Assembly (NCBI GenBank): GCA_964036045.1
Contig: OZ038385.1
Coordinates: 42,822,367-42,886,366, forward strand
Source: Eutreptiella sp. 'Long Island Sound 2002'
Taxonomy: Eukaryota; Euglenozoa; Euglenophyceae; Eutreptiales; Eutreptiaceae
Length of the DNA stretch: 64,000 nucleotides
Reading direction: 5' to 3'
The first letter of the stretch is position 1. Each line of letters opens with the position of its first letter. Position numbers and translations under genes: made by a program. The notes below the pieces were generated by a model. The model was not told where the DNA came from and made no database searches. It was given only the letters and a program-made list of their open reading frames with translations. This document shows positions 1-64,000 of the stretch, in pieces.

Positions 1-2
1 CA

Positions 3-1265
3 TATTTGAGTGCTACGTGGGGGGGGGACAAGGTGCGACGCTGGGCACGCTGTTTTCAGGTGGGTGTGTTCACACGGGGGATCGTGTCCACACAACGGGT
101 GGAGGGCATCCATAGGTGGGCAAAGGAGGGCCGCCTAACCAAGCGGAAAAAGCTGAATGACGTTTTTGACGCACTCATGGTCATTGTGGGGGATCTGATT
201 TTGAAGTGGGAGCGTCTGGACACACGCGTGACAACGGGCTCCTTTCGCTCCCGGCATGAGACGGCCCAGCAAATTTTTCCGATGCCGTATGAGGCAATGA
301 AGGACCGGCTGACCACATGGGGAAGGGATGAGGCAGCCCATCAGATGGTCCTTGCCTTTGGGTACGACATGAAGAGGCTGCCGGACCACGCATACGAGGC
401 TCTGCCCCCCCCCGCCTTGGACGACTGTCCTGACTCCACAAAGGGGGTGGAGGATCTTTTGGAGTACAATCTCCCCCCCAGAATGGTGACCCCCGCGCCT
501 AATGCAGCCATCTTTGAAGTTTCCAGACAGGGAACCAATGTAGCTCACTATGTTCAACTCTCGGGGCCGGTCCGGACCTCCGTTGGATCTATCACCTACA
601 CCTTGTACCGTGACCTGGTGTGCACTTGTGCATTTCCTACCATGCTTGGGATGCCCTGTAGGCATTTTTGGCGGGTATTGCGAGACGACGCATTCGCCGC
701 TTTCCACTTGGGCCTTGTGCATTCCCAATATTTCTTGGAGGACCCTCCCATGCATGAGGAGATGGAGCTTATGTTCCGGAACGTGGTTGGGAAGCTTTAC
801 CACAACCATGAGCGTGTCGGTCCTTGTCCCGTGGAGGCACCGAGTGTGGAAGGCATCGTTCCCGAGGGGGAGGGTGAGGCGGCACTACTGGTGCGCCAAG
901 GGGAGGTCCAAAGAATAAGGAACCGGTTCCAATTGAGTGCCTTGGCTAGGGAGTTTGTGGATGTGGCGCTTGTTTCGCAAGAACGCTTTGAAGATGCTAG
1001 ATTTACTTTGCGGACGTGGATTGACACGCAAAGGAAACCATTGGGTGACCTTAAGGCGGACAATCCAGCAAAGCCACCCACCAAAGCACAAAAACGAAAG
1101 GCATCGGAGATGGCTACCTGCGGAAAGAAGAAAAAGAAAAACACCGCGGAGCCCGACGTCCCACCCCCCTCCGTACCCCCACCACAAGTGTACGTCAACC
1201 CCCCGTTTGTACCCCCCTTCGTCCCCGCTTACCCCCCATTGGGGGGTAACATGGGGGGTAATTGA
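3..1265 (+). CDS. MULE-type transposase, C-terminal part with SWIM zinc finger (5' truncated by window edge)
   Basis: The frame is open from the first bases, so the gene begins outside the window. An early segment (S-T-Q-R-V-E-G near residue 28, counting from the codon at 6) resembles the end of the MULE transposase core. Residues about 200-223 form a SWIM-type finger: C206-x-C208, then C218-x-H220, as in MULE/FAR1-like transposases. A lysine-rich stretch and a proline-rich tail follow and end at TGA 1263-1265. MULE transposases bind terminal repeats and catalyse cut-and-paste transposition in the nucleus. The DDE residues would lie upstream of the window, so activity cannot be judged. The family call rests on the SWIM motif and its position. 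Confidence 0.65.
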   Translation, partial: YLSATWGGDKVRRWARCFQVGVFTRGIVSTQRVEGIHRWAKEGRLTKRKKLNDVFDALMVIVGDLILKWERLDTRVTTGSFRSRHETAQQIFPMPYEAMKDRLTTWGRDEAAHQMVLAFGYDMKRLPDHAYEALPPPALDDCPDSTKGVEDLLEYNLPPRMVTPAPNAAIFEVSRQGTNVAHYVQLSGPVRTSVGSITYTLYRDLVCTCAFPTMLGMPCRHFWRVLRDDAFAAFHLGLVHSQYFLEDPPMHEEMELMFRNVVGKLYHNHERVGPCPVEAPSVEGIVPEGEGEAALLVRQGEVQRIRNRFQLSALAREFVDVALVSQERFEDARFTLRTWIDTQRKPLGDLKADNPAKPPTKAQKRKASEMATCGKKKKKNTAEPDVPPPSVPPPQVYVNPPFVPPFVPAYPPLGGNMGGN

Positions 1266-1267
1266 CA

Positions 1268-1696
1268 ATGCCTTTTGCTAACCAACCGATTCATCAAGAG
1301 GGGAGTGATGATGTAGTTATGCTTCGCAGGGTGTCCCCCCCTTCCCCATTCACACCCTCCCTTCCGGCTCCACCACCCTCCGGTATTGCCCTTTTGTCTC
1401 AGGGTGTGCACTCCTCCCAAGCTACGTCTAGCACCCAATCATTGCAACCCCCAACCCTCCCCTACTCTCAAGCCACCCCAAGTAGTCAAATTCCCATCCC
1501 GCATCCATATTTATACACGCAAGGCTCACAAGTCCCATTGTCTATGGGCATGCAATGTTGGCCCAACCCCGGGTTTGTGCCAACAACGGATGCCGCATAC
1601 TTTCCCTTGGATCAAATTCTGAACCCTGCACCACCGGCGCCCAAGAAAGGGGGCGGTAAAGGCAAGGGCAAGGGCAGAGGCAAGGCAAAGAAGTAA
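1268..1696 (+). CDS. Proline/serine-rich ORF with Gly-Lys basic tail, downstream of the transposase
   Basis: An ATG at 1268 opens a 142-codon frame two bases after the transposase stop, in a different frame. The product is rich in Pro, Ser and Gln and ends in a Gly-Lys repeat tail. Composition resembles the low-complexity tail of the transposase, so it may be its displaced C-terminus (through a frameshift in the G/C runs near 1230-1260 or an unrecognised intron), or a second small ORF. A stop lies directly upstream in its own frame. No domain is recognised. Confidence 0.3.
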   Translation: MPFANQPIHQEGSDDVVMLRRVSPPSPFTPSLPAPPPSGIALLSQGVHSSQATSSTQSLQPPTLPYSQATPSSQIPIPHPYLYTQGSQVPLSMGMQCWPNPGFVPTTDAAYFPLDQILNPAPPAPKKGGGKGKGKGRGKAKK

Positions 1697-1726
1697 TGGA
1701 ATGCAATCTGAGTGACGTCGTGCGAA

Positions 1727-2470
1727 GACAAGGGGCGCGCTCCCTCGGTTCGTCGTGTCTTTGGCACGTGGTGCAACGGGGTCATGCATGGGGTTAGAGG
1801 GCACATGGGGGCCCGTACTGCACCCCTCCCCCCCCTGGAATGGATTGAATATGGCCCCGCTTGAGGGCCCATGACAAGGGGCGCGCTCCCTCGGTTCGTC
1901 GTGTCCTTGGCACGTGGTGCAACGGGGTCATGCATGGGGTTAGAGGGCACATGGGGGCCCGTACTGCACCCCTCCCCCCCCTGGAATGGATTGAATATGG
2001 CCCCGCTTGAGGGCCCATGACAAGGGGCGCGCTCCCTCGGTTCGTCGTGTCCTTGGCACGTGGTGCAACGGGGTCATGCATGGGGTTAGAGGGCACATGG
2101 GGGCCCGTACTGCACCCCTCCCCCCCCTGGAATGGATTGAATATGGCCCCGCTTGAAGGCCCACCACAAGGGGCGCGCTCCCTCGGTTCGCCGTGTCCTT
2201 GGCACGTGGTGCAACGGGGTCATGCATGGGGTTAGAGGGCACATGGGGGCCCGTACTGCACCCCTCCCCCCCCCTGGAATGGATTGAATATGGCCCCGCT
2301 TGAGGGCCCATGACAAGGGGCGCGCTCCCACCGTGCGTCTTCCCCTTGGCACGTGGGTCGTTGGGGTCATGCATGGGGTTAGAGGGCACATGGGGGCCCG
2401 TACTGCACCCCTCCCCCCCCTGGAATGGATTGAATATGGCCCCGCTTGGGAGCCCACCACAAGGGGCACG
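1727..2470 (+). repeat. Minisatellite A, about five 146-bp units
   Basis: Anchors in successive units (CTGGAATGG at 1835, 1981, 2127, 2274 and 2420) give a period of 146-147 bp. Units are nearly identical and include a C8-9 run. Each begins with GACAAGGGGCGCGCTCCC or a close variant. The array fills the gap between the transposase-side ORF and the convergent unknown gene. The fourth and fifth units diverge slightly (CCACCACAAGG junction). Confidence 0.95.
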
Positions 2471-2485
2471 TGGCACCCATTCCCC

Positions 2486-5400
2486 TTATCCCACCGTCAA
2501 CTTCCTCTTCTTACCCACACGTGCCTTTGGTTGCTTGTGTGCAACCCCCTTACGCCCCTCGCCCGCCGACACCCATTGGGCCAACCACACCCTTTGTTGC
2601 ACCCTGCCGGTGCGCTTGGCCTCCGTCCTAACCTTCTCCCACCTCCCCTCGGACACAAACTTTTGGATTTCTCCAAAACGCCACCCCCAAGAGTAGGGCA
2701 CAACACACCCAAACGGCACGCGCAACGACTCCTCACCCGCAAGCGCCAACGCAAGGTACCCCACCCAAGACAATGGCACGAGGGGAGGCTCATCCGTCCA
2801 GGCCTCCACCATGGCCGTCACCTCGTCGCACACGGCGCTCAGCTTGCCAGAGGGCCGCTGGCCCGGCCTACGCGCCATGTCCCCCCCCCATGCAGCCAAC
2901 ATGGCAACATCCCCCCACATCTCGGCAACGGTCGTGAACTCCACGCCCGCGCCGACTCCGGGGAGGTCCTCAAGGGGAACGTAATGTCCTCCCTTCATCC
3001 AATGCGCCACAATGCGTGCCAAAAGCAACGCACATCGCGCAACCCCCCTCTTCCCGTCCCTCCGCACTGAAAACTTTGTCTCCCGCTTAGGCGGGGACAC
3101 CCAAAAGTGGACCGGGGGCATTTTGGTGCACCCCGGGACCCCCTCAAACAGAGTGCCGAGGTGGGCACATATGTACTCCACCTCGGCATACCCCGCACCA
3201 CCCGTCTCACACACACGCGTGCGCATCGTGCCGTCCGGGTGGGCCTCAAAAAACAGGGCATACAGGTGCCCCACACCCGGAGCGCCACGGGGGGCACCCA
3301 ACCGCCGGAGGGTCAGGGGGTGGCGCCGGTCCACCCACCTCCCCGGGATGTAATACACATCCGGGACCTCTCGGAGCGTGCCATGGCTCGCACTCTCCAC
3401 CAACTCCTTCTTCCCCCCATACTTGTACGCCGGCTGAGGCTTCCGGCGTACGGCACCCTTGGCGGGAGGTTTGGGGCTTGGTTTGGGCAGGGGGGCGGGG
3501 GGCTGGGGGGGTGCGTCGACGTCCACCTCAATACTCAACTCCGGTTCAATGTCCACCGGGGCCTGCCGCCCCTCCTCTTTCTCCTCCCCCCCCTCCTCCT
3601 CTTCGGTCTCCTCCCCCCCCTCCTCCTCGGCCTCCTCCCCCTCCTCCTCTTCGGCCTCCTCCCCCTCCTCCTCTTCGGCCCCCTCCACCCCCTCCCCCCC
3701 CACAAAAACATGGTCCCCCTGGAAATACCGTAGGCGCTCCTCGTAGTTGGCGACGTCGACGGGCGACCACTCACGGAGGCGGAGATGTTCCCCCCTTTGG
3801 TACACCTCCTCCGCGTGTTGGTGCGCCGGCACCCTCACGTCCCCCAAGTCCCCCTTGTCCCAAAAAATTTGCGCACCACCCGGCCCAATGGTTGCGCAAG
3901 GGGCAGGAGGAGCTCGCAGGGCACCTCCCACTCCACCTCCTCGTTTGCCCATGCGGGCAAACCCCGCTCTTCTCTGTCCTCCGCGACCTTGACAGTCGCG
4001 AAGTCAGAAATCCCGAAAAAAAAATGTTTCGGGTTGGCCCCTCTCTCCCACCCCCGGAACATTGCGGAATGTTCCTGCCGCTTTTTGCCGTTCTTTTTGG
4101 CGTCCCAAAAAGAACTAATGGTAACTTGAGGGCAATACCATTCCCCCATGAAGGTATTGCCCTCCTCGTCACCCACAACCACCGCCGGGGGGTCCCATGT
4201 GGGGGGCAATGCGCCACCCTCGCGAACCCCGCGGCGCCACCTCGCGAAGGGGGGTCCCTTGCAGACCCGGCGCACGATGTACGTGTCGCGCGGGCCTGTG
4301 CTTTGGGGCCGGGGAACCACGGCCTGCAAGACCTTGACGTTGGCGTCGAAGGTCTCCCCCACACTGAACCGCACGAGCTCGCGGTCCTTGGGGTCGGCGA
4401 TGGCCAGCACCTCGTCCTTCTGCATGGTGCTGACCAATGCTGCAAAAAGGATACATGCAGTAAAGTGTGCCAACGACAAGAGGCGCGCTCCCAAACCCCA
4501 CTCCAAGCTTGTGTCACCTAACCCAAACAAAACCTAAACACGCTTCTATACACATATGGGCCCGTAATGGGCCATTGCTAAGGCCTCAAAGACAAGAGGC
4601 GCGCTCCCAAACCCCACTCCAAGCTTGTGTCACCTAACCCAACCCACACCCAAACACGCTTCTATACACATATGGGCCCGTAATTGGCCATTGCTAAGGC
4701 CTCAAAGACGAGAGGCGCGCTCCCAAACCCCACTCCAAGCTTGTGTAACCTAACCCAAACAAAACCCAAACACGCTTCTATACACATATGGGCCCGTAAT
4801 GGGCCATTGCTAAGGCCTCAAAGACGAGAGGCGCGCTCCCAAACCCCACTCCAAGCTTGTGTCACCTAACCCAAACAAAAACCAAACACGCTTCTATGCA
4901 CATATGGGCCCGTAATGGGCCATTGTCACGGCACGGCAAAGAGGATGGAAAAGGCACATACCTGACTCCTTACGTTTCGCTTCCTCCTCACGGTCCTTGG
5001 CTTCCTTGCGCTCCTTCATCCTCCGAAGAAGCTCCTCCGCACCCTTTCTCCCTAAACAAACCAACCAACAAATGTACAATATGCGGGAGAAAAAAGGGGC
5101 AAACAAGAAAAAATGCACAATGAACACAAAAAGGACAAGCAGACAAGTGACGCCACCACGGGGATACCTCGCTCGCTTGGCGTCTTGGGTGCACCCTCGG
5201 CGCGTGGCTCCGGCGAACGGCGTCTCCCCTCCCAGTCCTTCTTCCTTTGCTCCATTGTGGCTGTAAACAAGGGTTGACGGTGAACGAACGGAACCATGTA
5301 ACACGTGCCATGGTGCAATGGTGCGTAGCGGTGCATACCACGTTCCGCCTCGGTTCGGGGTTCCGGGGAGTGCTTCGGCGTGCCCGGCGGAGTTGGACTT

Positions 5401-5960
5401 GGACTTGGACTTGGAGTACGAGCAATGTCAGCCAAGCGCTCAATCTCAATCTCTTCTTGCCATTGCGCGTGTGGGTCGTCTGGTTGGGGTCGTTGCGCGT
5501 GAAGTTGGTGAGGTTGTCGGTCGCCAAGGCTGTCATACCAATTGACATGCCACGGCTGGGCCCCATCAAAGGCGACCTCGTCCTCGTCTGCCACACAAAG
5601 AATAGGTAGGATGGAGGTAGGATAGGGAAAGCACGCATTTTGCATGGAAATGACGTGAAACGCACAACGAAATCGAAATATTTGCAACCACATACCATCC
5701 GGGTGGGACCACCAATATTTCGTGGGAGTCCATGCATCCTCCTCGTACACCTCGTCCGGCAACTCGACTTCCTTGCCTACCTTCCCAATTTTTCCCTTCC
5801 ATGGCTGCTGAAATCCTTGGGGGGGCAGCACATGAGGGTCGTGGGGCGGCGATGGGGGTACTTGCATGGGTGCGCTGATTGGGTGGGGACCCGGAGCCTG
5901 GTCTGCGTCCTCGGGGTCCTTCCAGTCCCAAGCAGCAGTGGCAGTGACTTTGGCAGACAT
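2486..5960 (-). CDS. Unrecognised five-exon gene with an acidic low-complexity segment
   Basis: Reading the minus strand: exon 1 is 5960-5696 (ATG at 5960), exon 2 5587-5303, exon 3 5260-5168, exon 4 5051-4962, exon 5 4439-2486. Donors (GTATGT, GTATCC, GTATGT and a weaker GTTACA) and CAG/TAG acceptors join with consistent codon phase at every junction, which strongly supports the model. The protein starts with a Pro-rich acidic region. It then has a Lys/Glu-rich helix (exon 4), a globular region in early exon 5, a long Glu-rich stretch (about 3550-3690), and a conserved-looking C-terminal domain that I cannot assign. Exon 5 carries a one-base frame change at the A6 run 3862-3867 (T6 on the coding strand), either an assembly error or decay. 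It may be a captured or accessory gene of the adjacent MULE; that is inference only. Confidence 0.55.
4475..4936 (-). repeat. Minisatellite B, four 116-bp units inside intron 4 of the unknown gene
   Basis: Units start at 4475, 4591, 4707 and 4823 (exact 116-bp period), each opening GACAAGAGGCGCGCTCCC or GACGAGAGGCGCGCTCCC. The array fills the intron between exon 4 (ends 4962) and exon 5 (starts 4439). Its opening core matches minisatellite A although the rest of the unit differs. Confidence 0.95.
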
Positions 5961-6950
5961 AGTTTGGCGAAATTAAGAGCTACAGAGCGCCAGGAAATGC
6001 ACATCCCTTAACCTGGCACGCGATGCATCTGTCCCCCCTGTCAGAAATGTACTGTGATAAAACAAAAAGGTTTTCAGTTCTGTCAAAACTTGATGTGGAT
6101 GCGCGTGCGCAATGTGGGCAGATCCTTTAGTCCTACGCGTAGTCCTAAGCCGTAGTCCTGCATAGCCATTCCCCACACTGGCAGTGTCTTTCTGCGCACT
6201 CCCAATTTGAGGGGGGTCCGCATCTTCATTCTGACCTTCACATCTGGTCCTTCATCAGCCTGTGGCTACAAATTAATGCAAGACACAAAATGCAAGACGA
6301 CACTACAGCGCCAGCATAATACTTAGATATTTGAGATCACCTTTTGATACTTAGATATTTGAGATCACCTTTTGATACTGCATGCATGGATGCCAATTTT
6401 CTAGGTACAAAGTCTTCAAAATCTGGATTTTGCAATTTTCGCTGTTTCAGAAAGGCAGATTTTTTGTATCATGTGATTTGGAATGCTTTAGTCCTTGTAT
6501 TGACACTGTAAGAATCTCGAATAATGTGCGTTTGCAGGATTCCAACTTTTGGCAGTTGTCGTAGTGCTTCGTTGTGCTTGCCTTGTGCCATAGTAGTGCT
6601 TCGTTGTGCACCTTGATGCCCAGTTTGACCGTAAGTGTTTTTGACCAATTTTTGACTCCACTTGAGTATAGGCTTAAAAGGTTGCTCCTTTCACTCTTAG
6701 CATCTCCTCTTGCATGGTGGCTTGAGATTCCAAGCCCGGCAATTGAGTGGGTGGACTAACTCATTGAGGCCAACGGCCTACTCATCGATGAGTAGCAACA
6801 TGAAAAGCCATCCCAAGAAGTGAACTTGGACACCACAATGACTCCTACATGGCCCATAAGGTTCCCCCAATCAAAATTAACCTACAATGAACCCAATGCA
6901 AGATGCGGGGGGGCACGGGGCATGCTTCGTATCCACAAGGGGACCTAGAG
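5961..6950. other. Intergenic stretch with a 28-bp direct duplication
   Basis: No convincing gene. A 28-bp sequence beginning ATACTTAGATATTTGAG is repeated in tandem at 6319 and 6347. Short AGTCCTA-type repeats occur near 6128-6160. The interval directly upstream of 5960 would hold the promoter of the unknown minus-strand gene; no core promoter motif is obvious. Confidence 0.5.
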
Positions 6951-8075
6951 GGCAGACAGGACGCTGAACAACGTGCCACCAAAACGGGGGCCAAAACTCT
7001 TGGGTGAGATTTGAGTAATTGCCAAATGACGAATAACCAGGATTCATTGCAAACCTGCGCCTAGCCGCCCTGCCAAGCGGTACCATACCATACCATGCCA
7101 CGCCATGCCATGCCATGCCAGCCATGCCTTGGCTTGGCGAGGCGAGCGAGCGCGCGCGTGTGGGAGAGCAAAACAACTCCGTGACGAAATGTTGGAAGAT
7201 AAACAAAGCACATAATGGGCCTGTGGGGTGTATGGAAAATTCAACTTAAAGGAGCACTGGTGCCAACAGCCATGCAATCTCCACCAGCAACCCAACAGCA
7301 AAACCTGCGACGCTAATGCCCCCATTTCTCAAAAATATGAAAACCTACCCATACGAAATTTTCACAGAGGGCAGACAAGAAGTTGAACAATGTGCTACCA
7401 AAACGGGGGCCAAAACTCTTGGGTGAGATTTGAGTAATTGCCAAATGACGAATAACCAGGATTCATTGCAAACCTGCGCCTAGCCGCCCCGCCAAGCCAT
7501 ACCATACCATGCCACGCCATGCCATGCCATGCTAGCCATGCCTTGGCTTGGTGAGGCGAGCGAGCGTGCGCGTGTGGGAGGGCAAAACAACTCCGTGACG
7601 AAATGTTGGAAGATAAACAAAGCACATAATGGGCCTGTGGGGTGTGTGGAAAATTCAACTTAAAGGAGCACTGGTGCCAACAGCCATGCAATCTCCACCA
7701 GCAACCCAACAGCAAAACCTACGCCGCTAATGCCCCCATTTCTCAAAAATATGAAAACTTACCCATACAAAATTTTCACACAGGGCAGACAGGACGCTGA
7801 ACAACGTGCCACCAAAACGGGGGCCAAAACTCTTGGGTGAGATTTGAGTAATTGCCAAATGACGAATAACCAGGATTCATTGCAAACCTGCGCCTAGCCG
7901 CCCCGCCAAGCCATACCATACCATGCCACGCCACGCCATGCCATGCCAGCCATGCCTTGGCTTGGCAAGGTGAGCGAGCGTGCGCGTGTGGGAGAGCAAA
8001 ACAACTCCGTGACGAAATGTTGGAAGACAAACAAAGCACATAATGGGCCTGTGGGGTGTGTGGAAAATTCAACTT
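6951..8075 (+). repeat. Three tandem copies of a ~415-bp repeat, the last truncated
   Basis: The string CCAAAACTCTTGGGTGAG recurs at 6991, 7410 and 7824, giving periods of 419 and 414 bp. Each unit contains a short pentanucleotide tract of CCATA/CCATG/CCACG steps (for example 7081-7125), and the number of steps varies between units. The third copy stops where the TIR element begins. I see no coding capacity: the longer minus-strand frames simply repeat with the unit. Confidence 0.9.
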
Positions 8076-8077
8076 TA

Positions 8078-8880
8078 TTACATAATCGTTCAGTGTTAAC
8101 GATTATCGTCCTGAAATCACGGCCCTACATTCTGGCTGAGGCCGGTGTTGCTCCTGAGGCTTTGTCTATGGCTTTCTCTGTGGATGTCCTTGCTAATGAC
8201 CCTGTGGTTGTTTCCTTGGACTCGGAGTCCCTTGAGGAGCCTAGGGAAAGCTATTGTGCAGCCACTTGGGCGGCTCCCGCAGCACCAGCAGATTCCCCTG
8301 TGAATCAGGACTTGTCCAATACTCCTGAGCCGTTTAAAAAAATGCGGCGACCGCGCTTTCCTCCTCGGAACGTTCCTCGCGAGAATATCTGCTACAAGTG
8401 TTCTAGGGAGATTTTTGTTTTGCGGCCATTGCGTGGTCGTAAGCGGATTTCTTGCAATGCTTGCAATGCCCCTTTTCATGAGAAATGCTTCTACAGCTCT
8501 GTTGTGAGGCCAGAGGATGGGGTGGACCCTTGTTGTCTCGAGGCACAGTAGTATGCCCATCAATCTATCTATATATCTATCTATAAAAATTGACATGTGT
8601 TTTTGCATGTCGTTGTATAGTGGGACTTTTTTTTCCCATGCCCAATGTGGTTTTCAAGCGTTCACTCACTTTGCTTTGCCTTGCACGTGCTTGAGGAGGA
8701 GGGATGGGGCATGTGGCGCTGATATGGAGTTAACGATCATCGTCCTGAAATCTCGCCCCTTAAGTTAACACTTTTAGGTAATCGTTCAGTGTTAACAATT
8801 ATCGATCGATTATCTACAGGAGCAAAGCGAACGGGCCGTGATTTCAGGATGATAATCGTTAACACTGAACAATTATGTAA
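8078..8880 (+). mobile_element. 803-bp TIR DNA transposon with 48-bp inverted repeats
   Basis: The left end (8078-8125) and the reverse complement of the right end (8833-8880) match at 46 of 48 positions, starting TTACATAAT. TA dinucleotides flank both ends (8076-8077 and 8881-8882), which fits a 2-bp TA target duplication as in Tc1/mariner-like elements; the superfamily is inferred only from this. Extra partial copies of the TIR lie inside at about 8730-8760 and 8779-8806, both in left-end orientation, suggesting a composite or rearranged element. No transposase is present; it carries the small ORF at 8168. Confidence 0.8.
8168..8551 (+). CDS. Small zinc-finger ORF carried inside the TIR element
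   Basis: A 127-codon ORF lies wholly inside the TIR element, with its ATG at 8168. The N-terminal half is acidic and Ala/Pro-rich, with a basic patch (K-K-M-R-R-P-R) mid-way. The C-terminal half holds a cross-brace-like Cys/His array: C-x2-C, about 15 residues, C-x2-C, x4, H-x2-C (the FHEKC motif), resembling half of a PHD or RING-type finger. It may be a captured host gene fragment or an element-encoded accessory protein. Function is not assignable. Confidence 0.45.
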   Translation: MAFSVDVLANDPVVVSLDSESLEEPRESYCAATWAAPAAPADSPVNQDLSNTPEPFKKMRRPRFPPRNVPRENICYKCSREIFVLRPLRGRKRISCNACNAPFHEKCFYSSVVRPEDGVDPCCLEAQ

Positions 8881-8882
8881 TA

Positions 8883-10970
8883 AAATGGGCTATTAACCCG
8901 TTTTTACCCAAAAAAAGCGTTTTGTGGGAGATGATCACATGATTTGGTGACATCATGACCTCATTGCATTATTACTATTACTATTATAATACTTTGTGTA
9001 TGGATGATTGATACATTGAATGATGCCTTTTTTCAACAAAAAAAAAATAAGAGTGGTTAATTTTTAGTTGTTAATTGAGTCTTTTCGTCGTGGCAACCCA
9101 ATGTATTTGGTGCGACGGAAGGGCTGTGGGGAATAAGAGGACTCTTGGGAGCCACTCGCACATTTGACCGGCCGCCAAGAGCTGGTTGATACTTTTGAAG
9201 CAAGTGAACGCGATCGCTCCATGGTGCGAAGTGTTGGCCTTGGGCTAAGGCACTAATGTTAGTGTTCACTAAGGCTATATCTGTCATTTGAAGGCCCGTT
9301 TCTTGAAGTTTATGAGACTCTACTCACAACATTCAATGTTGGAGCATCCGGTTACAAGTATCTTGTCACAAGGGCTTGGGCTTTGGTTGGGGTTCGACTT
9401 TGTATCTTTTTGCAACTGGGTCTCTTAAAGTGTACTTTTCGAAGTGGGTCTCTTAGCGCTTTGGTCAGGGCCGGCTCCGAAATTCGACTGGGTCTCTGAT
9501 ATGGTCTTTTGCTGGTGGGTCTAGTGTCGGGGGGGGAGGGAGTACATCGCCAATGTTGGAGCATGTGGTTACATATGTTTTGTCACACTAGAGCTGGGGC
9601 GTGGGTTAAGGTTCGCCTTTGTCTCCTTGCACATTGTGGATCAATAACTTTGGAGCTTACCCATGTCACAACACGTGTCGCGGCACACTTTCTGATGCCC
9701 CCCCCCCCCCTCCGTGTCATGGTGGCACGGCCGGCACAGGTGACACAGGTGACACAAGTGCCAAACCCCCTCCTACACGAACCATTGCATGGCATACCGT
9801 GTGACACGACACACCCTATGTGGCGGCACCGCGGCACGGCACAGCCCAAGCCCCCCCCCCCCCCCCTCCGTGGCTTGGTGAGCTCCTTTGTTGTGACTTT
9901 GTGTGTTTTGAATTTGTTTGCTTTGCATCTTTGTGCCCCAATCTTTCCGTCCAACAACAACTCCGTCACGTAATTGATTTTGTTACTTGGTTGCATCTTG
10001 TTTGTGGTCTTTTGCATGCCAACCACTTTGCATTTTTGCACTTTACTTTAGCAATTTAGCACAATGGGACCCAATTTTCCCCCATCCAAGGCAGCAAGGT
10101 TTTTCCTGGGTCTGAGGAGTTTTTTGCACGTCTGATACTTGCCTTCGCAGCCCAATTCGGGGTTGTCAACCATCTCAATTTGCTTCGTTGTGTGCCCACC
10201 TCTTGCATGTGCATGCCCATTGTGGCTTTACATTGGAAGGTTGGAGTGAAACTTGGTGAGGTTGGGGGTATTGGTAGTATGCGCGGCACGCCGCGGCTTT
10301 TTTGAGGTTTTTTGGGGTTTCATTTCGGAGGGTAGGAAGGGGGGTTTTCAACCTCCAACCCCGATCCACGATCCGGACCATTTGGTGGGGGAGGGGGCGG
10401 GGTTTTCCCCAACCCCGATCCGTGACAGATCGCATCGCCGAGTCCCAGTGGGCCCGAAATGGCAATTCACCGAGAAGTGTTCCGTGTTCTCTTGTGAGAG
10501 GTGTTTGAGTACAATGACATTCCTGCACACGGGCCTCTGGTTGATGCCTTACAGGATTTTGAGGTGCTGCTGGATGAAGCAAGTGGATGTGCGTTCACTT
10601 CATAGCGTGTACCCAAGTACTGCAGATCACTCTAGCCCCCCCCCCCCCCCCAACTCCCCCCCGTTTCCCTGGGAACTGCAGTGAGTGTGATATTGCCTAG
10701 TACGCCTCTTGCCCTAAGTTGCACCTGAAACTTTGGGTTCCCACAACAACCCCGAATAGTGACTACCTTGCAACCAGGCCCACGCGGCCCGACAGAAGTA
10801 TTCCACTGCAAATAGCAGGCATGCCATTTCACCACCGACTACCCTGACATGACCGCCAAGGGGCGCTTAGGGCCTTCCCACAGTGAATCCACCCAGTGCA
10901 TACCACGGTGAATCGGCTGATGCACACCACAGGGAATCACCCCAATCCACACCAAAGTGAATGTCCGCAA
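8883..10970. other. Non-coding stretch with diverged repeats and poly-C runs
   Basis: No gene is supported. A diverged direct repeat (GTTGGAGCAT followed by a TTGTCACA motif) occurs near 9339 and 9552, about 213 bp apart. Poly-C runs of ten or more bases occur near 9700, 9850 and 10638. Near 10330-10420 the motif GGGGTTTTC...AACCCCGATCC is duplicated. Confidence 0.5.
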
Positions 10971-10976
10971 TGGATA

Positions 10977-12585
10977 CCCCCTCTCCCCCGGGCTTGCGCA
11001 AGCACCGGCTTGTCCAAGCATGAGTCCCCATCTGACTATCGTTTTCCTGCTTTTGTTTTTTTAACCGGGGTTTTTGTTGTCAGAAGCCTAATGTGGGGCG
11101 GTTGTGCTCCGATTGCAGTGGGGAAAAAATTGAAAGGCGATGAAAAGGCGAGCTGAGTGAGATGAGAGACCATGCATAAGACGCATCGGCCGAGCGCTTT
11201 CTTAGTGCTGTACAAAACCCAGCCCTTTGCCTGTGGTGACTGGAATTATGCATAGGCTAACTTGCTTTGCCTTACTCAGAGACGTGGTGTGCCAATACAT
11301 AAAGGTAGCGAGAGAGGGAAGAGGGTGTGGAAACTAACGTCCAGTGTGCCGCACAATGGTCCCTCACTGTTCTCTTCAGCTTATGGTCCAGTGAGCATTC
11401 TTTTCTTGTGTTGTGCTGAACTAGTTGTCGCCTCCCTCCCTTGTCAGCTACTCAAATACCCCCCTCTCCCCCCGGCTTGCGCAAACACCACCCTGTCCAA
11501 GCATGGGTCCCCGTCTGACCGTCGTTTTCCTGCTTTTGTTTTTTTCACCGGGGTTTTTGTGTCAGAAATCTAAGGTGGGGCGGTTGTGCTCCGATTGCAG
11601 TGGGAAAAAAAATTAACTCCCGGCCAGGCGCTCCCCCAAAATTAATTCCCGGCTGCGCGCTCCGCCAAAATTAACTCCCGGACGGGCGCTCCACGGTGCC
11701 TCCACCAAAATTAATTCCCGGCTCGGCACTGTGCCAGAATTAATTCACTGCTGCGCGCTTTGCCAAAATTAATTGCTGGCCGGGTGCTCCCCCAAAGTTA
11801 ATTCCCGGGTGGGCCCCCTGGGCGCTCCGCCAGATTAAATTCCGGGCCTCGCGCTCGGGGGCCGGATCATGCTTGCGGTAGTTCCTCCTGCTCATGCCAC
11901 CATGCTGCTTGCAACTGCAATCCAATGCTGTCTGTTTTGATGTGATTTTCAGCCATGCTTGAAAGTGCTATCGCTGGCATACGTGCTTCCGCGCAATGCA
12001 CGGTACCAGAATTTCCGGTACCGGGGTTGAAGGCATGTGGCAACCACCTGCCCATACCTCACCCTAACAACAATTGTTGCAACGAGGCATCAGAGGTTTG
12101 GGAAAGAGACATGTTCCGAAAGAGCATGATGCTCAATCTGATGAGAATATGGCGTGTATTTCACAGGTTTCAATTGGGGCTGGCATATGTTCACCTGTGG
12201 TCCGAACTAAGTGAGGTTGCCTTCCATGACTGCTTCAGGGGTCGTGGCCTTTGGGTGTGTGAGCCGGACGGAGGCAGAGAACGTCAAGCAAGCCAAGGGG
12301 CGCACCTCTGCTCAGGCAGAGGCGGAAATTGCTCATGGTCCGAGGGAGGTCGACTGGACTAAGCACAGGACCCCGTCTGACCGTCTTTTTTTGTGACCGA
12401 GGGTTTTGTTGTCAGAAATCTAACATGAGGTGGTTGTGCTCCAATTGCAGTGGGAAAGGGGGGCTGGATCATGCTTGCAGTAGTTCCTTCTGCTCGTACC
12501 ACCATGCTGCTTGCAACAGCAATCCAATGCTGTCTGTTTTGATGTGATTTTCAGCCCTGCTTAAAAGTGCTATCGCTGGCATGGC
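10977..12585. repeat. Local segmental duplications and an ATTAATTCCCGG minisatellite
   Basis: Three related segments (about 10977-11128, 11456-11612 and a shorter 12361-12462) share the GTTTTTGT(TG)TCAGAA and CGGTTGTGCTCC blocks. A second duplicated block starts GGATCATGCTTGC at about 11863 and 12464 and runs about 115 bp. Between them (about 11613-11850) roughly eight short units of the type AAAATTAATTCCCGG plus a GC-rich spacer are strung together. The order suggests one segment was copied with both blocks and then lost sequence. Confidence 0.75.
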
Positions 12586-12599
12586 TGTTACTCACATTC

Positions 12600-14411
12600 G
12601 GTCCACATGTGCCAGCCCCAATTATTTCATGTGAAATGCATGGCACATACTCATCAGATGGCGCATGTTTGGGGAACGCAATCAGGTGAGTTGTGTGTAG
12701 AGATACGGGATCTCAGGCAGACATCGGGTTCACAGGTGCGAATTATCCGGACCCCTCGCACATGAAAGTGCTGGGGAACGATCAGGCGGTCGCTTTGGAA
12801 GAAGATTGGAGGGCCCAACACCCCAACAACGAAAGAGGCAATCGGAGCCACCTGCCGCAGTGCATGTCTTGGGCTGTCTCGGCCTGCACGATGCGATCAG
12901 ATGTATCATCATCCGCACGACCGGCGGGGTCCCGGTCCTCAGGGGAACAGGGATGCAGTGTGGGGAGTGGCTCGAGGCAGGCATGCGGGGACAGCATGGG
13001 GAGCCACGAGTTGTCCGGGGCGAGGGAGTTCATGGAGCCACGCACGGGCACCGCGGCATGCTCTTCGTCTGGGTCCAAAGGGTCAGGGTTTAGTATAGAA
13101 GTCAGAGATTGAGGAGACAGAGAGTCAGGGGCCAGGGGTAAACAGGTACAATCAAGAGGACATTCCTGTACACCTGAAGAAGCTGTGACCCTACCGGGAA
13201 GTGTGGGCGAGGTGGTGGGGTCAGCAAGGGTACCTGCAGCCGCCGCACACATCTGAGCTCACTCTGTCTGACTCTCGTTGCTGCACATGGGTCTGCCATG
13301 CTAATTTCTTTGCACCTGTGGCTTCTGCCCTTCCTGTCCATGATGCCACACACTCTGCCCACTCTGCTTTCTCTCGCGTTTTGCCTCTGTTTGTGTATGC
13401 CTCTTACTGTCTGCCCCATTCGCAGATAAACACCATCCATCTTCCCACCATCTCTACCCCTGGGGAAACGGTTTGCACGAAGAGACATTTCATGAGTTGT
13501 TTTGGGGAAGCAAGACATTGACAACCAAGCACGCGCCCCCCACCCCCCACCCCTCTACCACTTTCGTCCCGAGCATAGCATAGGTAAAATTCAAGCGCCA
13601 TAGGCACTCAAAAGATTTTGTTAACATCCACACACATGTGGCTTCTTTTGTTCCTCCCATACGCTGAACTCAAAATGATGATTGTGGCAACCCACATGCT
13701 CTTTGCACCCTGATTGTGGGCACTTTGATTTCACCCTGCTTTGAGCCCCCTGAGACGGCATTGGTTACACAGCCACTTTGATTCCACTCCGCTTTGGTAT
13801 GCAATGTTGTTGCCCCTTGACACACTCAAATCTGTCCATGCCCAACAGCTCACATGTGATGTCATCAGATTGCTCCACTTGGAGGGATCCATGGCACCAA
13901 CATCTCCATCTCGGGAAGGGAAGATGCATGGCTACTAACCCATGCTGTCTCAGGCAACCCTCAAGGTTGGACAAGTCGCATTATTGCAATTCTCTTTGCA
14001 TGGCCCTTGTGGGCCTCTTGAATAGCGTATGGTAGTGCTTTGGCTTTCCTTTGGTCGTCAATCTTTGGTCTGCACCCGGATGTTCTCGAAAGCAATATGC
14101 AGTAGCAGCACACTACTCAATATCCATCCTCAGAAGAAGTCCAAAATCATCATATTGACATGTTTGGTTGTGGGCCATCTAACCTTCATGGGCAAGATTC
14201 GCATCTAGCACAAAATCAAGAACGAGTTGTTTCATTGCACAATTTGGAAACATGCTGATAAGCCCAAGAGCCTGAAACATCTGTGCCTCTCCTGCCCTCC
14301 CGCTTTGGCAGTCCCCATGCCGCTTTGGCTTCTGTCCCACTGGTGAGGGACAGTGGAATATACTCGCAACCCCCTCCCGGAGATTTACGCTGTCGCTGTT
14401 CCTTCCTAGTC
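12600..14411. other. Stretch without a supported gene
   Basis: Overlapping frames on both strands around 12690-13250 are open, but they lack recognisable motifs, splice logic or composition contrast, so I do not call them. The region just before 14412 is the 5' side of the TM-RING gene. Confidence 0.4.
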
Positions 14412-15773
14412 ATGTCCTTCTTTCTGGATGTAGCCACATCCCTCGCCTCCATCCCCCTCGCCGTGCTCGACGATGCCCTCGGTCTCATCACCCGGCCACT
14501 GGTCCTTCTCTACGCTGTGGACCGCGGCGCTTACTCCCCCTTCGCACCGTTTGCCCAGGGAGGCCTGGTCGTCGGATTTCTTGGCACCTTTTCTGCCCTC
14601 CTCATCCTCGGCAGCATCGCCCGCCACTTCAGTCCGCGCGTGACCGCGGACACAGCACAAGCCATCGCCCGGTTCGTCTGCTTTCCGTACGCCATCGATG
14701 CTGCTGCCCAACTGCTGGGGATGCTGGTCATAGACCAAAGTGTCTACTCATACCCAGTGGCTCGGACAGGGCTGGGGGCCCTCGGGGTTCTCGGGGGCAG
14801 CGCACTGCTGTACACATCCGACGCCTTCCTGCGCGCGGTGCGGGAGCGACTGCCGCAGCGGCTTTGCATGCTCCCCCTCGCGATCCTCTGCCGTTTCTGG
14901 TCCGTCGCGCTCCTGCGGCAGAGCGGTCCGGTGGCAGCCCTACTCTATGGCCTAGCCCTTTGCTGGGGCATCGGCGCGGCGGCGCCACCGTCGATCTGGG
15001 GTGCGGTCGGGAAGAGGATGGAGTGGCTCGAGGAATGGCTGAAGCGGGTCGGGGCCGTTGAATGGCTCAAGTGGATGGCCACGATTTGCTGGACCGGCTG
15101 CGAGAGCGTGCGCGCCGCCGTGACCCGGTGCTGGCCCGAGGTCAAACGGTTCGGGCACATGGTGCTCGTCCTCACGCACCTCGACCACCTCGAGCACGCG
15201 CTGGCGCCGTGCTGGCGCGTGCTCTCCCCCGGCGCCCTGCGCCTGGCCACGGCCCTCATCGCCCTGTCGTGCGCCGACGTGCTCGTCCACGGGCCCGCGC
15301 AGGACATCGCCCCGGTGCACCGGCTCGTCCTGTTCGCGGGCTGTGCGCTGTGCGGGGCCGCCGCATCGCTGTCCACCGGCATTCTGGCGGTTCATGCGGC
15401 CGGGCGGGCGCGGGCCGTGCAGATGGACCCGTTCGAGTCGCCCCAGGTCGTGTCGCTGCTGACGTCGGCGGCGGCCCTCATCGCGCTCCCGTGGGACCAG
15501 ACGGGGAGGGTCGCCCAAGTGTATGGGGGGCCCTTGGTCCGGGGCGTGCGGGGCGGGGTCGCGTTCTGCGACGATTGCGTCAAAACGGTGCCAATCATCA
15601 CTATCCTCGTTGTGTTGCTGGTCAACTACGTCCTCTTCGCCTCCGGAGCCCTCGAAGCCCTGTTGTCCCTGTTGGCATGGACCGCGAATGGCTTTGCGAA
15701 GGAGCTGTCCACCGTATCCCTGGATAATGCCGGGGATACCGTGCTGGCCGTTGTACTCATCGCTCTCTCGCAG
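14412..15773 (+). CDS. TM-RING gene, exon 1: multi-pass membrane N-terminal region
   Basis: The ATG at 14412 starts 454 open codons. The product is strongly hydrophobic, with several likely membrane segments (roughly residues 50-70, 118-137, 150-195, 280-300, 310-330 and 405-425) separated by basic or Trp-rich loops. The frame is open upstream too, but this is the first in-frame ATG and it precedes a hydrophobic start. The exon ends in CAG followed by GTGTCC at 15774. Joining to the acceptor at 25046 keeps phase 0, and the hydrophobic stretch at the exon end continues smoothly across the junction. With the exon 2 RING finger, the likely product is a membrane-anchored E3 ubiquitin ligase. Paralogue identity is unknown. 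Confidence 0.6.
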
Positions 15774-15795
15774 GTGTCCAGATGTTGGATGAGGC

Positions 15796-18195
15796 TATCG
15801 CATCGCATCGCATCGCATCACATCACATCGTATCGCACAGCACAGAACAGCACAGACGGCACGGCACTGCACGGCACGGCACGGCACAGCACAGCACAGC
15901 ACAGCACAGCACAGCACAGCACAGCACAGCACAGCACAGCACAGCATAGCATAGCACAGCACATCACAGCACAGCACAGCACAGCACAGCACAGCACAGC
16001 ACAGCATAGCACAGCACAGCACAGCACAGCACAGCACAGCACAGCATAGCACAGCACAGCACAGCACATCACAGCACAGCACAGCACAGCACAGCACAGC
16101 ACCGCACCGCACCGCACAGCACAGCACATCACAGCACAGCACAGCACAGCACAGCACAGCACAGCACAGCACAGCACAGCACAGCACAGCAAAGCACAGC
16201 ACAGCAAAGCACAGCACAGCATACCATGGCACAGCATAGCATAGCATAGCATCGCATAGCATCGCATCGCATAGCATCGCATCGCATAGCACAGCACAGT
16301 GCAGCACAGCACAGCACAGCACATCACAGCACAGCACAGCACAGCACAGCACATCACAGCACAGCACAGCACAGCACAGCACAGCACAGCACAGCACCGC
16401 ACAGCACAGCACAGCACAGCATAGCATACCAGGGCACAGCATGGCATAGCATAGCATACCATCGCATCGCATTGCACAGCACAGCACAGCACAGCACAGC
16501 ACAGCACAGCATAGCATACCATGGCACAGCATAGCATAGCAGAGCATACCATCGCATCGCATTGCACAGCACAGCACAGCACAGCACATCACAGCACAGC
16601 ACAGCACAGCACAGCACAGCACAGCAAAGCACAGCACAGCACAGCACAGCGCAGCACAGCACATCACAGCACAGCACAGCACAGCACAGCACAGCAAAGC
16701 ACAGCACAGCACAGCACAGCACAGCATAGCATACCATGGCACAGCATAGCATAGCACAGCATACCATCGCATAGCATTGCACAGCACAGCACAGCACAGC
16801 ACAGCACAGCACATCACAGCACAGCACAGCACAGCACAGCACAGCACAGCAGAGCACAGCACAGCACAGCACAGCACAGCACAGCACAGCACAGCACAGC
16901 AAAGCACAGCACAGCACAGCACAGCACAGCACAGCACAGCACAGCAAAGTACAGCACAGCATAGCACAGCACATCACAGCACAGCACAGCACAGCACAGC
17001 ACAGCACATCACAGGACAGCACATCACAGCACAGCACAGCACAGCACAGCATAGCACAGCACAGCACAGCACATCACAGCACAGCACAGCACAGCACAGC
17101 ACAGCACATCACAGCACAGCACAGCACAGCACAGCAAAGCACAGCACAGCACAGCACAGCACAGCACAGCACAGCAAAGCACAGCACAGCACAGCACAGC
17201 ACAGCACAGCACAGCACAGCACAGCACAGCACAGCACAGCACAACACATCACAGCACAGCACAGCACAGCACAGCACAGCACATCACAGCACAGCACAGC
17301 ACAGCACAGCAAAGCACAGCACAGCACAGCACAGCACAGCACAGCACAGCAAAGCACAGCACAGCATAGCACAGCACAGCACAGCACAGCACAGCACAGG
17401 ACATCACATCACAGCACAGCACAGCACAGCACAGCACAGCACAGCACAGCACAGCACAGCACCGCACAGCACATCACAGCACAGCACAGCACAGCACAGC
17501 ACAGCACAGCACAGCACAGCACAGCATACCATGGCACAGCATAGCATAGCATAGCATAGCATAGCATAGCATAGCATCGCATCGCATAGCACAGCACAGC
17601 ACATCACAGCACAGCACAGCACAGCACATCACAGCACAGCACAGCACAGAAAAGCACAGCATAGCATACCATGGCACAGCATAGCATAGCATAGCATAGC
17701 ATCGCATCGCATTGCACAGCACAGCACATCACAGCACAGCACAGCACAGCACAGCACAGCACAGCACAGCACATCACAGCACAGCACAGCACAGAAAAGC
17801 ACAGCATAGCATACCAGGGCACAGCACAGCATAGCATAGCATAGCATCGCATCGCATTGCACAGCACAGCACAGCACATCACAGCACAGCACAGCACAGC
17901 ACAGCACAGCACAGCACAGCACAGCACAGCACAGCACATCACAGCACATCACAGCACAGCACAGCACAGCACAGCACAGCACAGCACAGCATAGCATACC
18001 ATGGCACAGCATAGCATAGCAGAGCATACCATCGCATCGCATAGCACAGCACAGCACAGCACAGCACAGCACAGCACAGCACAGCACAGCACAGCACAGC
18101 ACAGCACAGCACCGCACAGCACAGCATACCATGACACAGCATAGCATAGCATAGCATAGCATCGCATCGCATAGCATCGCATAGCACAGCACAGC
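15796..18195. repeat. Pentanucleotide satellite array 1, hierarchical (CACAG)n family
   Basis: About 2.4 kb of 5-bp steps, mainly CACAG with CATAG, CATCG, CATCA, AAAGC-type and CATGG variants. The variants are not random: a composite block (GCATACCATGGCACAGC, then GCATAGCATAGCATCGCATC) recurs every few hundred bases (for example near 16221, 16502, 16730, 17524, 17664, 17994 and 18125). A 5-bp period is free of stops in all frames here, which explains the very long spurious open frames on both strands. Confidence 0.97.
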
Positions 18196-18281
18196 CGGGC
18201 CAGTGCTCAGGGACCACCCCCATCCTGGTCCGAGGTCCCGGTGGGCCGCGATCGGCGGCAGCGGCGGCCCCTGCCCCCCGG

Positions 18282-19046
18282 GTGGAGGTGTACACAACTC
18301 TGTATGGCGCCGTCGCGCAGGTGGTCGTCCCCCCGACGGTGTACGAAACGGTACAGGCCCTGGGCTACCATCACCTCGGCGACCTCTACACAGAGAATCA
18401 CCAGGTGCTGCCGGAGCGAGCCCTGAAGAGACGAGCGCCAGCCCGCAAGGGGATCCCGGGGCTACGAGCGTGGCTGGCCCGCCACGCTGCGGTACTGGTC
18501 CCGCTCCTGAGGGAACCCACGCCGCGATGGCAAGCGGCGCCCAAGGACTGGATCCCGAGGGCCGTGCCCACCTATCAGGCGGAAGTCATAGTGGGGGGCC
18601 GGGCGGCCAAAACCACCCGAATGGAGACGATATACCATAGGGGACAGCCCCTCCGGATGACCGCGGCCCTGCAGGACACCATCGAGACCGCGGGCTGGGC
18701 GCCAGAACCCCGGGTGTGCCAGCAGCCCCCGGGCACCCTGCCCAGCGACACCAGGCTCCACCGCCTCCTGGTGGCCCTCCTGGATATCCAAGTGCAGGTG
18801 GATGCGCCACTGCACGCCCAGCTGTGGGGCGACCACCGGCAGGAGTCCCTGGCCCAGCTCCAGCGCACTGGGGTCAGGGCGCCCACCGTCGTGTGGACGA
18901 CAGCCCCCCCGACTGCTGCCTACTGGAACTGGGCCAGCACATCGCAGGCCCCTCTCGTGACGGTCACCTCGACGCTGCCGCCGTTTCCGTGGATCGCCAT
19001 AGCCCCGGCGGCGGTGGCGCGCTTCCAATATCCTGACAACAAATAA
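18282..19046 (+). CDS. GC-rich ORF, probably a piece of a LINE ORF2 (between RT and RNase H)
   Basis: A 254-codon frame in GC-rich DNA immediately after satellite array 1. It has Trp/Pro-rich composition typical of the linker between reverse transcriptase and RNase H in LINE ORF2 proteins. No catalytic motif is present. It is followed in another frame by an RNase H-like segment at 19057, consistent with a decayed retroelement. The assignment rests on context. Confidence 0.3.
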   Translation: MEVYTTLYGAVAQVVVPPTVYETVQALGYHHLGDLYTENHQVLPERALKRRAPARKGIPGLRAWLARHAAVLVPLLREPTPRWQAAPKDWIPRAVPTYQAEVIVGGRAAKTTRMETIYHRGQPLRMTAALQDTIETAGWAPEPRVCQQPPGTLPSDTRLHRLLVALLDIQVQVDAPLHAQLWGDHRQESLAQLQRTGVRAPTVVWTTAPPTAAYWNWASTSQAPLVTVTSTLPPFPWIAIAPAAVARFQYPDNK

Positions 19047-19056
19047 TGCTACTGAG

Positions 19057-20082
19057 GTGTACGCAGTGACACAGGGGGTAAAAATTTTCCCACAAGCAAA
19101 CTTGGCCCTGATGACAGACTCTGCCTTGGTCTACCTGGGAGCCACCGGCGCAGCGCGAATCTGGAAAATCCGTGGCTGGCACGGATCACACGGCCCCATA
19201 CTACACCCCGAGCTATGGGATGAGTTGCTACAGCTCATCGCGGGCCATCAAGGTATACTGAATTGGTACAAGGTCCCATCTCATGTGCAGATAGAGGGTA
19301 ATGAACGTGCCAATGATTTGGCAGAATGGGGACGGCAACAAAACCCGCTATACCCTGAACCCCCCGGGGACAGAGAGGAGGGCAGTGCAAGCACGGGGGC
19401 GAACCACAGCAAAGTGATCATTTTTTCACACAAGCACCCATCCCCCCCCGAGCCCGCAGAACGAGCAGGTTCACCCCCGCCCCCAGTGGTGCAAGAACCC
19501 TCGACACCGCCGTGTGCGACACCGTCCGCCCCCATGTCAGGCACACAGTCAGATACACACAACATGGTGACACCCCTCGTGACACCTATTAGAGTACCGG
19601 TCAGTGCCTCCCCATTGTGCAGAGATACACCCGCCCGCCTGCTTTTGAATGAGCTGGACCTATGTCTCATGGATGAACCTGTAGGTCATCAGAGTGGCTC
19701 TCTCTCTGAGACCACCGTGTCTTTCGCCTCCACAGAGGATCACATTCAGTCTCAGGCCTCGCAGGACAGTCTATTCACGGTATCAGGGAGTGAAAACTAT
19801 TCGGCCCCGCGGCCAACCAAACGCAGGCATTTCAACACGCCTAGCCCGGTGCCATCCAGCCCCGCCTCAGTGGACATACACTCACACGGAACAACCATGT
19901 ACTCACCCAGCATGCCGGCACGTTCCAACAAACAGCCCGTATACTCACCGCGGCAACCAGCATCGCCTCCGGCGCCAGACACGCCCAATTTCTGGCACTG
20001 CTCGATTTGTGACACTGATTGCTCAGGGCACTCCCTACCAGAGTCACCTACCACCCCGGACTCTGGCTGTTTTGAGATGTAG
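19057..20082 (+). CDS. RNase H-like C-terminal segment of a non-LTR retrotransposon
   Basis: The N-terminal third shows the second half of a retroelement RNase H: a Glu-containing strand (E-V-Y-A) just before the frame start, a catalytic-type Asp in MTDSALV, and the C-terminal H...GNE.AD signature (SHVQIEGNERANDLA). The remaining ~220 residues are Ser/Pro-rich and end with a short Cys-containing patch (CSICDTDC). The first RNase H strand with its catalytic Asp is not found in frame upstream, so this looks like a partial or decayed copy. Confidence 0.5.
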   Translation: MYAVTQGVKIFPQANLALMTDSALVYLGATGAARIWKIRGWHGSHGPILHPELWDELLQLIAGHQGILNWYKVPSHVQIEGNERANDLAEWGRQQNPLYPEPPGDREEGSASTGANHSKVIIFSHKHPSPPEPAERAGSPPPPVVQEPSTPPCATPSAPMSGTQSDTHNMVTPLVTPIRVPVSASPLCRDTPARLLLNELDLCLMDEPVGHQSGSLSETTVSFASTEDHIQSQASQDSLFTVSGSENYSAPRPTKRRHFNTPSPVPSSPASVDIHSHGTTMYSPSMPARSNKQPVYSPRQPASPPAPDTPNFWHCSICDTDCSGHSLPESPTTPDSGCFEM

Positions 20083-20321
20083 AGGCCTTCTCCCATGTCT
20101 GAATGAACATGCAGCGGCACGGAGCCATAGGCCTGTACGACTATTGTGCCTAGTCACGGTCATGTACGGGACGTCGAGTTCAGCTCAGACGTCAGCACAA
20201 CCGGATTGTGATTGCTACATGCTCACGCCCACCCCCCCGCCAAGTGACGGCGCAAAACCAATGCCGCCGAGCTTGACTCAATTGTGCAAGTTTTGAACGT
20301 ATCCCCCCACACAGACAGTAT

Positions 20322-20402
20322 GGGAGGCAGTGTGGTATAGTGGTTAACATCATCGACTGTCGTCACATAGATCGCCGGTTCGAACCCGGCCTGTAGCAGT
20401 GC
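20322..20402 (+). repeat. tRNA-like (SINE-head) sequence
   Basis: It contains an A-box-like TGGTATAGTGGTTAAC and a perfect B box GGTTCGAACCC within a 5-bp T stem (GCCGG...CCGGC). The acceptor ends do not pair, so a functional tRNA is unlikely. A tRNA-derived SINE head or pseudo-tRNA fits better. Confidence 0.5.
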
Positions 20403-20654
20403 TCCCCCCCACCGGCCTCGCCCGACCGGGGACTGGGGCCCCTCCCGTTGCTTTCTATTTTTTCTCACTGGCCTTAACTATTTTTTCCCACTGAGCTGCT
20501 ACGCTCCCCCCTTTTACATTCATCAATTAGAAAAACGTGCCCAGGCGCCTGCAGCAGTGCGCCCCGCCACCGCCCACGCTCGATGGGAGGCTGCCACCCC
20601 ACCCGTTGCTTGCCTTTGCCCGAGCTGCCGCTCCGCTTGATCCGCTTCTGGCAG

Positions 20655-20740
20655 CCCGGGCAGCGGGATTCGAACCTGGGACCAGCGAAGCTGGAGTCCA
20701 GGGTGCTTCCACTGAAGCACAGGGCACCTCACCCGCGATG
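20655..20740 (-). repeat. Second tRNA-like (SINE-head) sequence, minus strand
   Basis: On the minus strand an A-box-like CTTCAGTGGAAGCACC is followed by the B box GGTTCGAATCC at tRNA-like spacing. Acceptor pairing is poor. Together with the one at 20322 it brackets a ~250-bp low-complexity block. Confidence 0.45.
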
Positions 20741-20980
20741 GGATACCCCATACACACAGCCACATGGCACACATGCGTTTGCCACGCCCTTTGATTTTTC
20801 TGGTAATGTACATAGATAGTGGAGCACCCCAACCAAGAAGGGGACACATGGAGCCTGTGTGATTGAACTGAACGGCACATGCATGCACTGACGTGAAGAA
20901 CTTCTGGTTGTACGACAGGCGGTGGTGGACGTCTGTACGTTTCAGCAAACCACCTTTATGGCCAATATCCAGCGGAGTGC

Positions 20981-22345
20981 ATGGCGCACAAATGCCCGGG
21001 GCACCCGCACAAGGGGCCCCTCTATTACTCCCTCGATACGGTGGGGACAGTGCCAGCGGAGCTACACCAGGCCCTGCGCACCCACCTCACAGAGCACCAT
21101 GGGGACATGGCCCTCCTGGCGCCCCACGGCCGGGCGACCGACCCCCCGCGAGTGTTGGCCCCTGAGACTCGCCCGGGCGTCCGGTTCCATGACCTGCCTG
21201 CGCTGGCGACCCTCCGAGGCAGTGTCGTGGCGGTGGATGCAGGGGCCACGCAGGCGGGTATGGCCATGGCCGGGGTCGTCCAGAGCGGGCCTGGGGAGTA
21301 TCAGGCCCAGGTGGCCTCAGGAGTGGGCACCTCCCAGGAGGGGGGGGCGATGGCCCTCCTCTCGTATGCCCGCCGGCTGGCGACACAGCAGGGGGTTTAC
21401 TGGCTGGTGCCGGACTCGGAGGCAGCAGTGGGGGCCCTCCGCACGTACCAGGAAGGAGGGCACTGCGGAGATGGCATCCACCACCTCTACGCCACTGTCC
21501 TGGGGGGGCAGCGCCTCTCCCCGAGGTCTGCCATCAATGTGGTGACCACACCATCGCACTGGATCACGGACCTCAACGTCCGTGTGGACGCAGCGACGCG
21601 GGAGCCGCCGGAGGTAGACCTCACGTGGCTCCTCAGGCGCCCCTACTCATTTATCCCCCCAGTGCCCTTCCGCGACCAGTGCCAGCTCTCCCCGACGGCG
21701 CTGAGTGACTGGTTGCAGGACCGGGCCTCCATACCGGCGCAAGCCATCTACGAGGCCCGCTGGGGGGTAAATTTCATGCCAGGGGGGGGCCTCCCCCTGG
21801 ACTGGTTCGACCACGACCAGCAGCGCCACATCACGGCGCATTGCATGGACAACGTCCCGACCATGGCCGTCCTAGCCCACCGTTCCTTCCACGGGGGCAC
21901 GGTGCTGGATACAACGTGCCTCCTGTGCGGGACACAGCCCGAGACGGCGCCCCACCTGTGGGCCTGCTCGGCTCAATCGCACGAGTGGGGGCCAGCCCAC
22001 CGGCGCCTCGCAGCGTGGCACGACCAGAAGGTGGGGCCACGGGCGGCCCCGGTGCGTCACCAGCTGTGGGAACCGACTGTGCTGGAGCAGTGGGCGGCAG
22101 CCCTGCGGAGCCCCTCCATGCAGCTGGCCCACCTGGAGTGTACAGGGCCCCACTCGCTGGGCACGGAGTTCCTCCGCCACGTCGTGGAGGAGTCCATACG
22201 GATCTGGTACGCCCACGCCAAGGCGCGTGCCACACTGCTGAAGGCCCGCCTGGGCCCGGGCAGCACGATGGCGTGGGCGTTGCAGGAGCTACGCCTGCAC
22301 CAGCAAGCAGAAAGGGAAGGGGTGCAGCGAGAGCTCCTGGAATAA
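20981..22345 (+). CDS. RNase H-like plus CCHC C-terminus of a LINE ORF2
   Basis: A 454-codon ORF. Residues around 80-210 look like an RNase H fold: a VVAVDAGAT strand, then a Glu helix, a PDSEAAV Asp segment and a late VDAAT segment. Near residue 315 a CLLCGTQPETAPHLWAC motif (C-x2-C, H, C) matches the zinc knuckle at the C-terminus of many LINE ORF2 proteins. The reverse transcriptase part is missing, so the insertion is 5' truncated, as is usual for LINEs. It lies in the sense orientation of the host intron and ends 167 bp before satellite array 2. Confidence 0.5.
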   Translation: MAHKCPGHPHKGPLYYSLDTVGTVPAELHQALRTHLTEHHGDMALLAPHGRATDPPRVLAPETRPGVRFHDLPALATLRGSVVAVDAGATQAGMAMAGVVQSGPGEYQAQVASGVGTSQEGGAMALLSYARRLATQQGVYWLVPDSEAAVGALRTYQEGGHCGDGIHHLYATVLGGQRLSPRSAINVVTTPSHWITDLNVRVDAATREPPEVDLTWLLRRPYSFIPPVPFRDQCQLSPTALSDWLQDRASIPAQAIYEARWGVNFMPGGGLPLDWFDHDQQRHITAHCMDNVPTMAVLAHRSFHGGTVLDTTCLLCGTQPETAPHLWACSAQSHEWGPAHRRLAAWHDQKVGPRAAPVRHQLWEPTVLEQWAAALRSPSMQLAHLECTGPHSLGTEFLRHVVEESIRIWYAHAKARATLLKARLGPGSTMAWALQELRLHQQAEREGVQRELLE

Positions 22346-22511
22346 GCGCGGTCGCCAGAGGCGAACTCACCAGGTCTCCCCGACTCCCCCTCCCCCTGCC
22401 GAGGCCTACACACTTACGCACAGCGCGCACACAACACACACAGCCCAGCCCGTTTACCTGTACCCGTGGGTAGACATCCCGGCCTTTGCCTTTTTGTAAC
22501 AGCGCCTTCAG

Positions 22512-24834
22512 CACATCACATCACAACATAGCACAGCGCATCACAGCACAGCACAGCACATCACAGCACAGCATAGCATAGCAAAGCACAGCACAGCACA
22601 GCACAGCACAGCACAGCACAGCACAGCACAGCATAGCACAGCACAGGACAGCATAGCATACCATCGCATCGCATTGCACAGTACAGCACATCACAGCACA
22701 GCACAGCACAGAACAGCACAGCACAGCATAGCACAGCACAGCACAGCACAGCATAGCAAAGCACAGCATAGCATACCATGGCACAGCATAGCATAGCATC
22801 GCATCGCATAGCACAGCACAACATAGCACAGCACAGCACAGCACACCACAGCAGAGCACAGCACATCACAGCACAGCACAGCACAGCACAGCACAGCACA
22901 GCACAGCACAGCATAGCATACCATGGCACAGCATGGCATAGCATCACATCGCAAAGCACAGCACAGCACAGCACATCACAGCACAGCACAGCACAGCACA
23001 TCACATCACAGCACAGCACAGCACAGCACAGCACAGCACAGCAAAGCACAGCACAGCACAGCACAGCACAGCACAGCACAGCACAGCACAGCACAGCATA
23101 GCATACCATGGCACAGCATGGCATAGCATCGCATCGCAAAGCACAGCACAGCACAGCACATCACAGGACAGCACATCACAGCACATCACATCACAGCACA
23201 GCACAGCACAGCACAGCACAGCACAGCACAGCACAGCACAGCACAGCACAGCACAGCACAGCACAGCACAGCACAGCACAGCACATCACAGCACAGCACA
23301 GCACAGCACAGCATAGCACAGCACAGCACAGCATAGCAAAGCACAGCACAGCACAGCACAGCACAGCACAGCATAGCATACCACGGCACAGCATGGCATA
23401 GCATCGCATCGCAAAGCACAGCACAGCACAGCACATCACAGCACAGCACATCACAGCACATCACATCACAGCACAGCACAGCACAGCACAACACAGCACA
23501 GCACAGCACAGCATAGCAAAGCACAGCATAGCATACCATGGCACAGCATAGCATAGCATCGCATCGCATAGCACAGCATAGCACATCACAGCACATCACA
23601 GCACCGCCCCGCACAGCACAGCACAGCACAGCACAGCACAGCACAGCACAGCACATCACATCACAGCACAGCACAGCACAGCACAGCACAGCACAGCACA
23701 GCACAGCACAGCACAGCATAGCACAGCACAGGACAGCATAGCATACCATCGCATCGCATTGCACAGTACAGCACATCACAGCATAGCACAGCACAGCACA
23801 GCACATCACAGCATAGCACAGCACAGCACAGCACAGCACATCACAGCATAGCACAGCACAGCACAGCATAGCATACCATAGCACAGCATAGCATAGCATA
23901 CCATCGCATCGCATTGCACTGCACAGCAGCATAACACAGCAAAGCACAGCACAGCACAGCACAGCACAGCACAGCACAGCACAGCACAGCCTCAGCACAG
24001 CACAGCATAGCATACCATGGCACAGCATGGCATAGCATCGCATCGCAAAGCACAGCACAGCACAGCACATCACATCACAGCACATCACAGCACATCACAT
24101 CACAGTACAGCACAGCACAGCATAGCACAGCACAGCACAGCACAGCACAGCATAGCAAAGCACAGCATAGCATACCATGGCACAGCATAGCATAGCATCG
24201 CATCGCATAGCACAGCATAGCACATCACAGCACATCACAGCATAGCACAGCACAGCACAGCACAGCACAGCACATCACATCACATCACCGCACAGCACAG
24301 CACAGCACAGCACAGCACAGCACAGCACAGCACAGCACAGCACAGCACAGCACAGCACACCACAGCACAGCACAGCACAGCACAGCACAGCATAGCAAAG
24401 CACAGCATAGCATACCATGGCACAGCATAGCATAGCATCGCATCGCATAGCACAGCATAGCACATCACAGCACAGCACAGCACATCACATCACAGCACAG
24501 CACAGCACAGCACAGCACAGCACAGCACAGCACAGCACAGCACAGCACAGCACAGCACAGCACAGCACAGCACAGCATAGCATACCATGGCACAGCACAG
24601 CACAGCATAGCATAGCATGGCATACCATCGCATCGCATTGCAGAGCACAGCACATCACAGCACATCACATCACAGCACGGCACAGCACATCACAGCACAG
24701 CACAGCACAGCTGCACAGCACAGCGCAGCACAGCACAGCACAGCAAAGCACAGCACAGCACAGCACAGCATACCAGGGCACAGCATAGCATAGCATAGCA
24801 TAGCATACCATCGCATCGCATAGCACAGCACAGC
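22512..24834. repeat. Pentanucleotide satellite array 2, same family as array 1
   Basis: About 2.3 kb of CACAG-type pentamers with the same recurring composite block (for example near 22771, 22916, 23101, 23385, 23535, 24170 and 24410). Identical pentamer vocabulary and orientation to array 1 suggest one original array split by the GC-rich retroelement block. Confidence 0.97.
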
Positions 24835-25046
24835 TGCATGGCGCATCTTCGCGGCTTCCTTCGCACCCAGCCACTGAGACTGTTTCAGACGGGGCATGCC
24901 ACCTAGTGTGCATAGACTGTAGTGTGGGATCCAAGATTCGGGCCATGCAAGTCGAGCAATGGACAACTGTGAACACTTTCAAGAAAGGTCAGGCTCTCTC
25001 CTGCAACACATCCAAGTGCTCCCACGTGCTCCTGCTTGCCTTACAG

Positions 25047-25996
25047 GTCGGTGCATACGTTATGGTGGGCAGTGTAATGGCGGCCGTCCAGGCCGTGCAC
25101 GGTGCTGACAACGGATCCATCTTCAGCGCCGCGGAGCTCAACGCACTGGCCGCGGCCATGCCGGACCCTCGGCAGTGCGGGCGCTGCCGCTTCGGCCCCG
25201 TGGACCACACGGGGTGCGGCAACCTCCGCACGCCCACGGGCACAGCTTCGGAGGCGCCGCCGTCTCCAACGCGTGCCCGCGCTGCAGGTGGCTGGTCCGT
25301 AGCCTCGACGCCTGGCCGGCCTGGGACGGGTCCCCGGTCGGCGCGGCGGTGTTCCGGCACCGCGTCTGGGGGGAGGTGGTGGTGGCGGTGCGGGCCGCCT
25401 CCAAGGCGCTGGTGCTGCCCTTCGCCGCCCTGCACTTGGGCGGGGCCGTGGGGCTGCCCCCCTCGTTGTCCGCCTTCCTGGCGTTCTCGTACCTTGGGCC
25501 ATGGGCCTGGGAAAACCGTGCGATGTTCCAGGCGGCGTACCGCTCGGAGATCTTCGCGCGGAATCGCCGCCGGCAGCATCGCCGGGCCCAGCTCCGGCCC
25601 GGCCCTCAGGCGCAGCCCCGGGCCGACGCCGTGGATTGCGGCGCGGCCGCGCGCGCACCCGCCCCGGAGTGGATCCCCTCCTCCGAGGCCCTCGCAAACC
25701 TGCTGGCAGCGACACCGGTGAGGGTGTCCTTAGTCAGTGGGGATGTGTGTAGCGTCTGCATAGAACCCTTTCCCGAGGAGGCCGCCGCGGCCGCAGCCGC
25801 GCTTCCAGGGGCAGAGGCCGCGCAGGCGCTTCGCGCCCTATCGCCCCCGGTGGTGGCCCTGCGCTGCGGGCATGCCCTGCACGTGAAGTGTGCCGAGGCT
25901 GCCGTCGCGGCTGTCCAGGACCGCCATGTCCGGTGCCCCCTCTGTCGGGAGCCAGTCAGCCTGGCGGGAGCTGTGTCAAGTCGCATGTTCAGTTGA
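25047..25996 (+). CDS. TM-RING gene, exon 2: zinc-ribbon-like region and C-terminal RING-H2 finger
   Basis: The exon starts after TTACAG and continues the exon 1 frame. A first Cys/His cluster (C-x2-C, then VDH, then C) is followed by ACPRC, but the two halves lie in different frames: a one-base loss or two-base gain near 25228-25245 breaks the ORF. In the second frame, basic and Ala-rich linkers lead to a RING-H2 finger (CSVC, CGHALH, VKC, CPLC; about 25748-25955) with all eight metal ligands. Stop is TGA at 25994. The product would be an E3 ubiquitin ligase tethered by the exon 1 membrane domain. As sequenced it is frameshifted, either assembly error or pseudogenisation. Confidence 0.6.
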
Positions 25997-25999
25997 CAG

Positions 26000-26960
26000 G
26001 GGCGCCGAGCGATCCCTGAGGGCGTCGGGTGTCAGAGCGCCACGTACCCCCCCCCCCCTTGTCTAGCCGCCCTAAGAAAAATTTTAGTTGGGTATACTAG
26101 ACTTCAGGTGACTGTTGTGTGATGTCCGTCCCCCCCCCCGGGGCCGCGGGGAACCGTCATTTGGTGACACGACTGTCGTATTGTACTCCCTCGTGCGCAC
26201 TGTGGATGTGTCCGCCGCGCCAATGTGGCAGCCAATGCATGCGTGGGGTTGGTGAACCAACACAGTGCATGCTGTCCACTGCCCACCTTTAATGGCCGTT
26301 GCATGTTCGTTGGTGATTTCTTTTGCAGCCCCTTGAAGACCTTGGGGGACCCTCTGCCCGCACCCCACACCAGGAGAGGCGCCATTGACCGGACACCCCA
26401 GATCGCCACACACGTCACGCGGGCGAAAACTGGCAAATGGTGGTTTGGAGTCAGCGCAAAGGGATCCCAGCAAGAATTAATGGTCGGTGATGCAGCAGCA
26501 GCCGATCTGCAGCAGCGCTCAGCATCCACCACCAATCTGATGCAGCTGCCAATGCACCCCCCCCCCCCCCTGCCCCAAATCGGCGGCCGAATTTGGCCGA
26601 CCTCGCCGATTTGTTCTGCCGATTTGTTGGGTTTCTGAATTTTGACGATTGGTTCTGCCGACTTGTTGGGGCTTTTGGGTTTCTAGGACCTGATTTGGAG
26701 GTGTCACTGGAAGATGTGCATCATTCACTTTGGGACACTGGTTAATACTTTTTCTTTCAATATTGGTTCTTCAGGTTGGCACCATGAAGTGTTTTTACTG
26801 CCCACAAAAAGACGCGTCTCTGGTCCCCTGGGATTCATTGTCCCCCACTGATCAAATCTTTCTGGTCAGGGGGCAGTTTGCGACTTGTGTGTTCGCTGTG
26901 CATGCCCCAGTGCATTCTTCAGCCACCGTTCTTCAAGCACCTGATCATCAGCCCCCCAAT
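26000..26960. other. Stretch without a firm gene call
   Basis: Poly-C runs near 26050, 26130 and 26560. An open frame at 26225-26638 and another at 26730-26999 lack recognisable domains. The duplicated CCGA(T)TTGTTCTGCCGA motif lies at about 26605-26665. The 26730 frame includes a Cys pair (CFYC) and lies just upstream of the BED-like relic, so it could be its N-terminal exon. Confidence 0.3.
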
Positions 26961-26962
26961 CA

Positions 26963-27418
26963 GTGGATTCTGGGCTGCAGGTGCCTTCGACTCCTCTAGT
27001 TGTGTCCGGTGCAGCCACATCTTTGGCCACAGACGCAGTGGAATCTGGGGTTGTGGAGCCTTCAGCGTCTGTTGCAGAGTCTTCTACTGCTGCCACAGGG
27101 TCTGCCACAGGGTCTGCTGCACACCCACCCAGCACATCACAATCAGATGGTCGGAAGGTGTGCGCAAAACCTTCGCATCCAGACACTTTGAAGAAGGCCA
27201 AACAGCCCCGTGTGCTGTAAAAAGTTACAATTGCACAGAGGGTTGAAAAGTACAGTAAGTATGGTCTGTATGACAACAACAGTAGGCTGTACGGCAAGCC
27301 ATGTGGAAAAAAGGTGGATGAGGCACGGGAAGACTCACTGACTAAGCATGTTACCTCAGGCATTCATGATGTTGTGTGCGCCAAACATATTCAGTCTTTA
27401 TTATTGTTCTGCCGCTAA
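26963..27418 (+). pseudogene. BED-like zinc-finger relic (hAT/CGGBP1-type)
   Basis: One frame runs from a Ser/Thr/Ala-rich region into a BED-like finger: an AQRV...YSKYG lead-in, then K-P-C-G-K-K-V-D, then K-H-V-T-S-G-I-H. A TAA at 27218-27220 interrupts this frame and the first metal-ligand Cys appears replaced by Gly (YGKPC), so it is non-functional. The pattern resembles N-terminal fingers of hAT transposases and the CGGBP1 family. Frame stop is TAA 27416. Confidence 0.4.
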
Positions 27419-27783
27419 TTGTACTATGTGGCAACAGACCGGCCTGTTGTTGGTGCTGTGCAGGGCGCGGCAGAAACCGTCCTGCCTGCATCCGATGACT
27501 GGACAAATGCTGCGTGTTTCCAGCTGCGCGCTGGTGCATCACGAATTCGTAATTTACTGATTGAATTGCAATGTCTAGTCTGATCCGATAAATTCCATGT
27601 GTCCAGAGGTCACGAATTCTTGCATGTCTCTGCGGGCAACTGTGCACCCACGTATCCGCCCATTCTTTGTAAAACTGAAATGACTGTGCTGCGCTATATG
27701 TGTCAGCGAACTGTTCTCATGCACCCAGCAATGCACATGGGAGGAAAGGCTGATCAGAAGCCACACCCATTGTGGAAGCGACC

Positions 27784-27939
27784 ATGAAGGACCTTGTTTG
27801 CTTTGCTGACCACGACCGCCCCTGGGACCCGCCAAACTTTGCAGATTTCCGGAATAAAGCGTTCGGTATCACCAGCACCCGGGCCAAGCAGTGGCCTTTT
27901 CCCCCAATCCGCAACCAATTGCGACCCGCTTCTGATTGA
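27784..27939 (+). pseudogene. Short coding-like remnant
   Basis: A 51-codon frame with protein-like composition (Asp-Arg-Pro-Trp-Asp-Pro-Pro motif) downstream of the BED-like relic. It could be another piece of the same decayed transposon or host gene. No domain recognised. Confidence 0.2.
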
Positions 27940-28016
27940 TAAGGGTGGTGCCATAGCCACCATGGCCTATGCATCCGACACAATGCCGAGGCAGTCCTTT
28001 AGGACTCCCCCCCCCT

Positions 28017-28021
<5 letters not shown>

Positions 28022-28060
<39 letters not shown>

Positions 28061-28081
28061 GTCTGTCTGTCTGTCTGTCTT
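28022..28081. repeat. (CT)n and (CTGT)n microsatellites
   Basis: A run of CT dinucleotides passes into CTGT tetranucleotides. Confidence 0.95.
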
Positions 28082-28124
28082 TCCTGAAGGACCGCCCATA
28101 AGGACCGCCCATTGGTGCCTAGGC

Positions 28125-28274
28125 TAGGGTTAGGGCATGCCGCCAATATGGGTCAAAAGTAGCTCAAAATAGCCTCAAATCACTTGTTTGAGCATCCCCT
28201 GTGGTCTAGAAACAATTTTGGGAAAAATCATTTTTGACTACTTTTGGACCCCCATATGACCCCCGTAACCCTAC
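28125..28274. mobile_element. MITE-like imperfect palindrome
   Basis: The arm at 28125-28163 (TAGGGTTAGGG, then ATATGGGTCAAAAGTAG) and the reverse complement of 28237-28274 (TAGGGTTACGGGGGTCATATG, then CCAAAAGTAG) match imperfectly around a ~75-bp centre. No coding capacity. Confidence 0.45.
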
Positions 28275-28924
28275 CACTATGCGGCCTCGTCAGTGATCCG
28301 TGGGGATCAGCAGGTCCCCCCAGCCTCTGACCCATGGGGCCGGGGGCCGGGCATAGAAATGCCGTCCGCCAACCATTCTGCACGGGCCCACCGAACGCAC
28401 TGAAGAACGGCTGCGGCCGACAGACAGTGGAGACCCGAAACGAACATTGGGTGAAGCCCTACCCCGCCCCCACCCGGCGCCATGAGCCCCATCCCTGTTG
28501 GCAGGGCCTGCGAGGATGGAATGAAGTATGGAAATGGGACGAGGTGCCTTTTTTGTGCGGTCCAGTGCGCGGGGATGCGCGGCCTCCATCTGGTCCCCAA
28601 AAGAGCGGACAAAATCAGAAGTGGCTACGTCACCCCTGCCTTCTCAGGGGGCCGCACGTGGGAGGAAGTGCGATGTACTGCGCTGCGCACGCTCCACTCA
28701 TCAATACCAAAATGGGGCATTGAAGGTGGTAGATAGTGAGAAAATAGCTTGCAAGTGATCCCCTTTATCGTTATTTACCACTACAAGGGTGCCCAGCACA
28801 TTCCATGGCATTCAAACACAACACAGGTAGGTGGAACTTGAAAAGAGGATGCATGCAAAAGGTTGCCTTTCACGGCTGATTTTGTATTTTGGGCCCAAAA
28901 AGAGGTTGTTGGGGCCTAACCCAA

Positions 28925-29040
28925 ACCCTGACCTTAAGCCTGATCCTAGGAATAGGGTTAGGTCTAGGATATGGGTCAGTGCCCAAGTCAGGATTAGGGT
29001 TTGAGTTAGGGCCCCGGTTAGGGTTAGGGTTAAGGCTGGG
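28925..29040. repeat. Degenerate interstitial TTAGGG-like repeats
   Basis: Several TTAGGG and near matches occur, best at about 29016-29035 (GGTTAGGGTTAGGGTTAAGG), with a CCCTAACCC block at the left end in opposite orientation. The block is short and diverged, so it is not a chromosome end. Confidence 0.55.
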
Positions 29041-29338
29041 TATTTGGGGCATTGGCATGGGTGTGGCATGGTAGATGCCCACCACAAGCGTTGTGCCACA
29101 GCGAATACCCAGTCTTGCAGGTGACCGTTCTGGCACATCCAAGCACACTTTGGGGGAGCCATGAGGCCCAGCACCCCTCCTTTGGGGACATCAGATGTGT
29201 TGTATGCAATGTGCAGGCACAAACCCCACAATGGTAACACTGCACTAGCAACCGATGCAGCTTGAGAAGTACACACGGATGTATCGCCACAAATGTCGAA
29301 AGCTACAATGAAAGTGGTCAAGGTGAGCTGAGATCATC

Positions 29339-29505
29339 ACAGCACAGCACAGCACATCACATCACATCACATCCCATCACATCACATCACATCACATCAC
29401 ATCACATCACATCACATCACATCACATCACATCACATCACATCACATCACATCACATCACATCACATCACATCACATCACATCACATCACATCACATCAC
29501 ATCAC
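29339..29505. repeat. (ATCAC)n pentanucleotide microsatellite
   Basis: About 30 nearly perfect ATCAC steps preceded by a few CACAG steps. It is the same 5-bp class and a known variant of the large intronic satellite. Confidence 0.95.
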
Positions 29506-29986
29506 AAAGATGCAAGAGGTACAAAGCATATGTCCAAACGATGCTTGAAGCAGGTGCACAGACAAGTCTGGCTGGCCAGTGCTGCCTGTCGCTGGCTAGC
29601 AAACTGGGCATCACCGCGGGTGAACGATGCGCCCACACCAGTGTACCCAGCGGTGTAACCAGTGGCAGGGTAGGCGGTGGCCAAGGGCCCAACACACGTA
29701 CCAATGGCAGCAAACGGCCAACAGCCAAGAACTCTGGCTCTGTGCCAGGCTGCTCGTACCACTATCTCTCATCGCCGCCATACCCACCACAGAACGGCAT
29801 AAGCTTCGGACGGAGGTGGACCTTTTTCAGTTTCGCATGATTCAGTCTGTCCAAACGCTAAGACGGAAATACACAGACCCTACACCTCACCAGACACCGT
29901 CGCCCCCATTGCTGACCAAGTACGTCGCTCAGGCACTTCCACCGCGAGAAACGCCGCAAAACCTACGAAACCACGTCGGGGCGCCC

Positions 29987-30337
29987 ATGCGGAGCAGCAC
30001 GAAACGCAAACGTAGGACCGAGGTCGCGACGGCGGAACCCATCGACCCCGACCAATGGATACGTGATGCGCGCGGCGCAAACGACGATGAGGCAGTGGCA
30101 TGGTTCGCAAGAATACGAGCAACTAACACAGCACAAGACGAAGCCACCCAGAAGCGTCAGCGTCTCAGCGTTGACGCACAGCGGTGGGAATGTAACAGAA
30201 AGACAGCAGGCAGGTTGGCACAAGAACACGCACAACAAACACACGACATATACCACAGGGCACACGCCGCTGCGGTGGCACGGCAACACCTACGCACCCT
30301 GCACACACCAGTCTATCAGTACTCGATGCTGCATTGA
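29987..30337 (+). pseudogene. Charged ORF fragment upstream of the LINE
   Basis: An in-frame ATG at 29987 gives about 116 codons rich in Arg, Gln, Ala and His, with a basic start (K-R-K-R-R) and protein-like composition, ending at 30337. It precedes the LINE 5' repeats and could be the end of another element or a nucleic-acid-binding ORF1 fragment. Not recognised. Confidence 0.25.
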
Positions 30338-30349
30338 AATTCCTCCCTT

Positions 30350-30765
30350 AAACTCGCTGAGTCGTAGGGCCACCCCAGTCAACCCCAAGAAGAGTACGAA
30401 CGGGGCTTCGCTGGCTTCAACCAGTGAAGGTTGTGAGAGTCTACTCTTTTCTTTTCACTGGTTACACGTAGCATGGCTGATTGACCCTGCTGCCAGGTCC
30501 GTCAAGACGTGTCGTTTCAGTGAAGTTCTTCACCCAAATCTGCCGAGTAGCAAAGGCGTCCTCGCCACCCCAACGAAGAGTACAAGCAAAGCTTCGCTGG
30601 TCTCAGTCAGTGAAGTATGTTGTTGTATGCTCTACCCGTTTTGCTGGTCGCTGGATTTTCCTGTCAAGTCTGTCAAGATTCATTGTTTCACTGAGGTGCT
30701 CCACCCAAGTTCGCTCTGTGGGAGAGCCGGCCTCGGGTTACAAGCAAGAGATTACATTCTACTGA
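30350..30765 (+). repeat. LINE 5'-region tandem repeats (two diverged ~185-bp monomers)
   Basis: Blocks such as GCCACCCC...AAGAGTAC, then GCTTCGCTGG, then GTCAAG recur in the same order beginning near 30357 and 30543. Diverged tandem monomers upstream of the coding region are typical of LINE 5' UTRs, where they act as promoters. This marks the likely 5' part of the LINE. Confidence 0.5.
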
Positions 30766-30767
30766 CC

Positions 30768-31454
30768 TCACACCTTCGGTATGTGATCCCCCTTGCTGGG
30801 AACACAGAATCACTGACTGCAGGCAGTCATTTCAGACCCCACGTCCACAGTTTTGATTCGTCCTGCCCCTTCAGTGTACTCCCGCGTTACGATACACGCA
30901 CTGTGCATGATCAGGCGCTCAGTGATCTTCTCCATCATGAGCCGAGCCCTCGTACACAATCACTGAATTTAGTTCTCTGTCATGGGTCCAAAGAGTCCGG
31001 ACATTTAGAGCTATCTGACTTCCACCAAGTGAACAGCCAGGTATCACCACCCAACACCGAAACCCATCCAGGCTACCCCCCCCATCAGACGATACCCCCA
31101 AATAGATGTGACAATGGTCGATCCGCTCAGCAGACACTCCGGTTGTGCGCTGACAAAAGAATCTCTGCTACCTGGATTGCAGATTGTTTCAAGGATATTA
31201 CTTTTGACCACGGCGGCCCGCAAGCTTCGCTGTCCATACACGGCGTAGCATGTTGGCACCTGCAAGTCGATCTTTGTGACTGTCCGCTACCCCTTTTTCC
31301 CACCTCCGCCCGCATTCTGACGAGCGCACTCGGGTCCGAGAACTCGGGCAACCTCAAGCTGGTTTTAAACACTCAAGGCAGCTTCATCCCCCCCTTCCCC
31401 GTCGAGGGACAACCGTCAATCACGGCCTGGACCCGCAGTCTCCACGGGTTATGA
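30768..31454 (+). CDS. Possible LINE ORF1
   Basis: An open frame (it also reads back through the 5' repeats to about 30063) ends at 31454, overlapping the opening of the ORF2 frame at 31369. Composition is mixed, with His/Cys residues, but there is no clear zinc knuckle or RRM. The position between 5' repeats and ORF2 is the main reason for calling it ORF1. Confidence 0.3.
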   Translation, partial: SHLRYVIPLAGNTESLTAGSHFRPHVHSFDSSCPFSVLPRYDTRTVHDQALSDLLHHEPSPRTQSLNLVLCHGSKESGHLELSDFHQVNSQVSPPNTETHPGYPPHQTIPPNRCDNGRSAQQTLRLCADKRISATWIADCFKDITFDHGGPQASLSIHGVACWHLQVDLCDCPLPLFPTSARILTSALGSENSGNLKLVLNTQGSFIPPFPVEGQPSITAWTRSLHGL

Positions 31455-34441
31455 TCTCAGGGAAGCTTTACGCACCATTGGTGTAAGAGATGCCCTCATT
31501 GATGGACTCCTGGGGGTGCCAGACGTCGTGGCGGGACCACCTCAAGAACATCAGGCGGCACCGCCCAGTCCCCCCATCAGCCCGCACCCCCACGAAGTGG
31601 AACACCATGCAAACCCACGGGTCCCCCTGCGCCCCCCCCCCACACCGCACCATCGCAAAGTCGCAGACCGCCCGGAGCGTCAAAATCAGCCACTCCTGCG
31701 TATGCGCTCCAACAACTTAAACAAGCAGCCCCCTGAACAGTTCATCCATGCTGACCTACACCAGGGTTGGGATATATTGTTTTACCAGGAGGTCACACAC
31801 GCCCCTCTGCTCCCCTTCGGTTGGTCTCCCCTCCCGATACAACCAAAAGTTTTTTCGTCGGTACTGCCCACCCGGGCCGAAGGCTCGTGCCTTGTAATCG
31901 CTTCTAGGCTCGCACCTTACGTCTTTGAGATCCCATCACCCTGCCCTGGAGCCCTGTGCACAGCTGCCCTGCATTTGCCGGGTCAGCCGCCAATTCTCCT
32001 GGCCTCAGTGTATGCACAGTCTCCTAGACGTCTTGAGATCGAGCGAGAGCTCAACAAGCTGTTTGGTAAATACCCCCTGTGGATTCTTGGAGCTGATTTC
32101 AACGCACAACTCACTCCCCTAGACACTAACGGATCTACTGTAAACAGATGGAACTGGTTGAGCTCGCTGATTGAAGACAAGCGTGAGGGTGTCGATTCTT
32201 TCCGTAGCAAGCACCAAAACACGTTGCAGTTTACCCCCTACCGGTCCGCTTTCCTTCCGTGTGATACACGCATCGACCTGTTTTTGCTCTCCTCCCACCT
32301 TCTCATGCTCCCCTTCCTCACCTTGGATAGTGCGGACATTTGCGTCCAGGACAAGACCTCAGACCATCACCCTATACACTGCGCTCTCCAACTTCCCTGC
32401 ACCCCACAATACCCCCCTCCCCCTCCCCAACACACACTATTTCGGCGGCTTACGCAGGCTGAAATTCGCGAGTTTACCAACAAATTGAGTCCATTGGAAG
32501 AGTGGGCGAAGAATATACCGATGGATCAGGTATCCCTCGATGACTGTGTCCAGTGGATGAACACTGTCACTCAGCAAGTGGCTACCGCCTACCACGGCAT
32601 CACTAGACCGTTGGTCCAGCACCGTGAGACACGAATGGAACGGGAATTCAAACAGGCCCTGGCTGGTGTCCCTTCCAACACGGAGGGGCGAAAAAAGGCC
32701 TTGCGGAAACTACAGGGCCTTAACGAAAGGCGGACCAAAAAGCGCACGGAGAAGGAAAAAAAGCGATTGCACTACTGCATGATCAAAGGCCAGAAGATTA
32801 AAAAGGCCGTCGATCAGGCACTGAACCCTCAGCAACGCACGCAGGTCCACCTGTGGGATGAGTCAACTGACCCCCCGAACCTGGCCACTGAGCCTCCTCA
32901 AGTTGGCCGTGTCTTTTCTGAATGCCTCTCTAAGCTGGGGGGGGAAACTCACTTTGAAGTCCCAGATCTACTCCTTGACCAATTCATTAGTCATGTACCA
33001 AAGTGCCCTGACGATGTGGGCACACAGCCTCTCCCTCTCCGCGAACTTTCCTGGCTACGGAGCACTACTGCACGCGCCAGCCCTTCCAAGGCCACGGGAG
33101 AGGACGAGGTGAACTACTACGACATTTCTCTTTGCCCTGAACATCTGCAGGCCTTTATTTTATCTGCCATTCACTTAGTTTTACGTCATGCCCCCCCCCC
33201 ACAATGAGCAAAGGCTAGGGTGTGTCTTCTTTACAAGAAAGGGGACCCAAAGAAGGCGTCTAATTACCGCCCGATCTGCCTCATCCAGTCTATTGTTAAA
33301 CTAGCGTCTGTCTGGCAATGCCAGGCACTTACAAAACTGACAGCAGAGCATCGCCTGATTCACCCCTGCCAGCACGGGGGCCTCAAAAACCATAGGTACG
33401 GTGACCACATCTATGATGTGGTGAGCCGGATGCTCCAGTCCAAAGGGCGCCTGTACCACCTGTACGTGGACTTCAACAAGGCCTTTAACTCTGTCCCGTT
33501 GAAGGCCCTGTGGAGAACACTTCGGGGGTACGGCCTGCCGGACGAGCTTATCTCCTCTATCCAACGCTTGTAGACACATGCCTTTGAGCAACCCCTCGTG
33601 GACGGAATAGCCACAGCAGGCCATTACCAGAAACGGGGGGTCAGGCAGGGATGCCCCCTCAGCCCCCTCCTATTTGTACTCTACCTAAATTTAATGTTTT
33701 ATTACCTGGACACCAAAATAGAGTGGGGCCTAGAAAAAAGTATTCTTGCCTTTATCGACGACATCCTGTTTAGAGCGCGCTCGCTAGCCGACATCCAGGT
33801 GGTCTTTGAAGCGTTCGACGGACCGGCACGCCAGCTGGGACTCGGTATGAACGTGGAAAAGACGGAGTTGCACATGTTACGTGGCAGTCAGCACGCGGTT
33901 ATACAGTCAGCACACGCTGGCCGCGTCTCTACGAGGGACGCAGCAGGTAAACCGCATTCCGTCTACAAATACCTGGGGGTGTATTTTTACACGACCGACC
34001 ACGCGACACGAGTGTGGGAATTCGTCCGAGCGGAAATTAACCCTTTTTTTGCTCACCTGGCGCCACTGCAACTCACGGCGTCCGAGTTAATTTCCCTCGT
34101 TAACAAGCAATTAATCCCCACGATGGCCTACCGGCTCATGGCCGGCCCCATCACAGATGCACAACTCGTTAAACTGCAGCACCTCATCTGGAATAACATC
34201 GCGGTTTTCGGTAAACTGCCCCGTAGGCTCTCCCCCAAAGACCGACATCACAGCCGCTCCTCGCCCTGCTTTGGTCTGGGGCTTATGCCATTCCGCACGT
34301 TCATGCACACCCAGGTGAACAACTATTCAATAAGGTATTTAAACAGCGAGGGTCCCCCGCAAAGCAATTATTGGGCTCGTCGAGCCCTCACCGACAAGAG
34401 GGCCAACTGGCTCCAAAATTCGTTTGTTGACTCAGTACAGG
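31369..34441 (+). pseudogene. LINE ORF2, first segment: APE endonuclease and reverse transcriptase (two in-frame stops)
   Basis: The frame opens after TAA 31366-31368. The first in-frame ATG is at 31702, matching the start of the endonuclease domain. Apurinic-endonuclease motifs are in order: N, then LFYQEVTH, LGADFNAQL, TRIDLFLLS and TSDHHPIHC. A basic Lys-rich helix follows, then reverse transcriptase motifs: NYRPI, YVDFNKAFNSVP, GVRQGCPLSPLLFVLYLN, and FIDD in place of YADD. In-frame stops at TGA 33205-33207 and TAG 33571-33573 show the copy is dead. LINE ORF2 nicks target DNA and copies its RNA there. The segment ends at the Ty3-A insertion site and resumes in the same frame at 46989. Confidence 0.85.
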
Positions 34442-35152
34442 AGAAAGATGTCCTTGAATTATGCCCTAGGTCTTTTGATGTATTCCTGCAGGTTTTGTAG
34501 TTGAAAACCCCAAACCAAAGCAGCAAGTAGAGCAAGGACTGAATGTGGATCGAATCAATGATTGGTTTTGGAATCCAGTGTAACACAGAAGGGCTGCAGA
34601 TAGACAAAGCAGGTTTATGCACATAGATTCAATCACAAATGTATAATACAAAAGATTTTATATGAAAATTGGTCAGACTCTAGCCTCAGAGGTTGCATTA
34701 GGCACTTCATGTGCACTCTTTTGGGTGAAATGGTGCTGGTTAGGACTGAGAGGCATAGATGTCAGGACCACACAGAAAATGACTTGGCCAAGCAACTGAA
34801 TTCAGAAACAGTTACAAAGTAGGACCACAATAAGTGGTAGAAACAATTGAGTATAGGGGTCTTGGGGTGGGAGACCACTAGGCTTAACCTCCAAGGCCTA
34901 CAAGCATGAAATGCCTGATTTATTTTGGTATGTCCTCCATGAAGGAAGGTACCTCCGCTCAGTTGAGTGGTAGGGGTGAACTTCATGGGGGGGCTAGGGT
35001 CACAACCCTAGTTACTTTGAGAAAGTGTACTTTAGGCAACAAAAGAGAGATAAAAACACTTAAGTTTGTCTTAGCATCAACAAAGGGTTTTAAGGGGGGC
35101 TTAGCCTGGATCAAGCCCTCCAAGAAAGACGTGGCAGTGACTTTTTCTTACT
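34442..35152 (-). repeat. Ty3-A 3' LTR (element orientation)
   Basis: Minus-strand ends are AGTAAGAAAAAG...CTTTCT. The polypurine tract that should lie just inside (reading GGCGGG before AGTAAG) is short. An ATATAAAA-like TATA motif on the minus strand lies near 34655-34665. Confidence 0.93.
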
Positions 35153-38100
35153 CCCGCCTGGAGTACTAGGTCATGAAGCTAGTAGGACCAAGGAAAAAGG
35201 CTCAAATATTCCCAAAATTACCTCAAAAAAATGCATCAAACTTACCAAAAACATCCTCATCACTTCATAGAAGCCTATCACACTGTAGGTACCCTTGAAA
35301 AACAGTGTAATGTACCGTGAATGATGTCCCTTCGATGGGGCATTCCTCAAAAGTCGCCGGCGTGCGACGAAACCTTTTGGAAAAAGTTTTGGGGTAGTGG
35401 GGTTTGAACCCAGGACTCCCTCCCTAGAGCACATATGCTTGCCCACTAGGGTACAGTCGAACTCTCTAATGCGGACGGCCATCGCTATATAAACAGCGTT
35501 TTAGTAAACGTCCTGACCAAGGGCCAGGGCGGAGCAATACTCCCAATGGAGGACACAAACCCCCAGGAGCTGGAAAAAATAGAAAATGTAACCAGCAGGG
35601 AGTGATTCCTGCGGTTTAGCGGAAGGGGTTGCGATTTAGCAAGTGAAATCGTTAAAAATCGACGAAACCACGCGGGAAATCGTCATTTTTACACATAACT
35701 TAAAGTCGCAGACAAGCGCAAAGGAAGCGGACTCCAAGAAAAGGGTTGCGCAAGCGTAAACGGCTTTTGGAAAAGAAGGTATGAGCCGTAGTTTTTAAAG
35801 TTTTAAAGAAAATTTTTGCACAGTTGCATCAAAATTTTCATAAACTTCAGAGTCAAGTATTCAAATTCAGCCCACACCACAGAGCAGGTCAACAACCCAT
35901 CTCTCAGGTATGTCAGTGTCACCTCACACTCACGCATTGCGTTCGTGTTGGTTGTTTCGTCAAAACGTTAGGGTTGTCAACGCTATGCTCGTTGGGGGGT
36001 CGGGTGCTCTTCTCTCGTGCTCTGCACAGGTAAAAGCAGGAATGAAAGGTATGTGATGCGAATGGAGCGCGCAGCGCGCACGTAGGGTTAGAGTATGCGC
36101 TGTGCTCGCGATGCATGTGCCTAATCGAGGTATCCACACGCTGTGACGATTTACCTGTCTCCGAAATTCACCCTTGTTTTCTTCTTCACAGGTAAGTACA
36201 GCAAGCGTTTGTTCGTGTGCGGCCGTGGCGTTAAAGTTGAGTTGCTTAAAACGCCTAGGTTTGTTTTGTGTTCGTTTCAATTCGGCATTCACACAATGCA
36301 TGGTGAGGAAGGTAGGTTAGCCCAGAAGGAGCTCACCTCCTGGTTGAGTCAGTGATTCAGCCTCCCTTCCCTGCGTGCACATGATGCATTAAAGGGTAGG
36401 CCACGCGAATTGCGCACGGTAAACCTTGTTTAGGTTACCCAGAGGCTCCTCGGTACGTTCTTTAAGAGAACCCGAGGAGTTTCTTAAAGCTTGCTTGCTT
36501 GACAGGGGTAGCTGAATCTTCAGCGTGTTTGCGAACAGTGTATTATAGGTCACACAGGGTTGGTACCGTACGGCGTTCATGAACGCGTACCGTCCGCGAA
36601 CGCGTACCGTCTGGTATTAATACCGCACAGCACGTGTGCGGTATTGAGATGGTGCCGCAGACAGGCACCGCATTGCAGCACGCGCGCACGCTAGACGGAA
36701 AATTGCCAGATGAATTGAAATATTGCGAAAAACACGCTGCTGGATCGAAAGTTTACTACCGATGTTGGTAATTAGCATTATTATGCATTACGGCACCACT
36801 TTTAGTCTTGAATCGTAATGTCACACCGACGCCAAGCCCAAATGAAGCAACCCGTCGCCGAAGCTTGCAGGGATCAGCGTGATGACCACCCTACTGACGA
36901 GCGGCGTGTATGTTCGGGCCTCAGCCCCTCTCCCTGTGCAAGCGCAAGCCTCATGCTCCAGTGATGCGTCCACCAATGTGCAAGCCTCAGCAATGGGCAT
37001 AGAATCAGGGCGAAGCAGCCCTGCGCGCACTGCGCGGGACTTCAAGACGAAGCAGCACTGCGCGTAAAGTCAAGGCGAAGCAGCACTGCGCGTGAAGTCA
37101 AGGCGAAGCAGCACTGAGCGTAGAATCAGAGCGAAGCAGCACTGCGCGCACGGCGCGTGAAGTCAGGGCGACGCGTGAAGTCAGGGCGACGCAGCACTGC
37201 CTGGGGCGACCTCCGCGCTGCGCCCAAGCGCCAAGGTAAATAAGCGTCGTCTGCCTCCAGTTGTATTCGCCAGAAGTCTTGTTTTCAGTGTGTGTCACGT
37301 GCGTGTGCCTGTCATTCACATGCAATGAGTGGATCTGTAAATTTGACTTTGGCCTCTGTGCCTCCATCAACCCTGAGGCGTGGCATGCATGTGTGTATTG
37401 ATATCCTGATGTGTAGCCTTGCCTTTTTTTAGCTCTGTTGAATCCTGGGACCCCTCTTTCAAGGCCCGCGCTTAGCGCTGGACCAGGAAGAAGACAGTGT
37501 GCAGTAAAGTCGACGTTAAAGTATTCTTTGTGTCTGAGTTGCAGGGCAAGACAGGGTAGAGCTGAAAAGTCATTTGCACGGTGTTTTAAGAAACATTGTC
37601 TTTTTGGCTGAACTGCAGGCAGGGTAGTGCATAAAAGGGAAGCAAACAATTTAAGGTGTGAATCATTTGCAGGGTGTTTTGAGAAACATTTAAAAGCAGG
37701 TCTGTGGTAACAAATATTTGTTGAAATTTTCTGGGGTTTTTGGGACAAAAGTTTGGTTGTTGGAATCAGCTCAAATATATCGTAAAACCAAGGATTCAGC
37801 GGACATTTAGTGGTGCCTACTGGGTCACCATTGGGGCTAGGCGATACCATACAGGACACCGGAGTACTGTATGGTATCGATACCGAACGGTACACGTACT
37901 GTATGGTACCAACCCTGAGGTCACACTGAGAAGGGTATAATACCTGGAGTGTGGCTTGGTTCCTCCGTCGCAAACACCCCTTCATTTGCCTCTTTTGTAC
38001 AGGTGGGAGAGGTTAAGGGTGATTGGTGCACGCAGCAGCTGCCTTCGGCGGCTATCCATTTTTCTGCCCCAGCAAAACAGGGGCGCTGATCACAAATCAA

Positions 38101-39195
38101 ATCACTGTGCCTCAGCCAGTAGTGGCGAGGGCAGTCCGACCTCAACGACATCTGCGCTGTGCACGCAACGAGAGCACCCCTTCCCTCCAAGCCCTAGCAG
38201 GGGAAACGCGTTGTGGCGTCCCCTGTTAGGCCACAGCTGCTTAGGAGCGCTGTGTTCTCTTGTCTTCTTCACAGGAGGGCCATTAGGGCCTGTGTGAACT
38301 TTGACAGCAGCACCCAGTAGCGTGTGTAGGGGTTAGGGTCAGCAGGCCTGGCAGAGGTGAGTGCAAGTGATGAGTGCTCACCCTGCCTTCGAAGGCCAGT
38401 GCTGGCGTTAGTGAGTGTAGTGTAGTGGTGTCTCCTGTCCCGCGTGCTTTTCCTCGTGGGCAGGGGAGTGCGTTAGCTTTTGGCCTGTAGCAAAAAGGGG
38501 CGTTCTGTATGCCCTTAGCACACTTGGCCACCCCTCCCCTCTTAGTAGGTAGGGCTTTTGCCGTCTTACCCCAAGGATAGGCGCCAGCACAGAAATTGGG
38601 CGCCATAGGAGTGGTAATAGTACCTGATTAGGACCTTCGGTCCGACGTCAGCGAAGCCTGGTCTCCAGGAGCCCCGCTGGGGAGAGAAGTGAGACACATA
38701 CAGACATACGTAGCACACTTAGGGGTATGGTAAACCCTGTAAGGAAGGGTAGAACCCCATGGGTCTGGACCAGTCAAGGAGGGAAGACACACCTTGCCTC
38801 ATAACACCTTGCTTGTCATTCCCCCCTGGTGTAGTAAGCCACCGTTCTTCGTTGGCTCACCAAGGTCATTACATTAGGGCAGTACCCATGCACCACATGG
38901 TCAACAAGGCAAACACTCGCTGGGTGGCTGCAATCTTGATAAGCGGCCACCTGGCTCACGCTGGAAACCATAGGCATGGGTCTGCAGGGCACAGACAGGG
39001 TCAGTGCAGTGCTCAGTAAGCAGTAGTCTGTGAAAAACCAATGGCCTTCGGCCAGGGAGTGGTTGTCACGGGGGGCTAACGGTCCTGTCCTGCGATGCAA
39101 TGCGGGGCAACTGTGACAACTGCTCTTACACCCATACTCAGGCACGACTGCAGAAGAGTGCTCACTGCACCTGTCAGTAGACTGACACAGGGAAA
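35153..39195 (-). other. Ty3-A long 3' non-coding region
   Basis: About 4 kb lies between the pol stop and the 3' LTR, of which 1.36 kb is an inserted hAT. A tRNA-like sequence (A box CCTAGTGGG, B box GGTTCAAACCC, minus strand, about 35395-35470) lies near the LTR. Segments at 36388-36554 and 37918-38290 are homologous to the equivalent region of Ty3-B and contain conserved hairpins. A short minus-strand ORF (38190-37921) has a counterpart in Ty3-B. Confidence 0.75.
36555..37917. mobile_element. Non-autonomous hAT transposon, 1363 bp
   Basis: The ends are CAGGGTTGGTACC and its complement GGTACCAACCCTG, a hAT-type TIR, flanked by a perfect 8-bp target duplication AGGTCACA (36547-36554 and 37918-37925). 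The homologous site in Ty3-B (about 50512-50520) has a single AGGTCACA, giving a natural empty site. It has no transposase. About seven ~30-bp units (GCGAAGCAGCACTGCGCG type) lie at 37000-37200. Confidence 0.92.
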
Positions 39196-42100
39196 TTAGC
39201 TTCGCTTCTTACGCTGGGACATAGTCTCAGCACTGGTTAGGAGTTGACCCTCGTTGTTCTCAACGAGGTAAGTGCGGAAGATGGGGTTGATACTCCCATC
39301 TGGTTGTATAAGGGCTGACATAGGTTCCCAGGTCGCCTCGGACAACCCATAGCCATCCCACAGGGTTAGGAATTTCCAGCCCTGTTTATACTCGTGGCGA
39401 GCAATACCTGCAACCACGTAGTAACCATCGACTGCCATCTCATCGGCAGTCATCTCTTCGAGTTCGTCTGCCTCCTCTGGACTGGCAGCGTTCTCTAGGT
39501 CTATACGTGCAATCTCACTGTTGCTGAGGCGCCACTCATCCCAAGACAAGTCGTCAGGGGAGTGATAGTGCCTCAACTGCTTAGGAGCACATAGCAGTTC
39601 ACCACCTAGACGTGGACTGCACCTGACATCGATCCTGGATCCATCTATTCTGATGATACGATAGGGTCCAAAGTAAGGGTCCTGTAGGCAGTTACGTGGC
39701 CAGGAGGGTAGGCGTGAATGGTGTACCAAAACAAGGTCACCAACCTTGAAGCTGGCAGGTCGCCGTAGGCGGTTCCGTCGGCTCTGTTCACGGTCACGAA
39801 TGTGCCTCAGGTTAGTACCAGCCTGGTTAGCCAGAGACTGCTTCTGTTCCAGCCAATCTCCCACAGGGCTCTTGAAGTCCTCAGGGAAAGGGGTTTTGAA
39901 GAACCATGCAGGTCGTCCTCCATGGAACAGTTCGTGGGGGGTGAAACCCGTAGAAGAGCTCCGCTGTGTGTTCATGGACAGAACTGCCCAGGGCACTAGG
40001 CGTACCCAGTCCTTGGTGCGCTCCTGTTTCATCAGGATTCTTAAGTTTTGCTCCACCACACGGTTCTGTCTCTCACAGAGAGGGTTAGACGTGTGAGTAT
40101 AGGGCACACCTGTGGTTACCTCCACGTTGAGGGCATTTAGCACTCGTTTGTACCACCCAGTGTCACTGCGGATGCGTACATCTTCATCAGAGTGCACCTG
40201 TTTAGGTGCTCCATAGGGTTCGAACCATTGTTCGACCAACATTTTTACAGTCTGCTCACCTGTGATTTTCTTATTGCAAGGGAACACACGGGTGAAGCGA
40301 GATAGACCACAGGTGACCACGAGGCAACTATCATAGCCGCCAAAGCGTGGTAGGCCGTGGATGTAATCCACGTAGAGAAGAGAGTTAGCACAATAGGGTA
40401 TGGGTAAGCTGGAGATCAGACCCCTATCCCTACTGTCGCTCTGCTTGCTGGCATGACAGCCACAAGCATCCACAATGGTCTGCATACGCGACCTCAGTTC
40501 AGTCAGGGTTAGACTTGAGTAGAAACACTCACGGAAGAAGTCCACTGAGCGATTAGCGCCAGTGTGACCAGAACTGAGATGGGACCACTGTAGGCACCCA
40601 TCCAGTCGTGCCTCAGGCACCACAATTCGGTCCTCGTAGAAGAGGTACTGATTGTTTTTATACCACTGGTGCCCGTCAATGACACGGGGTTCGAGACCAG
40701 TGCTGAGTGTTTGGAGAATTTCTTCATACTCTGACTGATAGTCGGTTAGACTCCAACCCTCCAGGATTCCAGCAGTGCGCATGGACAGGTCAAGCTGGAC
40801 ATCCATACGCTGGAAAGCCTCTTTGGCGAGCGCCTCAGAGCTCTCACCAATAAGCGCATCGAAGTTGTTGCGCGATATATAGTCAGACAGTTCATTCTTA
40901 ATCCCGGGGATATGATGCACTGTCAGCCTGAACTGGCTCAGGTAAGTCCACCACCGTTTTAGCTTTGCTTTTTCCGGTGGTGGGCCCTTCTGAAAAGACT
41001 TCACAGGCTCCTGGTCACACAGCCAGACAATAGGGTTAGATCCCAGGAGTCGGGATTGTGACGATAGCACCAACATACCGGCCAGGAGTTCCTGGTCATA
41101 GGTGCTGTAGTTGGAACGCGCTTGGTTCCATTTCCAATTCCAGTGTCCCAGTGGCACCAGTCGCCACTCACTGGTAGGATAGTCATGTTTCAACGAACCA
41201 TCACGGTTCAGTCCAGTAGTACGATAATGGCAGTGGGTTAGTTCAGCGGGGTTAAGCTCCTGCCATTGGTAGATCGTACCTCCCCCCCCTACATCACTGG
41301 CATCAGTGATCAGGACTATCTCGCCCTCAGGACGGGGCACTCCCAGGCAGTTGGAGGAGGCAATCTTCTTCTTCAACTCTTGGAAACACTCTTCCTCTCT
41401 GGAGGTCCACCTCCAGGGAGTAGTTTTCTTGATCAGGTCAGTGAGGGGTGCAGAGGAGTAAGTAAAATTGTGGATGTGACGCCGATAGAAATTACAGGCG
41501 CCCACAAAACTCCTCACATCGTGTAGACCCTTCTTAGGGTCATCGCGAATCTGTATGTCCTGTAGGGGCTGCATCTTAGACGCGGCTGGTTTCCACCAGC
41601 CATACCCCACGTCGAAACCCAAATACTCCATCTCCTCTTTCATAAACTCACATTTTTCGAGTTTGATTCGGAGATGGTTTTCTTGACAGACAGTGAAAAA
41701 TTCACGGAGGAGAAGGACATGGTCCTCTTTGGTATTAGTACCCAAACTCACGTCGTCGATGTGAGCCTCCATTTCTGCACCCCGAGAAATCAACTCTTGT
41801 ACTAGAGGCCTGCGCCTCAGTATGTACAAAATTTTGTTCATAAGCTCCTGGAAGAGCGCTGGGGCATTAGCCACCCCGAAAGGCATAACCTTCCACTTGA
41901 AGACACGACCCTTAGGGGTTATAAAGGCAAGCAGCTCCTGAGCTGCGGCGGTTAGGTCAACCTGCCAGAAACCAGAGCGTTTGTCCATTTTGGTCTTATA
42001 CCTGCATTTGGCAATACGCTCCAGGGTGTTTTCCATGTTAGGAATACTCCCTGAGTGGTTCTGGGTTTTCTTGTTGACCTCACCATAGTCTACAACAAGA

Positions 42101-43998
42101 CGTAGGGCAGTCGACCCTGGTTTAGCAACAAGGAAACAGGGACTGCAGTGATGGGGATAGTCCCCGTGTTTATACTCTTCAACGAGGCCAGCATCAATGC
42201 ATTCTTGGATCTGGCGCTCGATTTCTTCAACCTGTTCCTGTGGAGCGGGATAGGGACGACGCCTCACTCGCGTCTTTTCGAATTCTGGTTTCAATTTCAA
42301 GTCCATCTGGACCAGCTTTTTACAAGAAAGGGGAGGCAGCAAGGCGCCGAACACCTCCTCATAGGTCATCAGCAGTTTCTTCAGGCGGGGGTCAAGGTTA
42401 AGACTCTCGATTTTCTGAAGGAAATCCTCCTCAGCATGGAGGTTGCTTTTTCCATGTTCTTTCTTTTTATGCCCATCAGCAGTTTCGGCAGGTACAGTAC
42501 CATCGTCCCACTCAGGGGGACATTGCTGCCCATAGTGTAGAGAATACACTAGAGGTATCTCAGGATCAGGCAACGTATAGGACTCATCGTCCTCCTCAGA
42601 CCAGATGGAGTATTTCCAGGTCTGTCTGAGGTATTGCAGCCGCTCTTGGCGCTCAATACCTTCGGCCTTCAGGTACAACAGCCGTCGGAGTTCTTGAGTG
42701 TCATGCTCAGACAATGGCATGTTATTAGCAGCAGGCCGTGCCAGAGCATCAGCACTCCGGGCCACGGGTTCACCTGTGTGCACAGGCTGCATGTGTAGCA
42801 CTGGTTTCCCAACAGAGGAAGCGGGTTCAGAGGTTGACTCTAGATCTACCTCCTCTAGCAACAGCTGGGCCAGGAAAGCACTATGTTTTAGGTCAACACA
42901 GCTGGGATCAACAGAGGGAATAGTGCTGGCGATCTCAGACAGTTGGTCGTCAGCATCCTCTTTTACAGCTGCAGGTTCCAGATAGTCATCAGGAGACTCA
43001 CACCCTGTAAGTGTGGCAGATAGGTGCTCAGGAGATCGATTTTTGAGATCATAAAGGGTCAGGCCACGATTTTCGGCCATGACCTCTTTTAGTAGCACCT
43101 GGTCCAGGTCACACAGGGGTACAGGATTGAGAGATCCATCGATGATGGACAGGAAACTGGCCCACTCAGGGGCCTGCATAGCTGTGTCTGAGTCCTCAGG
43201 CACATAGATGGGGCCGTCGGGGAGTTGCACTCTTCCCACGGTCATTCGGTCAAGCATACGGCGCCAGTAAGCATGTTCACCAGAGCAACCCCAGTCAGGG
43301 GTGCACATAACAACCCTTCCTCCCTCATAAGCGATCTTGGTTAGAACCTTCGCGAGCAGGGAGAAGGGAGGGTTAGCATACGCTAGGCCCATTGCTTTCC
43401 AGAAGAAACGGAAAGCATTGTTCATTTGTTTCGAGCAGTACAACTGCATGATGTGCTGTTGTTGGCTCGCAAACAGTTCCACCTGGATCTCATCCAGGTT
43501 TACCTGGAGGGCCGCCAGTCCATTTTCGAGAACATGACGGGCCAGTTGGTAGTTTTCAGTACGATAGTTCGTCTTGGCTGCGTAGCGCAGCCCAGACTCT
43601 TTTCGTCCTGACAGCTCCAAAGGAACGGAGAATAGCCCACTGCCAAAGTCGCAGTGCAGAGAGTAAGGACGCTGTAGGGACAGCATTTTTACCTGGGGGT
43701 TTCTTCTTAGAAAGTCGGTGCCAATGACGATGTCAAAGGCGTCAGTGTCCAACACTCTGCAGTGTTGGGTCACGGTTTCATCGCCCAGACATATGGTCAC
43801 ATCGACCCCCCCCAAGGAATGGATGGTACGCCCATCCCCTACTCTTATGACCCCGGTCTTAGTTTTCCTGAAAGTTTTAAGCAGGCGCCGGGCCACTATG
43901 GAAAGTGTTGCACCGGTATCAAGCACTGCTCGAAAAACCTGATCCCCGATTTTCACGAGGATCCAGAAAACCAAGTCCTCCTCTTCGGAGCCGCCCCC
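39196..43998 (-). CDS. pol: Ty3-A Pol polyprotein: protease, Dam-like domain, RT, RNase H, integrase, chromodomain
   Basis: Translated by continuing past the gag stop; there are 8 codons between the stop and residue 1 as numbered here (codon at 43974). The protease active site DTGAT is at 19-23. Residues 160-290 hold the Dam-like region: VELFAS 165-170, NPPF 201-204, then a VVMCTPDW strand. RT is about 600-790 with HIDD (738-741) where most families have YxDD. RNase H starts at DAS 891. Integrase follows with an H/C zinc region and D-D-E residues (VDYI, HSDED, CERQNRVVE). A chromodomain sits at about 1515-1557 (WKFLTLWDGY, TWEP). The product processes Gag, copies RNA to DNA and integrates it; the chromodomain probably targets chromatin. 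The frame is fully open over 1592 codons. Confidence 0.93.
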   Translation of the reverse strand, partial: GGGSEEEDLVFWILVKIGDQVFRAVLDTGATLSIVARRLLKTFRKTKTGVIRVGDGRTIHSLGGVDVTICLGDETVTQHCRVLDTDAFDIVIGTDFLRRNPQVKMLSLQRPYSLHCDFGSGLFSVPLELSGRKESGLRYAAKTNYRTENYQLARHVLENGLAALQVNLDEIQVELFASQQQHIMQLYCSKQMNNAFRFFWKAMGLAYANPPFSLLAKVLTKIAYEGGRVVMCTPDWGCSGEHAYWRRMLDRMTVGRVQLPDGPIYVPEDSDTAMQAPEWASFLSIIDGSLNPVPLCDLDQVLLKEVMAENRGLTLYDLKNRSPEHLSATLTGCESPDDYLEPAAVKEDADDQLSEIASTIPSVDPSCVDLKHSAFLAQLLLEEVDLESTSEPASSVGKPVLHMQPVHTGEPVARSADALARPAANNMPLSEHDTQELRRLLYLKAEGIERQERLQYLRQTWKYSIWSEEDDESYTLPDPEIPLVYSLHYGQQCPPEWDDGTVPAETADGHKKKEHGKSNLHAEEDFLQKIESLNLDPRLKKLLMTYEEVFGALLPPLSCKKLVQMDLKLKPEFEKTRVRRRPYPAPQEQVEEIERQIQECIDAGLVEEYKHGDYPHHCSPCFLVAKPGSTALRLVVDYGEVNKKTQNHSGSIPNMENTLERIAKCRYKTKMDKRSGFWQVDLTAAAQELLAFITPKGRVFKWKVMPFGVANAPALFQELMNKILYILRRRPLVQELISRGAEMEAHIDDVSLGTNTKEDHVLLLREFFTVCQENHLRIKLEKCEFMKEEMEYLGFDVGYGWWKPAASKMQPLQDIQIRDDPKKGLHDVRSFVGACNFYRRHIHNFTYSSAPLTDLIKKTTPWRWTSREEECFQELKKKIASSNCLGVPRPEGEIVLITDASDVGGGGTIYQWQELNPAELTHCHYRTTGLNRDGSLKHDYPTSEWRLVPLGHWNWKWNQARSNYSTYDQELLAGMLVLSSQSRLLGSNPIVWLCDQEPVKSFQKGPPPEKAKLKRWWTYLSQFRLTVHHIPGIKNELSDYISRNNFDALIGESSEALAKEAFQRMDVQLDLSMRTAGILEGWSLTDYQSEYEEILQTLSTGLEPRVIDGHQWYKNNQYLFYEDRIVVPEARLDGCLQWSHLSSGHTGANRSVDFFRECFYSSLTLTELRSRMQTIVDACGCHASKQSDSRDRGLISSLPIPYCANSLLYVDYIHGLPRFGGYDSCLVVTCGLSRFTRVFPCNKKITGEQTVKMLVEQWFEPYGAPKQVHSDEDVRIRSDTGWYKRVLNALNVEVTTGVPYTHTSNPLCERQNRVVEQNLRILMKQERTKDWVRLVPWAVLSMNTQRSSSTGFTPHELFHGGRPAWFFKTPFPEDFKSPVGDWLEQKQSLANQAGTNLRHIRDREQSRRNRLRRPASFKVGDLVLVHHSRLPSWPRNCLQDPYFGPYRIIRIDGSRIDVRCSPRLGGELLCAPKQLRHYHSPDDLSWDEWRLSNSEIARIDLENAASPEEADELEEMTADEMAVDGYYVVAGIARHEYKQGWKFLTLWDGYGLSEATWEPMSALIQPDGSINPIFRTYLVENNEGQLLTSAETMSQRKKRS
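43105..43494 (-). other. Dam-like N6-adenine methyltransferase-related domain in Ty3-A Pol
   Basis: The region from VELFAS to the LPDG/IYVP stretch follows the order seen in the Dam-like domain of DIRS-type retroelements: a [VD]-x-LFAS start, a Cys/Ser turn, an aromatic strand, an [N]PP[F/Y] catalytic-type motif (43363-43374), then hydrophobic strands and a P-D-W. NPPF belongs to the [DNS]-PP-[YFW] motif IV of N6-adenine methyltransferases. Homology is by motif order, not by alignment, and SAM binding is not proven. Confidence 0.6.
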
Positions 43999-46191
43999 CT
44001 ATTCCTCATCAGGGAATTTCACATCCACCCCTGCAGCCATGAGGGACTTGGCCATCCAGGCAAAGCGCCTCTTCTTAGAATTATTCCCCTCAGGGGTAGC
44101 GTTATCCCCTTGGGGGCGCTTCTGGGGGACACCTGCGGCAGGAGCGGGTGAAGCAGCAGGAGTGGGTGTTGCAACAGGCGCTGATGAGCGCCTCTGGGGG
44201 TTAGGGGGTCTAGTCTTGCCACCCCCTTTGCCACCTCCTTTACCTTTATCCCCATTCGGGGGATTTCTGGCAGGCGTCTGGGTCTTCTGGCGCTCCGCCT
44301 CCTGACGCTTGAGTTTGTCACTCTCGCGTTTCCTGATGTGGCATTCGTCCTCGTAGTGACGACGTTTGCCACAGTAACCACAGGTGATGGTACACCTGAT
44401 GTGGTCCTGATAGGTCACCTGTTTCCCATCTTTGGTGTGCTGCTGACGTTTCATCTGCAGCATACAGCCACCGCGGAGATCGCAGTCAGAGGCATGACAA
44501 CGTCCCCCCTTGTCATTGACAGGTCGGCAGTAGAACAGGGGGGGTGTGCCTGCATCAGGTTGAACCTTGTTCATGGCACGTAGGTTGCCCCTCCCTTTAC
44601 CACCTCCCTGGTTGGTGTTAGTGGGATTTTTATGCCCCTTCCCTTTGCCACGTTCGGGGGTAGGGGTACCACCTCGTCCCAAATGCTTCTTGAGGAATTT
44701 CTCCATGCGGGAGTCATTCTCTCTCTCAAGAGCTAGCTCAATCAAGAGATCCACCAGTGTATCGTACGAGTGGGTCCTGCTCTTCCTCTCAGAGGTGGAG
44801 CGGCAATCATCCCACGTACGCTGGGGGATCTTACTCATGAGCCACAGGTGGGGCTCAGTGGCTCCGTAGGAGCCCACATTCATCCTCGAAAATAAGTACT
44901 CCAAGTCGCACACGTACTCAGAAATTCGCGCAGCGGATGGAAACTCCGGGAGCATAGGTAGCTCCTCGATCTGTGTGCGTACGCTGAGGTCAGTCTCAGA
45001 GACTGGAAATGTTTTCTCTAACCTCAGGAGTACCTCTGCCCAGGTAGAACAGGTTTTCACAATCTGTTTGACCTGTTTTTGCAAAAATTTCTTTTTGCAT
45101 GAGCGTTTTAGCAGTGAACATTTGGTGGCCACATCCACATGGGATTGGCCAGTCAACAAAAGGAACTCTGCAAATTCTTCTGCCCATTCGAGCAGATTTT
45201 TGGGGTCGAACTCCGGCAGTTCCAGCTGGATGTTCGCCTGGGCAATTGGTCTGCCCGTCTTCCCACCCCCCGGAGTTAGGCCTGATGGCGACACGCCGGC
45301 AAGAGGGGCCAGGGCTGACAGCCCTCTCCTCTCACTCTCTGTGACAGGCACGTCCTGTAGATCAGCCATAGGCACAGTCCTGGTACGGGGGTGAAAGGGG
45401 CTGGGGCAGGTAACCTTAGGCAACAGCCTTGAGACCCTTGATCTCTTGAGATCTTCGGCCAGGGTACTCAGCCCTGGAGAGAGAGAGGGTAACTCAGGCC
45501 TGGGTAAGGGTTCTGCAATACCCAGTTTAGCTTTAATGGCCTCCGATAAGGCCGTCACATCTGGATCTTCTGATCCAGACAGGAACTTGGCCAACAACTC
45601 GGCCGTTTGATCCAGGGCACCGTAGGTTGGCCTTGGATGATGTTGTTCTTCGAGTCGTGTTGGGCCCACTTCGGGAGCCCTTGGGGTTGGATAACATGGT
45701 CTTGGATACTCAAGTCTTGTTCGTCTTGGCAGGGATGCAGTGGACGGAGGACCCGAGTGCGCGTAGGACCCTAGGTCTGTACGTGGTATGGATCCATGTA
45801 CAGCCAGTGGCTCCTCTCCATCTTCCCCACGGATGGATTTGTAGTACTCCTGATGTAGGATGTTCTCGTCCATCTTCTGCTTCAGCTCCTCATACTCCTC
45901 AGGTCCTTCAATGGCAGTTGAGGATGAAGCTGGACAATTTGATCTTGATACTGAAGCAGCCACACGTCTGTGGAGGTGACTGAAGCTGTCTCCACCGTAT
46001 GCTGCTAAGGCCTCGGTTGTAAGGCCTTTATTCTCTTCCGCCCTTCTGCGTTCTGGATCTCCTTGGGACCCAGATGCGCCACTGAGATGATGTGGAGCTC
46101 GGTGTGGTGGTTCACTCATTGGGTGGGCCATGCTGCCCATTTGTACTTGGACAGTTCGGATAGGCCAGGTCCTGACGCTTGGCGTGGACAT
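43999..46191 (-). CDS. gag: Ty3-A Gag with CCHC zinc knuckle
   Basis: A 730-residue ORF from ATG 46191 to TAG 44001-43999. The N-terminal half is Pro/Arg-rich. A central helical capsid-like region follows. A Cys/His-rich block leads into a classical knuckle CGYCGKRRHYEDEC (C-x2-C-x4-H-x4-C) near the C-terminus, then Gly/Lys-rich and Pro-rich tails with a basic KKRR patch. Gag packages the element RNA into cytoplasmic particles. Pol continues in the same frame directly after the stop, so a fraction of Gag-Pol could arise by readthrough. Confidence 0.9.
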   Translation of the reverse strand: MSTPSVRTWPIRTVQVQMGSMAHPMSEPPHRAPHHLSGASGSQGDPERRRAEENKGLTTEALAAYGGDSFSHLHRRVAASVSRSNCPASSSTAIEGPEEYEELKQKMDENILHQEYYKSIRGEDGEEPLAVHGSIPRTDLGSYAHSGPPSTASLPRRTRLEYPRPCYPTPRAPEVGPTRLEEQHHPRPTYGALDQTAELLAKFLSGSEDPDVTALSEAIKAKLGIAEPLPRPELPSLSPGLSTLAEDLKRSRVSRLLPKVTCPSPFHPRTRTVPMADLQDVPVTESERRGLSALAPLAGVSPSGLTPGGGKTGRPIAQANIQLELPEFDPKNLLEWAEEFAEFLLLTGQSHVDVATKCSLLKRSCKKKFLQKQVKQIVKTCSTWAEVLLRLEKTFPVSETDLSVRTQIEELPMLPEFPSAARISEYVCDLEYLFSRMNVGSYGATEPHLWLMSKIPQRTWDDCRSTSERKSRTHSYDTLVDLLIELALERENDSRMEKFLKKHLGRGGTPTPERGKGKGHKNPTNTNQGGGKGRGNLRAMNKVQPDAGTPPLFYCRPVNDKGGRCHASDCDLRGGCMLQMKRQQHTKDGKQVTYQDHIRCTITCGYCGKRRHYEDECHIRKRESDKLKRQEAERQKTQTPARNPPNGDKGKGGGKGGGKTRPPNPQRRSSAPVATPTPAASPAPAAGVPQKRPQGDNATPEGNNSKKRRFAWMAKSLMAAGVDVKFPDEE

Positions 46192-46255
46192 GATGAACTT
46201 GTTGTTGAGCTTTTGTTCTGCACTTCTTCTCAGGGTCGGTTCAAAAGGTCACAAG

Positions 46256-46272
46256 GGACTGTCTCTGCTACC
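46256..46272 (-). promoter_or_regulatory. Ty3-A primer-binding site (initiator tRNA-Met)
   Basis: Directly inside the 5' LTR the minus strand reads GGTAGCAGAGACAGTCC. With the ancestral last LTR base (T) this gives TGGTAGCAGAG, the complement of the 3' end of eukaryotic initiator tRNA-Met. This copy's 5' LTR ends in C instead of T. Confidence 0.8.
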
Positions 46273-46983
46273 GGAAAGATGTCCTTGAATTATGCCCTAG
46301 GTCTTTTGATGTATTCCTGCAGGTTTTGTAGTTGAAAACCCCAAACCAAAGCAGCAAGTAGAGCAAGGACTGAATGTGGATCGAATCAATGATTGGTTTT
46401 GGAATCCAGTGTAACACAGAAGGGCTGCAGATAGACAAAGCAGGTTTATGCACATAGATTCAATCACAAATGTATAATACAAAAGATTTTATATGAAAAT
46501 TGGTCAGACTCTAGCCTCAGAGGTTGCATTAGGCACTTCATGTGCACTCTTTTGGGTGAAATGGTGCTGGTTAGGACTGAGAGGCATAGATGTCAGGACC
46601 ACACAGAAAATGACTTGGCCAAGCAACTGAATTCAGAAACAGTTACAAAGTAGGACCACAATAAGTGGTAGAAACAATTGAGTATAGGGGTCTTGGGGTG
46701 GGAGACCACTAGGCTTAACCTCCAAGGCCTACAAGCATGAAATGCCTGATTTATTTTGGTATGTCCTCCATGAAGGAAGGTACCTCCGCTCAGTTGAGTG
46801 GTAGGGGTGAACTTCATGGGGGGGCTAGGGTCACAACCCTAGTTACTTTGAGAAAGTGTACTTTAGGCAACAAAAGAGAGATAAAAACACTTAAGTTTGT
46901 CTTAGCATCAACAAAGGGTTTTAAGGGGGGCTTAGCCTGGATCAAGCCCTCCAAGAAAGACATGGCAGTGACTTTTTCTTACT
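46273..46983 (-). repeat. Ty3-A 5' LTR (element orientation)
   Basis: Partner of 34442-35152. Same length (711 bp) and the same AG...CT-type ends, apart from a single A-to-G change (plus strand) at its inner end next to the primer-binding site. Confidence 0.93.
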
Positions 46984-46988
46984 ACAGG

Positions 46989-48335
46989 CGTTGGGAGGCC
47001 GCTGCCACGGATTTGGGCCTTGGAATCCATGTAAAGTGGCTGACCTGCACCCAGGTGAAACGGTATACGTCGAGTTCAACTCCGGCTGGCATGGTGGGAC
47101 AGTTCTGCATGACCCCACGCCGACCTATGCTGTGGTGCAGTTTCATATCGACAACACACTTTTTCACATTAAAGACGCCCTTCATAATTTCAGCGTGCAT
47201 GTCCCACCTCAGCCCAACCCAGCGAACCCAGAGCCGGCCCTCCACATGTCCATATCCCCTCCCCTTCTTTACCTCCCAGCCCCGCTCCCCCCTTACGCCA
47301 TCCCGTACAGGTCAACACAAGTGGGATCTAACTCGCTCGGCCATCTCTTTCGATACCCTGAGGAAATCCCATTACCACAGGTATCAGCACTGGTCTCGTG
47401 GGGGTGTGTGAGCGTACGAAACGCGGTTGAACACCCGCAGGCGAACAACTGGCTGTGGGTGTACCTCGACGGGTCCTGGCACAATCCTCTAGCTGGGTCG
47501 GCGGCGGTGATGGTCTGGCCGGATGGCACTGTCCTGGCACTGGCCATTCCCTGCCCCTACCCTGGCAGCAAGGATGCTGAGTTCTGGTCCTTCGTGCAGT
47601 GCACGCGCTACCTCCAGTCTGTAGGCTTTAAAGGCCAGAAATTTTTCTGCATTGATAACTCTCAACTTGTTGACTGTGCTGACTGGGTTTTGTCCCAAAG
47701 CCCGATCCCGCCAGCTTCGGCATCCACTCAAGGAACATGGTTCCATACCGTCCACGGAGTTATCCAATCCTCTTCCTTCACGGTAGGAGTGGGGTAGCTC
47801 AAGTCGCACGTCGGCTTCCCAGGAAACGAGGTGGCTGATGGTTTCGCTAAATACACCTCATATGCATGTGCCGTCCTCGAAGCCCACAAACAGCCCCCGG
47901 GACTCCATACCGTTCCTTTTCATGGCAATCCTCACATTCACGAGCTCGGGGGGTCTCAAAGACGCCGGCTGTACCCCTGGCATGCACAAACCGGTATTTC
48001 CGTGCCACTCAGCTTTGATTGGGCTCGGCACCACTCATGGTTTAGCTCTTTTGCGGCCAAGTGGGTACTGGGAGTAAAGGGAATTCACGGTGCCGGCCCG
48101 TTCTGGGATGTCTCAGACAGACAGTGTTCTCTGTGTGATACCCGCCACTCCCTAGACATCGTTTCCAGTGTGGCCTTTTGTGACGACATGAAACCCTTCC
48201 TGCACCAGATTGCTGACTCTTGGGGTCCCAACATATCCCCCGTGGTGCATCAGTGGCTGACTGGCCCCCGTTCGAGAGGGGAACTTCGAAATTTTGCCAG
48301 GACCCTGATCCCTGTTTCCCTCTATGAACTCCTCA
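46989..48335 (+). pseudogene. LINE ORF2, second segment: connector and RNase H (one in-frame stop)
   Basis: It continues the ORF2 frame from 34441 once Ty3-A and one TSD copy are set aside. A short Trp/Gly-rich domain precedes a retroelement RNase H: YLDGSW (first Asp), a Glu segment (KDAEFWSF), CIDNSQ (Asp), and VGFPGNEVADGFA (His region and last Asp). TAG at 47795-47797 interrupts it between the third and fourth motifs; its neighbourhood suggests a lost Trp codon. A C-x2-C...H pattern (CSLCDTRHS) near 48126 may be the usual LINE zinc knuckle. Interrupted again at 48335 by Ty3-B. Confidence 0.8.
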
Positions 48336-49132
48336 AGAAAAGTTTATAGTGGTTTCAGCACTGTGTTTTTGCTTCTCCTGCTGCTTGCTGTTGCTGTAGG
48401 GTTTCCTGCTGCTTGTTTTGGATGATGAAAACCTTTTGTTTGCAGAAATAGAGTCAATAGAGTCAATCCAGGATAACCCAAGCCAGAAGTATGCAAGGAG
48501 AAGAGAATTCAGGATCAAAGCATGAAGGGCTGCAGTGTAAACAGTGAAAGATGATTGGATACCCACAGATACTGCAACTCAGGTCACAAATGAATGCATA
48601 TTCACAAAGATAGCTGAAATGTTTTTGGAAAAGAGTTAGAAAACTGCCCCATGGTCACTCTCTCTCCATACTGCCATCTCAGGAGATGTGCACTCTTTGT
48701 TTTGGGTCCCATATGTGCTGAGGTGGCATGGTATGTGGTGATGAGGTCACTGCCATGTCACATGGGATCTTCCTACTTAGCTAGGCTGACCAGGAATTGA
48801 ACCCAGGACCTCTCAAAAAGAGGTGCCCAGCCCCCTAGGGTGCATACCACTAGGATAGCTAAGAATTCATGGAAAAACAGAGATAAATTCATAGGCTCTA
48901 CCTTAGGTATGTCAGTGCTCAGTCAACTCAGGAAAAGATGTTTTACTTCTGATTGAAAGGGGATTAAGGGGTCCACTCCATATCCTGATTGGGTGTTTGG
49001 TTCCATAGGTCAAAATGTGTTATCACCACTTTTGGTTGGACCAATACTAAGATAAAAATGCATGGATGCTCAGTGCATCTCTAATACAACTAGAGTATGC
49101 CTCAAAGCAATGGAAAAGCACTTTTTCTTACT
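48336..49132 (-). repeat. Ty3-B 3' LTR (element orientation)
   Basis: Minus-strand ends are AGTAAGAAAAAG...CTTTTCT. Directly inside, the minus strand reads AAGGGGGG before AGTAAG, a good polypurine tract for plus-strand priming. Confidence 0.92.
48780..48860 (-). repeat. tRNA-Lys-like module inside the Ty3-B LTR
   Basis: The minus strand has an A-box-like TATCCTAGTGGTATGC, a 5-bp stem ACCTC/GAGGT closing a 7-base loop TTTTTGA (anticodon position TTT), and a B box GGTTCAATTCC, with AGCT...AGCT ends. The other LTR has the same module at 61049-61129 with one T-arm change. Confidence 0.55.
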
Positions 49133-51383
49133 CCCCCCTTGTGGTGTGGTGGCCACCACTGTCGCATTTTAGGAAAAAGGGAATTTTTCTTGGCCTTTCC
49201 TTGGTTTCCACATCTACTTTAAAATACCTACAGTTTCCCTCACACTGAAAAATGAGCGCTCACCATGGCTGGCGCTCTTTTGCTGCTCTGTATGTAACAT
49301 GTCCTACAGAAGACTCAGCGCTCATGGCGCTGCCGGGGCTCGTGTGGCTTGGTTGGGTTAGTATGGGAGCATGCCAAACATATGCATATGCATCCCTCCC
49401 TCCAAGACGCAGCGTCGACACAAACCCAACGCAAGACACAATATACACACTCGCATGGGTTCTCGTAAACCTACTGGCGACCTGTGACCTGTCTTAGGGC
49501 GAAGGGAGTCGGAAGAAAATTAAATTGCCCCTTGCCGGGGTCTTGGTTCTGCTCAGTCTCTCCAGGCACCTGCGTTTCGGCCCGAACACGCCCTACTCAG
49601 CGAGGCTGCGCGTGGGTATCTGCAGAGGCAGGAATGGGAGAATTATGGACGAATCCACGCAAAAACGAAGCGATGACACCAAAATCTGCCAAATGACGGC
49701 GTAGAATTTTTCTGAAACAACACACCTGAGCAGAATCCAATTGTGCATCAGAAGCACATTTTTATAGAAATTATAGTCATCTCTGGATTTTTTAAATCCA
49801 GAAATTCATACGCATAAAATGGCGGAGCGCAGGAGCGGCTCCTAGCGAAGCGCTGGAAAATGGAGAAATAATGGAATTATAAACGTATGTCTCACGTAGT
49901 CTTGAAAATGACGAGACACACATTAATAAATAAACATACAGATTCCACCCACACTAATAGAAGCTTCAAAAATTCAAGAATTCGAAAACCAATCGAAAAG
50001 ACTTCAATGAATCAGGTATAAACTACAGGTATGCTCGTTTCGCATGCCGCATACACATTGCTCGTCTCGTGTCTCCTTGAACGAGTCTTGTAGCAGCGCT
50101 AACAACAATAGAACGCGATAGAGGGATTGATTAGAAAGATTGCAGATGATTAGCGGTCAGATCAGGGTGATTAGACATACACACAAGTGCATAGCAACGT
50201 TCTTCGCGTGCGCCCCTTACTTGCTCTCTCTCTCCAGCGGTTGGTAAGGTGAGTAAGCCCAGGCGGGGCCACCCCCTAGTGGAGTCCGTGATTGGTGCTG
50301 AGATGGGCAGGTGTGCCCAAAAGGATCGTGCCTACTCGCGCATGCACACACGCATTAAAGGGTAGGCCACGCGAAGTGCGCACGGTAAACCTTGTTTAGG
50401 CTACCCAGGGGCTCCTCGGTACGTTCTTTAAGAGAACCTGAGGAGTCCCTTAAAGCTTGCTTGCTTGACAAGGGTAGCTGGTCCTCCAGCGTGTTTGCGG
50501 ACAGTGTATTATAGGTCACACTGAGAAGGGTATAATACCTGGAGTGTGGCTTGGTTCCTCCGCCGCAAACGCCCTTTCATTTGCCTTTGTTTTACAGGTG
50601 GGCAGGTAGGGTGATTGGTGCAGCAGCCTTTTTTTATGCCCTGCTAAACAAGGGCGCAGATCACACAAACAAGTAACTCCGCTCCGCCTGTGGCAGAGCA
50701 GGGAGTCCGACTTCATCGACATCTGCGCCTTGCACGCGAGAGCACTCCTTCCCTCCAAGCCCTAGCAGGGGAAATGCGTTGTGGCGTCCCCTGTTAGGCC
50801 ACAGTTGCTTAGCAGCGCTGTGTTCTCTTGTCATTTCACAGGAGGGTCGCTAGGACCCACGACACCTTTGCCTTCGCAACGCCCAGTAGAGTGTGCGTGT
50901 AGGAGTGGTAGTCCTGAGTGGGGGCTTGAGCCAGTTGCCCCAGTGCTCGCCCACCAGGATGGTGCCACTGTAGGGTGTGTAGGACCTGTAGTGCGTGTGT
51001 CACTGTCCCACCCGTTTCCTGCAATTTTAGCAGGGTTGGTGGGCTGTGGCAGTGGTTAGGTCAGTGTTTTGGCCACATAGCAAAACGGTGTTTTCATGCC
51101 TTCATAGCTTTTGGCCACCCCTCCCTGTAGTAGACAGATAGGTAGGGAAAACAATACCTGGATTAGTACGCTGGGTATTCCCCAAAGGTTTTGCGCCAGC
51201 ACAGAAATTGGGCGCTTAGGGGAGGGGAGACCCGGGGCGTACCCCATGGCATCAATATGCCAACCCTCCAGGTTTAGTAAGGGCGCAGACTTGGGTATAA
51301 TTAGGACACCACTTCTGCGGCTTGCTCTCAGGACCTCAGGGATAGCACACTCACACATACGCTTTGGCAGGTAAGGGTAAGGT
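49133..51383 (-). other. Ty3-B 3' non-coding region
   Basis: About 2.25 kb between pol stop and 3' LTR. The segment 50350-50800 is homologous to Ty3-A 36388-36554 plus 37918-38240, including two hairpins and a short minus-strand ORF (50758-50516). No other coding signal. Confidence 0.75.
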
Positions 51384-52898
51384 TCAGTCCCTAGCTTTAG
51401 TCTTGGAGGCAAGCGTCTCAGCGAGCCTCAGCAACTCACCAAGGTTGTTCTGGGACAAGTAGTCAACCAGAACTGAGTTTAGGCGTCCCTCAGGTAGAAC
51501 AAATGCAGAGAAGGGCTCCCAGGTGGCTTCTTCGACTCCAAACCCTTCCCAGAGGGTGAGGAAGCGCCAACCCTGGCGATAGCGGTGGCGTAGGACAGAC
51601 TTCACCAGGTAGAAGCCCTCCTCAGCCATCTCCTCGGCGTTCATGTCGGGGAGCTCACCTTCAACTTCCATAGGGCTGGCAGCCCCTTGTAGGTCCAGAG
51701 CGGCGATTTCCTCGTCGTTCAGCTCCCACTCCTCCCCACAGGGGTCTTCAGGATCATGGTAGCGCTTCAGGTGTTGAGCAGCGCACACCAGGGTCCCTTC
51801 TAGACGGGGAGAACACCGCACGGTGATACGGTGTCCATCCACTGATAGGATCTTGTACGGCCCGAAGTATGGGTCATCGCTGGTAGAGCGTGGCCAGGCG
51901 GGTAGACGACTGTGGTGCACCAGCACCCAGTCCCCCTCTTGGTAGGTGGCCGGTACTCGGTGCTGGTTCTTCTTGTTCCACTGACGCTCCCTCACTCTCT
52001 GGAGCATCGCCTTGGCCTTGTCCACCTTCGCTTGTTGCTCTTGGACCCATTCACCCACAGAAGAATGGGTGTCCTCTGGATAGGGGGCATGTAGGAACCA
52101 TGCCGGGCGCCCCAGGAATAGCTCATGGGGCGAGTAGCCAGTCGCTGAACTCTCTTGGGAGTTCATCATCAAGGATATGACGGGGAGTAGTCTCACACAG
52201 TCTCTGGTGCGTTCAGTTTTGCACCATATCCTGACGTTCTCCTTCAGGACACGGATCTGTCGCTCACAAAGGGGGTTGCTCGTGTGAGAGTAGGGAATCC
52301 CCGTAGACACCTGGACATTGAGGGATCTCAGGACCCTCTTGTACCAGCCAGTATCTGAGCGTACTCGCACGTCCTCATCGGAGTTGATCTCCTTGGGCGC
52401 CCCATAGACACAAAACCACTCCTCCAGGAGTATCTTGATAGTCTCCTCCCCGGTAATGTGCTTGGTACATGGGAACACCCTGGTAAACCTGGTCAACCCA
52501 CAGGTTACCACGAGGGCGAAGTCATAGCCCCCGAACTTCGGCATCTCCGTGTAGTCCACGTATAGAACACTGTTAGCACAGTGAGGGATGGGCAAGGTCG
52601 AGTAGAGACCTCTGTCCCTGATATCCCCTGGTTTACAGGACCGGCACGGGCACTTGTCCACGATAGGCTGGAGGGTTTTCCGCAGTTGGTCGTCCGTCCA
52701 CGTAGTGCTTGAACAGCCTCAGGGTACGTTCAGCACCCACATGACCACTGGACTCATGGGTCCACTTCAGCAGCGCTGGGACTCGGTCACTAGGCACCAC
52801 GATGCGGTCCTCGTGCCAGAGGTAGCTCTTGTCCCTCTTCCACTGGTCTTGGTTGACCAGGAGGGGTTCAAGGCGTTTCTCCGGGCGCTTGTAGATAT
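51384..52898 (-). pseudogene. pol: Ty3-B Pol, C-terminal part: integrase and chromodomain
   Basis: Reading minus from the TRIM insertion: the linker and the H-x3-H start of the integrase zinc domain, then a one-base frame break near 52690-52705, then C-x-C-x2-C, the catalytic core (VDYTEMP, NSDEDVR, CERQIRVLKE) and a chromodomain (GFYLVKSVLRH, WRFLTLWEGF, TWEP). It corresponds segment for segment to the Ty3-A integrase. The frame break and the TRIM abolish normal translation. Confidence 0.85.
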
Positions 52899-54593
52899 TG
52901 AAGCATTTGGGGGGAGGGCAACCTCGAAGCTTCCCTTCGCATGCACGACCTCAAACCCCCAAACCCATGAAATCCAAGACTTCCTCTGGAATTCAGGATT
53001 GTCCAAAGAATTCTGTGATCCTTGCCTCGGCCATGACACAATCTGGCGTCCTGGGCAAGAGATGAAGGTATATGTAGACAATAATAAACATGTAGACAAG
53101 TAATATGTATATGTAACAATTCTATACTGCGTCGCGCAGGCGACGACTGTCGTCGCCAGCCCAAAAATGACGAAAAAAGACGATTTCTGGGGCATTTTAC
53201 AGAAATCCCACAGAAATCGAGATGCCGTAACATCAACAGGAAAATTCCTGATCCAGCCTGGCGAAGAGCGCCACAGGCTGTGCAGCGGGTATGGGTGAAG
53301 CACCCCATACCGCTTCACCCCCCTCCTTAGAAGCCTTGCCTATACCCAAAGGAAGGCAAGGCCAAGGAGGCGCTCTGACCCCTGCACTGCCCTGGTTTCA
53401 AAACTGATTCATCAGAACAGTGGGGGGGGGGGCTTCGTAAGTAATTTACATGCCACATACATGTAAATTTTTTTTTGATCTTGATATATTCGTAGGGCAA
53501 TTGCCCCCCAGGCGTCCACACTGGTCCCTGGCACTCCTTGTGGCCTGTAGTTACATGCACAGAGGCGCTGCAGGGCCTTCCGCCCTGACTGATGGCGCTT
53601 AGGCACACATATGGGCCCTTTTTCTCCATGGGCATGGAAACATAATAATTCAAGAAATTCAAAAAAATTATTTGGGGTCAAACCCAAGGCAACAAATTCC
53701 TCGCGCCTGAATTTAGGGCCATTTCCTGCCCAAGGCGACGAATTCCTCGTGCCTTTTAGGGTCGATTCCCAACCCAGGGCGACGAATTAACGCGCCTAAT
53801 TTGGGGGATTTAGGGTCATTTCCTACCCGAGGCGCCCCACGCCGACTTAGGGTGGGACCTCCCAAACGGTCAACCAACCCAAGGCGACGAATTAACGCGC
53901 CTGCTTGTGCGGTTCGGTACCTGGCGTCGTCGTCGCTGTGGTCGTCGCCCAGAGGTCATTTATAGACTTGGGGGCTCCATAGGGTCGGTCCATGGGGAAG
54001 CCAAGGTCATACCCATCGTAGGAGTCAAGGAATTCCTCCTTCATCATGTTGATGCCCTGGACCGTAGCTCCTAAAGTTTCCCAGCGTGGATGCCGTACTC
54101 CTGCAGTCTGGGCGTCGTCGCCGTCCGCAGGCCGTCACACCGCCTTGGTGGCCTTGGCGTCGGCAGAATTCTTTTGAAGCATTTGGGGGGAGGGCAACCT
54201 CGAAGCTTCCCTTCGCATGCACGACCTCAAACCCCCAAACCCATGAAATCCAAGACTTCCTCTCGAATTCAGGATTGTCCAAAGAATTCTATGATCCTTG
54301 CCTCGGCCATGACACAATCTGGCGTCCTGGGCAAGAGATGAAGGTATATGTAGACAATAATAAACATGTAGACAAGTAATATATATATGTAACAATTCTA
54401 TACTGCTTTGCGCAGGCGACGACTGTCGTCGCCAGCCCAAAAATGACGAAAAAAGACGATTTCTGGGGTATTTTACAGAAATCCCACAGAAATCGAGATG
54501 CCGTAACATCAACAGGAAAATTCCTGATCCAGCCTGGCGAAGAGCGCCACAGGCTGTGCAGCGGGTATGGGTGAAGCACCCCATACCGCTTCA
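52899..54593 (-). mobile_element. TRIM-like non-autonomous LTR element nested in Ty3-B pol
   Basis: 419-bp direct repeats (52899-53317 and 54175-54593) have canonical TG...CA ends with a 6-bp inverted terminus TGAAGC/GCTTCA. They are flanked by ATAT (52895-52898 and 54594-54597). Six differences are seen between the repeats. The 857-bp interior has no ORF of note. A purine-rich AAGGAGGGGGG directly before one repeat on the minus strand suggests minus orientation; no clear tRNA primer site is visible. Confidence 0.85.
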
Positions 54594-57500
54594 ATATCCC
54601 CAAACTCCTTCAGGTACTCCGACTGTTGGAGTCCATCCAGGGGGCGTATCATGGTCATGTTCAGGTCCAGGTGTACGTCCATACGGCTGAACGCCTCCTT
54701 AGCCAGCGCTTCAGACCGGGCACCAATCAGGGCGTCGAAGTTGTTGCGGCTGATGTAGTCGGCACACTCGTTCTTCACTCCCTGGATATGGTGTACCGTC
54801 AGCCGTAGTTGACTGAGGTAGGTCCACCAGCGCCGTAGCTTGGCCTTCTCAGGTGGGGGACCCTTCTGGAAACTGCGGACCGGTTCTTGGTCGCATAGCC
54901 AGACCACAGGGTTACTCCCCAACAGTCGTGCTTGTGAGGATAGCACCAGCATACCCGCGAGCAATTCCTGCTCATAGGTGGAGTAGTTCCCCCTGGCCTG
55001 GTTCCACTTCCAGTTCCAGTGGCCCAGAGGTACTAGGACCCACTTGTCGTCAGGGTAGCTGTGCTTGAGGGTTCCATCTCGGTTGAGACCTTCCGTCCCC
55101 CATTGGGAAATGGCCGAGTCGAACTCCTCCTTCTCTAGTGCTTGCCATTGGAACAACGTTCCACCACCGCCCACATTGCTGGCGTCGGTCACCAGGATAA
55201 TCTCCCCTTGTGCCCTAGGCATGCCCAAGCATTTAGCGTTGGCTACCTTGTCTTTGAGCTCGTCAAACGCTTGTTGCTCTTGTGGGCCCCAGCGCCAAGT
55301 AGTACTCTTCTTGATCAAGTCCGTCAGTACGGCGCTGGTATAGGTGAAGTTTTTGATGTGGCGGCGACAGAAGTTGCACGCCCCAATGAAACTGCGTACA
55401 TCATGAAGTCCTTTCTTGGGGTCTTCCTGTCGTACCTTGGCATCCATCAGGGGTTTGGCCTTAGAGGCCGCGGGGGTCCACCACCCATAGCCAACGTCAA
55501 ACCCCAAGTACTGCATGGTCTCCTGCATGAACTCACACTTCTCCAGCTTGAGTCGTGTGTGGTTCTCCTGGCAGACCGCAAAGAACTCGCCCAAGAGGAT
55601 TAGGTGGTCCTCCTGGGTATTGGTCCCGAGGCATACATCGTCGATGTGCGCCTCCATCTGGGCACCACGGGATATGAGCTCCTGCACCTTAGGTCTCCTT
55701 CGTAGGATGGACAAGATCTTGTTCATCAGCTCTTGGAATAGAGCGGGTGCGTTAGCCACGCCAAACGGCATGACCTTCCACTTGAACACCCTCCCCTGAG
55801 GGGTGATGAAGGCCAGTAGTTCCTGTGCGTTGGGCGTCAGGTCCACTTGCCAGAATCCGCTTCGCTTGTCCATCTTGGTCTTGTAGCGGCAGGAGGCTAT
55901 CTTCTCCAGGGTAGACTCCATATTGGGAATGGACCCTGAGTGGTTCAACGTCTTCTTGTTCAGCTCTCCATAGTCCACTACCAGCCGTTTGGCTGTAGAC
56001 CCAGGTTTAGCCACCAGGAAACAGGGGCTGCAGTGTAGGGGGTAGTAGTCCCCGTCCTTGTACTCCAGGACTAGGCCAGCGTCGATACATTCTTGTATCT
56101 GTCGCTCGATCTCGTCGGGCTGCTCTTTAGGAGCTGGATAGGGTCTCCTCCGGATCTTGTGACCCACGAACTCGGGTTTCAGCTTGAGGTCCATCTGTAC
56201 CAGCTTGTCACATGAGGCTGGAGGGGGTAGTTCTCCGAACACCTCCAGATAGGTCCTTATAAGCTTCTGTACCCTCGGGTCCAATATCTTGATCTTGTCC
56301 TCCATGTCCTCGTCAGAGTGTAAGTTGCTTGCCCCCTGGGTAATAGACGTCGGGAGGTGGTCCTCCACCGACTCTTCGCCCGTGGTAGTATCTTTCAGCC
56401 CTTGGTAGGCATATAGAAGGTCTTTTTCAACCATCTCCGATGGACGATGGCAACATAGGCACGCTCGAGGGGGTTCACATACACATTCCTCCGAGAGGTC
56501 GTCCTCCTCTGGGGTCCTCACGTGGGCGCCCCACACGCTCTTCATGAGCTTGAGATCTACCTCCCTTTGCCAGGTGGTGATCTTCTGTTCGAGGTCCTCC
56601 TTCAATTGGGATAGGTCTCCCATACGTCCTTGCTTCAGTGGCCATGAGCTGCGGGTAGGCTTCGTGTAGCATAGCTTTTTCGCCATCAACTTCCTCTTGG
56701 AATCCACATACTCCCTGAGCCTGGATCGAGGGTCCAGCTCCTCGTCCACGGGGTCTTCCACCCTCATGGAGAGTAGGGGTTTCAGTGGGGCGACGTACTC
56801 GGCGTTCTCCACTTCCTCCACACAGGTCTGCACGAAGAAGGCGTCGTGCTCAGTTTCGTCTTCGGAGTGGATAGAGCTGGGTAGCTCAGATAGTCCACAC
56901 TCAGAGACTCCATCAGGAACAGGTACACGGCAGGGAGAGTTGGGGGTGTTGGTGTCAGTCACGACGTACTCATCTCCTCCGGGTGTAGTCTCAACAGCAT
57001 CTTGAAGTCGTAGGCGATCCTTCAAGTCACCCAAGGCGAGTCCGTCGCTTTCTCGTTGTATAGCCTGGACCAGAGTCGGGTCCAGTTCCTCCGAGGGAAT
57101 GGAAGTAAGACCTCCGTCCACCACGCTAAGCATACTCCCCCATCCGGGTTTCCCAATAGGCGTCTTGCGCCCCAGAGGCACGTAGATGGCCTCATCAGGC
57201 AAACGTACAGAGCTGATATTCAGCCTGTCCAGGAGGTTTCGCCAGTACTCGTTGCCCCCATGGGCTCCCCAATCGGGGGAACACAGGACCATACGGGAAC
57301 GTTCCAAGGCCACCTTGGTCAGCACCTTCCCCAGTTCACTGAATCTGGGGTTCCCGTAGGCCATCCCGAAAGAGGGCCAGTAAAATTTGTAGCTGCAGTT
57401 CTTCCCCTTGCTGCAATAAAGGTCCAGTACATGTTGCTTGTCGCTGGCGAACAACTCCACACTCAGGTCTTCTCGAGAGTAACCCAACTCCTTCAGACCT

Positions 57501-58005
57501 TGGTCTAGGACTTCCCCCAATAGTTGATAGTCCTCAGTTTTGGAGGCCGCCATCATGTTAGAGGGCTCCTCCTTCGATAGCCTCAGGTAACTCGAGGTAT
57601 GTTCCGACTGCTCCAGTGGCACAGACTCTCTGCCACTGCCGTGGTCCACGTAGAGGAGGTAGGGCGCTTGCAGCGTCAGGGATTGTATCTGGGAGTGCTG
57701 CACGAAGAAGTCAGTCCCCAGTACAAAGTCGAAGGCATCAGTGTCCATCACATAGAACTGATGGGCGATAGTCCTGGAGCCCATAGGTACCTCCACTTCA
57801 CAGTCCCCGCAGCTGTGCACCACATGTCCATCCCCCATGCGTATAGCGGCGCTGGTCATGGTGTTCTTCAGGCTCCAACAAGGTAAAACTTCTTGGCCAC
57901 TATAGATATTGTGGCGCCAGTATCCAGTACCCCCAGGTATTCACGTCCCCCTAGTCGGATACGTACCCAAAACACCAGTTCTTGGGTGCCACCAGAGCGT
58001 CCCCG
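54594..58005 (-). pseudogene. pol: Ty3-B Pol, N-terminal part: protease, Dam-like domain, RT, RNase H
   Basis: It begins in frame with gag after TGA and contains DTGAT (about 57910-57924). A frame break follows (about 57870-57890), then an open 1116-codon frame from 57859. In that frame the Dam-like region has VELFAS (57460-57443) but NPRF instead of NPPF (57341-57352). RT carries FWQVDL, PFGVANAPALFQELMNKI and HIDDV; RNase H starts with VTDASNVGGGG. The host frame ends at the TRIM boundary. The protease break and the altered NPPF motif argue that this copy is inactive. Confidence 0.88.
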
Positions 58006-60504
58006 TCAGAACTCCGCGGGACAGATCACCTCGAACCCCTTGTTCCGCAACTTGCGGGCCATCCTCATGACACGGCTCCTCTTCTTAGCGTTGCCGTCGT
58101 CACCACCTTCATGCTCACGCTTGGCTCCTTGTTCTTGCTGGGCCTGCGTCTGTGAGCGTGTGGTAGGACCAGATTGCCCTCCAGAGGGCTCGGAGTTCCC
58201 CCCTGGATTAGGGTTGGGGTTCTCTCCGTTCTTGTCCTTGTTCTTGTTGTCGGGCTGGCGGTTAGCGCCTCCTCCTCGTCCACGTTGACCCTTGTCTTGC
58301 CCTTGACCACGTCCTTTCGACTTGCCCTTGCCGGAGTCGTTGCCTTTGCCTTTGCCTCCACCTTTGCTTGAGCCTTTGCCAGGATCTTCCCCTTTAAGCT
58401 TCGCCGATAGGCGTTGCTTATGGTAGCACTCATCCTCGTAGTGCTTCCGCTTACCGCAGAATGCACACGTGATGGTGCACCGGTAATGATCCGGCAGCTT
58501 CGCTTTAGCGCCGGTGTTCTTTTCCTGCTGCTTCCCCTGAACTACGAAGCAGTCTCGCTGCTCGCAGTCAGAGGCGTGCTGCAGGTGGCCCTGCTCGTCT
58601 CTGGCATCACACCAGAATAGCTCCTTCACGTTCTCCATGGTACGGGCGTGGGCGTGTTTGGGGGTAGTCCCCTGCCCAGGTCGGGACCCTTGGTACCCTT
58701 TGCCTCCAGAACCTCCACCACCAGGACGGTAGTTGTTCAGGTGCTGGTCGCTCTCCTTCTCCAGCGCCAGCTCCAGGAGCAGCACGCATAGATCCTCGTA
58801 GTGGAGGGATCTAGCCTTGCGCTCAGCCGTCGAACGGCACTCGTCCCATAGCTCTCGAGGGAGCTTGGCCACCAACCAGAATAGCAGGTCGTCGCTGCTG
58901 TAGGAGCCGGGCGTCAGTCGTCCAGCCCAGTGATCCAGATCAGCCAACAGCTCAGATACCCTGCCAGGCTTGGGGTTGTTGGGCAGCACGGGTAGGTTCT
59001 GGATCTCGACCCTGATGGAGAGGTCGGTCTCGTAGGTCGGGTACTGCCTCTCCAGGGCAACCAACACATCGGCAAAGGTGGCGGAGTTAGTTACGATCTG
59101 CCTGACCTGCTTCTCCAGGTACTTGGTCTTGCAGAACTGCAGGAGCAGGTTGCACTTCACTCGCCCACTAGCGTGGGTTTGGCCGGTCAGTCGTAGGAAC
59201 CGGCCAAAGTTCTCAGCGAACTCGCTGAGGTCCTTGCCTGTGAACTGAGGCAGGTTGACCACGATCTTGGAGGTGGCAATAGCCTTCGCCTCCTGAGCTC
59301 GGCGTCCTTCAGGGCGTCGGGTCTTCTTCTTCTTCTTCTTCTTCTTCTTACCCTTTGGATCCTCGGGGTCCTCCGGGTCATCGTCCTCCGAGGGCGAAGA
59401 AGAATCCATCGACGGCGGCTCGTCGTCGGAGGGTTCTCCGCCTAGATCACTGGAGCCATAAGCCTCCACGTCCACCATAGCCCTTAAGGCTGTCAGCCCC
59501 AGCCGGTCCAGCTTGGCCCTCGTCGAGTTCGTCACGTGGCTGTAGGGCGGCTGGGCCGTTCTCGGCACGAAGGGACTTCTCGGAATAGCTGCAGGCGTCG
59601 GCATCGGTCTGCTCCTCAGGCTCCCCAGGGTATTTGTCAACCCTGCCGTCAGGTGGTTAGCCTGTACTCGGTGGGGTGACATTCCCACCGAGATAGGTGA
59701 CGTTTGGGGCGGGATCATCAGGGGCTCCAGCTTCTCACGGATCTCTTGAGTGAGGTCGCCCACGATTTTTGAAGTGGCTCCTCGGAGCACCTCGTTGATC
59801 TCCGACCGCGTCAGGGACCTGTTGGAGGATCTTCCCGATCCTCTACTCCTGCCTCCAAGAGACTCTGGTCCTCTCCTCAACCCACTCAAGGGTGCATACC
59901 CAGGTGCATACCCAGGAGCATACCCAGGAACATCCACATAGGTTCCAGTAGCGTGTAGTGGATGGGGATAGTCAGCCGCATACCATCGCGGCGCAGAGCT
60001 GGAAGCCACCGGCTCACTGGCAGTAGTTGCCTCATGGAGCGCAGTGGTAGGTGGGCCCATACCATAGGCGGGGTAGGGAGGCATGCCAGTAAAGCCTGTG
60101 CCCTCTGCCATAGGCGGGTTGGTTGTGGAAGTGGATGTTGCAGCGGCTGGGAGTGTGGTGGTTATAGGAGAGCATGATGCGTGGAGGCCAGAAGCGCTTG
60201 GTGCGCCTTCGAAGGTAGGGTCATGCGTTAGGTCTTGCCCTTGTTCCTCTCCTTCGTCTGCTTCTCCTCCAGCATCCTTCTCGCTCTCGTTCTCTCTCTT
60301 CCTCTTCACAGGCTGAGGCTGAGAGACCACTTCTTCGACGGACAGGGCCCCGAAGGCCGTCTGGAGTCCATCCAGGGAGTCCTCAGCCGCATCCACTGGC
60401 CCATGTAAGGGCTCCGCCGAAGGTACAGCGCCAGGTGCCGGCCTTGCCGGTGCCTCAGGCGCTGGCGCTGTCTTCGCGTCGGCGTCCTCCTTTCTTGGAT
60501 CCAT
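58006..60504 (-). CDS. gag: Ty3-B Gag with CCHC zinc knuckle
   Basis: An 832-residue ORF from ATG 60504 to TGA 58008-58006. An acidic N-terminus, Pro/Ala-rich spacer and short A-P-G-Y repeats precede a Glu/Asp stretch and a Lys-run (about 59316-59350). A helical capsid-like region follows, then CAFCGKRKHYEDEC (C-x2-C-x4-H-x4-C), then Gly/Lys-rich and Gln-rich tails. It aligns in order with Ty3-A Gag, including a preceding HASDC block, but is about 100 residues longer. The frame is intact although pol is broken. Confidence 0.9.
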   Translation of the reverse strand: MDPRKEDADAKTAPAPEAPARPAPGAVPSAEPLHGPVDAAEDSLDGLQTAFGALSVEEVVSQPQPVKRKRENESEKDAGGEADEGEEQGQDLTHDPTFEGAPSASGLHASCSPITTTLPAAATSTSTTNPPMAEGTGFTGMPPYPAYGMGPPTTALHEATTASEPVASSSAPRWYAADYPHPLHATGTYVDVPGYAPGYAPGYAPLSGLRRGPESLGGRSRGSGRSSNRSLTRSEINEVLRGATSKIVGDLTQEIREKLEPLMIPPQTSPISVGMSPHRVQANHLTAGLTNTLGSLRSRPMPTPAAIPRSPFVPRTAQPPYSHVTNSTRAKLDRLGLTALRAMVDVEAYGSSDLGGEPSDDEPPSMDSSSPSEDDDPEDPEDPKGKKKKKKKKKTRRPEGRRAQEAKAIATSKIVVNLPQFTGKDLSEFAENFGRFLRLTGQTHASGRVKCNLLLQFCKTKYLEKQVRQIVTNSATFADVLVALERQYPTYETDLSIRVEIQNLPVLPNNPKPGRVSELLADLDHWAGRLTPGSYSSDDLLFWLVAKLPRELWDECRSTAERKARSLHYEDLCVLLLELALEKESDQHLNNYRPGGGGSGGKGYQGSRPGQGTTPKHAHARTMENVKELFWCDARDEQGHLQHASDCEQRDCFVVQGKQQEKNTGAKAKLPDHYRCTITCAFCGKRKHYEDECYHKQRLSAKLKGEDPGKGSSKGGGKGKGNDSGKGKSKGRGQGQDKGQRGRGGGANRQPDNKNKDKNGENPNPNPGGNSEPSGGQSGPTTRSQTQAQQEQGAKREHEGGDDGNAKKRSRVMRMARKLRNKGFEVICPAEF

Positions 60505-60590
60505 CTTCTTTCACCCTTCTGCTTATATTTGCCCGTACTCGGCGCACTGGGTGTACGGCACGGGGTTGCTGCCGGTGCGCAGAGACAGGC

Positions 60591-60604
60591 TGCCTCTTGC
60601 TACC
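60591..60604 (-). promoter_or_regulatory. Ty3-B primer-binding site (initiator tRNA-Met)
   Basis: The minus strand reads GGTAGCAAGAGGCA immediately inside the 5' LTR, whose last base is T, giving TGGTAGCA, complementary to the tRNA-iMet 3' end with a one-base insertion after it. Confidence 0.75.
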
Positions 60605-61401
60605 AGAAAAGTTTATAGTGGTTTCAGCACTGTGTTTTTGCTTCTCCTGCTGCTTGCTGTTGCTGTAGGGTTTCCTGCTGCTTGTTTTGGATGATGAAAA
60701 CCTTTTGTTTGCAGAAATAGAGTCAATAGAGTCAATCCAGGATAACCCAAGCCAGAAGTATGCAAGGAGAAGAGAATTCAGGATCAAAGCATGAAGGGCT
60801 GCAGTGTAAACAGTGAAAGATGATTGGATATTCACAGATACTGCAACTCAGGTCACAAATGAATGTATATTCACAAAGATAGCTGAAACGTTTTTGGAAA
60901 AGAGTTAGAAAACTGCCCCATGGTCACTCTCTCTCCATAGTGCCATCTCAGGAGATGTGCACTCTTTGTTTTGGGTCCCATATGTGCTGAGGTGGCATGG
61001 TATGTGGTGATGAGGTCACTGCCATGTCACATGGGATCTTCCTACTTAGCTAGGCTGACCATGAATTGAACCCAGGACCTCTCAAAAAGAGGTGCCCAGC
61101 CCCCTAGGGTGCATACCACTAGGATAGCTAAGAATTCATGGAAAAACATAGATAAATTCATAGGCTCTACCTTAGGTATGTCAGTGCTCAGTCAACTCAG
61201 GAAAAGATGTTTTACTTCTGATTGAAAGGGGATTAAGGGGTCCACTCCATATCCTGATTGGGTGTTTGGTTCCATAGGTCAAAATGTGTTATCACCACTT
61301 TTGGTTGGACCAATACTAAGATAAAAATGCATGGATGCTCAGTGCATCTCTAATACAACTAGAGTATGCCTCAAAGCAATGGAAAAGCACTTTTTCTTAC
61401 T
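60605..61401 (-). repeat. Ty3-B 5' LTR (element orientation)
   Basis: Partner of 48336-49132, 797 bp, seven differences by eye; contains the second copy of the tRNA-Lys-like module at 61049-61129. Confidence 0.92.
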
Positions 61402-61406
61402 CCTCA

Positions 61407-61993
61407 CTGCCTCTCGTGAGCTCAAACATCAAGTGTATGAATCCTTGCCCACCCGAAGAAAAGCTCTCTCGTCCACAATCAAATCAGCGTGCAAACACCG
61501 CCGTGATCGCCCCCTCCCTGAACCACTCCCCCCCCCCCTGTCCCACAACAGCTTCTTTGAGTCAGGTGGACCCTACAGCACCTCTGACAGGGACCCAACT
61601 CAGAAATCCCACCTGTACCGCCCACCCAGCCCCATCCCCTCTATCGTTTCGCTCAGAGGTACAGACACGTCCAGGGGAGTCAAACGTAAAAGGACCAGGG
61701 ATCCACCTGGGCCAGCTCCCAAACGTTCCTGCAGTCAGCACAACAGGGAAAAGAGACGTCAGCTCTCCATAAACCAATTTCTGCCCCACGGTCCCCCCGT
61801 GATATTGATTCGACCAATAACAGCCTTCAGTCCAATCCTGGTCTCTGACGCACTTGCCGCCTCGTCCGTCTCCTACCCTTTGCCTCCACTTTCACACTCA
61901 CAGCCAGCAGTGGCGCGGTCATTACCACTTCAGCCACCGGCTCAGCCCACGGCAACATGCCCCCCCCCCCCTCGACAGCATACTCCCCCTTGA
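61407..61993 (+). pseudogene. LINE ORF2, third segment: C-terminal tail
   Basis: It resumes the ORF2 frame exactly from 48335 once Ty3-B and one TSD copy are set aside, and stays open to TGA 61991-61993. The tail is basic then Pro/Ser-rich, with K-R-K-R-T-R-D-P-P, no further catalytic motif, and a poly-Pro end. Confidence 0.7.
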
Positions 61994-62806
61994 CCTGCCA
62001 GGTCTGTCTAATTCCAGCTGCCCCCCCCCCCGGACGTCCTTGCCCGGGTGCCGCACATCCCGTGTCTGTATGTGATCCCCAGCCCCCACCCCTGCCACAA
62101 CTCTCCCCAGGTGTGCTACAACAAAGCAGCGAGAATCGGCGGTACCCGACGAGTCAAGCGGCTTCACCAAGGCAGTAAGGGTGTCTGTTCAGAGATTTTT
62201 TGATGACAGCACCGATACCTGCTTGGCTGCAAGTGACCCGTTGGCTGCGGTTTCTGCTTGCCTGCTGCGTTGAGCGTCCCCCACCCCCCTGGTATTTTTT
62301 TCTGGCTGTCTTGGATCTTTCCCCATTTTTTTTTCCTTTCTTTTTTTGCCCCTGTTTCTATGTGGTTTTTCCTTGCTCCCACCTAAGGTAAATAGCACCT
62401 AACACTAACCAGAGCGTGGTTTGGCCTCAGGCTGGGGTGTTTACACGCTTCTCTGCCCTCTTAGATACTGTGGAAACTGCACCTTGTCTTTTTTTTGTTT
62501 ATTTTTTCATTACCTCACACTCCAGCCAGTCCCATAGGTGAATCACCTAAGGGGGAGTGACAGCTCAGGTCTCCTGAGGTCTGTGCATAGTTCAGGTTTC
62601 CGCGATTGTATGTAGGGTTTAAGACTGTTTATGCCTTGGTAGGAGCATTGGTGAGCCATACCCGCTTGTTGTACCATCCACAAGCGCCCAACAGGGGGCA
62701 GATTGGGCCTCAATCAGCCACGGTCGGGAGCAGTGGGTCACAACGCGGCACAGCCACCCCCTACGGCCACATGTAGCATAGAACCGAACCACAAGAGTGC
62801 TGAACT
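61994..62806 (+). other. Probable LINE 3' untranslated region
   Basis: No supported gene. Pyrimidine-rich with T8-9 runs (62325-62350, 62490) and a duplicated CAGGTCTCCTGAGGT-type motif near 62560. The 3' end and poly-A of the LINE are not obvious. Confidence 0.4.
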
Positions 62807-62819
62807 TGTTGAGATGGTT

Positions 62820-62956
62820 TAAAAAAGTGTACTTAAAGCTTCATAAGAGAAACAAAAATGTTTAAGTGTTAGTCTCAGCACTTCCTTAGGCAAAAAGGGG
62901 GGCTGTAGCCTGGATCAAGTACCCCAAGAAAGACATGGTAGTGACTTTTTCTTACT
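62820..62956 (-). repeat. Ty3-A-type LTR fragment
   Basis: Matches, with divergence, the terminal ~133 bp of the Ty3-A LTR (35020-35152), including GGGGGGCT, CCTGGATCAAG, CCAAGAAAGAC and the same terminal CTTTTTCTTACT. An older truncated or solo LTR. Confidence 0.8.
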
Positions 62957-63083
62957 GGGACCACCCCCGCAAGCGATCAGGGCTGCAGGTATTCTCCACA
63001 TGCACACGCCTCCAGCCATTCAGTGGCAGCATGAACGGGATATCCAGGAAATGAGGGCAGAGTGGTCAACAGATGAAGATTAG
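62957..63083 (+). pseudogene. Possible short 3' coding exon
   Basis: A frame ending TAG 63081-63083 encodes an acidic, Trp-containing tail (QWQHERDIQEMRAEW, then STDED). Its composition looks protein-like and a CTGCAG acceptor-like sequence lies near 62986-62991. Nothing upstream joins it, since the LTR fragment abuts. Confidence 0.2.
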
Positions 63084-63532
63084 TCGTTTTCTGGTTGTTG
63101 TACATATGCATCAATTTTTCTGATCGTTGTACATATGCATCAGTTCTCTAGGCTGATGACCATGCTAACAGGTTTATACAGATTTTGCTGATTGCAGTGT
63201 ACATGCACAGCGGCATACCTGCGAACCACATGCACCACACACAAAGAGCTGAATGCAACACCACAACATGCCACACGCACACACAGCAAATGCATGTATG
63301 CGCATGTGGGGAAGTGTTCTGCAGACACGTACCTATGCACCATGTCACGGAGCGGATAGATCTAGTGCTGAGTTGTAGCACCAAAGAGCACACAGGAGCA
63401 CCAAATCGAACAGCCGGTGAGAACGAAATATGGACATCGTGCCGCTGCGGCTATATGTCTATGTCTTTGTCACACAGGTTATGGTCATTTGAGAAGTGTT
63501 TTCTTGTGAGTGCACACGCGTGCCTGCTACAG

Positions 63533-64000
63533 ACTCAAGGAAAGAGATGGTACTACTCTCTCATCCGTCCAGTTTCGTCGGTGGCGGGACGCGGTACGAA
63601 TATTGTGACGCGGTGCATTGTGTAGATAAGGGTTCGTTACTAGTGCACTCTGGCAAAATGCGGCACTCAGGAGTTGCAATAACACAGCGTACACGGTATG
63701 TGCTTGTTGGGTTTATGAATGTTCAGTCCTGCATGATTGGACGGCCCCAGGAAGGCGAACCACCAATCCCTGAAAATGCGAGCGACAAGCGCCACTGGGT
63801 TTTTTTGTGGCGTGGTTGCCCCCCACTTGGCGTGCCCCGTCGTATTGCTGTCCGTATCATAAATCTACAGTTCCGACCTGAGAAACGGGAACAGATTCTG
63901 AAAGTGATGCGTCGCTTGTGTATTCCAGTAGGTGTCGAATTGGACGTGCAGGTGGTTGTAGCCGATGAGGGTGGTGGTGCCACGGCATATGCATCATGGA
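63533..64000 (+). CDS. 2-oxoglutarate/Fe(II) dioxygenase (prolyl 4-hydroxylase-like), 3' exon, runs off window
   Basis: The frame is open from an acceptor-like CTACAG at 63527-63532 to the window end. It shows the C-terminal half of a P4H-type double-stranded beta helix: FVGGGTRYE, then KGSLLVHSGKMRHSGVAI with the distal metal-binding His, then TRYVLVGF with the Arg that binds the 2-oxoglutarate carboxylate. A polar tail of about 90 residues follows. The HxD half of the iron site should lie in an upstream exon, which I cannot place in 63100-63530. Such enzymes hydroxylate prolines or lysines using iron, oxygen and 2-oxoglutarate. The substrate is unknown. Confidence 0.55.

Follow-up and report, generated by a model that had tools for sequence, protein, structure and literature searches.

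Two kinds of DNA methylase carried by retroelements have been described before: Dam-like domains, in DIRS elements, and cytosine DNMTs, in elements of the LINE, DIRS and Gypsy types. The Dam-like (PF05869) domain of DIRS retrotransposons (PMC3783388) corresponds to the same Pfam model as the domain described here and likewise sits in a retrotransposon Pol, but in an element that the paper describes as having RT and RNase H with the methyltransferase domain and a tyrosine recombinase, and neither an aspartic protease nor a DDE integrase. SymbioLINE, SymbioDIRS and KnitGypsy-Dnmt3 contain a DNA methylase within retrotransposon ORFs, as here, and KnitGypsy-Dnmt3, from Klebsormidium, is an LTR Gypsy element with the DNMT in its Pol; unlike the present case these are C5-cytosine DNMTs of other hosts, called structurally unrelated to Dam by the authors (PMC5890265). 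Capture of other accessory domains, some of which modify nucleic acids, has been described for the Gypsy Pol of Ectocarpus, with a NADAR domain (PMC12477816), and for orchid Ty3/Gypsy elements, with an m6A RNA demethylase domain (PMC9289625), both different enzymes, whereas the DNA transposon Sola1 encodes a protein with ParB and a methyltransferase, which is another enzyme in another element class (PMC12477816). The wording of PMC6338049 is ambiguous: it ascribes DAM to DIRS, and DCM to both DIRS and Ty3/Gypsy, and then groups together the Ty3/Gypsy and DIRS elements that encode DAM and DCM. In the open-access literature that was searched, a body of text that covers few subscription journals, none of the papers listed describes a Dam-type domain for a Ty3/gypsy Pol.

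Here we describe such a domain in a window of 64,000 nucleotides, by which we mean the whole stretch of DNA that was analysed, and follow its relatives through the 2.28 Gb genome that was searched. The window contains two elements with the domain, the representatives of families 1 and 2 (family numbers are our own). Element 1 is a complete Ty3/gypsy element: its two 710-bp LTRs differ by 1 mismatch, it is flanked by a 5-bp target duplication (ACAGG at 34437-34441 and 46984-46988), and its Pol has the order protease, RT, RNase H, integrase, the integrase match being sub-threshold (Table 1). It differs from DIRS in having the protease, the integrase match and LTRs, and in that the domain precedes RT. 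Assignment of element 1 to DIRS was ruled out by the protease above cut-off, the rve match and the LTR pair with its 5-bp duplication; no tyrosine recombinase was among the Pfam families found for its Pol and Gag. A Pfam search with Gag gave no convincing Gag family. The sequence just after the 5' LTR resembles what we take to be an initiator-tRNA primer site.

Table 1. Features of the two elements, in window positions; residue numbers refer to the Pol of element 1
Feature	Position	Strand	Remarks
3' LTR, element 1	34443-35152	-	710 bp, 1 mismatch vs 46274-46983
5' LTR, element 1	46274-46983	-	match to 3' LTR; ACAGG target duplication
Gag ORF, element 1	43999-46191	-	UAG end at 43999-44001; same frame as Pol
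Pol ORF, element 1	39196-43998	-	1,600 codons + stop; open frame 39199-43998
Aspartic protease	43702-43956	-	residues 7-91; PF13975 and PF13650 above cut-offs
Dam-like methyltransferase domain (predicted)	43105-43494	-	residues 161-290
VELFAS	43465-43482	-	counted from Pol translation
NPPF (motif IV)	43363-43374	-	counted from Pol translation
VVMCTPDW	43291-43314	-	counted from Pol translation
Reverse transcriptase	41611-42126	-	residues 617-788; PF00078, E 3.1e-29
RNase H	40930-41331	-	residues 882-1015; PF17917, E 1e-9
Integrase core, sub-threshold	40096-40392	-	residues 1195-1293; rve, E 1.3e-5, 25.9 bits vs 32.6
Element 2 (family 2)	48336-61403	-	LTRs 48336-49134 and 60605-61403; holds nested insertion
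Dam-like domain, element 2 (predicted)	57104-57472 (about)	-	alignable to element 1 domain; NPRF at 57341-57352

Pol of element 1 is in frame with Gag, and the junction consists of a UAG followed by GGG GGC, which presumably is similar to the context in which murine leukaemia virus reads through its stop codon. A matching junction is present at 28 of the 30 family-1 loci and at both sister-subfamily loci given; among the 30 loci that have it the junction codon is TAG in 29 and CAG in one, L077, and L009 has one extra G after the junction. In this sample L072 and L002 are the same place.

The domain itself reads DEIQVELFAS...YANPPFSLL...RVVMCTPDWG...APEWASFLSIIDG. Pfam places the protease before it and RT after it, so that it lies between the two. 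A first-pass annotation of the window had located VELFAS, NPPF and VVMCTPDW after the protease and before RT in a Ty3/gypsy chromodomain Pol, and had read them as a Dam-like module. Translation and the Pfam domain map confirm the position of the three motifs and the Ty3/gypsy Pol; the label 'chromodomain Pol' is not established, because the chromodomain match is weak (E 0.027, 14.8 bits vs a cut-off of 25.1). The Dam-like reading is supported by profile comparisons and bridging sequences, which connect the domain with PF05869 and with phage Dams.

Motif IV of Dam (PF05869) is [DNS]PP[YFW], a pattern present in family 1 (NPPF) and lacking in families 2 (NPRF) and 3 (NAPF). When a 167-aa piece with the window domain was compared with Pfam, Dam was the sole family at E <=1, with E 0.0015 and 18.6 bits, below the curated cut-off of 28.1; NCBIfam phage_N6A_met matched with E 0.021 (14.4 bits vs a cut-off of 97.05) and the PHROG 'DNA methyltransferase' with E 0.078. 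A search of the genome with the Pfam Dam profile, in which the best 150 of 3,813 first-look candidates were scored, gave at least 93 matches at E <=0.001, all above the cut-off. The Pfam check that had been proposed therefore came out differently for the two: sister families 3-8 exceed the cut-off while the window copy does not, and for that reason we regard the window domain as a divergent relative rather than a member of the Pfam family. In each of the four sister Pol ORFs scanned with Pfam (L061, L063, L064 and L065), Dam precedes RT within one ORF.

The sister families lead to named enzymes. With the domain of family 5 as query, tblastn matched 751 phage records at E <=1, of which 242 cover at least 80% of the query; among the matches listed, 10 of 10 records, which come from 6 different phages, carry an annotation as Dam, adenine methyltransferase or DNA methyltransferase (26-30% identity, E 1e-3 to 1e-4, 85-100% of the query). 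Alignments to phage Dams extend over 95-117 columns and thus over most of the domain, including NPP[YF]; unlike the domain described here, the phage methylases (PF05869, TIGR01712) are free-standing, the three fetched being 174-237 aa long, and have no retroelement context. Profiles of families 3-5 (four sequences) scored 104 against three phage Dams, with 21.1 as best of 100 column shuffles, and 59.3 against the window type (three sequences; best of 100 shuffles 18.2). The direct comparison of the window type with the three phage Dams gave a modest 34.1 (probability 54%; best of 100 shuffles 23.0), and the window lineage taken together with families 7 and 8 scored 45.0 (best of 60 shuffles 20.6). 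The window type scored 151 against families 7 and 8, here without shuffle control. All profile comparisons are of single pairs, and their E-values are not database E-values. The chain that joins the window type to Pfam Dam by way of families 7 and 8 is thus tight.

Searches of solved structures, including those with profiles A2 and A5, matched no methyltransferase. The window and family-5 domains had no confirmed relative among viral contigs, where a phage Dam query found one near-identical phage contig. Protein database searches, which need shared exact 5-residue words and similar length, returned 5, 1 and 13 unnamed matches, none with less than 71% identity to its query. Lack of any significant profile match had been named beforehand as the outcome that would speak against a methyltransferase origin; for the lineage as a whole such matches exist, although the window copy alone falls below the Pfam cut-off and solved structures gave no methyltransferase. 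Since the sister Pols exceed the cut-off, tblastn leads to phage Dams and the profiles score above their shuffled controls, the domain appears to be a divergent Dam-type methyltransferase domain, and its homology to the Dam-type (PF05869) DNA N6-adenine methyltransferases is, on these comparisons, almost certain. From this homology we infer a methyltransferase fold.

The genome contains eight families of the domain. Element 2, the family-2 copy of the window, has LTRs with 7 mismatches in 799 bp (99.1% alike) and the target duplication CCTCA; Pfam did not report Dam in its Pol ORF at E <=0.05. Among the 93 Pfam-Dam loci 26 were fetched, and these comprise 16 of family-3 type, four of family 4, one each of families 5, 6 and 8, and three of family-7 type. 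RT was examined in seven families, all except family 6, for which no RT was fetched, and these form two RT groups that are about 25-30% alike. Families 7 and 8 have an RT in the adjoining DNA that is 54-72% identical to those of families 1 and 2, identified by eye and alignment rather than by Pfam, in family 8 in an interrupted copy. A protease was detected by Pfam in the window family and is also among the precomputed domains of P0002 and P0006; in families 3-5 remnants of a protease were recognised by eye only. Judged from these sequences, several very abundant and recently active Ty3/gypsy lineages of a single genome have a resident Dam-type domain upstream of RT. The domain is not confined to one Ty3 lineage, as first proposed, given eight domain families and two RT groups among seven.

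How the domain came to be so distributed is a question of origin, not of function, and we consider multiple uptake or exchange between lineages a tentative explanation, with somewhat less than even odds against inheritance from one gain. Yeast Ty3 has, to our knowledge, no Dam-type domain. Over 96 RT columns families 3, 4 and 5 are 44%, 36% and 47% like yeast Ty3 and 31%, 34% and 40% like family 1, and this favours separate uptake, although loss of the domain in Ty3 would fit too. Families 8 and 1 share 72% of RT but 27% of the domain, and families 7 and 1 share 54% and 35%, which points the same way. Inheritance from one gain is favoured by the finding that RT and domain both give 3 and 4 as the closest pair in families 3-5, and that RT and domain identities correlate over 21 pairs (r 0.56), these pairs being non-independent.

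The domain is under purifying selection between subfamilies. When the window family was compared with its sister subfamily (L077, L078 and L080, of which the last two are identical over the domain), dN/dS was 0.09-0.10 for the domain, 0.07-0.10 for the protease, 0.19-0.21 for the linker and 0.03-0.05 for RT, at a dS of 1.4-2.1 across these regions, which is partly saturated. The pair L077 and L078 gave 0.10 for the domain, 0.13 for the upstream flank and 0.19 for the downstream flank. Families 1 and 2 are too divergent for dS; they share 49% of their amino acids over the domain, 43% over the protease, 31% over the linker and 87% over RT. The domain is thus conserved about as well as the protease and evolves faster than RT, and it is very likely selectively maintained. 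Among family-2 copies dN/dS is about 0.03 for the domain and 0.39-0.41 for the flanks, a contrast on which we do not rely, because the loci had been picked for resembling this same domain in protein sequence.

Motif IV varies between the families. The NPPF for which a survey of related Pols had been proposed recurs in families 1, 4, 5, 6 and 8, whereas family 7 has NPPW, family 2 NPRF and family 3 NAPF. The 26 fetched loci include 10 with NPP[F/W], 14 with NAP[F/W], one with DAPF and one with NASF. Both types of motif are abundant: sequence coding for AYANPPFS (Ser as TCN), which represents family 1, occurs at 3,603 places in the genome, and sequence coding for GMAYGNPRFS (Arg as AGR, Ser as AGY), which represents family 2, at 4,958 (backward control 0), while the NPPF counterpart of the latter pattern, with Gly or Ala before Asn, occurs at one (backward control 0). 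All 30 family-2 loci examined, which are the best matches to the window copy and not a random sample, have NPRF, with AGG as Arg codon in 24 and AGA in six. The identical 167-aa window domain was found at 150 or more genome places (150 of 150 among the matches listed), its protein cluster at 90% identity has 5,370 member sequences, and a family-5 cluster has 1,584. Given NPRF at 4,958 places vs one, and NAPF in family 3, an intact motif IV is dispensable for the success of families 2 and 3.

We propose, with a probability of roughly 0.4, that Ty3/gypsy lineages run their own Dam-type adenine methylation, which would mark element DNA made in the particle, and that the module has diversified over thousands of copies into forms that would have kept catalysis (NPPF, NPPW) and others that would serve as reader, decoy or altered enzyme (NPRF, NAPF). 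The domain would be produced as part of Gag-Pol, for which the UAG of family 1 is probably read through, and packed with RT into the particle, where it would methylate adenines of the nascent element DNA before or at integration. Such a mark would protect the cDNA from host attack or confer permissive chromatin on the new copy. Methylation of element cDNA has been proposed for DNMT-bearing DIRS (PMC5890265). According to PMC12695648, 6mA goes together with chromatin that permits transcription in many unicellular eukaryotes, so that self-marking would be useful to the element; the same source gives no 6mA enrichment for transposable elements of Trichomonas, and its main text contains no word starting with 'Euglen'. 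For E. gracilis there are deposited nanopore reads whose base-calling used a 6mA model (PMC12455990; PRJNA1299458). That the Dam-like domain methylates adenines of element DNA has, in our estimate, nearly an even chance. We think that it is catalytic in families 1, 4, 5, 6, 7 and 8, going by their NPP[F/W], whereas in families 2 and 3 activity may have been changed or lost with retention of the fold.

It is less probable, though a serious competitor, that the Dam-homologous fold acts as a nucleic-acid-binding or spacing module that aids RT or the particle without methyl transfer. The invariant NPRF of the family-2 loci examined, its genome-wide excess and its encoding by both AGG and AGA agree with this, as do the 16 of 26 fetched Pfam-positive loci with NAPF, NAPW, DAPF or NASF, and the few amino-acid differences in the family-2 domain despite NPRF, a value that carries the bias in locus choice given above. 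The other 10 fetched loci and the 3,603 family-1 places have NPP[F/W], however, and even families 2 and 3 retain the Asn of the motif. An improbable variant would have the enzyme methylate adenine in RNA, either the genomic RNA of the element or a host RNA such as the primer tRNA. Pol is expected to be packed with RNA, and the results presented here do not discriminate between DNA and RNA substrates, but the nearest named relatives are phage DNA methyltransferases and a Pfam family of DNA methyltransferases.

Motifs that do not come from a methyltransferase at all would account for a window copy below the Pfam cut-off and for solved-structure searches that matched no methyltransferase. This is extremely improbable, as families 7 and 8 exceed that cut-off, share 54-72% of RT with families 1 and 2 and reach the domain profile score of 151, while shuffled profiles score at most 23 wherever shuffling was done; we reject a chance motif on the strength of the bridging families and the column shuffles. 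Adenine self-marking, if true, would be the counterpart, in LTR elements, of the retrotransposons that carry cytosine DNMTs. Several Ty3/gypsy lineages have kept a Dam-type domain, which exists in thousands of copies and also in one element whose LTRs are near-identical. They thereby provide a natural set of motif-IV variants, intact as well as altered, which is useful for asking what role such domains have for a retroelement.

Other searches of the genome gave five exon-level matches to MT-A70 and 55 matches to the PF00145 cytosine methylases. The dinoflagellate spliced leader had 0 matches and that of Euglena 3,283 (reversed control 0). A dinoflagellate host was rejected on these counts, and the host is probably E. 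gracilis or a close relative. Light-harvesting polyproteins are known from Euglena and dinoflagellates; among the best 150 of 2,609 candidates, light-harvesting proteins occur here as repeats in long frames of up to 6,122 aa.

In element 1, the complete Ty3/gypsy element whose Pol carries the family 1 Dam-like domain, Gag and Pol lie in the same frame and are divided by one UAG, which is directly followed by GGG GGC. This UAG is kept in 29 of the 30 distinct related junctions that were found. Judged from its sequence, the junction looks like a site of stop-codon read-through. At the other end of Pol, about 4 kb separates the Pol stop from the 3' LTR, and this interval holds an ORF and a tandem repeat (see table).

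Domain families 7 (loci L085 and L096) and 8 (L087 and L097) were compared with family 1, in the domain as well as in the RT. For family 8 the RT is 72% identical but the domain only 27%, whereas the corresponding values for family 7 are 54% and 35%. This mismatch could reflect either uneven rates or domain exchange.

Element 2, which carries the family 2 domain, contains an insertion flanked by two direct repeats of 420 bp that are 98.6% alike. It is probably a nested short element that breaks the Pol of element 2.

Features of the window
Feature	Position	Strand	Location
UAG between Gag and Pol	43999-44001		element 1
Interval	35153-39195		Pol stop to 3' LTR, element 1
295-aa ORF	37098-37985	minus	within this interval
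28-bp tandem repeat	37027-37138		within this interval
Insertion	52898-54593		inside element 2
Non-LTR-like ORFs	31516-34500	plus	
Low-complexity ORFs	15795-18297, 23186-24088		

Elsewhere in the window, ORFs were seen that, by eye, resemble non-LTR retrotransposon sequences for an endonuclease and an RT. The long low-complexity ORFs, with AVLCC and STAQH repeats, derive from a short tandem repeat. The whole genome assembly (G000) gave 55 matches to the cytosine methylase profile PF00145, many of which are partial domains of approximately 160 positions at several places; these matches may be part of repeated elements or integrated viruses.
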